Origin: a bacterium
GTDB lineage: Bacteria > Bdellovibrionota_C > UBA2361 > SZUA-149 > JAEUWB01
Assembly (NCBI GenBank): GCA_016786595.1
Contig: JAEUWB010000023.1
Span: 1-45,205 of the forward strand
DNA: 45,205 nt
Direction of reading: 5' to 3'
Part shown: positions 1 to 45,205 of the stretch, in pieces
How the letters are laid out: the number at the start of each line of letters is the position of its first letter
Numbering within the stretch: the stretch's first letter is position 1
Made by a program: the position numbers and the translations under genes
The notes under the pieces: generated by a model
What the model was told of the DNA's origin: nothing
Database searches by the model: none
What the model saw: the letters and a program-made list of their open reading frames with translations, nothing else

Positions 1-2
1 CA

Positions 3-515
3 ACGCATTCATTCGGACAAGGCTTGACGGTAACCGCCTTACAGCTGGCCCGTGCATATGCTGCTTTAATGAATGGTGGAATGCTCGTCGCTCCGAAATT
101 ATTGGTCAAAAAATCAACCCCAGCACTGCGAGTCTTTTCTCCAGAAGCATCAGACGTGGTGCGCGATATTTTATATGGGGTCACTGAATCTGAGCACGGA
201 ACTGCTCCTGCGGCGCGAATTCAAGGTGTGCGTGTCAGTGGAAAAACTGGGACTGCGCAAAAAGCTGCCGAAGGGCGGCGTGGTTATGATCCCGAGGCAG
301 TGCTGGCGTCTTTTGTGGGCTTTGTTGATACGCGGGAAATTGGCGCGAAGCGTCGACTTGTGATGGTCGTGGTTGTTGATGAACCAAATGTGCGCCCACG
401 TTGGGGAGGCACTCTTGCCGGCCCAATTTTTAAGCGTTCAATCGAACGAATTTTGAGCAATTTAGTTACGAATGAGCCTAATTTACGGACTCATTCGCCG
501 CGAAAAACGATTTAA
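3..515 (+). CDS. ftsI: FtsI/PBP3 transpeptidase, C-terminal end (5' truncated by window)
   Basis: This is the last ~170 residues of a class B penicillin-binding protein that cross-links septal peptidoglycan. The reading frame is open from base 3, and the TTG at 24 is only an internal leucine codon. It begins with SFGQGLTVTALQLARAYAAL, the conserved block before the active-site KTG box, and carries KTGTAQK (about bases 243-263), which forms the third penicillin-binding motif. The SxxK and SxN motifs lie upstream of the window. The position directly before murE is where ftsI sits in proteobacterial dcw clusters. The identity is well supported by motif plus context; a related class B PBP such as a Spo/Pbp paralogue is a less likely alternative. 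Confidence 0.93.
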   Translation, partial: THSFGQGLTVTALQLARAYAALMNGGMLVAPKLLVKKSTPALRVFSPEASDVVRDILYGVTESEHGTAPAARIQGVRVSGKTGTAQKAAEGRRGYDPEAVLASFVGFVDTREIGAKRRLVMVVVVDEPNVRPRWGGTLAGPIFKRSIERILSNLVTNEPNLRTHSPRKTI

Positions 516-605
516 ATTTAATCGTATTGACCCGAGTAGCAGCCTTAACAAGTGCGTAAATTAAGCTTACTTCGCAAAGTTCAATTTTTGTAGCATTCTA
601 AGCGT

Positions 606-2114
606 ATGTCGTTCAGCCTCGAGGAAATTTTACCAAATTCTGTAGCTAGTCAGTTGCCGCTGCAAATCAGAACTAGTCAAGTGACTGGTATCTGCTCTGA
701 TTCACGGCAAGTCAATCCAGGCGAATTATTTTTCTCGGTCGCCCAAAATCCAGACCTGGATCGCAGCTTTATTTCTATGGCTTTCGCGCGTGGTGCTAAG
801 TTTTGCGTTGTCGAGGGTAACGCTGCGTTTGCTCAGCAAGAGCTGAATTTAATACAGGTCAAAAATGTTCGCGCAATTTTGGGGCAAACTGCCCATCGAT
901 TTAATGCCGAACCATCGCAAGGGATGTTTGCTGTCGGGGTCACAGGAACGAATGGGAAAACTTCTGTAGCCTGGATTCTCGCGCACGCCTTGAAAGTGCT
1001 CAATTCGGGCCCCGCGCTTTATCTAGGCACACTGGGCTACGCTAATTTTACAGCACAAAGTTCGGCCTTTAAACTTCAAGAAATCGCCAATACTACGCCC
1101 GATGCGATTAGCACTCAGCGCATCCTGAGAGAGAATTTTGAGCGCGGCGCAAAGAGTCTGGTGATGGAAGTATCTTCGCATGGTCTCGATCAATACCGTG
1201 CGCATGCAATTCAATGGGATGGTTGTGTTTTTACAAATCTGACTCGTGATCACTTAGATTACCATCAAACCATGGAAGCTTATGGCGCGGCTAAAGCTAA
1301 GCTCTTTCTCGAGGAGCTACTTGAGAGTAGTAAAGCCAAGAAATTTGCGGCGCTTAATATAGCCGATAGTTTTGGACAAACTCTGGCTTCGCGAATTTCT
1401 AAGAACATCAAGCTTGTAAGTTATGCGCTTGATGGGCAGGCCGATGTGACGCTTGAAACTGCTGAAGAGCGTACTGATGGAACTGAGATTCACGCCAAGT
1501 TTGCTGATTCAAGCTTTACGATTAAGTCCATGCTGCTTGGGCACTATAATGTAGAGAACATGCTAGCCGCTGTAGCGCTCTTGCTTGCTGCGGGGTATGA
1601 AATCACGCAAATTGTTCGCGCGCTTGCCCTTGTTCCTTGCGTTCCAGGACGTTTGGAATTAATTTCCAGTCAAGCTGAACCGAAAATATTTGTTGATTAT
1701 GCACATACGCCAGATGCTCTTGAACGCGCTCAGGATGCTTTGCGCAGATTAAAGCCTAAACGCTTGGTGACAGTTTTTGGTTGTGGCGGGAACCGCGACA
1801 GAGGCAAAAGGCCGTTAATGACTCAAGCTGTGCTACGTTATGCCGATTACTTTTTTATCACCTCCGACAATCCTCGCGATGAGGACCCAGAGCAGATTAT
1901 CGCTGATTGCTTAGCTGGGTTGGGGGAGGATGCTAGCGGGCGATTTGAAACAGAAGTATGCCGCGAATTGGCAATAAAGAAAGCGGTTGAATTTTGCACT
2001 CCAGGGGATGTGCTCTTGATTGCCGGAAAGGGGCATGAAACTTACCAAGAAATAAGGGGTAAAAAACATCATTTTTCTGATCAAGAGATCTGTCGTAAGC
2101 TGTTGCAATTATAA
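606..2114 (+). CDS. murE: UDP-N-acetylmuramoyl-L-alanyl-D-glutamate--2,6-diaminopimelate ligase
   Basis: MurE is the cytoplasmic ATP-dependent Mur ligase that adds the third stem-peptide residue. The 502 residues match the usual family length. The N-terminal substrate domain contains CSDSRQVNPGELF, the ATP loop is GVTGTNGKTS (about residues 111-120), and the central domain has EVSSHGLDQYR and TNLTRDHLDYH. The YGAAKAKLF stretch should hold the carbamylated lysine. The C-terminal DNPRDEDP motif is the known signature for meso-diaminopimelate rather than lysine, so the wall is probably of the Gram-negative DAP type. It starts 90 bases after ftsI and is followed by murF after 16 bases. The start ATG has no strong Shine-Dalgarno sequence, but it fits the family N-terminus. 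Confidence 0.96.
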   Translation: MSFSLEEILPNSVASQLPLQIRTSQVTGICSDSRQVNPGELFFSVAQNPDLDRSFISMAFARGAKFCVVEGNAAFAQQELNLIQVKNVRAILGQTAHRFNAEPSQGMFAVGVTGTNGKTSVAWILAHALKVLNSGPALYLGTLGYANFTAQSSAFKLQEIANTTPDAISTQRILRENFERGAKSLVMEVSSHGLDQYRAHAIQWDGCVFTNLTRDHLDYHQTMEAYGAAKAKLFLEELLESSKAKKFAALNIADSFGQTLASRISKNIKLVSYALDGQADVTLETAEERTDGTEIHAKFADSSFTIKSMLLGHYNVENMLAAVALLLAAGYEITQIVRALALVPCVPGRLELISSQAEPKIFVDYAHTPDALERAQDALRRLKPKRLVTVFGCGGNRDRGKRPLMTQAVLRYADYFFITSDNPRDEDPEQIIADCLAGLGEDASGRFETEVCRELAIKKAVEFCTPGDVLLIAGKGHETYQEIRGKKHHFSDQEICRKLLQL

Positions 2115-2130
2115 ACAATATAAATGCAAC

Positions 2131-3630
2131 ATGTCGTTTACTGCCACCCTTCAACAAATTCTACAAATCACAACTGGAAGCTGCCTTGTCGCAAGTGATC
2201 TAAGTGAGCAAGTTACGGGAGTTTCAACTGACTCACGTTCTATTGTCACCGGAAATTTATTTATCGCAATTCGCGGCGATACTACTGATGGTCATTTATT
2301 TTTAGAAAGTGTTTTTGCCGCGCAAGCAGCGGCAGTGATCGTCTCAAATTTGTGGCCAGGCGATGAAATTACCGCTCTTTTAGAAAAGACAAAATATCGA
2401 GGCGCAATTATTGCTGTAGCTGATACAACTGTTGCCTTGGGAGACTTAGCCAAATATTGGCGCTCGCAAATTGATTGCCCAGTTTTTGCGATTACAGGTT
2501 CTAACGGTAAGACCACAACAAAAGAAATTCTACGTCAGCTGTTAAGCCAAGTTGTAGGCGCAGGCACATATTCGAAAAAGTCTCTAAATAATCATTGGGG
2601 CCTGCCGTTGACGCTCCTCGGAGCGAGCCGCAAGGATAAATTTATTGTGCTTGAGGCTGGGATGAATCATCCCGGGGAGCTGACATATTTAAGTAAGATT
2701 GCAGAACCCACCCATCTATTGATGCTCAATGTTGCCCCTGCACATATTGGACATTTCGCTTCGCTAGCGGAGATTGCCCAAGCCAAAGCAGAGTTATTGG
2801 CGGGTCTAAGGCAGCCGGGAGTTGTGATTTATCCAAGTGATGACGCGAATTTAATAACAGCGATCAAGGCTCAAGCTGCTAGTCTAAAACTAACTCCTCG
2901 TTACGTGACATATTCATCTGAAAGATCTGAGCGGGCTGAAATTGATCAAGTAGACCTAAAGCCAGAGCGTGGTTTTCATGCCAAGAATATAAAATCTAAA
3001 AGTTTTTCTGGTTTTGAGTTTGAGATTCTTAGCGATCATGGCGCGGGACTTCCCGCCAGCATTCCGCACTTAGGAAGACACAATGTGAAAAATGCCCTTG
3101 CTGCGTTTAGCGCAGCAGTGACGGCTTTTCCTGACTTTAAAGCCGAAGTCTTTGCGCAAGCCTTAAGTCACTCACCTCAGCCTGAATTGCGGCTTGCTGT
3201 AAGAGAGTTGCCAGAGGGAATAACGCTGATTGAGGATTGCTATAACGCTAACCCCGGGTCAATGCGCGCTGCCTTAAGCACACTTGAAGATCTTGCGCAT
3301 GGAAAAAGTGTAGCAGTGGTGCTTGGCGATATGCGTGAGCTTGGAGATGAGTCCAGTAGATTTCATGAAGAAATTGGAAAACTCGCCGGCAGCAGTCAAG
3401 TGATTAAGCGGATTGTGGGGATTGGAGTGGAGTCAAAAAATTTAATTCTCGCGGCTCAACTTGTGGGCCATACTGATGCAGTCTGGGCAGATGGCGTGAG
3501 GCAAGCAGCAGAATTTGTCTTGAGTAGTCCGCGGCCACAAATTATTCTCATTAAAGGCTCAAGAGGCATGGCACTTGAGCATGTTTGTAAGGAAATTGAA
3601 AAGATAATTTATGCTCTACCATCTGCTTAG
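2131..3630 (+). CDS. murF: UDP-N-acetylmuramoyl-tripeptide--D-alanyl-D-alanine ligase
   Basis: MurF adds the D-Ala-D-Ala dipeptide to the UDP-MurNAc-tripeptide in the cytoplasm. The protein is 499 residues. Its first domain has VSTDSRSIVTGNLFIAI, the ATP loop is ITGSNGKTTTKE (about residues 121-132), followed by LNNHWGLPLTLL and EAGMNHPGEL, all typical of MurF. The C-terminal domain has EDCYNANPGSMRAAL and VLGDMRELG, which distinguish it from MurE and MurD. It lies 16 bases after murE, and its 3' end overlaps mraY by 20 bases, which suggests translational coupling. The dipeptide it uses would come from the ddl gene further down the same cluster. Confidence 0.96.
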   Translation: MSFTATLQQILQITTGSCLVASDLSEQVTGVSTDSRSIVTGNLFIAIRGDTTDGHLFLESVFAAQAAAVIVSNLWPGDEITALLEKTKYRGAIIAVADTTVALGDLAKYWRSQIDCPVFAITGSNGKTTTKEILRQLLSQVVGAGTYSKKSLNNHWGLPLTLLGASRKDKFIVLEAGMNHPGELTYLSKIAEPTHLLMLNVAPAHIGHFASLAEIAQAKAELLAGLRQPGVVIYPSDDANLITAIKAQAASLKLTPRYVTYSSERSERAEIDQVDLKPERGFHAKNIKSKSFSGFEFEILSDHGAGLPASIPHLGRHNVKNALAAFSAAVTAFPDFKAEVFAQALSHSPQPELRLAVRELPEGITLIEDCYNANPGSMRAALSTLEDLAHGKSVAVVLGDMRELGDESSRFHEEIGKLAGSSQVIKRIVGIGVESKNLILAAQLVGHTDAVWADGVRQAAEFVLSSPRPQIILIKGSRGMALEHVCKEIEKIIYALPSA

Positions 3631-4693
3631 TTTGCTACGTGAACATTATTCAGTTCTTAACTTGTTTCGTTATCAGACTTTCCGTGCAATCGTCGCATTC
3701 CTCTTGGCTTTTTTGATCGTTCTGATTGTGCAGCCGTGGTTTATTCGCTGGGTTAAATTTCGACAATTTGGCCAGCCGATTCGTGACGATGGCCCCGAAT
3801 CACATAAGGTTAAGCAGGGAACACCAACGATGGGTGGACTAGTAGTTGTTTTATCGATCCTGCTAGTGGCCTTACTATTTTGTGACTTGTCGTCAATTTT
3901 AGTGTGGCTAATGATCATCGTCACTGCAGGCTATGGCGTGCTCGGGTTTGTCGATGATTATAAGAAAGTTAGTCAAAACAATTCTTACAAGGGCTTGTCT
4001 GCCCGTGGAAAATTATACTGGCAGTTTGGGATTGCCTTTTTTGCATTGCTGATCTTGTTTGTAGCAAACCCACAGTTTTCAACAGTTGTGACAGTACCCT
4101 TTACCAAGGATTGGGGAGTTGATTTGGGTTGGTTTTATTTACTCTTTGCTGCCCTAGTGATTGTAGGCACTTCCAATGCAGTAAACTTAACAGATGGTCT
4201 CGATGGCCTAATGATTGGACCAGTGATGAGTACTGCCTTTGCGTATGGAATATTTGCATATGCTGCTGGGCGCGAAGATTATGCCGCTTATCTTGGAATT
4301 TCGCACGTTGCGGGCTCGGGAGAACTGGCTGTGATTGCTGCGGCAATTATTGCCGCAGGGCTTGCCTTTCTTTGGTATAATAGTTTCCCGGCGAGTGTTT
4401 TCATGGGGGACGTTGGAGCGCTAGCGCTTGGGGGAGCACTTGGAACCCTGGCTGTAATCACCAAGCATGAACTGGTGTTGATTCTTGCGGGCGGGATTTT
4501 TGTGATCGAGGCGCTGTCGGTAATGATCCAAGTATTTTGGTTTAAAATGACGGGTAAAAGAGTGTTTCGCATGGCGCCGATTCATCATCATTTTGAACTT
4601 GGTGGTTTGGTGGAGCCGAAGATTATCGTTCGTTGCTGGATTGTTTCCATTATCCTAGCAATTATTTCGATCGCTTCACTAAAAATTAGATAA
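3611..4693 (+). CDS. mraY: Phospho-N-acetylmuramoyl-pentapeptide-transferase
   Basis: MraY is the integral membrane enzyme that transfers phospho-MurNAc-pentapeptide to undecaprenyl phosphate, giving lipid I. The 360 residues and about ten hydrophobic segments match the family. Diagnostic motifs include KVKQGTPTMGG near residue 66, FVDDYKKV with the conserved aspartate pair, NAVNLTDGLDGL, and the C-terminal FRMAPIHHHFELGG. The start inside the murF 3' end is supported because MLYHLLSLLREHYSVLNLF resembles the N-terminus of characterised MraY proteins. murD begins 4 bases after its stop. Confidence 0.97.
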   Translation: MLYHLLSLLREHYSVLNLFRYQTFRAIVAFLLAFLIVLIVQPWFIRWVKFRQFGQPIRDDGPESHKVKQGTPTMGGLVVVLSILLVALLFCDLSSILVWLMIIVTAGYGVLGFVDDYKKVSQNNSYKGLSARGKLYWQFGIAFFALLILFVANPQFSTVVTVPFTKDWGVDLGWFYLLFAALVIVGTSNAVNLTDGLDGLMIGPVMSTAFAYGIFAYAAGREDYAAYLGISHVAGSGELAVIAAAIIAAGLAFLWYNSFPASVFMGDVGALALGGALGTLAVITKHELVLILAGGIFVIEALSVMIQVFWFKMTGKRVFRMAPIHHHFELGGLVEPKIIVRCWIVSIILAIISIASLKIR

Positions 4694-4697
4694 GTTT

Positions 4698-6167
4698 ATG
4701 GACAACAATACACGTGTCAGGGATATTTTAAGCCGTTCTGCAGGAAAAAGTGTGGCAGTTCTTGGGGCAGGCGTGACGGGACGTGCGGTCATGCGTTTAC
4801 TCGCACAAGCGGGTTATCAAGTTTATGTGATTGATGAAAAATTGGTGCATAGCGGCAAACGCGAGCAGATTGAGCAGTTTGGTTGTAACTTAAAAGAGCA
4901 GTTTAAGGGTGGCACTTCGGACTTAGCCTGGTTACGTGGAGTCGACCCGAGTTTTGCTGTGGTTAGTCCAGGCATTTCTTTAGAAGGACAGTTGGTGACG
5001 CTAATTCGTTCAGCACGCATACCAATTTTAACTGAAATTGATATTGCCGTTGCGTTTTTAGGTAGCCCGCTTGTTGCCGTGACAGGCACAAATGGGAAAA
5101 CGACTTGTGCAAATCTAATCTTTCAAATGTTAAAAAAATCCGAATTACCAGTCCACTTGGTGGGTAATGTCGGCAATCCTTTCGTTGACTTAATTCAAGC
5201 GGATGAACTTAAGGGTAAAGGCACGCGCAATCTTGATCCGTTAATGGTGGCAGAAGTATCGAGTTATCAGCTTGAGGGGGCCTTTGACTTTTCGCCGCAA
5301 ATTTCAGTTTGTTTGAATGTGCAGGATGATCATCTGGAACGTCACGGCACAATTAATGAGTATGCCAAAATTAAAGCTCGAATTTTTGCAAATCAAAAGT
5401 CAGATTCGCAAAGTTGGTCCTTAATCTGGAAAGACGATCCTTTTTATAAAATTTACCGACAATATCTGAATGCTCAGGAAATGTTTTTTGGAATTGGCTC
5501 TGTTAGCCAGGGCCCCGCGTCACTTGTCAGTGACGATTATCAAAGTTTAACGATTAAAACGAATACGCTTGAGCAAAGCTTTTCACTTAGAGATTTTAAA
5601 TTAATTGGTAAACACAATTATTTAAATATTGCCGCAAGTAGTGCAGCAGCTTTACTTGCGGGTGCTCGCCCAGAGGCGATTCAAGCTGTAATCAATGAAT
5701 TTGAAACGCTTCCACATCGCATTGAACCGATTCTCGAAAATGCAGGAATCCTTTATATCAATGATTCCAAGGGAACAAATACTGCCTCAGTCATTGCCGC
5801 GCTGGAGGGATTGGGCGCGAAATACCCTCGACGCCCCGTAGTCTTACTGCTTGGCGGAAAAAATAAGCAACAAAGCTGGAAGGAATTGACTGATTTTTTT
5901 GGCGGACGTGTACGTCAAGCAATTTTGTTTGGTGGCGATCGTGAGTTGATCGCTAAAATTATTGAAAATTGCACGCCAGATTTTTTTAAACGAGCAGTGC
6001 GCGTTGAAGTTGATTTGGAACAGGCCTTGCACGCAGCGCAAAGCATTGCCGAACCTGGTGACATAGTTTTACTTAGCCCTGGATGCGCGAGTTTTGATGC
6101 TTACTCAGGCTTTGAAGAGCGTGGGGAACATTTTCGCCGATTGCTGATCGATTGGGCAAAGCAATGA
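4698..6167 (+). CDS. murD: UDP-N-acetylmuramoyl-L-alanine--D-glutamate ligase
   Basis: MurD adds D-glutamate to UDP-MurNAc-L-alanine in the cytoplasm. The protein is 489 residues, slightly longer than E. coli MurD. It has an N-terminal Rossmann-like segment (VAVLGAGVTGRAVMRLL), the ligase ATP loop VAVTGTNGKTTCANL (about residues 127-141), EVSSYQLEGA, LNVQDDHLERHGT, and the C-terminal YINDSKGTNTASVIAAL and LLGGKNKQ, all typical of MurD. Its stop codon overlaps the ftsW start in an ATGA arrangement, which suggests coupled translation. A PGCASFDAYSGFEERG block close to the end is also characteristic of the family. Confidence 0.96.
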   Translation: MDNNTRVRDILSRSAGKSVAVLGAGVTGRAVMRLLAQAGYQVYVIDEKLVHSGKREQIEQFGCNLKEQFKGGTSDLAWLRGVDPSFAVVSPGISLEGQLVTLIRSARIPILTEIDIAVAFLGSPLVAVTGTNGKTTCANLIFQMLKKSELPVHLVGNVGNPFVDLIQADELKGKGTRNLDPLMVAEVSSYQLEGAFDFSPQISVCLNVQDDHLERHGTINEYAKIKARIFANQKSDSQSWSLIWKDDPFYKIYRQYLNAQEMFFGIGSVSQGPASLVSDDYQSLTIKTNTLEQSFSLRDFKLIGKHNYLNIAASSAAALLAGARPEAIQAVINEFETLPHRIEPILENAGILYINDSKGTNTASVIAALEGLGAKYPRRPVVLLLGGKNKQQSWKELTDFFGGRVRQAILFGGDRELIAKIIENCTPDFFKRAVRVEVDLEQALHAAQSIAEPGDIVLLSPGCASFDAYSGFEERGEHFRRLLIDWAKQ

Positions 6168-7297
6168 AAGTAAAAGTTCAAGGCATTGATCTCGGAATTC
6201 TTTTCCCGGTGATTCTTTTGCTTGCTGTTAGTGTTTTAATGGTTTTTTCTACAACGGCTATGCTGACTTCTAGTTCGGCTCCGGCAGCGCTAGTTAAGAG
6301 TGCGAATGTGTATATTCGGTCGCATCTATTTCACATGATTCTTGGTTTAGTTGCTGCCTATCTAGTAATGCTCTTGCCCTTAGATAAAATTGAAAAATAT
6401 GCACCTTATCTCTTTGCCGGGTTACTCTTGATGTTAGTAATTGTCTTGGTCCCTGGAGTAGGCGTGGTGGCAGGTGGAGCTCGCCGCTGGATCGATTTAA
6501 AGGTTCTACGTTTTCAGCCGGGAGAGTTTATGAAATTAGCTATTGTGGTCTTTATTTCTGCTTACATGGCTAAACATCAAGATCGCGTGAATGAGTTGGT
6601 ACGTGGAATTTTTATTCCGCTTGGATTGACTGCAATTACCGTTTTATTATTGTTATTAGAGCCAGACTTTGGCAGCACATCTGTTATTTTGCTCTTGGTC
6701 ATCGCCATTTTACTGCTAGGAGGGGTAAGCTTGCTCTACCTCCTAGGCTTAGGGGCAGTGGTAAGTTGTCTACTAGCAACCTTAATTGCTCTTTCACCGT
6801 ATCGCTTGAAGCGTTTCACTGCTTTCCTCGATCCCTTTCAGGATCCCAGCAAATCAGGATATCAGTTGATCCAGTCACTGATTGCTGTGGGCTCGGGCGG
6901 TATCACGGGAGTTGGTCTGGGTGCAAGTGAGCAAAAATTATTTTATCTTCCTGCAGCACACACTGATTTCATCTATGCGGTGATTGCTGAGGAATTAGGG
7001 TTTATCGGTGCGCTTGGCGTGCTGCTACTTTATCTGCTGATTTTAATACGCGGTATGCGGGTTTGTCGTCACACGAAGTCATGGCCCTTTGCTTCAATTC
7101 TTGCAGGGGGGCTGACGTTACTAATTTGTCTTCCAGCATTTTTAAATATTGCAGTAGTGACAGGACTGCTGCCCACTAAGGGGATGGTGCTGCCGTTAAT
7201 TAGTTATGGTGGTAGCGCAATGATTATGAATTTATTAGCTGTGGGACTTTTATTAAAGCTTTCGCTATTAATCCATAGTGCGGACAATCACGAGTAA
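6164..7297 (+). CDS. ftsW: Cell division protein FtsW (lipid II polymerase, SEDS family)
   Basis: FtsW is a SEDS-family glycosyltransferase that polymerises lipid II at the septum together with the FtsI-type PBP encoded upstream. About ten membrane segments are visible. Signature stretches are GGARRWIDL, FQPGEFMKLAIVVF, LLLEPDFGST, an extracellular loop with FYLPAAHTDFIYAVIAEELG, and LPLISYGGSAM near the C-terminus. I chose the ATG at 6164, which overlaps the murD stop as ATGA, over an in-frame TTG 12 bases earlier. RodA is the main alternative, but the position between murD and murG in a dcw cluster favours FtsW. The length, 377 residues, is normal. Confidence 0.95.
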   Translation: MKVKVQGIDLGILFPVILLLAVSVLMVFSTTAMLTSSSAPAALVKSANVYIRSHLFHMILGLVAAYLVMLLPLDKIEKYAPYLFAGLLLMLVIVLVPGVGVVAGGARRWIDLKVLRFQPGEFMKLAIVVFISAYMAKHQDRVNELVRGIFIPLGLTAITVLLLLLEPDFGSTSVILLLVIAILLLGGVSLLYLLGLGAVVSCLLATLIALSPYRLKRFTAFLDPFQDPSKSGYQLIQSLIAVGSGGITGVGLGASEQKLFYLPAAHTDFIYAVIAEELGFIGALGVLLLYLLILIRGMRVCRHTKSWPFASILAGGLTLLICLPAFLNIAVVTGLLPTKGMVLPLISYGGSAMIMNLLAVGLLLKLSLLIHSADNHE

Positions 7298-7321
7298 TTT
7301 ATTTAAGTGTCTGGCTTAAAC

Positions 7322-8431
7322 ATGAATGAAAATTATCACCTTGTAATTGCAGCCGGTGGGACAGGTGGACACATTTACCCTGGTGTCGCTGTCGCTGAGG
7401 AATTTATTGCTCGCTATCCAGCGGGACGGGTGACTTTTATTATTACGGGTAAAAAGTTAGAACAAGAAATTCTCGAACGCGAAAATCTGAAGATGGTGAA
7501 CTTACAAGCTCGAGCATTTTTAGGTAAGGGACTTGTCGCCAAAATTTTAACAATCCTCAAGGCCCCGTTCTTTTTACTCAGGGCTATCGGATTATTGCGC
7601 GAATTGAAGCCAACTTTTATTCTTGGCTGCGGAGGGTACCCCGCTTTTTTCCCTGTATTAGCAGCATGGTGCTTGGGTATTCCACGTGCAATTCAAGAAC
7701 AAAATGCTGCTCCTGGTGTAGCCAATCGGATTCTTTCACGTTTTGTTCAAATTATTTTTCAAGTCCCGGGTAAACACCCTTTGCTTTACCGAGCAGAGCA
7801 TCATTTCACAATTGCAAACCCAGTTCGTCGTAAATTTTATCTAGTTGGCGAGCAAAAAAGAGAGCGCGCTAGGCAGGGTCAGCAAAGACTGCGGGTCTTA
7901 ATCTGTGGAGGTAGTCAAGGTGCGCGCAGCATTAATTCGGCGATTCTTGATAACCTAGATTTTTTTTCTAAGTTTAATATCGATCTTGAGCATCAAACAG
8001 GCCGTGAGGACTATCAGCGCGTGGTGCAGGCCTATCTGAATGCAAATTTAAATCCAGCGAGTGTTAAGGAATTTATTACCGATCTTGATCGCGCCTACGC
8101 GCAAGCAGATTTACTGATTGCCCGTGCAGGAGCAATGACCGTAGCTGAAAGCGCCGTGGCCTGTTGTCCTGCTATTTTTATTCCCTTGAATATTGCTCAA
8201 GGACATCAACTAGAAAATGTGCGCGACTTACTCGAGCGTCAAGCTTGTTTTTGCCTCGAAGACAATGCTCAATTAACTCCACGGCTCGGAGAACTACTCA
8301 GGGAAATTTATGCTGCGCCGTCGCAATTGGAACAAGTAAGATTAAGATTACTTGATTTGGCCGAAGACCCTGATGATCGCCCAGCGACTCTAGTTGTCGA
8401 CATGCTGGTTAACCTGATTTCGGCTGAATAA
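7322..8431 (+). CDS. murG: UDP-GlcNAc--lipid I N-acetylglucosaminyltransferase
   Basis: MurG is the membrane-associated GT-B enzyme that adds GlcNAc to lipid I to make lipid II. The N-terminal loop AAGGTGGHIYPGVAVAEEF is the family hallmark. ILGCGGYPAFFPVLAA and IQEQNAAPGVANRIL follow, and the C-terminal domain has ICGGSQGARSIN and ARAGAMTVAESA, which bind the nucleotide sugar. I prefer the ATG at 7322, giving 369 residues; a GTG at 7307 is in frame and adds five residues. Neither start has a clear Shine-Dalgarno sequence. It lies between ftsW and murC, its standard place. Confidence 0.95.
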   Translation: MNENYHLVIAAGGTGGHIYPGVAVAEEFIARYPAGRVTFIITGKKLEQEILERENLKMVNLQARAFLGKGLVAKILTILKAPFFLLRAIGLLRELKPTFILGCGGYPAFFPVLAAWCLGIPRAIQEQNAAPGVANRILSRFVQIIFQVPGKHPLLYRAEHHFTIANPVRRKFYLVGEQKRERARQGQQRLRVLICGGSQGARSINSAILDNLDFFSKFNIDLEHQTGREDYQRVVQAYLNANLNPASVKEFITDLDRAYAQADLLIARAGAMTVAESAVACCPAIFIPLNIAQGHQLENVRDLLERQACFCLEDNAQLTPRLGELLREIYAAPSQLEQVRLRLLDLAEDPDDRPATLVVDMLVNLISAE

Positions 8432-8497
8432 TACAGATATTTCGACTCGCTCTTGTTTGTGATATAAATCAAAACTTGCATCGGCGAAGGTAATTCT

Positions 8498-9955
8498 GTG
8501 TTTCACAAAGCGTTTCATGTTCATTTTGTAGGGATTGGTGGCATCGGCATGTCCGGTATTGCTGAAGTTCTATCAAACTTAGGCTATCAAGTCAGCGGAT
8601 CAGATTTGACTCGATCTACTGCAGTTGAACACCTTGAAAGTGTCGGGATTAAAATTTTTATTGGTCACGCTGCTGCGAATATTACGAATGGCTCTGATCA
8701 GCAAACAACTTCGCCTACTAAAACTGCGAGTGTGATTGTTACATCTTCTGCTGTCTCTGAAGATAATATCGAAGTTGTTACGGCACGTCAGCTAGGAATT
8801 CCTGTAATTCCACGTGCGCAAATGTTAGCTGAACTGATGCGCATGAAATACGGCATTGCGGTTGCAGGCTCTCACGGGAAAACTACCACGACGTCACTGA
8901 TTGCTTGGCTTGTCAGCGGTGCAGCAATGAATCCTACGGTAATTATCGGTGGTAAGGTTCAAACTGCAGCTTCCGGCGCAATTGTCGGAGCAGGCGACTT
9001 CTTAATTGCAGAAGCTGATGAAAGCGATGGTAGCTTTAATTTGCTTCGTCCAGCGATTTCGATCGTCACGAATATTGACGCTGAACATTTAGGCTATTAC
9101 GGATCATTTGCGAAACTCGAAGAAGCTTTTCATCAGTTTATGCAGGCCGTTCCATTTTATGGACTAGTGGTTGCGTGTGGCGATGACCCAGTTGTAAGGC
9201 GCATTGCTGCGGCCAGCGGTCGCAGAGTGATTACTTATGGCCTGTCGCCCAATAATCAAATTCATATTTCGGATGTCGAAGAAATTGATAATACAATGAA
9301 GTTTCAGGTGCGATCGAATGAGACCTGTCACGGTGAATTCTTGTTGCCATTGCCAGGAATGCATATGGCCAGTAACGCACTGGCTGCAATTGCTGTCGCC
9401 ATCGAACTGGGCGTGCCCGTTGATACAATCCGCGCACTTTTAAAAACTTTTCCTGGAGTTACACGTCGGAGCGAATGTATCGCGGAAGTGGGTAAAGTGC
9501 TCATCCTCGATGATTATGGCCACCATCCAACGGAAATCAGAGCTACGCTAAATGCCTTCCGCAAAGGCATGCTTAAGGCGCGTCAGCAGACTTATAACGA
9601 AGCTAAAATTATTACTATTTTTCAACCGCACCGCTACTCGAGGACCAACGAGCTTTTTTCGGAATTTCTCAGTGCCTTTGCTGCCAGTGATATTGTTTTA
9701 ATCACTGATATATACGCGGCAGGCGAGACACCCCTAAATGACATTAATTCTGAGGCGTTAGCCAAGGCGCTCGATCACAATGCTTGTCAGTTTGTTAGTG
9801 ATTTGAATTCAGCGGCGCGTGTGGCCACAAATTTAGTTCAACCCGGTGATATCGTTGTGACGATGGGGGCAGGGAATGTGCGATCTGTAGGGTTGGCAAT
9901 TGCCGAGCATTTAAAGAAAATAAATAATGACCATGAACAAGAAAGTATTCAGTGA
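8498..9955 (+). CDS. murC: UDP-N-acetylmuramate--L-alanine ligase
   Basis: MurC starts stem-peptide synthesis by ligating L-alanine to UDP-MurNAc. The 485-residue protein opens with HFVGIGGIGMSGIAEVL and GSDLTRS, and has the ATP loop AVAGSHGKTTTTSL near residues 125-138. Further motifs are EADESDGSF, TNIDAEHLGYYG, DDYGHHPTEI and IFQPHRYSR, all MurC-specific. The start is a GTG preceded by GAAGG at seven bases. A 66-base gap separates it from murG, the second largest in the cluster, and its 3' end overlaps murB by 29 bases. Confidence 0.96.
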   Translation: MFHKAFHVHFVGIGGIGMSGIAEVLSNLGYQVSGSDLTRSTAVEHLESVGIKIFIGHAAANITNGSDQQTTSPTKTASVIVTSSAVSEDNIEVVTARQLGIPVIPRAQMLAELMRMKYGIAVAGSHGKTTTTSLIAWLVSGAAMNPTVIIGGKVQTAASGAIVGAGDFLIAEADESDGSFNLLRPAISIVTNIDAEHLGYYGSFAKLEEAFHQFMQAVPFYGLVVACGDDPVVRRIAAASGRRVITYGLSPNNQIHISDVEEIDNTMKFQVRSNETCHGEFLLPLPGMHMASNALAAIAVAIELGVPVDTIRALLKTFPGVTRRSECIAEVGKVLILDDYGHHPTEIRATLNAFRKGMLKARQQTYNEAKIITIFQPHRYSRTNELFSEFLSAFAASDIVLITDIYAAGETPLNDINSEALAKALDHNACQFVSDLNSAARVATNLVQPGDIVVTMGAGNVRSVGLAIAEHLKKINNDHEQESIQ

Positions 9956-10877
9956 GATTGAAGATGTTAAATTTATCACGCAAGTTCCGAGTGAGAGAAT
10001 TACAACGTTGCGCCTCGGGGCCGCAGTTGATCTTCTCGAGCCACAGAGCCTGCCTGGCCTAATTAAGGCATTAAGTGTCTACGCAAGTGAGAATGTTCCA
10101 GTGCGAGTCCTGGGTGCAGGATCTAACGTAGTGCTTCCCGATCAGCCTCTGAAGTTTCCACTGCTGCACCTTGGGAGGGCTTTTGCTATGTCAGTTCCCT
10201 GCGAGCAACCTGCCAATGAAATGCCCCAAGCAGACATTGAGCATCTACCAAACAGCGATAAATTCACATTTACTGCTTTTTCTGGTGTTGCTTTAATGTC
10301 TCTGAGCCGCAAGCTTTGTGCAGCAGGATATGCGGGCTTGGAGTTTGCTAGCGGCATTCCGGCTTCGATTGGTGGTGCAATACGAATGAATGCCGGTGCG
10401 CATAATCGCGCCTTTGGCGATGTGATTGAATCCGTGCTTGTCGCTTCTGCCACAACTGGTTTGAACTGGGTAGCTGCTAAAGATTTAAAGTTTGCTTACC
10501 GCTCGTCTGCACTGACTAAGGATCAGGTTGCGGTAGCCTGTCATCTTTCAGTGCAAAAGGGAGAAATTTCTCAAATTCAGGAGAAACGCCGTGAATACCT
10601 TAACTATAGATCGCGCACGCAACCACTCACATTGGCTTCAGCCGGGTCAGTCTTTAAAAATCCACCGAACTATTCTGCAGGCGAATTATTAGAGAAAGTT
10701 GGACTGAAGGGTTATCAAGAAGGTGGCGTGATGTTTTCTGAAATGCATGCCAACTGGCTTGTTAAAGTTGATGATTCAGCTCAAGCTAGCCATGCCGAAA
10801 TATTAGTCGAAGTCGCTAAGCGTCGAGTGAAAGATTCCTTTGACGTAACTTTAGAGACCGAGATACAATTCTGGTAG
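9927..10877 (+). CDS. murB: UDP-N-acetylenolpyruvoylglucosamine reductase
   Basis: MurB is the FAD-dependent enzyme that reduces UDP-GlcNAc-enolpyruvate to UDP-MurNAc, upstream of MurC in the pathway. The 316-residue protein has the FAD-binding PCMH-type stretch VRVLGAGSNVVLPD, then ASGIPASIGGAIRMNAGA, a FAYRSSALT block with the conserved YRxS, and the C-terminal GSVFKNPPNYSAGELLEKVG with the catalytic serine region. The layout, with no long inserted domain, resembles the shorter type II MurB class. It begins inside murC. ATG codons at 9927 and 9933 are both in frame and cannot be separated by Shine-Dalgarno strength. Confidence 0.95.
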   Translation: MTMNKKVFSEIEDVKFITQVPSERITTLRLGAAVDLLEPQSLPGLIKALSVYASENVPVRVLGAGSNVVLPDQPLKFPLLHLGRAFAMSVPCEQPANEMPQADIEHLPNSDKFTFTAFSGVALMSLSRKLCAAGYAGLEFASGIPASIGGAIRMNAGAHNRAFGDVIESVLVASATTGLNWVAAKDLKFAYRSSALTKDQVAVACHLSVQKGEISQIQEKRREYLNYRSRTQPLTLASAGSVFKNPPNYSAGELLEKVGLKGYQEGGVMFSEMHANWLVKVDDSAQASHAEILVEVAKRRVKDSFDVTLETEIQFW

Positions 10878-10972
10878 TTTACTAGACTGAATGCCAAAAT
10901 AATATTACCCGTTGCCGAAAGTTTCTTTGACCGAAAAACTTTAGACAATTGGTAGCGCAGAAAGAATTAATC

Positions 10973-12154
10973 ATGAATAAAATCAAAATCGGCCTAATCT
11001 TTGGGGGACGCTCAGCGGAGCATGAGGTCTCGATTACTTCAGCAAAAAATATTCTCGCAGCACTGGATCGCAGTAAATATGCAGTAACTGCGATAGCAAT
11101 CACTCGCGACGGTCGATTTGTGACCGGAGCAGAAGAGAGTGTCCTGAATTATGCGCTTTTTTCAGCGCGACAAGAGATGCTGCCAAATAGCATGCTCAGC
11201 GTCTATCAAGCAGGACTTCAGGCCTTAAAGGTCGAAAATGGTCAAACTGCAATTCAGAAGTTGGAGCATGAGCTTTTAATTTCTCGAACTACGCTTCCTG
11301 ATGCTGTGCACGAGCAAGTTTCGCAAGCTGGGCTGCTCTCTAAGCTCGATGTAATTTTTCCTGTGCTACATGGAACATTTGGTGAAGACGGTGTAATTCA
11401 AGCGCTAATTCGTATGATCGATGTTGCTTGCGTTGGCTGCGGAGTAGCTGCATCAGCTGTCGCCATGGATAAGATTTTAACAAAGCAGTGCTTGGATGCG
11501 GCAGGTATTCCGCAAGTAAAGTGGACCTGGACGAATAGTGAAATTCTTGAGAGCGATTATACGCGGATTGAAACTATTATCGCCAGCGATTTTGGCGGTT
11601 ATCCGGTATTTACCAAGCCCGCCAATACCGGTTCAAGTATTGGCATTATCAAAGTTAAGAGCAGAACTGAATTACTTCCAGCACTTAGGGAAGCGGCTCG
11701 TTACGATCGGAGGATCTTAGTCGAACAAGCTTTTAAGGGTAGAGAATTAGAAATTGCAGTGCTCGGAAATCAAAGGATTGTGACTTCGCCGTGTACTTCG
11801 GAAATCATTCCTAAGCGAGAATTCTATGACTATATTGCTAAGTATCAGGATGATTCCACGGAAACAGTATGCCCTGCGCCATTAACAGAAGACTGCTTCA
11901 AGCGCATTCAAGCCTATGCGATTCAAGCATTTCGCGCGATTGATGGGGCAGGCATGGCGCGAATTGATTTTTTCTTCAATGAAAATACTAACGAAATTGT
12001 GCTTAATGAGATTAATACAATTCCCGGATTTACTTCGATTAGTCAGTACCCGAGTTTAATGCTTCAGGGCGGCTACACTTATGCGGGTTTAATCGAAGAA
12101 TTAATTCAGCTTGCGCTTGAACGACAGGAAAGCTTGAAGCGACTCGAAATCTAA
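10973..12154 (+). CDS. ddl: D-alanine--D-alanine ligase
   Basis: Ddl is an ATP-grasp enzyme that makes the D-Ala-D-Ala dipeptide used by MurF. The ATG at 10973 gives 393 residues and places IGLIFGGRSAEHEVSITSA at the N-terminus as in known Ddl proteins; a TTG at 10949 would add eight residues and is rejected. Other motifs are VLHGTFGEDGVIQ, VGCGVAASAVAMDK, TKPANTGSSIGI, GMARIDFFF and NEINTIPGFTSISQYP, the last two being metal- and substrate-binding blocks. The internal region around residues 60-115 is longer than in E. coli DdlB, as in DdlA-type or vancomycin-type ligases. A 95-base gap without a clear promoter separates it from murB. Confidence 0.95.
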   Translation: MNKIKIGLIFGGRSAEHEVSITSAKNILAALDRSKYAVTAIAITRDGRFVTGAEESVLNYALFSARQEMLPNSMLSVYQAGLQALKVENGQTAIQKLEHELLISRTTLPDAVHEQVSQAGLLSKLDVIFPVLHGTFGEDGVIQALIRMIDVACVGCGVAASAVAMDKILTKQCLDAAGIPQVKWTWTNSEILESDYTRIETIIASDFGGYPVFTKPANTGSSIGIIKVKSRTELLPALREAARYDRRILVEQAFKGRELEIAVLGNQRIVTSPCTSEIIPKREFYDYIAKYQDDSTETVCPAPLTEDCFKRIQAYAIQAFRAIDGAGMARIDFFFNENTNEIVLNEINTIPGFTSISQYPSLMLQGGYTYAGLIEELIQLALERQESLKRLEI

Positions 12155-12170
12155 TCCAGTGACGCTACAA

Positions 12171-13154
12171 ATGAATGCCAAATTTGCTCTAATTAGAATT
12201 TTTGGTCGACTAAGTATACTCTTGCAACTTGTGCTTGGACTAAATCTAGCGTTGGCGGATACTGCTAATCAGATTGAGCGCTTGCCAGAAGAAATTAGCA
12301 GTGAGTCTAGACGTAGGCAGGGAGCTTCAGACTCAAGTTTTGAGCAGTACCTTGATGTAGCCGGTGAAAAACTCGAGTACGCTGCCAGCCAGGCTGGGGA
12401 GTTAATCTCCAATGTAGCAGACAGGGCAACTGACATTTCTACTAATGCCACGCAGGTTAAAGCGATTGTAGTCAACGGCAATCATTATCTCTCAAGCCAG
12501 GAAATTATTAATCTTCTTAATCTGCAACTTCCAATATGGACGTGGGAGTTTAGTTTAGCAGATTTGAAGTCGCGCTTAGAGGCTAATCCCTGGATTGAGC
12601 GAGTTCAGATCTTACGCTCACCGGGCTCAGGGACTTTAAAAGTTAATATCTCTGAGGCTGAACCCTGGTTAGTGATCGCCTGTAGAGAAGAATCATGGCT
12701 TATTTCTAGAACTGAACGGCCGCTAACGGCACTTTCTGCAATTAATGATCAAGAACTTTTACTCAAAACTGCTGAATTGACTCGCCTTGAGGCAAATCAT
12801 TACCAAGGAAGTAGACAAGATTTAGAACACCCACTGATCAGTAAAGCATTACGCTCAATCGCTTACATCCTTAATGTCGAGGGACTTGGGGTGCCAATTG
12901 AGACTTACGAAATTCAGCAAGATGGCTCAATACTTGCGCGTCCACATTTGATTAACACGCCTGCAATCTATTTTAATGCAGACTCACATCTTGCTGCTGT
13001 GCAACTAAAATCTAATCTCTCTAAAATTCTTACTGATCTTAAAACTCGAAATGAACGTGCCCAGTCAGTCGATCTGCGCTTCGATGGACAGGCGATTGTT
13101 AAGCCAGCGCTACAGCTCTTAGCGGAAGAGAAAAGCCGCACAAATCAAAACTAA
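12171..13154 (+). CDS. ftsQ: Cell division protein FtsQ/DivIB
   Basis: FtsQ links the early and late divisome across the inner membrane. The protein has an N-terminal hydrophobic helix (about residues 11-30), a polar linker of about 70 residues, and a POTRA domain starting at VKAIVVNGNHYLSSQEI and continuing through NPWIERVQILR and LKVNISEAEPWLV. The C-terminal beta domain ends with SVDLRFDGQAIVKP, close to the FtsQ consensus. I prefer the ATG at 12171; a GTG at 12159 is also in frame. Oddities are the hydrophobic segment ending in LALADT, which looks like a signal-peptidase site, and the long linker before POTRA. It is the last dcw gene here: ftsA and ftsZ do not follow. Confidence 0.88.
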   Translation: MNAKFALIRIFGRLSILLQLVLGLNLALADTANQIERLPEEISSESRRRQGASDSSFEQYLDVAGEKLEYAASQAGELISNVADRATDISTNATQVKAIVVNGNHYLSSQEIINLLNLQLPIWTWEFSLADLKSRLEANPWIERVQILRSPGSGTLKVNISEAEPWLVIACREESWLISRTERPLTALSAINDQELLLKTAELTRLEANHYQGSRQDLEHPLISKALRSIAYILNVEGLGVPIETYEIQQDGSILARPHLINTPAIYFNADSHLAAVQLKSNLSKILTDLKTRNERAQSVDLRFDGQAIVKPALQLLAEEKSRTNQN

Positions 13155-13177
13155 TTATGTCAGCAGCGCAGCTAGCT

Positions 13178-13426
13178 CTAAGCATCAAATTGTTTGGTAA
13201 TTCTTCGGACTGAGAGAATGGCAGATTCGATAATTTGATTAACATTATTCTTGCCCAGCTCAATTTTAACCGATTCCAAAATATCGTCTGCGAGATTAAG
13301 CCTGAGCATACAGGCACTATCTAGTAAGGTAAAACGCAGGTCTAAATCTGGGAAACGCTCTGAGAGAGCATCAGCGACACTGACAAATTGTCTTTCAATA
13401 GTATTTTCTGTTTCCCTGGTATTCAT
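13178..13426 (-). CDS. Small protein of unknown function (82 aa)
   Basis: I do not recognise this protein. It is small and charged, without a signal peptide or membrane segment, and probably alpha-helical; it contains LSERFPDLDLRFTLLD and ends SVRRITKQFDA. Translation is credible because the ATG at 13426 is preceded by GGAGG at about seven bases. That Shine-Dalgarno sequence lies in the 3' arm of a perfect 9-bp hairpin (separate entry), so translation may be controlled. It points towards ftsQ and ends 23 bases from the ftsQ stop. No family can be assigned. Confidence 0.6.
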   Translation of the reverse strand: MNTRETENTIERQFVSVADALSERFPDLDLRFTLLDSACMLRLNLADDILESVKIELGKNNVNQIIESAILSVRRITKQFDA

Positions 13427-13428
13427 AA

Positions 13429-13455
13429 CACAGCCTCCGATCTTTAGAGGCTGTG
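13429..13455 (-). promoter_or_regulatory. Hairpin sequestering the ribosome binding site of the 82-aa gene
   Basis: Read on the minus strand, CACAGCCTC, a 9-base loop, and GAGGCTGTG form a perfect 9-bp stem. The ATG follows two bases after the stem. The only Shine-Dalgarno-like sequence, GGAGG, sits at the loop-stem junction and in the 3' arm, so it would be masked when the stem forms. No T run follows on either strand, which argues against an intrinsic terminator. A translational switch or RNA thermometer is inference. Confidence 0.5.
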
Positions 13456-13523
13456 CCTGAGCTGGGAGATTCCTGATTTTAGAAAGGCCAGGATTTGCTG
13501 AGACTTAGCGAGTCGTTCTAACT

Positions 13524-14213
13524 TTAGGCAACCATTCTTTCAAGACGTTCTAATTCTTCATCTACTTCGTAGGATAATTTTTGCACAACTAAATCCCACT
13601 CTAGTGGACTAAGCGGAGGCACTGGATCCGAATCAATTACGGCATCAAGCGCACTTTCTTCTAAAAATAGCTTACGATTGAGTAGCTCATGAGCATCGAT
13701 TAGCGCTACAGCTGATCCATTATCAAGTAAATCACGAACTTCAGAAGTACGGATGCTTAAAGCTCTTAAGATTCTTTTGAGTTTGCTGATATTTTCCAGT
13801 GCACGTCGTGAGACGATATATGTGCGGTGTAGGGCAACTTCCTCTTGGCTACGGATTTTTTGGTATACAGAATCAACCAAAGCTTCAAGTTGCGAAACTC
13901 GATGACTGACTTCACTACGTGTAGAATCCGAAGTAGCTAAGCCCAATTTCTCACGGTGAACGAAATATCCGGTTAATCCCGCAAAAAATACAAAAATAAT
14001 TGCTACTGTGGCAGTGGCGACAATCGGGTGCAAATCTTGTGAAATCAAACTATAGCCATACTTGAAGTATGCAAGTACTGACACAATGCCAACTAGCGCA
14101 GCAAGTGCAGCATTGCCGCGTTGACGGCTAAAAATTCGTTTCAAATTATTGTTTTTAACTGACTGAATATAAATCATTCTGTCCATATTCTTCCTATCTG
14201 TGTAATCTTTCAC
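13524..14213 (-). CDS. Two-TM membrane protein with coiled-coil-like cytoplasmic tail, unknown function
   Basis: I do not recognise the family. The N-terminus is basic (KNNNLKRIFSRQRG) and leads into two hydrophobic segments, about residues 34-58 and 64-85. A helical, charged C-terminal domain follows, with SQLEALVDSVYQKI and repeated Leu/Glu/Arg patterns that suggest coiled coil. The end is strongly acidic (EVDEELERLERMVA). Two starts are possible: a GTG at 14213 with AGGAG only two bases away, and an ATG at 14186 (residue 10) preceded by AGGA at five bases. The second has the better spacing. It follows the amidotransferase gene on the same strand after an 87-base gap. Confidence 0.65.
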   Translation of the reverse strand: MKDYTDRKNMDRMIYIQSVKNNNLKRIFSRQRGNAALAALVGIVSVLAYFKYGYSLISQDLHPIVATATVAIIFVFFAGLTGYFVHREKLGLATSDSTRSEVSHRVSQLEALVDSVYQKIRSQEEVALHRTYIVSRRALENISKLKRILRALSIRTSEVRDLLDNGSAVALIDAHELLNRKLFLEESALDAVIDSDPVPPLSPLEWDLVVQKLSYEVDEELERLERMVA

Positions 14214-14300
14214 AGCTCCTACCTATATATCACTAGCCACGGCTGAATTGCTTCACATAATTCACAAAAAGTTATGCTAATAAGTACGGAATAGTTGCCT

Positions 14301-14909
14301 CTAGAGGGAAATAAATGCCTGGAATAATTGAGAACCCTGTTCGGATGTGATCGATTCTGGGTGAAATTGTATGCCGATCACGCTCTGGTGGATCTTATGT
14401 CTTAAAGCCATAATTGGTCTTAAACTTGGGCCTTGAACAGGGCTAGGGTCAGTAGGCCTGGAAACAGCTAAAACTTCTAATTCTTCAGGTAGAGTGTTTG
14501 GGTCAACAAGCAAGGAATTGTATCTCGTCATCAGTAGAGGTGACGGTAATCCCCTAAAAATACTTTTTTGATTGTGCATAATTTCAACAGTTTTGCCATG
14601 GAGTGGGTGAGTGTCACGGACGATCCTGCCGCCGCAAACTTGACCAATAATTTGATGTCCCAGGCAGACTCCAAGAATTGGAATGCGTCCAATAAAATAT
14701 CTTACAACTTCTAGGCAAACACCACTTTCCTTCGGCGTGCAGGGGCCTGGTGAAATCAATAGGCGCTTAGGTGCGAGCTCAATAATTTCAGCTAGCGACA
14801 GCTCATCGTTCTTAATAACTTTAATTTCGGACTCGCTCATCCCTAACTCAGCGAATGCGTGCACGAGGTTGAATGTATAAGAATCATAATTATCGATCAC
14901 TAAAAACAT
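14301..14909 (-). CDS. trpG: Glutamine amidotransferase subunit of anthranilate/aminodeoxychorismate synthase
   Basis: This class I glutamine amidotransferase releases ammonia from glutamine for the chorismate-binding partner encoded just upstream. The 202 residues contain VIDNYDSYTFNLV, ISPGPCTPKESG, the nucleophile block GVCLGHQIIGQ (Cys82), MHNQKSIFRGL, MTRYNSLLV, and GIQFHPES, which supplies the His and Glu of the triad. I chose the ATG at 14909, six bases after the partner's stop, over a TTG at 14924. The GPCTP variant occurs in both PabA and some TrpG proteins, so tryptophan and folate roles cannot be separated; one protein may serve both. Confidence 0.9.
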   Translation of the reverse strand: MFLVIDNYDSYTFNLVHAFAELGMSESEIKVIKNDELSLAEIIELAPKRLLISPGPCTPKESGVCLEVVRYFIGRIPILGVCLGHQIIGQVCGGRIVRDTHPLHGKTVEIMHNQKSIFRGLPSPLLMTRYNSLLVDPNTLPEELEVLAVSRPTDPSPVQGPSLRPIMALRHKIHQSVIGIQFHPESITSEQGSQLFQAFISL

Positions 14910-14914
14910 ACTAC

Positions 14915-16318
14915 TCACTTGCAAATTTTAAAACCAAATGCATTAACCACAGCTTGTGCTTTCCAAAGACACTCCTCGTACTCACGTTCCGGCACGGAGT
15001 CATAGACGATGCCTGCACCTGCACGTATTTGAATTTCATTTTCATAAATTTCAGCCGCTCGAATAATTACAGCTGCTTCAAGATCGCTTGCTGACTGGGC
15101 ACGGAAGAACATTCCACCCCAAATTCCTCGCGGTTGCTCTTCAAGTTCAGAAATGATTTCCATCGCTCGTAATTTAGGTGTGCCAGTTAAGGTCGCAATT
15201 GGTAGGCAAGACAAAATTGCATCGAATAAGTTCTTACTTTGCAGCAATTCACCAGACACTCCTGAAACAAGATGATGAACATTCTGATAACTTTCAACGC
15301 TTAAGAGATCGGTAACTTTCACACTGCCAAATTTAGCAACGCGGCCGATGTCGTTACGGACGTGATCGACTAACATCACATGTTCTGCTCGTTCTTTTAA
15401 GTGTTCTTTGAGAGTTAGTGCCTGCAGTTGATCGAGCTCGCTTGTGTTGCCACGTGGAATTGTTCCTGCGACAGGGCGCATTTCCAGTTGAAACCCTGCC
15501 TGCCCAGAATTTTGTCGCGTAAACCTCAGCATCAGCTCAGGCGATGCGCCAAGTAATTCTAGTTGCTGCATGCGCATGTAAAAATGAAACGGTGAAGGAT
15601 TGCTTTCACGTAATCGCAAATAGGCCTGGAGTGTATCTGGTCGTCTGGATGAGTTAAACTTTGTACTGAGGATTAAGCTTAAAACTATTTGATAAGCATC
15701 TCCTGCAGCAATGTAATCCTTAAGCTTGAGGACTTTTTCAATAAATGCAGGCGCTTTTGGGTCGATCGTAAGAGGGCTTAAGTTATTGCACCTACCTTCT
15801 TGCCGATCAATTATTGACTCAGCATGTAAAATGCTTGCCTGCAATTTAGCACTAAGCTTGCCGAGATCTAAATCCGACTGTACTAGTAATCGAATCTCTT
15901 GATTTTGCTTGTCGATTACCAGTGCAATAGCTGGCGTTATAACTTCGAACAGTGGCGTTTTCTTATTACTGGAAAAATTGCGAATGCGGTCAAACTGGGC
16001 AAGTAAATCATAGGCAATCACGCCAATTGAGCCACAGGGGAAATCGAGATCTGAAAAGTCAGGTAATTGCTCAAAATAACGCTGATACTCTTGCTCTGAG
16101 AGCTTGCACTCGGCATCAACCAGAATACGTTTTTCAGTTTCAAGAATGCAATATGTGTAACGCGCGGCTTTGAATGATGAGCTAGTCTCCAGCGCTTCGT
16201 TTCGCGCAGCAGAACTCTCCCAAATCGCACAGATCCCAAAATCGAGAGCAATTTCGATTAGCAGTTGATTGAGAGTTGCAGAGTTAAAACTAAATTTTGC
16301 TGTTTTGTAATTGCTCAC
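14915..16318 (-). CDS. trpE: Chorismate-binding synthase component I (anthranilate synthase TrpE-like, PabB possible)
   Basis: This enzyme aminates chorismate using ammonia from the adjacent amidotransferase. The C-terminal chorismate-binding domain shows LLGASPELMLRF, RPVAGTIPRGNT, KERAEHVMLVDHVRNDIGRV, LTGTPKLRAMEIISELE and RAGAGIVYDSVPEREYEE. The PVAGT block has alanine where 4-amino-4-deoxychorismate synthases typically have lysine (PIKGT), and AGAGIV also leans to TrpE. Against this, the GGMFFRAQSASDLEAA stretch is unlike the usual GGxxGY...GNMD. The frame is open up to 16417, but the GTG at 16318 gives 467 residues, the normal size, and avoids an 89-base overlap with the recombinase gene. 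The other trp or folate genes are not in the window. Confidence 0.82.
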   Translation of the reverse strand: MSNYKTAKFSFNSATLNQLLIEIALDFGICAIWESSAARNEALETSSSFKAARYTYCILETEKRILVDAECKLSEQEYQRYFEQLPDFSDLDFPCGSIGVIAYDLLAQFDRIRNFSSNKKTPLFEVITPAIALVIDKQNQEIRLLVQSDLDLGKLSAKLQASILHAESIIDRQEGRCNNLSPLTIDPKAPAFIEKVLKLKDYIAAGDAYQIVLSLILSTKFNSSRRPDTLQAYLRLRESNPSPFHFYMRMQQLELLGASPELMLRFTRQNSGQAGFQLEMRPVAGTIPRGNTSELDQLQALTLKEHLKERAEHVMLVDHVRNDIGRVAKFGSVKVTDLLSVESYQNVHHLVSGVSGELLQSKNLFDAILSCLPIATLTGTPKLRAMEIISELEEQPRGIWGGMFFRAQSASDLEAAVIIRAAEIYENEIQIRAGAGIVYDSVPEREYEECLWKAQAVVNAFGFKICK

Positions 16319-16328
16319 TGCAATAGGA

Positions 16329-17396
16329 TCACTTTTTTTCGCCAAGACTAGACTCAATTGCTTTGGCAATTTCCTCTTCTGTCCGTTCGGTGTAGCGCAT
16401 TGTAGTGCGTACATCACTATGACCTAAGGCTTGCGCGACTAAACGCACGTCCTTTGAACTATTTAATAGTCCCAAGGCAAAGGTATGTCTTAAGCGGTGT
16501 GGATGCAAGCTCCCGAGATTGTCATTGATTTGCTGCTGGGCTTTGTTGCCAAATGCACGAATAATTCGCCAGACTGTCTTGGGTGCAAGTCCAAGGGAAC
16601 TTGCATCGGCAGGGTGAGCTGCCCGAAAGCTAACAATTAATGGTGCGCGTGTGAGATAGTTTTGATCAACATCGGGTAGATGTTTAACAACTTGCTGCTG
16701 GCGTAGCTTGAGATATGTTTCGAGTAGATTACGTAATTTTGTATTGATGTAGACGTTACGGAATTTACGCCCCTTTGTGCGAACATTTTTTAACCAACAT
16801 AAATCATCACTGACTTGTTGCCGTGTAAGCAGTCGTACTTCATCTGCGCGTAGCCCAGTTTCAAGTAAGAGTTGCAATAAAAGGCAATTACGCAGATTAG
16901 TAAAGTCGTCTAGTGTAGTAGGCTCACTGACACTCGATAAAGCAGCTAATTCTTCCGGTTCTAAGCCTTTAGGACGTGTAGCGCGTTGTTGCGGTCCTTT
17001 TACCTCGCGGGCTGGGTTAATATAACCTGGAACGCGCTCAGCCAGTGTCCTGCCGAAATGCTTAATTGTTGCTAAGCGTCGAGAAACAGTTGCCGGAGAC
17101 TCGCCAATGCGAATCCGATCATCAACAAAAGCTTGTGTTCTTTCGTAGGTCCAGTCAGCAATGGTGACAGTCTCAACTTTATTCCGACTGCCAGCTACAA
17201 ATAAAAGAAAATGCTGTAGATCGTAACGCTTTGCCTTGGCAGTATGTGAGTCGCCTTGAGCGTAATAGCGAAGATAGTTTTCGATCACAGACATCAAGCG
17301 TTCAACGTGGATTTGCCCCTGAGTGGATGACCTCAGGCTAGGCACGTCACCCGCTGTAAAAATTGAACTAGAATTACTACTATCGTTTGAGCCCAT
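16329..17396 (-). CDS. Tyrosine recombinase, XerC/XerD-like
   Basis: This is a site-specific tyrosine recombinase. The N-terminal SAM-like core-binding domain covers about residues 31-125 and the catalytic domain about 145-345. The catalytic residues are visible: Arg183 in GLRADEVRLL, His300 and Arg303 in HRLRHTF, His326 in LGHSDVRTT, and Tyr335 in MRYT. At 355 residues it is longer than typical XerC/D (about 300) because of a Ser-rich N-terminal extension of about 30 residues; the start is not backed by a Shine-Dalgarno sequence, and Met35 is an alternative. It sits in a run of housekeeping-type genes rather than at the edge of an element, which favours chromosome dimer resolution over phage integration. 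Confidence 0.85.
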   Translation of the reverse strand: MGSNDSSNSSSIFTAGDVPSLRSSTQGQIHVERLMSVIENYLRYYAQGDSHTAKAKRYDLQHFLLFVAGSRNKVETVTIADWTYERTQAFVDDRIRIGESPATVSRRLATIKHFGRTLAERVPGYINPAREVKGPQQRATRPKGLEPEELAALSSVSEPTTLDDFTNLRNCLLLQLLLETGLRADEVRLLTRQQVSDDLCWLKNVRTKGRKFRNVYINTKLRNLLETYLKLRQQQVVKHLPDVDQNYLTRAPLIVSFRAAHPADASSLGLAPKTVWRIIRAFGNKAQQQINDNLGSLHPHRLRHTFALGLLNSSKDVRLVAQALGHSDVRTTMRYTERTEEEIAKAIESSLGEKK

Positions 17397-17463
17397 AATG
17401 CAGTCGATGTGCCATGATACTTGCTGACATTATCGGGCATAGCCTAGGATCTGGCAAGCTGCA

Positions 17464-18225
17464 TTAGTTAGTGATGGGGAGCTTGCTCAGTGCTCGCTTG
17501 TATAGGAATTGAGCACTTTGAGAGCGTCGTGACAGTTCTTGATAGAGCTCTTCAAATTCACTGCGCTCGGTATCAGGCATTAACTTCGCATCGATTCGGT
17601 GTAAAATCGACCCGGGAATTTCAACTCCGGCACTTAATTTTGTAGAGTCGATGAAAATTCTGTCCTTGCCCCAGAATCGGGAGATTTCTACAAGGGCATT
17701 TTGAGTAGGTGGGGCAGGTTGGTTCTGATCTTCTGGTCTAGTAAAATATTCGGACAAAATATGCTTCCTACGGAGTAGCACGGCTGCTTGCAACTCATGG
17801 AAGTCTTGGCCATAGAGTTTAAAAATTAAGTGCAAATTGGCTCTCAAGTATTGAAATAGTGTCTGTAGATGTGTGCAGTGTTCGACTGTGCATGAGCATA
17901 GAAAGTTAGCACCAGTTGGTTTAAAGCCGACCTGACTCTCGCAGATTACGTTAATTAGTTGAATTGATTCGAGTTCGATTTGTGAATTCCTAATTGCATG
18001 AGCTATAAATGAGTTTTTGGCAATTGCATCGACTACAAGGTTCCACTGATCCGCAGCTAGTGGGTCAACGGTGATTTTAGTATTAACAACGCCATGCGTT
18101 AGATCGCTCAGGTTCATACTAATCAGTCCTGGCTCTGCGAGGACGTCTGTCTTCAGACGAGCGAGATCGATCGCTTGACTTGCTGCGCTCTCGAATAATC
18201 TAACTGCGATTGCTTCAGATATCAC
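17464..18225 (-). CDS. SWIM zinc-finger protein, partner of SNF2 helicase
   Basis: The protein (253 residues) contains a SWIM-type metal-binding motif: Cys110, Cys112, Cys117 and His119 in LCSCTVEHCTHL, the CxCxnCxH pattern. SWIM domains are commonly found fused to or encoded next to bacterial SNF2 ATPases and are thought to bind DNA or protein. The rest is not recognisable. The GTG start at 18225 overlaps the SNF2 gene's end by 11 bases and is preceded by a near-perfect AAGGAGG located inside the SNF2 gene, so the two are almost certainly translationally coupled. The role is inferred from this pairing. Confidence 0.78.
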   Translation of the reverse strand: MISEAIAVRLFESAASQAIDLARLKTDVLAEPGLISMNLSDLTHGVVNTKITVDPLAADQWNLVVDAIAKNSFIAHAIRNSQIELESIQLINVICESQVGFKPTGANFLCSCTVEHCTHLQTLFQYLRANLHLIFKLYGQDFHELQAAVLLRRKHILSEYFTRPEDQNQPAPPTQNALVEISRFWGKDRIFIDSTKLSAGVEIPGSILHRIDAKLMPDTERSEFEELYQELSRRSQSAQFLYKRALSKLPITN

Positions 18226-21124
18226 TCAGGACCTCCTTACTATCAAATTGTTCAACGCTATCAGAGAGCTGTAAGAGGTCGACAAGCTCATCATCACTTA
18301 ACTCAGTTAAGAAATCAGATGACGTTGAAACAATTGAGGCTGTTAATTTACGCTTCTCTTCAAGTCTGTCGGCAATACTTTCTTCAAGTGTGCCCCGGGA
18401 AATTAGTTTGCGGACGTAAACAGTTTTCGATTGTCCAATGCGAAAGGCGCGGTCGGTAGCTTGATCTTCAACTGCCGGATTCCACCATTGGTCAAAGTGT
18501 ATTACTTGATTGGCTTTAGTTAAATTTAAACCGATTCCGCCCACCTTTAATGAAAGAATTAAGAGTTGAGGTTCAGTGCTTTGCTGAAAATTATCAACAA
18601 TTTTTTGACGCTCAGTCCTGGAGAGCTCGCCATGTAAAAAGGCAACCTTAATCTTAAAAGTTTCCTCCAAGGTTTGTTTTAAAAGCTTACCCATTGAGAC
18701 ATATTGAGTAAAGATTAGCGCACTGTCGTTTTCCTCGAGAATCGTTTCCAGTAATTCGAGTAGTAGCTCCATTTTCCCGGAACGTGCTCGGAGTGTTTTT
18801 TGACTTCCTGTTAAGAGCGCTGGATGATCGCAGACTTGCTTGAGTCGCGTGATCGTTCGCAAAATGATGCCTTTGCGCTCAATGCCTGCTTTACCTTGAA
18901 GCTCACTAAGTTCTTGGCGTAAAATACTTTGATACAATGCTGCTTGTTCGGTTGTTAAAGAAGTATAAACTGGGATGAGGATTTTTTCAGGTAAATCCTG
19001 GATTACGCGCGGGTCACTCTTTAAGCGACGCAGCAGAAAGGGTTTAATTAAACGAGCTAGTGTTTCAGTTGATTTCTGGTCTTTACTTTTCTCAATTGGG
19101 TTAACAAAGCGCGAACTAAATTGACGCTTTGTCCCCAAATATCCCGGATTAAGAAAATCCATAATCGACCAGAGTTCTTCGAGGCGATTTTCTAGTGGAG
19201 TTCCTGTGAGGGCGAGGCGGTTTGTGGCCTTGCTAGTCTCGGCAATGCGACGAATCGCCTTTGTCTGCTTGGTTGAAATATTCTTAATATTCTGTGCTTC
19301 ATCAAGGGCGATAATCGACCAACCAATCTTCGATAACTGATCTTCCTCACGCACAGCCATCGCATATGTTGTTAAAACGATGTCGATTGCATTGATGCGC
19401 TTGAGTAGTGTTGCCCCAGTCAGGCGTTGCTGTCCATGATGCACATAGAGTTTTGATTCAGGAGTAAACTTGGCAGCCTCTCTACGCCAGTTTTCAAGAA
19501 TTGACATCGGGACGACAAGCAGCACAGGTCCCTTACGGTCTTTTTGTGTCATTGCAATCAAGGCCAAGAATTGAATAGTCTTTCCTAAGCCCATGTCATC
19601 AGCAAGACAGGCACCAATTTGTAGCTTATAGAGAGAGTAGAGCCAGCCCAGACCTTGCTTCTGGTATTCTCTCAGGCTTCCCACGAAATTACCGGGCTCA
19701 TCAACAGCGCTGAGCTGCAAATTGCCGTCAATCAACTTTTCTAGCCAGGAACGGGTAGAGAGTCGGATACCGCCCAGTAAGGGGTCGAGCTGTTCATTGC
19801 CAAGACTTAACTTTAATAGTTCTAGTAAGTCAGTATTCGGATCTTGAAAGCGTTTTTGTAGCTGTGCTTCTGAATTAAGAAATTGCGATCCAGGCAGTAG
19901 AAACCAGCGGTCGTTTACATAGAGCAAACGTTCATTTTCTTTGACTAGTTCGCGAAACTCTTGTGGCGACATTTCAGTTTCACCCAGTGCAATTTTCCAA
20001 GAGAAATCAAATAAATCCTTGCTTCTCCCAGTGAGCTTAAGGTTATTTAGCTCTTCTGGCGCTTGGATATTTACAACAATCTCAGGACGTAGCGCGTTTT
20101 GTGCCAAGGTTTTGGGGATTTCAATGGCAAAGCCATTGCGTTCTAGTTCGACTAATGCACGGGTTACAAAATCAATTACCTCCGCTTCGCTAAGAGTAAT
20201 TGCTTGCGGCACAGTACTTACGAGCATTTGCGAGAGCGGACTGAAGATTTGTTGCGCGCTAAGGATTTGTTGGCTGATATATTGATCGAACTCATTCCAA
20301 TCATTATTGAAAAATGCGGTCAGAATTTCTACAAGTTCACGATTATTCTTTCCGAAATAGCACGGCAGCGCATTGGGGTGCGCGATGCCTGGTTTTAAGC
20401 TCCAGAGTTTTTGATTTTTAGCAGGCGCTTCAAGGAAAAAGATCACTCGAATGTCGTCACGGATAACTCCACTGACCGTAGCGCCTAAACCCGCTGGAAG
20501 GTAATTTTTAGAGCGGTACTTCGGATCGATGTACTGATGCAAGGTCGTTGTAGTATTTTCCAGCCGCGAGTGCGAAAGATCGCGAATGATGCGATCAAGG
20601 ATTGAAGAAAAAGCACCGTTAAATATGGAGATTGCGCTATCACTAAAGTGGGTAACGGCTTCAGCGGACTGAGCAAATAAACTGAGCGGTAGATCGTTAA
20701 GATCAATTTGACGCAATAAGGCCGTAGTGATTTCAGGGTCAGTCTTCCACTGTGTCGAGTAACCTGTTTTGTATTCAGGTAGAAAGTGTCCCTCACTGAT
20801 GGTTTGAATCGTAAGCTCGAGTAGAGAAAAGATAAAGTTTGCAGATGGTGCAAGTTTAAATCCAGCAAGTGTAGTTGGCAGTCCTGAATTGATTAACTCT
20901 TCTGGGTTAATCACTAAGCCGGTGATTGTGCTGACTGTAAGCTCTGAGTAAAGCTCTAGCGTACCTGTGCCTGGAGTTTTGTGCTGAGGCAACCATAATT
21001 TAATACTTTGTATCGTAGCAGATGATTCCTCAGGGTTGACGCTGATGCTATTAAATTGCGAACAGTCGAGATCTCTGGACCAGAAAAAGCACGACCCATC
21101 AGTTAAAATTGTTGCTTCAAGCAT
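18215..21124 (-). CDS. SNF2/Rad54-family DEAD/H helicase-like ATPase
   Basis: This 969-residue SNF2-type ATPase probably translocates on double-stranded DNA and remodels protein-DNA complexes. The N-terminal half (about residues 1-470) is a poorly conserved SNF2-associated region. The ATPase core has ACLADDMGLGKTIQFL (Walker A, about residue 505), LDEAQNIKN (motif II), ALTGTPLENRLEELW (motif III) and FLLRRLKSDP. The C-terminal helicase lobe has FTQYVSMGKLL, LKVGGIGLNLTKAN, and WWNPAVEDQATDRAFRIGQ, the closing SNF2 signature. All core motifs look intact. It is the first gene of the minus-strand run and is coupled to the SWIM gene. This gene pair resembles HepA/RapA-like or accessory repair systems, but no specific pathway is shown. 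Confidence 0.93.
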   Translation of the reverse strand: MLEATILTDGSCFFWSRDLDCSQFNSISVNPEESSATIQSIKLWLPQHKTPGTGTLELYSELTVSTITGLVINPEELINSGLPTTLAGFKLAPSANFIFSLLELTIQTISEGHFLPEYKTGYSTQWKTDPEITTALLRQIDLNDLPLSLFAQSAEAVTHFSDSAISIFNGAFSSILDRIIRDLSHSRLENTTTTLHQYIDPKYRSKNYLPAGLGATVSGVIRDDIRVIFFLEAPAKNQKLWSLKPGIAHPNALPCYFGKNNRELVEILTAFFNNDWNEFDQYISQQILSAQQIFSPLSQMLVSTVPQAITLSEAEVIDFVTRALVELERNGFAIEIPKTLAQNALRPEIVVNIQAPEELNNLKLTGRSKDLFDFSWKIALGETEMSPQEFRELVKENERLLYVNDRWFLLPGSQFLNSEAQLQKRFQDPNTDLLELLKLSLGNEQLDPLLGGIRLSTRSWLEKLIDGNLQLSAVDEPGNFVGSLREYQKQGLGWLYSLYKLQIGACLADDMGLGKTIQFLALIAMTQKDRKGPVLLVVPMSILENWRREAAKFTPESKLYVHHGQQRLTGATLLKRINAIDIVLTTYAMAVREEDQLSKIGWSIIALDEAQNIKNISTKQTKAIRRIAETSKATNRLALTGTPLENRLEELWSIMDFLNPGYLGTKRQFSSRFVNPIEKSKDQKSTETLARLIKPFLLRRLKSDPRVIQDLPEKILIPVYTSLTTEQAALYQSILRQELSELQGKAGIERKGIILRTITRLKQVCDHPALLTGSQKTLRARSGKMELLLELLETILEENDSALIFTQYVSMGKLLKQTLEETFKIKVAFLHGELSRTERQKIVDNFQQSTEPQLLILSLKVGGIGLNLTKANQVIHFDQWWNPAVEDQATDRAFRIGQSKTVYVRKLISRGTLEESIADRLEEKRKLTASIVSTSSDFLTELSDDELVDLLQLSDSVEQFDSKEVLSDI

Positions 21125-21202
21125 GAAAATACAGCCCAGCTGAATATTTTAAGTTAAATAAAGAAGAGATCGAACTCTTGTTACCGAAGATTTGATGATG
21201 AT

Positions 21203-21231
21203 TTGAACGCAAAATTGTTTTACACTGTAAT
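21203..21231 (+). promoter_or_regulatory. Candidate sigma70-type promoter for the 483-aa gene
   Basis: TTGAAC (21203-21208) and TGTAAT (21226-21231) are separated by 17 bases, and the start codon at 21266 lies about 28 bases beyond the expected start point. The site falls in the 141-base intergenic region between two divergent genes, where a promoter is needed. This is a consensus match only; the SNF2 promoter on the other strand was not recognised. Confidence 0.42.
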
Positions 21232-21265
21232 TAAAAAAAGCGCTGCAATATAACAGAGAATAACA

Positions 21266-22717
21266 ATGCTTGCCAATACTTTTAGACAAAGACGTTCAAT
21301 TGGCTTTCAAACCGCAGATTTATCGCTTCGGCAATGGCTCGATGTGTCCTGGTTTTATCCACCGGACTTCAAATCTTCTTTCTGGAAACGAATTAATCAA
21401 GGCTATCTAATCTACGCTGACACCAGTGTATTAAAGTTCTTTGATACCGAGATTACGCGTGAATTTCTTGAGTCAATCTTCAACTCCTACAAAATTCAGT
21501 CTAAATTTAATCCTGGATTATATCGTGGCATCCGGGCAGGATATCTAGTCGATGGTTTACCACAGTGGACGATGAGCTTAAGTGCAAACCAAGCACGTCG
21601 TGCCTTGCTAGGCAACCCGCCTGATTTTCTGGCGATTGAGTTAGAGCGCCTTGCTGAGCGAGGATTTGCAACGAATTTCATTGACCAGATTGAAATTACA
21701 GCAACAGCAGAGCTTGATTTTGTTGTGCCTAATTTGATTAACGCACTCTATGACTGGCAACATAGAACATCTGTAATTGATGTTGCTTCCAAGCGATCAG
21801 ATTTAAGAACTGAATTTCTGACTCGATTTTGTTCGGCGCAGCATCAGGCCATGAGTGTGCTTAGCCAGCTCAGTAACTTCGGTCAGACTACCTCGGTGCA
21901 GCGACTTGCGCAGGAAGCTAGGCAAGCTTTCGCACGCAAATACCAAGAGGCTTTTGTCTTAGTTGAGCAACGACTAGCTCGTAAAGAACTGCAGCCACGT
22001 GCTGTTTACAGTGAGTTGCAGATTCAAGATATTTGGTTCGAACTTCCTGAAGATCAGCCTGATAAGCTCTTTGTGCTTAAGCACGATCTGCATTCAAAGC
22101 TATTGCCACTTGGTTATTTTGAGGAGATGATCGCTAGTCTGCTTGTTAGTAGTGAGCAGGCAACTGACAATCGCCAGTTTAGACAATTATTTCAAGAATC
22201 TGCTGAGGAATATTTGCAGGCCATCGGTGGTGAAGGCAGTCTCAAGCTGCTACGTTATTTTACCGCATTGAAATATATTGCTGAACTTGGAAATGATCGA
22301 GTTCGCACTGGTACGCTATCAGAAAGTGAATTACTAAAGCTTGAAGTTGCGCTCTTTAAAATTATCAAATCGTGCAGAGCGTTGCCCGTTCATGGCCGAT
22401 TACTACTTATATCGGCGATTGAAGCAAAACAGCGTGAATTTTTAGGCGATCAGCTCTCGCAGTTAACAGGATTTGAAGTGCTAGTAGAAGGCAAGTCTCT
22501 GGATTTTGTAAAAAAACTCAGCTTAATCGAGAGAATTACCTACAATGCTAGTCGCAATTTAAGCTCTGCCCTGATAGTTCAAGATTACACTGATAATCGC
22601 GCACTTTGCTCATTCACATCAGCTGAAGAGTTTCTTTCAACTTCGATTCGCCAGCTCGTGTCAGACTTGTCACAGCCTACTGATATAATTGCCCTTGAGA
22701 TTTTACGAGCATTATAG
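21266..22717 (+). CDS. Protein of unknown function (483 aa)
   Basis: I do not recognise this protein. It has no signal peptide or membrane helix and appears soluble and largely alpha-helical. Visible stretches include WLDVSWFYPPDFKSSFWKR near the N-terminus, a glutamine- and alanine-rich helical part around residues 195-240 (ARQAFARKYQEAFVL), and acidic loops such as FELPEDQPDKLF. The ATG lies 28 bases past a candidate promoter. It is divergent from the SNF2 gene and upstream of the Tad pilus genes, separated from them by a second promoter, so membership in the pilus operon is unlikely. No catalytic motif could be identified. Confidence 0.7.
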   Translation: MLANTFRQRRSIGFQTADLSLRQWLDVSWFYPPDFKSSFWKRINQGYLIYADTSVLKFFDTEITREFLESIFNSYKIQSKFNPGLYRGIRAGYLVDGLPQWTMSLSANQARRALLGNPPDFLAIELERLAERGFATNFIDQIEITATAELDFVVPNLINALYDWQHRTSVIDVASKRSDLRTEFLTRFCSAQHQAMSVLSQLSNFGQTTSVQRLAQEARQAFARKYQEAFVLVEQRLARKELQPRAVYSELQIQDIWFELPEDQPDKLFVLKHDLHSKLLPLGYFEEMIASLLVSSEQATDNRQFRQLFQESAEEYLQAIGGEGSLKLLRYFTALKYIAELGNDRVRTGTLSESELLKLEVALFKIIKSCRALPVHGRLLLISAIEAKQREFLGDQLSQLTGFEVLVEGKSLDFVKKLSLIERITYNASRNLSSALIVQDYTDNRALCSFTSAEEFLSTSIRQLVSDLSQPTDIIALEILRAL

Positions 22718-22738
22718 AGAGTAAATATCTTCTTTAGC

Positions 22739-22767
22739 TTGAGATATAATTTCACTCGGAATATAAC
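22739..22767 (+). promoter_or_regulatory. Candidate sigma70-type promoter of the Tad/Flp pilus locus
   Basis: TTGAGA (22739-22744) and TATAAC (22762-22767) are spaced by exactly 17 bases; each matches the consensus at five of six positions. The predicted transcript would start near 22774 and have a leader of about 70 bases before the pilin ATG at 22845. The leader contains a small inverted repeat, GCTACG / CGTAGC (22783-22788 and 22801-22806). Confidence 0.52.
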
Positions 22768-22844
22768 AGTTACTTATTGGTAGCTACGAGACAGTGTTCA
22801 CGTAGCCTTACTACTTCAGTCGTTTGCTCTAAGGAGTATAGTGT

Positions 22845-23021
22845 ATGCTTAAATCTCTTCGTAATCGTCTCTGCGGCCAACGTGGCCAAGGTATGGCCGA
22901 ATACATCATTATCGTCATTCTTGTTGCGATTATCGTGCTTGTAGCAGTGCGATTATTTGGAAAGAGTATTACGAATCAATTCTCGAATGCTACAAACGAA
23001 ATCGACGAATTGAAAGGATAG
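22845..23021 (+). CDS. flp: Flp-type major pilin candidate (58 aa)
   Basis: This short gene encodes a 58-residue prepilin. After a basic leader with Gly14, the mature part begins QGMAEYIIIVILVAII: glutamate at mature position 5 and tyrosine at 6, as in Flp pilins, followed by one hydrophobic helix. The ATG is preceded by AAGGAG at eight bases and lies downstream of a good promoter. A strong intrinsic terminator follows 17 bases after the stop, so this gene can be transcribed at a higher level than the rest of the locus. Small size, first position and its own terminator all fit the major pilin subunit; the prepilin peptidase that would cleave it is not in the window. Confidence 0.85.
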   Translation: MLKSLRNRLCGQRGQGMAEYIIIVILVAIIVLVAVRLFGKSITNQFSNATNEIDELKG

Positions 23022-23038
23022 ATTACGCAAACACTATC

Positions 23039-23068
23039 AAAGCCGACTCTCAATCAGTCGGCTTTTTT
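23039..23068 (+). terminator. Intrinsic terminator after the Flp pilin gene
   Basis: AAAGCCGACT (23039-23048), a 7-base loop and AGTCGGCTTT (23056-23065) form a perfect 10-bp stem, and the T run continues to 23068. The next gene is on the same strand with no clear promoter of its own, so partial read-through is expected, giving much pilin and less of the assembly proteins. Confidence 0.85.
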
Positions 23069-23099
23069 GCGTAGTCTGATTTTGCTTACCAGGTGCTTC

Positions 23100-24230
23100 G
23101 TGGTTCGTAAGCCGTACCACGTCAGGTATTTCAATGCACGAGGCCAGGGCCTTGCAGAATATATTATTGTCACGATTCTAGTGGCGTTGATTATTCTTGC
23201 CGGAATTAAACTTTTCGGCAGTAGCGTCGGCAATAAATTCAAAAATGCATCAGCAGAACTAAGCACGATGAAAGATGCTGATAAAACCTCTACCTCTGCA
23301 GAGCGTGAAGTTCGTCCCGGAGGCGGTGCTGAGAAAATTGATGTGAATACGCTTGATTCGGGCACAGCTGCAGGGGGTGGAACCGATCAAGCGGCAGACC
23401 CAGTAGCAAAACTTCGTCCTGAAGGAGTCGGACTTTCTGGACAGAATTTCTTTCCTGACACTGGTTTGTCCTGGATTGGATTAGTTGTGATTGGCGTAAT
23501 TGCGGGCTTGATTGCGGTCGCCATTGTTTTTCGTGACCAGGATGGAAAAGACAAGAAGCATAAAACTACTAAGCGCGGTAAGGCTGCAAAAAAGGAAGCT
23601 GGACAGGCGATGGTTGAGTTTGTGCTGATCAGTATTACTTTTCTCTTTGTTTTATTAGGTCTAATTCAGTTAGCAATGATTTTGAATACACAATCATTAG
23701 TTCGCTACGCTGCTTTTAATGCAGCACGCTCAGGGATTGTGCATGGTGGTGACCTCGATAAAATGCGTGAAGCTGCGCGTATTTCCTTGCTTGCGGTTTT
23801 TCCTAAGCACGGTCGAGCCGATCATCGTCGTGGCTTAATGGACAATTATTTGGCTGCACGAGAAACTGATAATGATCCAAGTCTAACTTATGCAAACAAG
23901 GCAATCACTGAAGTTAAGATTTTAAATAAACAAGGCTTAACGACTGGCCAAGTTGTCACTTTCGATGATCCGATTGAACAGAAAAAGGCAATCCTCACTA
24001 TTCAAGTAACGCACTGGTATCAACTGGTGATCCCACTCGTTAATCGGATGATTTTTCACCTTTATAACCTTTTTCAGAGTAATAGTTATCAAGCCGACAA
24101 TTTAGATTATTATTCGGCACAGACTAATAAATTGCGTCGCAGCGGCAGTTACCAAGATATTGAGTATCGCATTCCCTTAGTTTCGCATTACACCATGCGA
24201 CTTCAATCTGACTACGTGCATGAGGACTAA
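23100..24230 (+). CDS. Flp pilin-TadE fusion protein with two prepilin-like motifs
   Basis: This 376-residue protein joins two pilin-like modules. The first has GQGLAEYIIVTILVALIIL (Gly15, Glu20, Tyr21), matching the preceding Flp pilin. A Gly/Asp/Glu-rich linker (about residues 45-120) and a second hydrophobic segment (about 124-145) lead to a Lys-rich stretch. The second module begins GQAMVEFVLISITFLF (Gly168, Glu173), the TadE pseudopilin motif, and continues with LVRYAAFNAARSG. I chose the GTG at 23100 because the earlier in-frame TTG at 23067 lies in the terminator stem. The reading frame is uninterrupted, so the fusion is real at sequence level. It is followed directly by the TadG-like gene. 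Confidence 0.8.
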   Translation: MVRKPYHVRYFNARGQGLAEYIIVTILVALIILAGIKLFGSSVGNKFKNASAELSTMKDADKTSTSAEREVRPGGGAEKIDVNTLDSGTAAGGGTDQAADPVAKLRPEGVGLSGQNFFPDTGLSWIGLVVIGVIAGLIAVAIVFRDQDGKDKKHKTTKRGKAAKKEAGQAMVEFVLISITFLFVLLGLIQLAMILNTQSLVRYAAFNAARSGIVHGGDLDKMREAARISLLAVFPKHGRADHRRGLMDNYLAARETDNDPSLTYANKAITEVKILNKQGLTTGQVVTFDDPIEQKKAILTIQVTHWYQLVIPLVNRMIFHLYNLFQSNSYQADNLDYYSAQTNKLRRSGSYQDIEYRIPLVSHYTMRLQSDYVHED

Positions 24231-26156
24231 ATGCTATTAGCACTGCGGAGACATTCTGCGAGGAACAATAAGCGTGTCAATCAGCGCGGGCAGGTGCTTG
24301 TCATCGGCCTAATCATGGCAATTTCTTTGGTAATGATCGCTATTACCGTGGCTAACGTGGGCATGATGGTCTCGCAGAAAATCCGCCTGCAAAATACGGT
24401 GGATGCTTCAGCGTATTCGGCTGCTGTGATTGAAGCACGCTACATGAATTTAGCTGCCTACATTAATCGGGCGATTATTGCCAATTACGATATGATGGCT
24501 TTCAACACCGCACTTTGGGCAACAACTGATGCTTACGATCATGGCTTGGCTTCCTTGGTGGGCACGCTTTATATAGCAGCAGGCATTATTCAATTATTCC
24601 CACCACTCTATGGAGTGGCTAACGCGGTCGACCAAATCGGTGCCGGCTTAGATCAAGTGCATGGATTTTTCCATACTTTTAACCACGAGTTAAACGATCT
24701 ACTCGACCAAGATAATGGAGATCCCAATTCAGATATTAATAAATATATCGAAATTTATAACACTGACGCACTTTCGACCTATCAGGGTTTACTTTTTGTG
24801 GCGATGCAAGCATCACGTGCTGAAGTGGTAAAGAAAGTTGCCGAGAAAATGGACCCTAAGGTTAAGACCACGACTGTCTTGGGGCTTGCAAGTGAAACAA
24901 TGAGTGGGGATGAATTAATGACTGCTGTAGACTGGGTGATTGACGACCCAGATAAGCGTGAAGCTCCATTTGATACATTTAATTCCACGTTCAATAAAGT
25001 CATGGGTGAGGAGTCGAACACAGATGATCATCCAGTCTTACTTGGCGCTTTAACGGAAGCATCATTGGATCGTTTTACAATCGGACGTAATCGTGAGGGC
25101 CAACAGAATTTAATTCGTAGTTTCAACTTTGGTGAGATCCTGCCTGGTTGGATTACAGACGCTCTAGTTATTTTTCAAGTTGAGAAGTGTATTGAGAGTT
25201 GTTTAGGAAGTTTTTTTACAGAATGTGATTGTGACTTTGAGTCACACGCTATTCTTGGCGCGCAGGCCCAGTACGGCCAGGAGGATGACTTCGATCAAGC
25301 GCGAGTTCCAGTCATAGCAAGACAGCGCATGCGCGAAGTAAATTTCTTCGGCTTAGATTTAAGTCTCGGTAATATGACTGGCCTGCTTGGAATTCCAGCT
25401 GTCTGGGGGCACACTAGCGGTGAAAAATTTGCTGACATTGGCAATTATGCAAACCGCGCGGATTTTGAAGACTTTGACTGGGATCGCTTCTGGGAATGTC
25501 AAATGAACTCTGGTCAATGTTCGCTCAATGAAATCAATTCAGCACTGTCACAAAAAAGTGGTCTTGTCTTAGGGGGAGTTTCTGCACTGTGCGGCGCTTT
25601 TTCAGGCGGAGCTTGGGTGGACGATCACTGGGATGGCTCGTTTGATTACACTGCTGCATGCGGAGTGCGTTATTTTAATTATCTGGCAAATGTTTGTTGG
25701 GGCGATGCTTTTAGTTACTTTACAGATACCTGTGACCAGGGATTTGAAGATGGTGTTCCACGCTACGACTGGAAAACAGATTTAAATAACGTCGGGTTTT
25801 CAACTTATATTTACGATCAAACTGGCGCTGAGCAGCGTCCGACTGGGACCAAAGGTGGGGATAATAATAATCTCTTAGCTGGGCCATCAATCGCAGTTTA
25901 TGGAGTTAAGGATCAACAAGATGTGCGCACGATCTCAGGTCTAGGTATTGGAAATACATACCCGTTATCGGCACTTGCACGGTCGCAGGTTTACTATCAA
26001 CGCAATCCTAATCGACCTGACGAAAAACCTAATTTGTTTAATCCTTACTGGGTTGCAAGGCTTGCACCGGTTGATAGTGAAGATACACAAGCAATGCTTA
26101 AAGAAGTCATTCCATTTGTTGGTAGTTATGGAATTCCAATAAAGCCTACGAACTAA
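24231..26156 (+). CDS. TadG-like minor pseudopilin / Tad surface protein (641 aa)
   Basis: The N-terminus has a basic segment and QRGQVLVIGLIMAISLVMIA, then GMMVSQKIRLQNTVDASAYSAA, the TadG-type membrane anchor with its LQNxVDAxA helix. The position equivalent to glutamate 5 is isoleucine, as in the TadG class that is not a canonical prepilin. The large C-terminal part is presumably extracytoplasmic: it is rich in Asp, Asn and aromatic residues and has several cysteines, including a cluster around residues 319-337. No von Willebrand A MIDAS motif was seen. GAGG stands five bases before the ATG, and the gene begins at the base after the previous stop, so it is part of the same operon. Confidence 0.75.
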   Translation: MLLALRRHSARNNKRVNQRGQVLVIGLIMAISLVMIAITVANVGMMVSQKIRLQNTVDASAYSAAVIEARYMNLAAYINRAIIANYDMMAFNTALWATTDAYDHGLASLVGTLYIAAGIIQLFPPLYGVANAVDQIGAGLDQVHGFFHTFNHELNDLLDQDNGDPNSDINKYIEIYNTDALSTYQGLLFVAMQASRAEVVKKVAEKMDPKVKTTTVLGLASETMSGDELMTAVDWVIDDPDKREAPFDTFNSTFNKVMGEESNTDDHPVLLGALTEASLDRFTIGRNREGQQNLIRSFNFGEILPGWITDALVIFQVEKCIESCLGSFFTECDCDFESHAILGAQAQYGQEDDFDQARVPVIARQRMREVNFFGLDLSLGNMTGLLGIPAVWGHTSGEKFADIGNYANRADFEDFDWDRFWECQMNSGQCSLNEINSALSQKSGLVLGGVSALCGAFSGGAWVDDHWDGSFDYTAACGVRYFNYLANVCWGDAFSYFTDTCDQGFEDGVPRYDWKTDLNNVGFSTYIYDQTGAEQRPTGTKGGDNNNLLAGPSIAVYGVKDQQDVRTISGLGIGNTYPLSALARSQVYYQRNPNRPDEKPNLFNPYWVARLAPVDSEDTQAMLKEVIPFVGSYGIPIKPTN

Positions 26157-26162
26157 GGAACT

Positions 26163-28004
26163 ATGTCAGGAGAGCGTAAGCGTAAAAATTCTGAGCTAGG
26201 ACAATCGATGGTAGAATTTACCATCTTGCTACTTGTTTTCCTAACTCTAGGCGCAGGCATGCTTTACGTTAACCGCCTGCTTAACTTCGATTACTGGGCT
26301 GAACAAGAAGCACGCTATATTGCATTCGAACGCACATGGGTTGGTAAAACTTGGAATAGCGATCCGCTGACTGACCTTGATACTCCAGCAACATTTCACC
26401 GTCCCAAGGAAGTAAATAAGCTTGATGTTGAGCGCACTGATATTGAACTTGGCGGCTTTGACGATTTATTTGCCTGGCTGGGCAGTAACTGGTCTGAAAA
26501 ATTTGATCGCAAAACTTGGACCGAGCCTGCTCCAAACTTCATGCTCGCCTGGAAGGAGTCACTGAACGCTGTGGAGACGGCATTAGCCTCACAGTTTACA
26601 GACGTGCGCGTAAGTCGCGAGACTAAGCTTTTACCTCCGGCTTTACCTGAGCGCCCGAAGTTCATGGCAACTGAAAAAATCCTGGAGTTAGTTAAGAAGC
26701 ACCAATTTGGCGAAAAATTCTGTGTAACGATGCGAGATTTATTTGAAAGTAACGTTAAGTATCAAGCCTTTGCTACGCCTTTTACGGCTGAAGACTGCCC
26801 TGAAATTTACAGCTCATACTTTGCCTTTCAGTTAGCCAAGGGCTTTAAGCCACAGGAAATATTTCGAGCGATTTCTGAACGAGTGGAGAATGGACAAAAG
26901 ACTGCTGATGCGCTGGAGCAAACCATGCAGGGTTTTGTGGCCAGAGAGTTTTATTCATTTTTTGATACTAAGGTGAAGTCAGCTTTTAACCAGACTGTTG
27001 GCCAAATTAATGATGGCTTTGAGTCGCAAGAACAACTTTGGAACAATGACAGCGATCTTACACGCTTGGAGAATAAGGGGCGCTACCTAGGCTCGAGTGT
27101 GGCTCTCGACGTGCTCGAAGACGTCGCAGACGATATTCGTGACTCGAGCAGCTCGAGTCGGAATTGGCAAAATGAGAGAAACGCTGAGCGTGATTTGAAT
27201 GAAATGCTGCACTACGATGCGACTGAGAATGGCGTAATCCCTGGAGGATATTTACTGCTTTGGGATGGCTTTGAGCTCTCAATTGATCACTTTCCATTTA
27301 TTACTGAAGTCTTTCGTCCACTTGCTCCGGGACTATTTAATGGAGCGATGCGTTTAGCGCTCGACCAAGAAGACAGTTTAGAATCACCTTTGATCGATGA
27401 CTCAAATGTGCAAGTTACAGTGGAATATACCGCAGAGAAGGGCCTTTTTTCTGCGGCACGTGCGCGTTGGAGCACTTCAAATAAGGTATTAAGCTCGAGC
27501 TATTTTCTCGTCACCGAGCCTTGGCACATCCAGCGGCGTAGCGGTGGACTTGGGCCTTACCGTGGACTTGGTAGTGATGATGACCAAATGGATGATGAGT
27601 CTGATGAGGCAATGTTAAGACGCCGCACTTTTGGTTATTTCGTATTGCCAACTCCATTAACTGCACTGTTTGATCCATTGACGGCTGTAGTCCCAGAGCT
27701 TGAACCGATTGTTGATCTGCTTTCTCCAGTAGATGACGTGCTTTCTTGGGTAAAGGATTTTGTCTTCGATAATCCACTTCTCGATGTGCTCGATTGGATG
27801 AATGGAATTCCTGGTTTCGATAGCGTAGACTTTACATTCCCACGTTTACCAGCTGTCAGGCCTGCAGCCTATCCACACACTTCAGAATTAACAGGAGATC
27901 GATCAACTGGGAGTAAGTCATCGACATATACGCGAGACTTTAACGACTTTATTCAAGAGCAAAAGGATCATAATCCGCCACCGAAGCCGGAGTTTTATGA
28001 CTAA
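26163..28004 (+). CDS. Large TadE-like pseudopilin (613 aa)
   Basis: The protein starts with a basic leader and GQSMVEFTILLLVFLTLGAG (Gly13, Glu18, Phe19), the TadE-type prepilin motif and helix, followed by NFDYWAEQEARYIAFERTW. Ordinary TadE proteins are about 150-200 residues; this one has over 500 further residues predicted outside the membrane, with acidic stretches such as DDDQMDDESDEA and a proline-rich C-terminus. The ATG has AAGGA three bases upstream, and the gene lies six bases after the TadG-like gene. It could be a pilus-tip or surface-exposed adhesive minor pilin, but that is inference from size and position only. Confidence 0.72.
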   Translation: MSGERKRKNSELGQSMVEFTILLLVFLTLGAGMLYVNRLLNFDYWAEQEARYIAFERTWVGKTWNSDPLTDLDTPATFHRPKEVNKLDVERTDIELGGFDDLFAWLGSNWSEKFDRKTWTEPAPNFMLAWKESLNAVETALASQFTDVRVSRETKLLPPALPERPKFMATEKILELVKKHQFGEKFCVTMRDLFESNVKYQAFATPFTAEDCPEIYSSYFAFQLAKGFKPQEIFRAISERVENGQKTADALEQTMQGFVAREFYSFFDTKVKSAFNQTVGQINDGFESQEQLWNNDSDLTRLENKGRYLGSSVALDVLEDVADDIRDSSSSSRNWQNERNAERDLNEMLHYDATENGVIPGGYLLLWDGFELSIDHFPFITEVFRPLAPGLFNGAMRLALDQEDSLESPLIDDSNVQVTVEYTAEKGLFSAARARWSTSNKVLSSSYFLVTEPWHIQRRSGGLGPYRGLGSDDDQMDDESDEAMLRRRTFGYFVLPTPLTALFDPLTAVVPELEPIVDLLSPVDDVLSWVKDFVFDNPLLDVLDWMNGIPGFDSVDFTFPRLPAVRPAAYPHTSELTGDRSTGSKSSTYTRDFNDFIQEQKDHNPPPKPEFYD

Positions 28005-28854
28005 GCGTTTAAATTATTCCCGCGCAGCTAAAATCTATGGCTTAACGCTAGTCTTAAGCGTCATCTGCTTGTCTTTTGCTTATGGCTTGGTGCGGGGTTT
28101 ACGCGCGCCGCAAGTTGCTTTGGCACGAGAGTACTATCCAGTGACTAATGACGAGGTAGAAATTTCAGACCTAGTGTCTGGAATAGAGCTCGAGCGTGTC
28201 GGTTCAGGAGCAACGCGCATCAATGGCAAGCCGGTAGAATTATATCGCGTGTTATCTGAAAGAAACCCAGCGATGATTCTCCGCCAACAGGAGGAGCGCT
28301 GGAAACAACTTGGCTTTCAAACCGCTGGAATTGTGGATCGGCAACGCGGGGTGTTAGTTGCTAGAGATCTAGCGACTAATGAACGCTACGCGTTTATGCT
28401 TTGGACTGTAATTCCTAAAATGCGCCAAGAATATTCAAGTGGCTATCGCACAACTGGCTTTGTGTCTAAGGGCGCAGCAGAAATTAGTGCAGTAACACAG
28501 GACTTTGAGCTGCAAGGCGCTGTGCCGAATGTTCCAATTCCAACTGGTGGTCAGGGTGGAGCTGTAATGGTTTCTCAGGATTTAGGTAATACTAGTTATC
28601 ACTCTACCTACACTTTGCCTGGAAACATTAGTGAGAACTTAGATTTCTATCGTAGGGAATTAATAGGAAATGGCTATAGGGAGAAAACAGGTTCATACTT
28701 GGCTGCAGATGAATCAGGGGCGATGATTGAATTTATCTCCGATTCTGAGCATGTAACCTTACTTTTTCAGCAGAGCAAACTTTCTGGTCGAGTTTCAGCA
28801 CTGGTAACCAGAGTAGCCGGGTCAATTGGTATAGGCGAAGGAAATAACACGTAA
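27997..28854 (+). CDS. Membrane-anchored periplasmic protein of the Tad locus, unknown function
   Basis: The 285-residue protein has an N-terminal membrane helix (about residues 14-32) and a periplasmic body. The body seems to contain two related halves. Each carries a helix resembling a lengthwise substrate-like fold: AMILRQQEERWKQLGFQTAG in the first and ENLDFYRRELIGNGYREKTG in the second, each followed by beta strands. A glycine-rich loop (IPTGGQGG) lies between them. The family is not recognised. Its start overlaps the end of the TadE-like gene by eight bases, and it is followed after four bases by a pilin gene, which suggests a role in pilus assembly or as an anchored accessory. Confidence 0.62.
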   Translation: MTKRLNYSRAAKIYGLTLVLSVICLSFAYGLVRGLRAPQVALAREYYPVTNDEVEISDLVSGIELERVGSGATRINGKPVELYRVLSERNPAMILRQQEERWKQLGFQTAGIVDRQRGVLVARDLATNERYAFMLWTVIPKMRQEYSSGYRTTGFVSKGAAEISAVTQDFELQGAVPNVPIPTGGQGGAVMVSQDLGNTSYHSTYTLPGNISENLDFYRRELIGNGYREKTGSYLAADESGAMIEFISDSEHVTLLFQQSKLSGRVSALVTRVAGSIGIGEGNNT

Positions 28855-28858
28855 AGCT

Positions 28859-29053
28859 ATGCGTAATTCGCAAAAAAAAATCAGATTAGGCTATGCTCGA
28901 GTACGCTCAGAGCAAGGACAGGCACTGGCAGAGTATATAATTTTAGTTGTGATTGTTTCGCTTGCGTTAATTCCGTTTTTCAAAGTTTTTCCGGAAGCGA
29001 TACGAGGATATGTGCGGCCGTTTTACTATTGTATTTCCCGGCCGCTGCCCTGA
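28859..29053 (+). CDS. Short Flp/TadE-type pilin (64 aa)
   Basis: This 64-residue prepilin has a basic leader and GQALAEYIILVVIVSLALI (Gly20, Glu25, Tyr26), the same motif as the first Flp pilin. The mature tail is short and ends in a Pro/Arg-rich stretch. It is the fourth protein of the locus with a GQxxxE(Y/F) prepilin motif, and probably a minor subunit. It lies four bases after the previous gene. A 7-bp inverted repeat, GCGGCCG / CGGCCGC (29014-29020 and 29039-29045), spans its last codons, but no T run follows directly. Confidence 0.75.
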   Translation: MRNSQKKIRLGYARVRSEQGQALAEYIILVVIVSLALIPFFKVFPEAIRGYVRPFYYCISRPLP

Positions 29054-29099
29054 TTTTAGGACATTTTTTATTTATTTTTTATGAGGAGCTAGAGTCGAC

Positions 29100-29963
29100 G
29101 TGGATAATAAAAGAAAACAATTACTAATTGCGATTCTGATTGCTGGTGGCGCGTTGTTCTTGAATAACTGGTACATTCAGGAGCGTATCGCACAAGTGAC
29201 ACCTAAGCGCGCAATCAAAGTAGTGCGTGCCAAGAGCGCGATCCCGAGTGGAGAACGTCTCTCCAGTAAACATGTTGAGACAGTGCAGGTTCCCGAAAAT
29301 TACAAGCCCAAAGTTGCGATTTCTGACGCTGAAATCAGTCAATATTTTGGACAAGAACTCGCTGTCGACGTCTTACCAGGCGACTACATCTTGCAAAGTT
29401 ATTTCACGCTCAGGCGCGCAGTTGGAAATAAATTATCAGATCTCGTAACAGGACAGAACTTTCGTGCCGTTACAATTCCGGTAGATCAGACAAGTTCGCT
29501 CTCTGGCTCGATTGTTTCTGGCGACCGCATTGATATCTTGTTAACTTTTGGCGTTCCAGGACTAAGCGGCAAATTTTCTACAGCGCTATTGCAGAATGTC
29601 CAGGTAATCGCCACAGGAAGTTATTCCGTAGTTGAGCAAGAAACTGGAGCGACTGTAACTCGTACTCAGCGCTATAATTCGCTCACATTATTACTGACAG
29701 CTCCCGATGCTGCTCGCCTAACCTATGCTCGGCAGACTGGAAAGATTGATATTTTATTACGTAATAGTGGTAATGACGCAATTCAAGAAATTCCTGCGAT
29801 CTCTAATGTGTTGGATTTACTTTCCGCAGAAGAGCGCGAAAAGTTTGCTCGCTTAATTGCTGAGTCACGCATTCAACGGCCAAACCCGGAGGACCTAAAA
29901 AATTCAATGCGTGAGTTGATGGAAAGCCAGAAACGCCAAGGCCTTTCAGTTCCAAAAAGCTAG
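29100..29963 (+). CDS. cpaB: Flp pilus assembly protein CpaB/RcpC
   Basis: CpaB is an inner-membrane-anchored periplasmic component of Tad pili. The 287-residue protein has an N-terminal membrane helix (about residues 8-24), then VVRAKSAIPSGERLSSKHVE, a SAF-type domain like those of CpaB and FlgA, followed by AVTIPVDQTSSLSGSIVSGDRIDILLTF cut here into its parts AVTIPVDQTSSLSG and GDRIDILLTF, the CpaB core. The last third, LLLTAPDAARLTYARQTGK, also fits. The start is a GTG with AGGAG about 11 bases upstream. It begins the assembly-machine part of the locus. Confidence 0.88.
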   Translation: MDNKRKQLLIAILIAGGALFLNNWYIQERIAQVTPKRAIKVVRAKSAIPSGERLSSKHVETVQVPENYKPKVAISDAEISQYFGQELAVDVLPGDYILQSYFTLRRAVGNKLSDLVTGQNFRAVTIPVDQTSSLSGSIVSGDRIDILLTFGVPGLSGKFSTALLQNVQVIATGSYSVVEQETGATVTRTQRYNSLTLLLTAPDAARLTYARQTGKIDILLRNSGNDAIQEIPAISNVLDLLSAEEREKFARLIAESRIQRPNPEDLKNSMRELMESQKRQGLSVPKS

Positions 29964-30000
29964 TAACGTTCAATGGTAAGTTAGCAAAACGAGGATGGGC

Positions 30001-31638
30001 ATGGAGTATAAAGTCGTAGTTGAGTCCGATGGTAAGGTGCTTGAGACCAAGCTGTTTCATGATGCAACTTGCACAATCGGGCGAATTGCCGAGAATGACA
30101 TTGTATTAGCAGAACGAGACGTCTCTAGTAAGCATGCAGAAATACGCCTCGGCAAGGACTCCCAGGGGCAAGTTAAACTTTCCGTGTCTGATGTTGGTAG
30201 CTCTAACGGCACATATTTAGAGGACCGTCGGCTTACTGCAAATGTTGAGCATGAGATTAAGCATAATCAGCGCATCGTAATTGGACGCTTTGTGATTAGG
30301 GCAGCGCTACAGACAAGTCAGACTGAACGGGCTGAAAGCAAGGTAAAGGGGCCTGTTGATAACGAAGAATTCACGCTACGCGCAAAAATTCACGTACAGT
30401 TGATTGATCGCCTTGACTTACGCCGCAAGGATATTCTTAAACTCACGGATTTCGAGCTGCGCGCCAAGACAGCAGAAATGGTCGAGCGTATTTTGGATGA
30501 AATGCGCTGGGAAATTCCAGCTGGACTCGATCGAGCACTATTAATTAAGCACGTCTTGGATGAAGCACTTGGTCTCGGGCCGCTTGAAGAGCTACTTGCC
30601 GATGAAAAAGTCTCAGAAATTATGGTCAATAGTTATGACCGAATTTTTGCTGAACGTGGTGGCAGGTTAGCCTTAACTCCACTTAGATTTTCTTCTGAGG
30701 CAACTGTGCTTTCGGCGATTGAGCGAATTATTTCGCCAATCGGCAGAAGAATCGATGAGAGTTCACCGCTTGTTGATGCGCGTTTAAAAGACGGCTCGCG
30801 AGTGAATGCCGTAATCAGGCCACTTGCGCTTAAGGGCCCGTGCATAACGATCCGTAAATTCGCAAAAACCCCTTTAACCATCGACCACCTTGTTAATTTT
30901 GGATCAATGTCTCGTGGAATGGCAGACTTTTTAAGCCTCGTCGTAACCCAACGTCTAAATGTTGTGATCTCTGGTGGCACAGGTTCTGGTAAAACAACTT
31001 TACTTAACGTGCTGGCGCGATTTATTCCCGAAGGTGAGCGCGTAATTACTGTTGAAGATGCTGCAGAACTGCAACTTGGTCGTGAACATATTGTCTCTTT
31101 TGAGACCCGCCCACCTAACTTAGAAGGTAAGGGTGCAATTGCGATACGTGACCTGGTGCGCAATGCCCTTCGGATGCGACCGGATCGAATCGTCGTCGGC
31201 GAATGTCGTGGTGCAGAAGCTTTAGATATGTTGCAGGCGATGAATACAGGCCATGATGGTTCAATGACTACTGGTCACGCCAACTCGCCAGTCGATATGA
31301 TTTCTCGTTTAGAGACAATGGTCTTAATGGCTGGAATGGACCTTCCAGTGCGAGCTATTCGTGAGCAAATTTCTAGTGCGGTACATGTGATTGTTCAACA
31401 GTCACGTTTAGGCTGTGGTTCACGAAAAGTTACAGCAATTGCTGAAATCGTTGGACTTGACCCAGATGATGGGCGTATCCAACTGCAGGATATTTTTGTA
31501 TTTAGACAGGATGGCTTTGATGATCAGGGTAAAACTCGAGGCAAACATCAAGCTACCGGTTATGTTCCTAAATTTTTCCGCCGCATGCAGCAGGAAGGAA
31601 AGCAACTTGATGGATCGATCTTCGCACCAGATGCTTAG
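30001..31638 (+). CDS. FHA domain-CpaF/TadA pilus ATPase fusion (no. 1)
   Basis: This protein powers pilus assembly. An N-terminal FHA domain (about residues 5-100) has TIGRIAENDIVL, VSSKHAEI and VGSSNGTYL, so its phosphothreonine-binding residues are intact. The CpaF/TadA secretion ATPase follows: Walker A in SGGTGSGKTTLLNVL (about residue 325), VEDAAELQLG, LRMRPDRIVVGECRGAEAL and GSMTTGHANSP, in which Gly replaces the usual Ile/Val before the histidine. The ATG at 30001 has GAGG six bases upstream and is preferred over an ATG six bases earlier. Total 545 residues. A second FHA-CpaF gene lies at 34789. Confidence 0.92.
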   Translation: MEYKVVVESDGKVLETKLFHDATCTIGRIAENDIVLAERDVSSKHAEIRLGKDSQGQVKLSVSDVGSSNGTYLEDRRLTANVEHEIKHNQRIVIGRFVIRAALQTSQTERAESKVKGPVDNEEFTLRAKIHVQLIDRLDLRRKDILKLTDFELRAKTAEMVERILDEMRWEIPAGLDRALLIKHVLDEALGLGPLEELLADEKVSEIMVNSYDRIFAERGGRLALTPLRFSSEATVLSAIERIISPIGRRIDESSPLVDARLKDGSRVNAVIRPLALKGPCITIRKFAKTPLTIDHLVNFGSMSRGMADFLSLVVTQRLNVVISGGTGSGKTTLLNVLARFIPEGERVITVEDAAELQLGREHIVSFETRPPNLEGKGAIAIRDLVRNALRMRPDRIVVGECRGAEALDMLQAMNTGHDGSMTTGHANSPVDMISRLETMVLMAGMDLPVRAIREQISSAVHVIVQQSRLGCGSRKVTAIAEIVGLDPDDGRIQLQDIFVFRQDGFDDQGKTRGKHQATGYVPKFFRRMQQEGKQLDGSIFAPDA

Positions 31639-31648
31639 GGGAAATTAG

Positions 31649-32497
31649 ATGTTACAATTAGAATTATTACATGGCCTTTTAATTTTCAGTGCTGTAGCAC
31701 TTGTAGCCTACCTCTTTGTTGATCGCATTCAATCAGCCGCACAAGAAGTTTCTCAGGCCCAAGCGGAGCAGGGCGCTAAGACGTTCTCTGATTTGTACTT
31801 AAGCATTCCTCCTGAGCTATTTTTCTTCGGCCGAGCATTAGTTGCCTTGATTGCTTTTTTCTTGGTCATGCCCTTGCACATTGTTCCAGCGATAACTGCG
31901 GCAGTTGCAGGTTGGTTCGTGCCTGCAATGTACTTAAAAAGGCTCAAAGAAAAGCGCCTGAAAAAAATCGAGGAACAGCTTGTCGATGGGCTGGAGTTAC
32001 TTGGTAACGGACTGAAATCTGGATTAACTTTGCAGCAAGCACTAGAATTACTAATGCGAGAGTTTCCGCCACCGATCACGCAAGAATTTGGCATGGTTTT
32101 AGCTGAAACTCGCCTCGGGGTAGATTTAGTAGACGCGCTGCATAACATGGCAACGCGACTAAATTCTACAATTGTTTCGATCTTAGTTGCAGGTATTTCA
32201 ATTACTAAGCGTTGCGGAGGAGACTTAACTGAAATTTTTCAAAATATCGCTGCTACGATTCGTGAACAGGCATTAATTGAAGGCAAACTCAATGCTGTGA
32301 CAGCTCAAGGACGCTTTCAGGGATTAATTTTAAGTATTATGCCCTTTGCCTTGATTGTAATTTTATATTTTGTCGACCGTGGACATGTTGAGATCTTGTT
32401 TGGCTTTAAACTTGGACTGATTGCATTTTTTGCTGTGATCGTGATGGTTTGTTTAGCTCAACTGTGGATCCGCAAGTTATTAGCAATCGATGTCTAG
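31649..32497 (+). CDS. tadB: Tad pilus inner-membrane platform protein TadB
   Basis: TadB is one of two inner-membrane platform proteins that couple the ATPase to the pilus. The 282-residue protein has an N-terminal helix, two further segments around residues 55-95, then the T2SF/GspF domain with EEQLVDGLELLGNGLKSGLT, LQQALELLMREFPPPI and VSILVAGISITKRCGGDL, and two C-terminal helices. The ATG is preceded by GGGGAAATTAG, a usable Shine-Dalgarno sequence. It lies 10 bases after the first FHA-CpaF gene and 12 bases before TadC, the standard tadA-tadB-tadC order. Confidence 0.9.
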   Translation: MLQLELLHGLLIFSAVALVAYLFVDRIQSAAQEVSQAQAEQGAKTFSDLYLSIPPELFFFGRALVALIAFFLVMPLHIVPAITAAVAGWFVPAMYLKRLKEKRLKKIEEQLVDGLELLGNGLKSGLTLQQALELLMREFPPPITQEFGMVLAETRLGVDLVDALHNMATRLNSTIVSILVAGISITKRCGGDLTEIFQNIAATIREQALIEGKLNAVTAQGRFQGLILSIMPFALIVILYFVDRGHVEILFGFKLGLIAFFAVIVMVCLAQLWIRKLLAIDV

Positions 32498-32509
32498 AGG
32501 GTAAGATCA

Positions 32510-33394
32510 ATGGAACCACAAACGCTATTAGTCTCGCTCCCGCTTGCCGCCGCCGCAGGATTACTTTATTCGTCGCTGTTTGGGAGAACCGACGACTTTT
32601 CAGCCTTTATTTCTGAACGTGATGCCCAGGAGCGTAGAGCTAATCGCGGAATCTTACTGAGAATTTTTGCAGGGCCGATTAAAACTCTGGGCGAAGTGAT
32701 TGCGACGCTACCGATCGAGAAGAACCGAGAGGAGTTACGCAAGAAGTTGATTCAAGCTGGCAGCCCGGGCGGTTTGTCAGTTGATGAATTCCATGCCGCA
32801 CGAATTATTGCAGTAGTGGTACTGGGCTTATCTGGTGCTTACATCGATTTCGAAATGGATCTCACTCCTGCATTAATGCTTGGACTTTCAGTTTTGGGAA
32901 TTTTTTATCCTGATATTTGGCTACGTGGCTATATTGAAAAACGGAAACGTAGGATATTTAGAGACTTACCTGACACATTGGACACGCTCAGGCTTGCGGT
33001 TGATGCCGGAATGGATTTTGGCTCTGCGATGGGAGTGGTAGTGGAAAAAGGTCGACCCGGTCCATTATTGTATGAACTCGAGCGGGTGGAGCGTGATATG
33101 AGCTTAGGGCGCACACGCCAGGAGGCCTTGCGCGATTTTGCGACTCGTTTGCAAATGCCCGATATTAATACTTTTGTTTTAGCCTTGATCCAAGCCGATC
33201 AGCTCGGCGCAAGTATTGGACCGATCCTGAAAGTGCAAAGTGAAATGGCGCGTAAGCGTCGTTGGCAAATTGCTGAGACGGTTGTCAATAAATTACCAAT
33301 GAAGATGCTTGGACCACTTGTTGTTTTTATTTTCCCAGCGTCTTTTATTATTCTTTTTACGCCACTACTGATTCAATGGTTCTCAGGTGAATAG
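32510..33394 (+). CDS. tadC: Tad pilus inner-membrane platform protein TadC
   Basis: TadC pairs with TadB. The 294-residue protein has membrane helices near residues 8-22 and 98-140, and a GspF-type domain with RIFRDLPDTLDTLRLAVDAG, MDFGSAMGVVVEKG, LGRTRQEALRDFATRL and ALIQADQLGASIG, which is very characteristic. A pair of C-terminal hydrophobic segments ends the protein. The conserved LPDTLD...VDAGMDF layout distinguishes it from TadB. It is followed after 10 bases by an FHA gene that has its own strong AGGAGG, partly overlapping the TadC stop. Confidence 0.92.
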   Translation: MEPQTLLVSLPLAAAAGLLYSSLFGRTDDFSAFISERDAQERRANRGILLRIFAGPIKTLGEVIATLPIEKNREELRKKLIQAGSPGGLSVDEFHAARIIAVVVLGLSGAYIDFEMDLTPALMLGLSVLGIFYPDIWLRGYIEKRKRRIFRDLPDTLDTLRLAVDAGMDFGSAMGVVVEKGRPGPLLYELERVERDMSLGRTRQEALRDFATRLQMPDINTFVLALIQADQLGASIGPILKVQSEMARKRRWQIAETVVNKLPMKMLGPLVVFIFPASFIILFTPLLIQWFSGE

Positions 33395-33404
33395 GAGGTA
33401 ATGC

Positions 33405-34787
33405 GTGGCTGAAGTTCAAATCAAAGTAGTCTCAGGAGTAAGTAGCGGGGATATTTTCCGTTTTAACCTCGATTCAGGAAGCAGTGTCAAGATCGGCCGC
33501 GCTCAGGATAATGACGTAGTGCTAGACGACCAAGCCGTCTCACGTAAACACGCCGAAGTGCGTTTACTTGAGAATAAGCTTGTGCTTGTCGATGTGGGCA
33601 GTTCACATGGAACTTTTCACATGGGCTTTCAAGTCCCGCCGCGTGATCAATCAGGGCGCGTATTAAAGAGTGGCGATGAATTCAAAATTGGCGATACTAT
33701 TTTTTGCGTAGGTTATAACGCCCCCAAGGAGGCTCAGGACGAGCGCCCGCAGCAAGGTTTAAGTGCAGCTCGTGCTAATTTAGGAATCAAATTTAAGAAT
33801 AAAAAAATTCTCTACCCCTTGATTGTACTTGCAGCCTTGGCACTTGCGGCCTTACTGGTCATGCCTGCTGAGAAAAAATCTGCGTTACCTACGCAACATA
33901 GTGACCTTGCAGTGCAGGTTCCAAGTGACGCAGTAATTGGTTTTATCAATGCTGGCGGAGGAAAGGGCCAGAGTGACCAATCACGTGCAGATAAGGCAGT
34001 CTTTACTTTACCAGCTTCAGATTTGTTAGTTGAAGCTGAGTACATCAATGAGGCAGTTCTTGATATTAAGCTTGATGAAGGCACAATCGAATCAATTGAC
34101 CCGAATACTAAAGGCTGGGCCAAGCTTGCCATTCTAATTCGTGACTCACTGACTGGTAAGGACCGCAAGCTTGTTTTTGATAACACTTCTTATCCCTTTA
34201 AAAAGCAGCAAGATGGACAGACTCCAAAGCGTTATGGTGTGCGCAGCACTCGGGCCACACCCTTGAGTCGCATGCCTACAGACACTGTAGAACAACGACT
34301 TGCTACACTAAGAACTTCGCTAGATACGATGGATACAAGTGCGCATGCATTATTTAATACAATTCGTGCGGCACAGCGCCTCGTGATTGAACTACTCACG
34401 CACTTTCGTGTGGATGCTTCACTGATTAAAATTTCTACCGAGTCGACATTGCCAAGTGCTGTGGAGCTCCGTGCCCGGATCGATTCTTTATTACAAGGTT
34501 TCAACAATGCAACACTTTCTCCCACTCAGATTATAAAGCAAGCAAGCGCACTCCTTGCTGATTTAGATTCTGAACTTTGGCGACGTGCGCAGAGTCGTTT
34601 TATTAAGGCAAAGCTTGCATCGCAAGCGAAGAATTACATCGATGCATATGATCACTTAGTAGCAGTTAAAGCCATGATCCCCGATGAGTCCGATGAGCGC
34701 TGGGTGATTGCACAGCGGCTCTTTTCTGATGATAAAATTGTACCTAAAAAAGTTCGACTAAAACCAGAGAAATATCGCAAGAATTAG
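33405..34787 (+). CDS. FHA domain-transmembrane protein of the Tad locus
   Basis: The 460-residue protein has an N-terminal cytoplasmic FHA domain (about residues 5-105) with KIGRAQDNDVVLDD, VSRKHAEVRLLE and VGSSHGTF; histidine replaces the usual asparagine of SSNGT. A membrane helix follows at about residues 130-147 (YPLIVLAALALAALLVMP), and then a periplasmic region of about 310 residues. Its C-terminal part is helical (AKLASQAKNYIDAYDHLVAV) and resembles a single TPR-like pair. The start is GTG with AGGAGG six bases upstream. It lies between TadC and the second FHA-CpaF, so it may link phospho-signals or the ATPase to the periplasmic side. The periplasmic domain family is not recognised. 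Confidence 0.78.
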   Translation: MAEVQIKVVSGVSSGDIFRFNLDSGSSVKIGRAQDNDVVLDDQAVSRKHAEVRLLENKLVLVDVGSSHGTFHMGFQVPPRDQSGRVLKSGDEFKIGDTIFCVGYNAPKEAQDERPQQGLSAARANLGIKFKNKKILYPLIVLAALALAALLVMPAEKKSALPTQHSDLAVQVPSDAVIGFINAGGGKGQSDQSRADKAVFTLPASDLLVEAEYINEAVLDIKLDEGTIESIDPNTKGWAKLAILIRDSLTGKDRKLVFDNTSYPFKKQQDGQTPKRYGVRSTRATPLSRMPTDTVEQRLATLRTSLDTMDTSAHALFNTIRAAQRLVIELLTHFRVDASLIKISTESTLPSAVELRARIDSLLQGFNNATLSPTQIIKQASALLADLDSELWRRAQSRFIKAKLASQAKNYIDAYDHLVAVKAMIPDESDERWVIAQRLFSDDKIVPKKVRLKPEKYRKN

Positions 34788-34788
34788 T

Positions 34789-36294
34789 ATGTTAAAAATT
34801 ATTGTTCATGATGGAAGCGGCAACAAAAACGAACTTAGTTTCGATAAAACATCGATCATGATCGGTAAGGCGCCGGGGAATGATATTGTGCTCTCAAACG
34901 AGAGCGTTTCACGCTTTCACTCGCGCATTACGGTCGACGAAGAGACGATTGAAATCGAAGATGTGGGCAGTACGAATGGTACTTATGTCAACGCTAAGCG
35001 TATTCAGAAGCAAGTTGTAACTGCGAAAGATAAAATTACAATTGGTACAGTTTTAATTACGTGTAATTTGGTTGCGACTGAAGGGCTGGAGCAAAATTCA
35101 ACGGCCGAGACGCAAGGTGAGCGCCAACCTCTAGCAGCTCAGGTGCTTACGCGCGAAGAAACAGCTGCTGAGAAACCTTCAGCAGTAGTTGAGAAGCCAG
35201 CGCAGACTTCAGATCAGTTTTTCATGCAGTCTTTGCGGAGCTTTTTTGGTCCACTTTGGGATTATATTACAGACGACAACACTTCGGAGTTAATGATTAA
35301 TGGACCAAAGGATATCTATATTGAGTCGAAGGGACGTTTGCAGAAACTGGATGCAGAAATTAGCCCAAGTCAGCTAGACGCGCTGGTCATTAATGTTAGT
35401 CAGTATGTTGGCCGCCGCATCAGCGAAGAAGAACCCTACCTAGACGCGCGGTTGCCAGACGGGTCGCGTGTCGCTGTTTTAATGCCTCCCTGTTCTCGCA
35501 AAGGTACAGCAGTTGCCATTCGAAAATTTTCCAAGGAAAAACTCACGCTTCAAAAATTATTTGAATTTGGCAGTCTTTCGCAGGAGATGATCGTTTTTCT
35601 TGAAGCTGCAGTTTTGTTGAAAAAAAATATTATTGTTTCCGGGGGCACGAGCTCAGGAAAAACCTCATTACTCAACGTAATCTCTGGGTTAATTCCAACT
35701 GATGAGAGAATTCTAACAATCGAAGACGCTGCTGAGTTACAGCTCTCCCAAGATCATGTCCTGCCGATGGAAACCCGACCTCCGGATAAGCGCGGCAAGG
35801 GACAAATTACAATCCGTGACCTCGTCAAGGTTTCACTACGTATGCGTCCGGACCGAATTGTAGTTGGTGAAATACGAGGTGGTGAGGCTCTTGATTTGCT
35901 TCAAGCGATGAACACTGGTCACTCCGGCTCGATGGCAACCGTCCACGCCAGCTCTCCGGATCAAGCGATGACGCGACTAGAAACATTGGCTTTGTTTTCC
36001 GGTGTTGAGATTCCACTGCGTGCACTACGCGAGCAGGTTTCAACGGCAATAAACATCGTTGTTCAGGCATCGCGTTTGCCTGATCATTCACGTAAGGTCA
36101 CCCACATTAGCGAAGTCTTGCCCTTAGATGACCAAGGTCGTTACAACGTGCAGGATTTGTTCGTATTTGAGCATACTGGACGAGATCAGTCAGGCAAAAT
36201 TTCAGGCAAACATATTGTAACTGACAACAAACCTTCATTTCTTGATGAAATGAAATTATCTGGATGTAAAGAGGCGCTCGCTTTGTACGAGTAA
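34789..36294 (+). CDS. FHA domain-CpaF/TadA pilus ATPase fusion (no. 2)
   Basis: This is a second FHA-CpaF protein of 501 residues. The FHA domain (about residues 5-100) has MIGKAPGNDIVLSNESVSRF, the SRFHSRI serine-histidine pair and VGSTNGTYVN. A low-complexity Glu/Ala linker leads to the ATPase with Walker A SGGTSSGKTSLLNVI (about residue 285), IEDAAELQLSQDH, LRMRPDRIVVGEIRGGEAL and GSMATVHASSP with the canonical V-H. It is more CpaF-like at this last box than copy no. 1. It starts two bases after the FHA-TM gene and ends six bases before the pseudokinase gene. One ATPase may drive extension and the other retraction, or they may form a hetero-hexamer; neither can be shown here. Confidence 0.9.
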   Translation: MLKIIVHDGSGNKNELSFDKTSIMIGKAPGNDIVLSNESVSRFHSRITVDEETIEIEDVGSTNGTYVNAKRIQKQVVTAKDKITIGTVLITCNLVATEGLEQNSTAETQGERQPLAAQVLTREETAAEKPSAVVEKPAQTSDQFFMQSLRSFFGPLWDYITDDNTSELMINGPKDIYIESKGRLQKLDAEISPSQLDALVINVSQYVGRRISEEEPYLDARLPDGSRVAVLMPPCSRKGTAVAIRKFSKEKLTLQKLFEFGSLSQEMIVFLEAAVLLKKNIIVSGGTSSGKTSLLNVISGLIPTDERILTIEDAAELQLSQDHVLPMETRPPDKRGKGQITIRDLVKVSLRMRPDRIVVGEIRGGEALDLLQAMNTGHSGSMATVHASSPDQAMTRLETLALFSGVEIPLRALREQVSTAINIVVQASRLPDHSRKVTHISEVLPLDDQGRYNVQDLFVFEHTGRDQSGKISGKHIVTDNKPSFLDEMKLSGCKEALALYE

Positions 36295-36300
36295 ATAATT

Positions 36301-38751
36301 ATGGCATTACCTAAAGTATTTAGAAATAGATTTGAAACCGGCGATTTAATCGTTGAGCGTCCCAGTGCGCATATCTATAAAGGCTATGATCGCGAGCTAG
36401 GTAGGCGTGAACTTGCGATTAAGATCTATGTAGAAAAACCTCAGGATGACCCAGCGCTAATTAAAGAGTTTGAGAACGAAGTTGAACTACTTAAGCGTTG
36501 CACGCATGAAACGCTAGTTCCGATTCTGGCTGGTGGGGCAGAAGACGGGGTGTTTTTCATTGCGATGGAGTACATTGAGGGAGTGACCCTCAAGGATTTA
36601 TTAAAAGATAATCCTAGTGGGTTCGATCTACCGCGCGCGTTAGGAATTGTTAAGGACCTTGCTGATGGTCTTGCAGAATTGCACTCGCAGGGAGCAGTGC
36701 ATGGGCACCTAGACAGTCGTGCGATTATTTTTAAGGCGCAGATTCCACGGATCTCTGGCTACTACCCGCGTGTAATTGAAAAAATACACAAAATGCTGAC
36801 CTCAGATTCACGACTAATTGTCGACCCTGCCTACATTTCACCTGAACAGGTTACGGCTCCGGATAAAATCGACGCACGTGCTGATATCTATGCCTTAGGG
36901 GTCTTGGCTTTTGAAATCATGACTGGACAGAAACCTTTCACTTCAAATAATCCGCTGCAGCTTGCGATGAAACATGTGCAAGATAAAATTCCGTCACCAG
37001 CGAAAATCAATGCGAATATTTCACCATTGGTTGATGCAGCTGTGATGCGTGCCTTGTCGAAAAATCCAGCTGAACGATTCAGTAATTGTGCAGAGTTTAT
37101 CGATGCTTTAAGTGGCGGAAAAGGTATGGTGAAAAATCCTTTTGCTGGCCTTACTCCTGAAACTTTAGTCGAAGGTTTGGGCGATGTATCTCAGACAATG
37201 CCTGTTTCAATGTCGGTTGAAACTATTCAGAAAATCTTATCAACACATGCTCCCAAGCGTGAGCAAGTTGAGGATGATAGCAGCTCGACTTTAATGGGTA
37301 GAGCTGCAGTTAAAGACACTCAGCCAGTCACTGATAGCGACGAGATGGCACAGACTGCGATTGGCATGCAAGCAGTTGGCCAGAAGAAGCAAGCAAGTCT
37401 CGTGCAGCTAACCGGCAAAGATAAGGGTAAGAAGTTTACCCTGTCCCAACAGCAGTCAATCGGTGGACGCGATCAGTCCTGTGCTATTCCACTTAGTGAA
37501 TCTGCGATGCCGATGCGCGCATTTATTATTACCGAGCGCAATAATCACTATTTCTTATCCTCTTTTGGCACGACTGGCGTAACGGTGAATGGCCATCAAC
37601 TTGAGGATGAACAGGAACATCAGTTACAGCGTGGTGACATGATCTCTGTCGGCGTTATTGATCTGCGCTTTGTCGCACCCGGTGAAGTCTTTACTTTTAA
37701 AGAGGATGTCGCAGACCGAGTAATTGATCGCCCACCAAGTAAGTTACCACAAGTATTTGTAGCGCTTGGAGTTGTGTTTTTATTACTATCAGGCGGCGGC
37801 GTTTACTATTATTTGCATAACGCCGATATTGCTAAATCTAAGAAAGAAGCTGAAAACCGTAAAAAGGCAAAAGAGCGCGATGAGCTAATGGCTAAGCTCA
37901 AGACCGAAGGCGACACCTTCCTCAAGGAAGGCGCGCTGATTGAGCCTCCGGGTGCAAATGCCAAAGAGCGCTTTCGTGCAGTCCTTGAACTGAGTGAGAA
38001 TGATGGCTATGCCAAGCGACGCTTGCAGGAGATTGATGAACGCTTGCTTGTACTTGATGAATCAAAACGACGTCGCCAAGAACTTGATCAGAAGATTGGC
38101 AACATGCTTGCTGATGGAGAGCGCTACTTCCAAGCTGGAGATTACATTTCACCTCCAGGACGTAACGCTAAGGAAGTGTTTGAGGCAGTCCTAAAAATTG
38201 ACTCAACTCACCAGCAAGCGCAAGCGCGACTTAAGGAAATTGGCAACATCTTGTCTGATCTTTCCGGAAAAATAGAAGAACTTCTGAAAAAAGCTCAGCT
38301 GCATATTGATCAGAATGAAATTGTGCAACCAGCTGGTGCAAATGCCCTTGAAGCTTTGCAACAGGTACTTAAAGTGCAACCACAAAATACAATTGCGAAG
38401 AACGCCTTATACGACTTAGCTGCGCAGCAAGTATTTTTAGGAGACCAGGCCAAGGCGCAAGCTAATGCTGGTCAGATGCGACAATTTTATCTCACTGCAC
38501 AAGCGCTTGGTGTTGACCCTAAGTATTTAGAGCCACGTCTACAGGGTGCACAGCTAATGGAGAAATCTAGAGCAAGCGTTATTATTTACCAACGTGGTAA
38601 TCAGGCTGCGACAACCAAAGAAGAGGGACCATCAACTTACTTGCCGACTCAGGAAATTGATCGACGTGTAGCGGAGCGTTCGCTTGCGTCAAATTCCCAG
38701 CGTGGGCAGGGTGGGCGAGTCTTTATCGATCTTTCTCGGCTGGGTAAATAG
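36301..38751 (+). CDS. Pseudokinase-FHA-transmembrane-repeat protein of the Tad locus
   Basis: The 816-residue protein starts with a Ser/Thr kinase fold (about residues 10-272). The lysine of VAIK (LAIKIY, Lys41), the alpha-C glutamate, the SPEQ block (residues 180-183) and DIYALG are present. The glycine loop is absent, the catalytic HRD is HGH (134-136), and the DFG is replaced at SGYY (152-155), so catalysis is not expected. A degenerate FHA domain follows (about 366-458) that lacks the SxxH pair but has VTVNG. A membrane helix (483-505) leads to three helical repeats (about 530-580, 596-648 and 658-708), each with a Pro-Pro/Ala-Gly-x-Asn-Ala core, predicted periplasmic. It closes the Tad operon. 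It probably acts as a scaffold or sensor rather than an enzyme. Confidence 0.85.
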   Translation: MALPKVFRNRFETGDLIVERPSAHIYKGYDRELGRRELAIKIYVEKPQDDPALIKEFENEVELLKRCTHETLVPILAGGAEDGVFFIAMEYIEGVTLKDLLKDNPSGFDLPRALGIVKDLADGLAELHSQGAVHGHLDSRAIIFKAQIPRISGYYPRVIEKIHKMLTSDSRLIVDPAYISPEQVTAPDKIDARADIYALGVLAFEIMTGQKPFTSNNPLQLAMKHVQDKIPSPAKINANISPLVDAAVMRALSKNPAERFSNCAEFIDALSGGKGMVKNPFAGLTPETLVEGLGDVSQTMPVSMSVETIQKILSTHAPKREQVEDDSSSTLMGRAAVKDTQPVTDSDEMAQTAIGMQAVGQKKQASLVQLTGKDKGKKFTLSQQQSIGGRDQSCAIPLSESAMPMRAFIITERNNHYFLSSFGTTGVTVNGHQLEDEQEHQLQRGDMISVGVIDLRFVAPGEVFTFKEDVADRVIDRPPSKLPQVFVALGVVFLLLSGGGVYYYLHNADIAKSKKEAENRKKAKERDELMAKLKTEGDTFLKEGALIEPPGANAKERFRAVLELSENDGYAKRRLQEIDERLLVLDESKRRRQELDQKIGNMLADGERYFQAGDYISPPGRNAKEVFEAVLKIDSTHQQAQARLKEIGNILSDLSGKIEELLKKAQLHIDQNEIVQPAGANALEALQQVLKVQPQNTIAKNALYDLAAQQVFLGDQAKAQANAGQMRQFYLTAQALGVDPKYLEPRLQGAQLMEKSRASVIIYQRGNQAATTKEEGPSTYLPTQEIDRRVAERSLASNSQRGQGGRVFIDLSRLGK

Positions 38752-38780
38752 CTAACTTAAGATTCTGGCCAAGAAAAATT

Positions 38781-39767
38781 GTGCGGCTGAATTTACTAGT
38801 TCCTGAAATTGTACTGTTTTTCGCAACCTGCATCTACTTGTTACTCGCATTTATTGTCGGTCGCCCCGCTGTGCTAGGTCTTGAAGATGCACTGAGGCGT
38901 ATTAGCTTTATTTGCTGCTACTATGCGCTTAGCCTTTTCGTAGTTTTTCTTTGTGCGCGACTTAAGTCAATCCAAGAGTGTCGGCAAAGTAAAACGCAGC
39001 TAGCATTTAATGATTTCTCTAGGCAGGCTCTACGTACGAGCTTCTCTTACTCACGCATTTTATGTGATCTGCGACTACTTCTAGTAATTGCCTGCACCTT
39101 TACAGTTTATGTAAATCTTAAGGATTTAATTCCGCTGATCAATCCAAATGTTTATGATCAATATATCATCGACCTCGAGGCCTTTGTCTTTGGCTTTCCA
39201 CTGACTGCCGCGCTAGGTTCAACACTTACAGCTGATTCCGCATCTTACTGGAGCACGGTCTATACATTTTTTTATTCGTATATGGGACTAAGTGTTTTAA
39301 TAGTACTTTTGCATGGAAGACAGCAGATCACGCATGAATTTGTTACGGCATTTGTGCTCGTTTGGTTTATAGGAATTCTTGTTGTGTATGCGCTACCGAC
39401 CTTAGGACCTTGTTTTTATGACTGGCCGGCTGAGCACTTAATCTACCCAAGTGGTGTGCATGACATGCAAGAGAAGCTTTATCGCTGGATGATTTTGCTG
39501 GGTGAGAATCCGTTCAGGCAGAATGCAGCTTATATGATCTCCGGACTACCGAGCTTACACATTGCTGTGCCGACTCTTGCTACTTACTATTTATTGAGAG
39601 TCAATCGCATTGTCGGTGCAGCATCAATACTATTTATGATGCTTACTTTTTATGCGGCTTTAGTTTTCGAATGGCATTATGTCAGTGATCTTTTAGCCGG
39701 GATTTGTCTTGGTTTATTTTGTATTATGCTCGCGCGAAAGCTTACTAAGACAGAGCTTAAAGTGTGA
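38781..39767 (+). CDS. PAP2-type membrane phosphatase / inositol-phosphotransferase-like protein
   Basis: This 328-residue polytopic protein has about six or seven membrane helices. Near the C-terminus it has SGLPSLHIAVPTLATYY and FEWHYVSDLLAG, which match the PSLH and HxxxD blocks of the PAP2_3 family (phosphatidic-acid-phosphatase-like, including inositol phosphorylceramide synthase-type enzymes). The active histidines would face the periplasm. The start is a GTG without a Shine-Dalgarno sequence, 29 bases after the pseudokinase gene. The substrate is unknown: a lipid-linked phosphate or undecaprenyl pyrophosphate is possible. Its pairing with a GT-C-like membrane protein hints at envelope glycolipid work. 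Confidence 0.8.
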   Translation: MRLNLLVPEIVLFFATCIYLLLAFIVGRPAVLGLEDALRRISFICCYYALSLFVVFLCARLKSIQECRQSKTQLAFNDFSRQALRTSFSYSRILCDLRLLLVIACTFTVYVNLKDLIPLINPNVYDQYIIDLEAFVFGFPLTAALGSTLTADSASYWSTVYTFFYSYMGLSVLIVLLHGRQQITHEFVTAFVLVWFIGILVVYALPTLGPCFYDWPAEHLIYPSGVHDMQEKLYRWMILLGENPFRQNAAYMISGLPSLHIAVPTLATYYLLRVNRIVGAASILFMMLTFYAALVFEWHYVSDLLAGICLGLFCIMLARKLTKTELKV

Positions 39768-39774
39768 TTATTTT

Positions 39775-41169
39775 GTGAACCTCACAGCAACTAAAATTAT
39801 TCCTCAAGCTCTGGCCCAGCACGTCCTCGTCGTATTTATTTTACTCGCCCTAGGTCTTGGCTATCAATCTTTGTCTGATCTAGACCTGGGTTGGCATTTA
39901 GCAAGCGGGCTATGGATCATTAAACACAAACAAGTCCCATGGGCTGACCCCTTCTCAATTAGTGTTACACCGTGGATTGATTACTCGTGGTTATTTGATT
40001 TATTGATTGCGAGCGTTTACTCACTTGCAGGCTTTAAAGGCTTAATTGCAGCGCAAGCGCTATTACCAGCGATCTTAGTCGCCTTAGTATATCAGGCATT
40101 TAATCGCGTAGCTCACAGCCGTTTTCTTGTTTTACTAGGCCTTGCCATACTTGCAACGTATGGAGTCTGGTCGCTTAGGCCGCAAATGCTAAGTCTTATC
40201 TTTTTTGTGATTGCTCTTAGATATGCAAATAGCCACTCTAAGCACTCACTTTTAATTTTAAGCATACTTACAATAGTAGCGGCTAATATCCACGTATTTT
40301 GGGTTTTTATTCCTCTGCTTTGGTTACTTAAGGAGGAGGGGAGTTTAAAACAGAGAACTCTAGGTAGTTTTTCTTTGGTGTTGTGCTCACTGGTTAATCC
40401 ATATGGCTACAAACTCTGGGAGGTGATATTTAATTATGCAACCGCGCATACAAATGCATACTTAATGATTCATGAGTTTGCGCCGATTTACGAGAGTAGT
40501 GGCTTAGCGCTTTGTTTATTTGCACTCTTTACTCTGGCTTTGGCATTTACATTTAGAAGGCTCAGTTCTTTTCGTCGCGTATTGCTACTTATTTTTTTTG
40601 CTGGATCATTTGTGCGCGTTAAAATATTGCCATTCTATGCGATTTTGGCGGCGCTGACTCTTCTTGGCAAGTTAGCTAGTGAGGAAGTAGATCGCAAGGA
40701 GCTTAGGGTTGACACTAAAGGACTTAGCTATTTGATTGGGTTTAAAGTGCTTCTGACATTAAACTTATTTATTACAATTATATCGACCCCTCTTTTATCA
40801 GATCGCGCTCAATCAATTCTTAGTTTATGGGGCAAGGTTCACACACTCAGTCATAGCAATGTGATTAGTCACTTTAATGACAGTGGCTGGTTGATACTGG
40901 CTGAGTACTTGCGGTCGATGCCAGACGATCCGCTGCTGAGAATAGTTTTGGATGGGCGCACGCTTGTGACTGGCGAGGAAAAACTGCAAGAAGCAGCCGA
41001 GTTAAATGCTGATCCAAGACGAATACTGGAATTCGCAGAAAAGTATCATGTTGATTACGCATTATTTCCGAGGCAGACTTTTGTTAGTAAAATCTTACTT
41101 AAAAACGGTTGGCATTTATTACTTGAATCCGATAATTATCTAGTTTTATCTAAAGATTTCGGGCATTAA
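39775..41169 (+). CDS. Polytopic membrane protein, GT-C glycosyltransferase-like
   Basis: The protein has about ten hydrophobic segments. Its first periplasmic loop has SLSDLDLGWHLASGLWIIKH and VPWADPFSIS, a pattern with conserved aspartate and histidine like that of bacterial GT-C-type membrane glycosyltransferases and related uncharacterised proteins. The C-terminal soluble domain contains SGWLILAEYLRSMPDDP and LVLSKDFGH at the very end. I chose the GTG at 39775, eight bases after the previous stop, because the frame upstream runs back into the neighbouring gene. This gives 464 residues. The transferase role is inferred from topology and the loop motif; the donor and acceptor are unknown. 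Confidence 0.68.
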   Translation: MNLTATKIIPQALAQHVLVVFILLALGLGYQSLSDLDLGWHLASGLWIIKHKQVPWADPFSISVTPWIDYSWLFDLLIASVYSLAGFKGLIAAQALLPAILVALVYQAFNRVAHSRFLVLLGLAILATYGVWSLRPQMLSLIFFVIALRYANSHSKHSLLILSILTIVAANIHVFWVFIPLLWLLKEEGSLKQRTLGSFSLVLCSLVNPYGYKLWEVIFNYATAHTNAYLMIHEFAPIYESSGLALCLFALFTLALAFTFRRLSSFRRVLLLIFFAGSFVRVKILPFYAILAALTLLGKLASEEVDRKELRVDTKGLSYLIGFKVLLTLNLFITIISTPLLSDRAQSILSLWGKVHTLSHSNVISHFNDSGWLILAEYLRSMPDDPLLRIVLDGRTLVTGEEKLQEAAELNADPRRILEFAEKYHVDYALFPRQTFVSKILLKNGWHLLLESDNYLVLSKDFGH

Positions 41170-41268
41170 CACGGGATGATGACTCAGTTAGTAGCAAATC
41201 GAACTTGTATACAAGACTGGCCACCTAAGCAATGAATCGATAACTAACACAAAAGTGATGTGATGAGC

Positions 41269-41296
41269 TTGACAATTAGGATGGTCGGCGTAAATC
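41269..41296 (+). promoter_or_regulatory. Weak candidate promoter of the accessory region
   Basis: A perfect -35 box TTGACA (41269-41274) lies 16 bases before TAAATC (41291-41296), which is a poor -10 box (three of six). It lies about 30 bases upstream of the secreted-protein ATG at 41327, the first gene of the accessory region. The 157-base gap after the GT-C-like gene holds nothing else I can recognise. Confidence 0.3.
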
Positions 41297-41326
41297 GAGC
41301 GTCAAGATCTCTTGGAGGCAACTGAA

Positions 41327-41521
41327 ATGAAGCTCAGCAAGTTTATTCTAGCATCGACTACGATTTTTCTATCTCCAAGTTTCAGTTTTGCTCAGAACCC
41401 GGACATATTATTTGAGATAGCTGGGAGTGCGACATCAAGTCCGCCGGCCGAGTCAAATCCAATTTATATAGCACCCGATGATGCCTTTTCAAGCTGGTAT
41501 AAGGTTTTCAAGCCGGTATAA
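41327..41521 (+). CDS. Short secreted protein, probably truncated remnant (64 aa)
   Basis: The 64-residue product begins with a clear signal peptide: MKLSKF, a hydrophobic run, and PSFSFAQ, with likely cleavage after the alanine of FSFA. The mature part is short and Pro/Ser-rich. GGAGG at eight bases supports the ATG at 41327. The end lies in a 19-bp tandem duplication and abuts a copy of the accessory-region repeat, so this is probably the start of a longer exported protein cut off by rearrangement. An Rhs-type protein is possible since an Rhs remnant lies downstream, but the sequence does not show that directly. Confidence 0.55.
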   Translation: MKLSKFILASTTIFLSPSFSFAQNPDILFEIAGSATSSPPAESNPIYIAPDDAFSSWYKVFKPV

Positions 41522-41525
41522 GGTT
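41488..41525 (+). repeat. 19-bp tandem duplication
   Basis: TTCAAGCTGGTATAAGGTT (41488-41506) is followed directly by TTCAAGCCGGTATAAGGTT (41507-41525), with one mismatch. Nineteen is not a multiple of three, so the duplication shifts the frame of the secreted-protein remnant. The second copy contains the left end of repeat copy 1. Confidence 0.85.
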
Positions 41526-41675
41526 ACTTTTCCAAGCAAATGAGCAAAATCACCAGCAGCAATAAAACTAAAATATTTAGAACTGAGCGCAACAAACAGA
41601 TGAAACTGGACGATAAAGTAGTTGGAGGTGTAATTTTAGGTTCTAAAAAGAGCGCTAGAAAGTTACCCACGCACC
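41515..41675 (+). repeat. Accessory-region repeat, copy 1 (161 bp, inverted ends)
   Basis: The left end GGTATAAGGTTACTTTTCC and the right end GAAAGTTACCCACGCACC are imperfect inverted repeats. The interior shares GCGCAACAAACAGATGAAAC and TGGACGATAAAGTAGTTGG with the other copies, with few changes. It is open in one frame (an ORF from 41540 to 41716), but I regard this as repeat-derived or tail-derived, not as an independent gene. Confidence 0.75.
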
Positions 41676-41722
41676 AAAAGTTAAAAATCCCATATCAGAT
41701 TGCAGCAACCTATTAAACATCA

Positions 41723-42178
41723 GTGAAAGAAATAATTAACACGATCAGCAAATTCTTAGCTATTATCGAATCAAATTGTTCAAATGAAGAAGCAATTAAT
41801 AACCTTATGCTTTCGTTGGATGAGCTTGCTTTAGTGAGCCATTCGGTCACATATGAATTTGATGTGGCAGAGCATCCTGATGCTCCGAATCTGGATGCTC
41901 TTGAATTGAGAAAGAAAGTTTGTAAACGATTTCCTTCATTGGGTTATTATAATATTGTTGCTGATATCGGAGAGAAGTTCTGTGAGTCAGAGATACATGT
42001 GGGTGATGCGATCGATGATGTTACTGAAATAGCTCAGGCTTTGTCTGCTGTTATTTGGTATTCCGATAATACTTCTATTTCAAATGCACTTTATCATTTC
42101 CAATTCGGTTTCAGGTGTCATTGGGGGCGTCATTTAAGAGAACTGCAATTGTATTTGTACGACCAAGTGTGGGGATAA
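41723..42178 (+). CDS. Immunity-like protein, DUF5063-type
   Basis: This 151-residue acidic, soluble protein has VGDAIDDVTEIAQALSAVIW and a C-terminal FRCHWGRHLRELQLYLY. This DDLxDI...HWGxH pattern resembles the DUF5063 family of small proteins, which I recall as found near polymorphic toxins, but I could not search to confirm it. The start is a GTG 38 bases downstream of the repeat-derived stretch, with no good Shine-Dalgarno sequence. It lies directly after repeat copy 1 and a short tail-like ORF. I call it a likely immunity protein from context. Confidence 0.6.
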   Translation: MKEIINTISKFLAIIESNCSNEEAINNLMLSLDELALVSHSVTYEFDVAEHPDAPNLDALELRKKVCKRFPSLGYYNIVADIGEKFCESEIHVGDAIDDVTEIAQALSAVIWYSDNTSISNALYHFQFGFRCHWGRHLRELQLYLYDQVWG

Positions 42179-42182
42179 TCCC

Positions 42183-42326
42183 ATGAAATCTTTAACCGAA
42201 AACAAAATTCAAGAATGGTTAGTCTCAAGTAAACTAAATGATTCAATTCGAAAGCAACCCCGTACCAAAAAATTAAATCTTCCAAATAAATTGCACGAAC
42301 AAGTTGATCGAATACGCCGAAAGTAA
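42183..42326 (+). CDS. Short basic ORF, toxin-tail-like (47 aa)
   Basis: The ORF encodes a 47-residue very basic product ending NLPNKLHEQVDRIRRK. It starts four bases after the previous stop without a Shine-Dalgarno sequence. Its middle contains the repeat right end (42250-42266), read as RKQPRTKKL. A similar reading, RKLPTHQKL, occurs at the corresponding place beyond repeat copy 1. It is probably the C-terminal remnant of a toxin rather than an independent protein. Confidence 0.4.
   Translation: MKSLTENKIQEWLVSSKLNDSIRKQPRTKKLNLPNKLHEQVDRIRRK
42250..42266 (+). repeat. Right-end fragment of the accessory-region repeat
   Basis: GAAAGCAACCCCGTACC matches the right ends of the full copies (GAAAGTAACCCCGTACC in copy 2) with one mismatch. 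The interior and left end of the repeat are not seen here, so this is a solo end. Confidence 0.6.
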
Positions 42327-42341
42327 TAATTTATATTAATT

Positions 42342-42761
42342 ATGAATCAATATAATAAAATTGTTAGAATTGTAGTATTCTTGCTCATATGCATTGTTTT
42401 GCCTTTACCACCTTTGCATTACCCAGCTTGGCAACTTAAAGGAAGCTTTCACGGACTCTATTTTAATGCCTCGTTCGTTTTCATATATTGTGTTTTGTAT
42501 TTGCTAATACCTAGTTTTTCATTGAAAAAATTGTTTTTTGTAAAGGGATTCATATTAAGTATTGTTGTAGGGATGATTTCCTATACATTAATGGAATATC
42601 TTAAAAGACCGGATTTTGAAGTCTTTTTAAATACTGACTCTTTTCAGGCAGTTTTGCTCGCTCCATTTTGGACTTACAGTTGGGTTGTTGGCATTGAAAT
42701 AGGACTAATGAATTTTATTTATGAAAAACATGCTCTGCTAGGTAAAGCAAGGTTGCCGTAA
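42342..42761 (+). CDS. Small four-TM membrane protein, possible immunity protein
   Basis: This 139-residue protein has about four hydrophobic segments (around residues 8-28, 40-58, 68-85 and 103-125), with a basic N-terminus. No family is recognised. The ATG lies 15 bases after the preceding tail-like ORF, in AT-rich DNA, without a clear Shine-Dalgarno sequence. Small polytopic proteins placed directly after toxin tails are often immunity proteins against membrane-acting or periplasmic toxins; that is inference from its position. Confidence 0.55.
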   Translation: MNQYNKIVRIVVFLLICIVLPLPPLHYPAWQLKGSFHGLYFNASFVFIYCVLYLLIPSFSLKKLFFVKGFILSIVVGMISYTLMEYLKRPDFEVFLNTDSFQAVLLAPFWTYSWVVGIEIGLMNFIYEKHALLGKARLP

Positions 42762-42787
42762 CTAGCAGTTGTCATCATTACAAACGA

Positions 42788-42903
42788 TAGTAACAACTAA
42801 AATATTTAGGACTACACGCAACAAATAGACGAATCTGGACGATAATGTAGTTGGAGGTGTAATTTCAGGTTCTAAAAAGAGCGCTAGAAAGTAACCCCGT
42901 ACC
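42788..42903 (+). repeat. Accessory-region repeat, copy 2 (left end lost)
   Basis: The interior is highly similar to copy 1: AACTAAAATATTTAG, GTAGTTGGAGGTGTAATTT and TTCTAAAAAGAGCGCTAGAA are shared exactly or nearly so. The right end GAAAGTAACCCCGTACC is intact. The left inverted end is not recognisable, so the left end is truncated or diverged. Confidence 0.75.
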
Positions 42904-42911
42904 AGAAGCCA

Positions 42912-43079
42912 ATGGCTGAAGCGAGATCAAGCGCTGGAAAAGATTTTAAAGACATATGTAAATGGTTACTTAAAGCTGCTCAAAGCGATCCTAATCCGAA
43001 GAGAGCTCATGCATTCAGGGAGACATGGAAAGATTTTTGTAGAGGACCCCGCGGGGATAAAGGGAAAAAAGTAAAATGA
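42912..43079 (+). CDS. Small basic ORF, possible toxin C-terminal fragment (55 aa)
   Basis: The ORF starts nine bases after the right end of repeat copy 2 and encodes 55 residues, Lys/Arg-rich, with DFKDICKWLLKAAQSDPNPK and a basic C-terminus (GPRGDKGKKVK). Its stop overlaps the next gene's start as ATGA, which supports translational coupling and a functional pair. The sequence resembles nothing I recognise. A toxin tail fused or relocated next to its immunity gene is one reading; a small antitoxin-like regulator is another. Confidence 0.5.
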   Translation: MAEARSSAGKDFKDICKWLLKAAQSDPNPKRAHAFRETWKDFCRGPRGDKGKKVK

Positions 43080-43537
43080 CTAAAGGCAAGGGCACTAAAG
43101 TGAACAAAAAGCAATATTGGTTTTGGGCCGAAATAGCACTGTTCTACACTTATAAAGATAAAGTGAATACAAAAAATCCTAGTGGTTTTTTGGACAGACA
43201 GTTTCTACTAGTGGTAGCTACAAATCATCAAAGGGCGTTTAAGAAATTTCATAGTATTTGCAAAAGCTTTGATACTTCAAAATCCAAAACTTCAGAATTA
43301 CTTTTAGATGACAAACCAGGCGTATGTTTTGCACTTGGAATCATAAACTTTGGTATATGCATGGATAGAGTAGATTCACTGATATCTAATAGAAAACGGG
43401 CATTAAATTATGCTGAAATAACGTATGCAAAAAGCAATTGCACCAAAGCGAAGGCCTTTAAGTTAATTCCTTCTCAGGATAAATTATTGAGAAATGTCTC
43501 TGAAGAAGTTAATCAAAGTGGTTATGCATTTCAATGA
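43076..43537 (+). CDS. Protein of unknown function, possible immunity partner (153 aa)
   Basis: This 153-residue basic, soluble protein has no signal peptide or membrane helix. It contains QYWFWAEIALFYTYKDKV near the N-terminus and FALGIINFGICMDRVDSLI in the middle. The family is unknown. It overlaps the 55-aa ORF by four bases as ATGA, so the two form a unit. It is followed by the Rhs remnant after a short gap. The immunity role is inferred from its place in the repeated cassette layout. Confidence 0.5.
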   Translation: MTKGKGTKVNKKQYWFWAEIALFYTYKDKVNTKNPSGFLDRQFLLVVATNHQRAFKKFHSICKSFDTSKSKTSELLLDDKPGVCFALGIINFGICMDRVDSLISNRKRALNYAEITYAKSNCTKAKAFKLIPSQDKLLRNVSEEVNQSGYAFQ

Positions 43538-43563
43538 ACGAACTGAGTTAGATTTTTAAAACT

Positions 43564-43580
43564 GGTACGGGTTACTTTCC
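43564..43580 (+). repeat. Left-end-like fragment of the accessory-region repeat at the Rhs junction
   Basis: GGTACGGGTTACTTTCC matches the left inverted end (GGTACAGGGCTACTTTCC in copy 3) and is the exact reverse complement of the copy 2 right end apart from one base missing from the G run. Rhs homology begins immediately after it, so a recombination junction coincides with a repeat end. Confidence 0.6.
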
Positions 43581-44428
43581 CAATACGAACACAGTAGGAA
43601 ACCTGACCCGTGTGACTGAAGACGCAAGTGGTCCTCTTGTTGATTACGGTTATGACGCGCTTTACAGGTTAACAAGTGATGTACGTACAGGTACTAACGC
43701 CTACACGAAGAGTTACGGCTATATTAGCTAGTTATAATTATACAGCTTTTGGCGACCAGGTGGCTTCAACTGGTGCAATTGCAAATCCTTATCGTTATGG
43801 TGGAAAGTATGGGTACTACCATGAGCCGCGATTAAACCTCCAACTTGCAACTTTTAGGTGGTTTGCGCCTAAGCTTGGGAGGTGGGCGAGTAGGGACCCG
43901 ATTGGGTATAAGGGTGGGGTGAATTTGTATGGGTATGTAGGGAATAGTCCAATAATGTTTGTGGATCCTTTGGGATTTTGGAGCTTATTGAACTTGATTA
44001 TCACTGGAGATGGAGACTCTTCAGACGCAATGAAAGACCTCGCGCTAGATGGAATAATAGATGGACTAGATGTTACAGGCGAAGCAGCAATTGAGGCTGG
44101 TAGTTTTGGATGGATTGAAGCTAGATCTGAAATTGCTAAGCGACAAGAATTTGCATCTATCATGACGTTACTTAATATTTCTAGAGACTGCGCTGGCCAG
44201 GTTGTTACCGCACGTACTTTGGCCGCACTTGGAAATACAAAGACTTTAAGCAAATTTTTCAATAAGCAAAGGTGGTTCAGAATTGGCAACGGTTATATCA
44301 AACCTCGTTTCGGGAAAACCGGCGGCAATGTCCCCCGCATCTCTATTGGGCCTAATAGGCAAGAGTTATCAGACTGGTGGAAGACGAATAAACATATCGA
44401 TCTTAGAGTGCCACTAATAGACAAGTAA
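43581..44428 (+). pseudogene. Rhs/YD-repeat protein remnant with C-terminal toxin-like domain
   Basis: This is the 3' end of an Rhs gene with its N-terminus missing. The first part reads GNLTRVTEDASGPLVDYGYD and ALYRLTSDVRTGT, typical YD repeats, then stops at a TAG (43730-43732). In another frame the Rhs core resumes: TAFGDQVASTG, NPYRYGGKYGYY, GRWASRDPIGYKGGVNLYGY and FVDPLGF. After the conserved DPLG, a C-terminal domain of about 150 residues ends RISIGPNRQELSDWWKTNKH and IDLRVPLIDK. It is a toxin candidate that I cannot name. The frame break and missing front make it a pseudogene, but the toxin part is open and still has its likely immunity gene downstream. Confidence 0.8.
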
Positions 44429-44457
44429 ATGATTAAAGTTAATATTAATAAGTTACA

Positions 44458-44826
44458 ATGAATTATCTTTTAATAATATTATTGATAGCTTTTATTGTGT
44501 TTTTGTTTTTTAATGTTTGGCATACCAAGCATTACTATCGACCATCCGTCAGGTACGTTGAAGAGCAATTGCAAGCCGCATTAAACGGAAATGATGATTC
44601 ATATACTCAAGACGAGTTTATTTGCATTGATATATATTATTATCCGGAGCTGGATGCCATAAAAAAAGAGTATGTTGGTATTATTGAATCGGCACAATAT
44701 GTGAAGGTGGATGATGGTAGCGGTAAAATTAATTTGAATGAACAGGGCAAGGTTGAGGTCGAGAAAATTCTTAGGAAATTACGAGCTTTACCTGAAAAAA
44801 AGAATATCAAATTTGATCCTGCTTGA
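44458..44826 (+). CDS. Membrane-anchored small protein, likely immunity gene of the Rhs toxin
   Basis: The 122-residue protein has one N-terminal membrane helix (about residues 3-20) and an acidic domain with DSYTQDEFICIDIYYYPELD and a helix-rich C-terminus (KVEVEKILRKLRALPEKK). The gene lies 29 bases after the stop of the Rhs C-terminal toxin-like domain, the usual place for a cognate immunity gene. An N-terminal TM helix plus soluble domain is a common immunity layout. The function is inferred from position. Confidence 0.55.
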   Translation: MNYLLIILLIAFIVFLFFNVWHTKHYYRPSVRYVEEQLQAALNGNDDSYTQDEFICIDIYYYPELDAIKKEYVGIIESAQYVKVDDGSGKINLNEQGKVEVEKILRKLRALPEKKNIKFDPA

Positions 44827-44888
44827 CCAAAATGTAACTAACTAGTGCGCACTAACTGGTGTCATCCCCCTTACATTAAGATAATAAT

Positions 44889-45061
44889 ACTTTTGGTACA
44901 GGGCTACTTTCCTAAGCAAATGCACATATTCCAAGGCAGCAGTACCCCCATAAATATTTCTAATTGTACGCAACAAATAGATGAAACTGGACGATAATGT
45001 AACTGGAAGTGTAATCTTTCAGCTTGGGTAGGGTCCTGAAAAGTAACCCTGTACCAAAAGT
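44889..45061 (+). repeat. Accessory-region repeat, copy 3 (173 bp with 24-bp inverted ends)
   Basis: This is the most complete copy. The left end ACTTTTGGTACAGGGCTACT (44889-44908) continues TTCC, and the right end, read as its reverse complement, is ACTTTTGGTACAGGGTTACT then TTTC, so the 24-bp ends match with two differences. The part equivalent to copy 1 (44895-45055) is also 161 bp. The interior shares TACGCAACAAATAGATGAAA and CTGGACGATAATGTAACTGG with the other copies. No transposase is present inside, so a MITE-like non-autonomous element fits. Confidence 0.78.
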
Positions 45062-45141
45062 TAAAATAAAACTATACGCCAGTTTGCGGACGAGTGGCTC
45101 GAATTTAAAAATATAGAAAAAAAGTAAGTCTCTAATATTTT

Positions 45142-45205
45142 ATGACATCTATGAAAACTGAGGCACAAAGATATTTTGAAATTGTTGAAGGATGTCTAAA
45201 TCAAC
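45142..45205 (+). CDS. Start of a further small gene, cut by the window end
   Basis: An ATG at 45142 opens MTSMKTEAQRYFEIVEGCLN and runs off the window. A second in-frame ATG lies three codons later. It sits after repeat copy 3 and a short tail-like reading (QFADEWLEFKNIEKK, ending at a TAA at about 45126), the same order as the other units, so it may be another immunity gene. Only about 21 residues are visible. Confidence 0.4.
   Translation, partial: MTSMKTEAQRYFEIVEGCLNQ

Follow-up and report, generated by a model that had tools for sequence, protein, structure and literature searches.

What does a kinase fold without a kinase active site do among the genes of a pilus machine whose motor ATPases carry FHA domains? 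The question is raised by a 45,205-nucleotide stretch of a bacterial genome (contig JAEUWB010000023.1, hereafter the window), in which such a protein, termed PSK, is encoded beside Tad-type genes. In some Tad-type systems, both the motor and accessory proteins carry FHA domains (PMC8460266). We propose that PSK serves the Tad (type IVc) pilus machine as a non-catalytic hub in the inner membrane for its FHA-tailed CpaF motors, a reading to which we assign a probability of about one half. That the motors would dock on PSK we infer by analogy with published pairs of a pseudokinase and an FHA protein.

PSK combines a kinase fold, an FHA domain, one membrane helix and three repeats (Table 1), an architecture named in the initial annotation and borne out by Pfam, hydropathy and AlphaFold. 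Pfam places the kinase fold at residues 24-261 (PF07714, 79.9 bits; PF00069, 76.8 bits), and over the whole domain both sequence and fold similarity are Hanks-type (PknB-like): PknB and StkP are nearest by sequence, and PknB structures are among the top fold matches, with TM-scores (target) of 0.83-0.84. An FHA/YscD-cpl match follows at residues 370-459 (PF16697, 44.9 bits; PF00498, 29.7 bits). The helix at residues ~485-503 is the top hydrophobic stretch by hydropathy in all six PSK orthologs, and its C-terminal flank is rich in Lys and Arg. Each of the three repeats behind it contains a P-[PA]-G-x-N-A loop. Designed TPR chains are their best profile match and, locally, also the best match of their model, with low global TM-scores that preclude naming a closer relative than TPR-like; the Pfam scan of PSK returned no TPR match. 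Because a single membrane helix stands behind domains of cytosolic type, the repeats are probably periplasmic. In the AlphaFold model, which rests on six sequences only, pLDDT is ~85-90 for most of the kinase domain, 75-86 for the FHA domain and ~90 for the repeats; the whole-protein values (mean pLDDT 74.5, pTM 0.39) mean that the domains are confident and their mutual arrangement is not.

Table 1. Features of PSK and of its gene neighbourhood, in window coordinates.
Feature	Position	Strand	Basis
CpaB/RcpC	29100..29963	+	PF16976, 74.3 bits
FHA-CpaF1, first motor ATPase, canonical FHA domain	29995..31638	+	Pfam, synteny, motif reading
TadB-like platform protein	31649..32497	+	Pfam, synteny
TadC-like platform protein	32510..33394	+	Pfam, synteny
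FHA-TM protein, bitopic	33405..34787	+	Pfam, synteny
FHA-CpaF2, second motor ATPase, canonical FHA domain	34789..36294	+	Pfam, synteny; same six genomes as PSK
PSK, pseudokinase-pseudoFHA-TM-TPR protein, 816 aa	36301..38751	+	ORF, Pfam, orthologs
Kinase-fold domain, residues 8-271	36322..37113	+	Pfam; PknB-like fold, TM-score (target) 0.83; pLDDT
Arg-Pro in place of glycine loop, residues 20-21, invariant	36358..36363	+	Alignment
Lys41, beta-3 (VAIK) lysine, invariant in 6/6	36421..36423	+	Alignment
Altered catalytic loop HGHLDSRAIIFK, residues 134-145	36700..36735	+	Conservation scoring
DFG position, Gly153-Tyr-Tyr	36757..36765	+	Alignment
Linker motif T299-[IMV]-x-[VG]-[SG]-[MI]-S305, candidate phosphothreonine site	37195..37215	+	Alignment; like motif in paralog L099
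Degenerate FHA domain, residues 366-459	37396..37677	+	Pfam, alignment
Single membrane helix, residues ~485-503	37753..37809	+	Hydropathy
Three TPR-like helical repeats, residues ~530-720, inferred periplasmic	37888..38460	+	P-[PA]-G-x-N-A loop; profile and structure matches
PAP2-superfamily membrane protein, gene conserved directly after PSK	38781..39767	+	Pfam, synteny
Multi-helix membrane protein, conserved downstream of PAP2 gene	39709..41169	+	Synteny

By Pfam and synteny, the locus unites a Tad (type IVc) gene set, with CpaB/RcpC, CpaF ATPase, TadB, TadC and TadE/G-type genes; no secretin was found among the locus proteins scanned, and two are encoded elsewhere in the genome (contigs C59 and C26). 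The CpaF2 gene directly precedes the PSK gene in 6/6 loci, and the order CpaB, FHA-CpaF1, TadB, TadC, FHA-TM, FHA-CpaF2, PSK, PAP2, membrane protein is constant as far as the contigs reach. These loci end at different points, two of them (L045 and L049) start inside the gene set, and for genome G013 the missing front half was found on a separate contig, L100. PSK had been thought to close the Tad operon, which proved wrong: a PAP2-family ORF starts 29 bases after it, and the PAP2 and membrane-protein genes also lie downstream in four other loci, the contig of the fifth stopping within PAP2. PSK thus has further operon genes behind it. Of 46 genomes of the phylum, all from one class, six contain the full FHA-TM-repeat part, and these six are also the ones with CpaF2. 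As many of the 46 are incomplete, absence elsewhere is only indicative, and because both genes sit in one operon their co-occurrence is partly trivial. A tblastn search of a plasmid collection with the FHA-TM-repeat part of PSK gave zero matches. The only confirmed match of the single PSK sequence in a scan of genome contigs (L044, Hydrogenedentota) is an FHA protein without a kinase domain, lies outside a Tad locus and was not counted.

Two further genes of the window deserve mention. In a single ORF at 23067-24230, a pilin-like hydrophobic segment lies at the N-terminus, along with a second hydrophobic segment and a match to TadE over residues 179-221; the ORF is either a fusion or a merger of two separate genes in the ORF call. 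An SNF2-type helicase is encoded at 18215-21124 on the minus strand; its NCBIfam matches all fall below their cut-offs, and among them are ZorD and a pilus expression-regulating Snf2 helicase.

We read the kinase motifs of PSK by alignment against active kinases. Its HRD site is H134-G135-H136, with D138 in place of the catalytic Lys and A141 in place of the catalytic Asn, while Lys41, the alpha-C acid E60, the APE motif (as SPE) and D195 are kept. Five full-length orthologs were found in other genomes of the same order, representing five other genera, at 36-41% identity. The active Hanks-type residue set is absent from 6/6 orthologs, each lacking the glycine loop, the HRD Asp, the Lys and Asn of HRDLKPEN and the DFG Asp; the HRD site reads H-[GA]-H, position 141 is Ala or Ser, and Lys41 is invariant. 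The initial annotation, which had listed a lost glycine loop, HGH for HRD, a lost DFG and a retained Lys41, is therefore upheld across the family, and the objection that PSK is one decayed copy is ruled out by the same losses in six genera. On this residue inventory, PSK looks unable to act as a normal protein kinase. Nine further kinase domains of the same genome combine a high PF00069 score with HRD, and across the phylum the other high-scoring kinase domains that were read show an HRD site, replaced by HGD in two of them, the exceptions being two further pseudokinase-like proteins of the same genome. The window genes scanned yielded no active kinase, a point against the hub proposed here. 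In a kinase-domain tree, PSK forms a single clade (100/99) on a long stem, with a sister group that lacks resolution; its join with a second pseudokinase, described below, was flagged as possible long-branch attraction.

Conservation in the domain peaks at the altered loop. With a score of 0.836 against a mean of 0.464, HGHLDSRAIIFK (residues 134-145) is the top-conserved 12-residue window of the kinase domain, and K41, H134, H136, D138, R140 and K145 are invariant in the pocket. Mean pairwise identity is 47% in the C-lobe and 43% in the repeats. Since the losses are common to all six orthologs, the altered loop is most conserved and the C-lobe is conserved like the repeats, the domain shows the pattern of a repurposed rather than a decaying one: judged by conservation, its active-site loop is retained and not left to decay.

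The modularity of the family bears on the same point. One genome (G008, contig C127; L050:3794-5191:-) encodes an FHA-TM-repeat paralog of PSK without a kinase domain, so the kinase part can be dispensed with in some cases, a point against the proposed hub. This contig carries TadC, FHA-TM and the kinase-less paralog, and CpaF2 is missing between the latter two; as the two missing pieces are adjacent, a single deletion could explain both, and the case is no independent proof that the kinase domain and CpaF2 form a pair. A further paralog (G013, contig C649; L099:1-1119), encoded near a TadE/G-like gene, has a kinase-like C-lobe, a linker motif, a membrane helix and one repeat and lacks the FHA domain; the contig start cuts away its catalytic loop. 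By sequence comparison, the constant part across the family is thus the membrane helix with the repeats, and the kinase and FHA parts are each present in some members and absent from others. One might regard the kinase domain as a relic that decayed once in an ancestor and was kept only through fusion to a useful FHA-TM-TPR part, which the kinase-less paralog shows can stand alone. We consider this very unlikely, because conservation of the C-lobe equals that of the repeats and because the mutated loop, where a relic should drift fastest, is instead the part best preserved.

A pocket of this kind might still bind or convert something. The conserved altered loop with its new invariant polar and charged residues, together with the retained Lys41, would suit a ligand sensor in which the reshaped pocket binds a nucleotide, a metal or a small molecule and signals to the motors or across the membrane. 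Loss of the glycine loop and of both catalytic Asp residues usually abolishes Mg-ATP binding, however, ATP binding is reported absent for the pseudokinases MviN (PMC12599244) and YukC (PMC9600267), and the conservation of the loop may equally mark a protein-protein surface, which together make a sensor improbable. An unorthodox enzyme would go further. Pseudokinase folds do catalyse other reactions, namely AMPylation in SelO and polyglutamylation in SidJ. Both count among the bacterial pseudokinases (PMC12599244) and could serve as precedents for a different reaction catalysed by the kinase fold of PSK through H134, H136 and D138, new invariant residues at the catalytic loop. Yet the DFG position offers no acidic metal residue (G153), the glycine loop is gone and nothing points to any substrate, so that we give this idea very little credence.

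The FHA domains of the locus fall into different states. The FHA domain of PSK itself, already described as degenerate in the initial annotation, is degenerate in all six orthologs: S-x-x-H and the binding-loop Asn-Gly are absent from 6/6 aligned sequences, and the Arg of the GR motif is retained solely in the window copy. On motif reading, its phosphothreonine site is gone throughout the family. In the motors CpaF1 and CpaF2, by comparison, the FHA domains of the loci read retain G-[RK], S-x-x-H and NG (the N-terminus of CpaF1 is incomplete in L101), so that they could in principle read phosphothreonine. Walker A is intact in every copy of both motors that was read. In the FHA-TM protein, GR is kept (GS in the L050 paralog), Ser is mostly kept, His is kept and Asn is replaced.

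A candidate ligand for such intact domains lies in PSK itself. Both T299 and S305 are invariant in a linker that otherwise varies (mean identity 27%); T299 is part of T-x-x-V in 5/6 orthologs, and the FHA-less paralog L099 has a similar linker motif, VETIHVSVS. The linkers of PSK (window 37280-37370, residues ~330-355) and of its orthologs also repeat a T-[LMAI]-[MIV]-G pattern, as STLMG, QTAIG, QTMVG and KTMVG, with T340 and G355 unchanged across the aligned sequences.

Two published pairs of a pseudokinase and an FHA domain offer models for PSK. In T7SSb, EssB/YukC is described as an interaction hub and is encoded with an FHA-carrying ATPase (PMC9600267, PMC13037476). The pseudokinase YukC co-purifies with the FHA region of YukB (PMC9600267), and cryo-EM has been reported (PMC13037476). 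Like PSK, EssB/YukC and TraF of pIP501 join a cytosolic pseudokinase to one membrane helix and a helical outer domain, and PSK, its topology being predicted, shows the EssB/YukC-type layout beside an FHA-tailed ATPase. EssB/YukC and TraF belong to T7SS and T4SS machines, however, whereas PSK belongs to a Tad pilus; PSK has an additional FHA domain and TPR-like repeats, the motor FHA domains next to it keep the phosphothreonine site, and its kinase part, unlike that of EssB/YukC, is recognisably PknB-like by sequence. The YukC/EssB family is absent among the PSK matches in Pfam up to E 0.1 and in NCBIfam up to E 0.01. In Mycobacterium, FhaA is recruited through its FHA domain by a tail that follows the MviN pseudokinase and is phosphorylated (PMC12599244). 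MviN (ActPs3 family) resembles PSK in being a membrane protein with a dead kinase domain, and the invariant Thr of PSK is placed comparably to the phosphorylated tail of MviN; phosphorylation of T299 is a candidate event. The MviN-FhaA pair differs from PSK in partner and process, and Pfam found no MviN/MurJ flippase domain in PSK. By sequence, PSK stands outside both families, although it would act in the manner of one or the other.

The FHA domains of YukB and EssC are phospho-blind (PMC9600267) and those of the Tad motors here look phospho-competent, so that the two precedents point to different modes of docking. In the mode that we favour, another kinase of the cell would phosphorylate T299 and the intact FHA domains of the motors would read pT299, as in MviN-FhaA, which would make motor docking switchable. 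In the other mode, the kinase fold itself would dock on FHA, as in YukC-YukB. A strict form of the latter, in which the kinase fold is the FHA-binding surface, phosphorylation plays no part and T299 is kept only as a structural segment, has the shared layout of PSK and YukC next to an FHA-tailed ATPase in its favour, as well as the formation of the YukC-YukB contact in E. coli, which its authors take as phosphorylation independent (PMC9600267). A purely structural contact would not need the phosphothreonine residues, though, and in the loci read the motor FHA domains keep them, unlike YukB/EssC; we therefore rate this form as rather doubtful.

The YukC-like layout, the invariant T299 and motor FHA domains that look competent for phosphothreonine lead us to favour PSK as a hub for the motors, possibly under a separate kinase. 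The cytosolic pseudokinase, the pseudo-FHA domain and the linker with T299 would tether CpaF1 and CpaF2 to the membrane, the single helix would pass this hold to the TPR-like repeats in the periplasm, and the repeats would in turn hold the pilus assembly complex. The scaffold suggested in the initial annotation fits the fixed place of PSK beside two FHA-tailed CpaF motors and the published pseudokinase-FHA pairs; the sensing across the membrane and the control of the motor that it also suggested are conjectural. PSK is thus a concrete candidate for a partner and anchor of the FHA domains of Tad-type motors and, if the proposal is true, the pseudokinase-FHA coupling of T7SSb would be in wider use among envelope machines.

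Other envelope machines share single elements with this locus. The Tad-like Kil system of Myxococcus xanthus has a CpaF-type motor, KilF, with an N-terminal FHA domain and further FHA proteins in its clusters (PMC8460266), as here; the PSK locus, unlike Kil, has two FHA-CpaF motors. No PSK-like protein was found described for Kil in PMC8460266, and the word 'kinase' is absent from its main text. The SctD/YscD ring proteins of T3SS, like PSK, carry an FHA-like cytosolic domain before a membrane helix, and PF16697 matches PSK above its cut-off. PSK differs from them by the TPR-like part behind the helix and the kinase fold in front, and the full-length SctD model TIGR02500 gives only a weak match, 24.2 bits where the cut-off is 86 bits. 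Among the matches listed in literature searches of partial coverage, we found no pseudokinase in a Tad system.

The genome of the window encodes two more pseudokinase-like proteins. One (G000:C12:18098-18439; L103:6356-8857:-) has 833 residues, the motifs VHGHICSSN and LLDPG and a hydrophobic stretch; it adjoins a GcpE gene, and there were no Tad genes among the neighbours scanned. The other is a pseudokinase-TM protein of 834 residues (G000:C7:15043-17544; L102:7044-9548), encoded with CpaB, CpaF, TadB, TadC, FHIPEP (SctV/FlhA-type), double-FHA, YscJ/FliF and FliN-type genes. Relatives of this second pseudokinase occur in 31/46 genomes of the phylum at E up to 1e-25, with some matches partial. 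In an alignment of 20 sequences (its own and 19 others), the HRD position reads G-[DN] in 18/20, K-D in L105 (G002) and neither Asp nor Asn in L116 (G007); the beta-3 lysine and, at its aligned position, DFG are found in 0/20, with the letters DFG a few residues beyond that position in L106 and L107, which makes these two less certain. Five other loci of this protein have the matched genes in the same order (5/5), over spans from CpaB to SctQ and the next gene (L126), from CpaB to SctQ (L128), from CpaB to the pseudokinase only (L127 and L130) and from SctV onwards, where the contig ends (L129).

Two distinct membrane pseudokinases beside FHA-bearing parts of Tad-type machines in one phylum could, tentatively, reflect a recurring coupling of a dead kinase to an FHA motor, like EssB-EssC but arisen in a different machine and, for PSK, switchable through phosphorylation of T299; we regard this as possible rather than probable. 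The mix of Tad and T3SS-type genes at the second locus recalls the Myxococcus Kil system and the 'needleless' T3SS* (PMC12075869) of the same genus. About 10 kb upstream of the second pseudokinase lies an intact kinase with HRD and DFG (G000:C7:4543-5304; L002, L131:4420-5853), and ORFs resembling either this kinase or the second pseudokinase also occur upstream of CpaB in L127 and L130.
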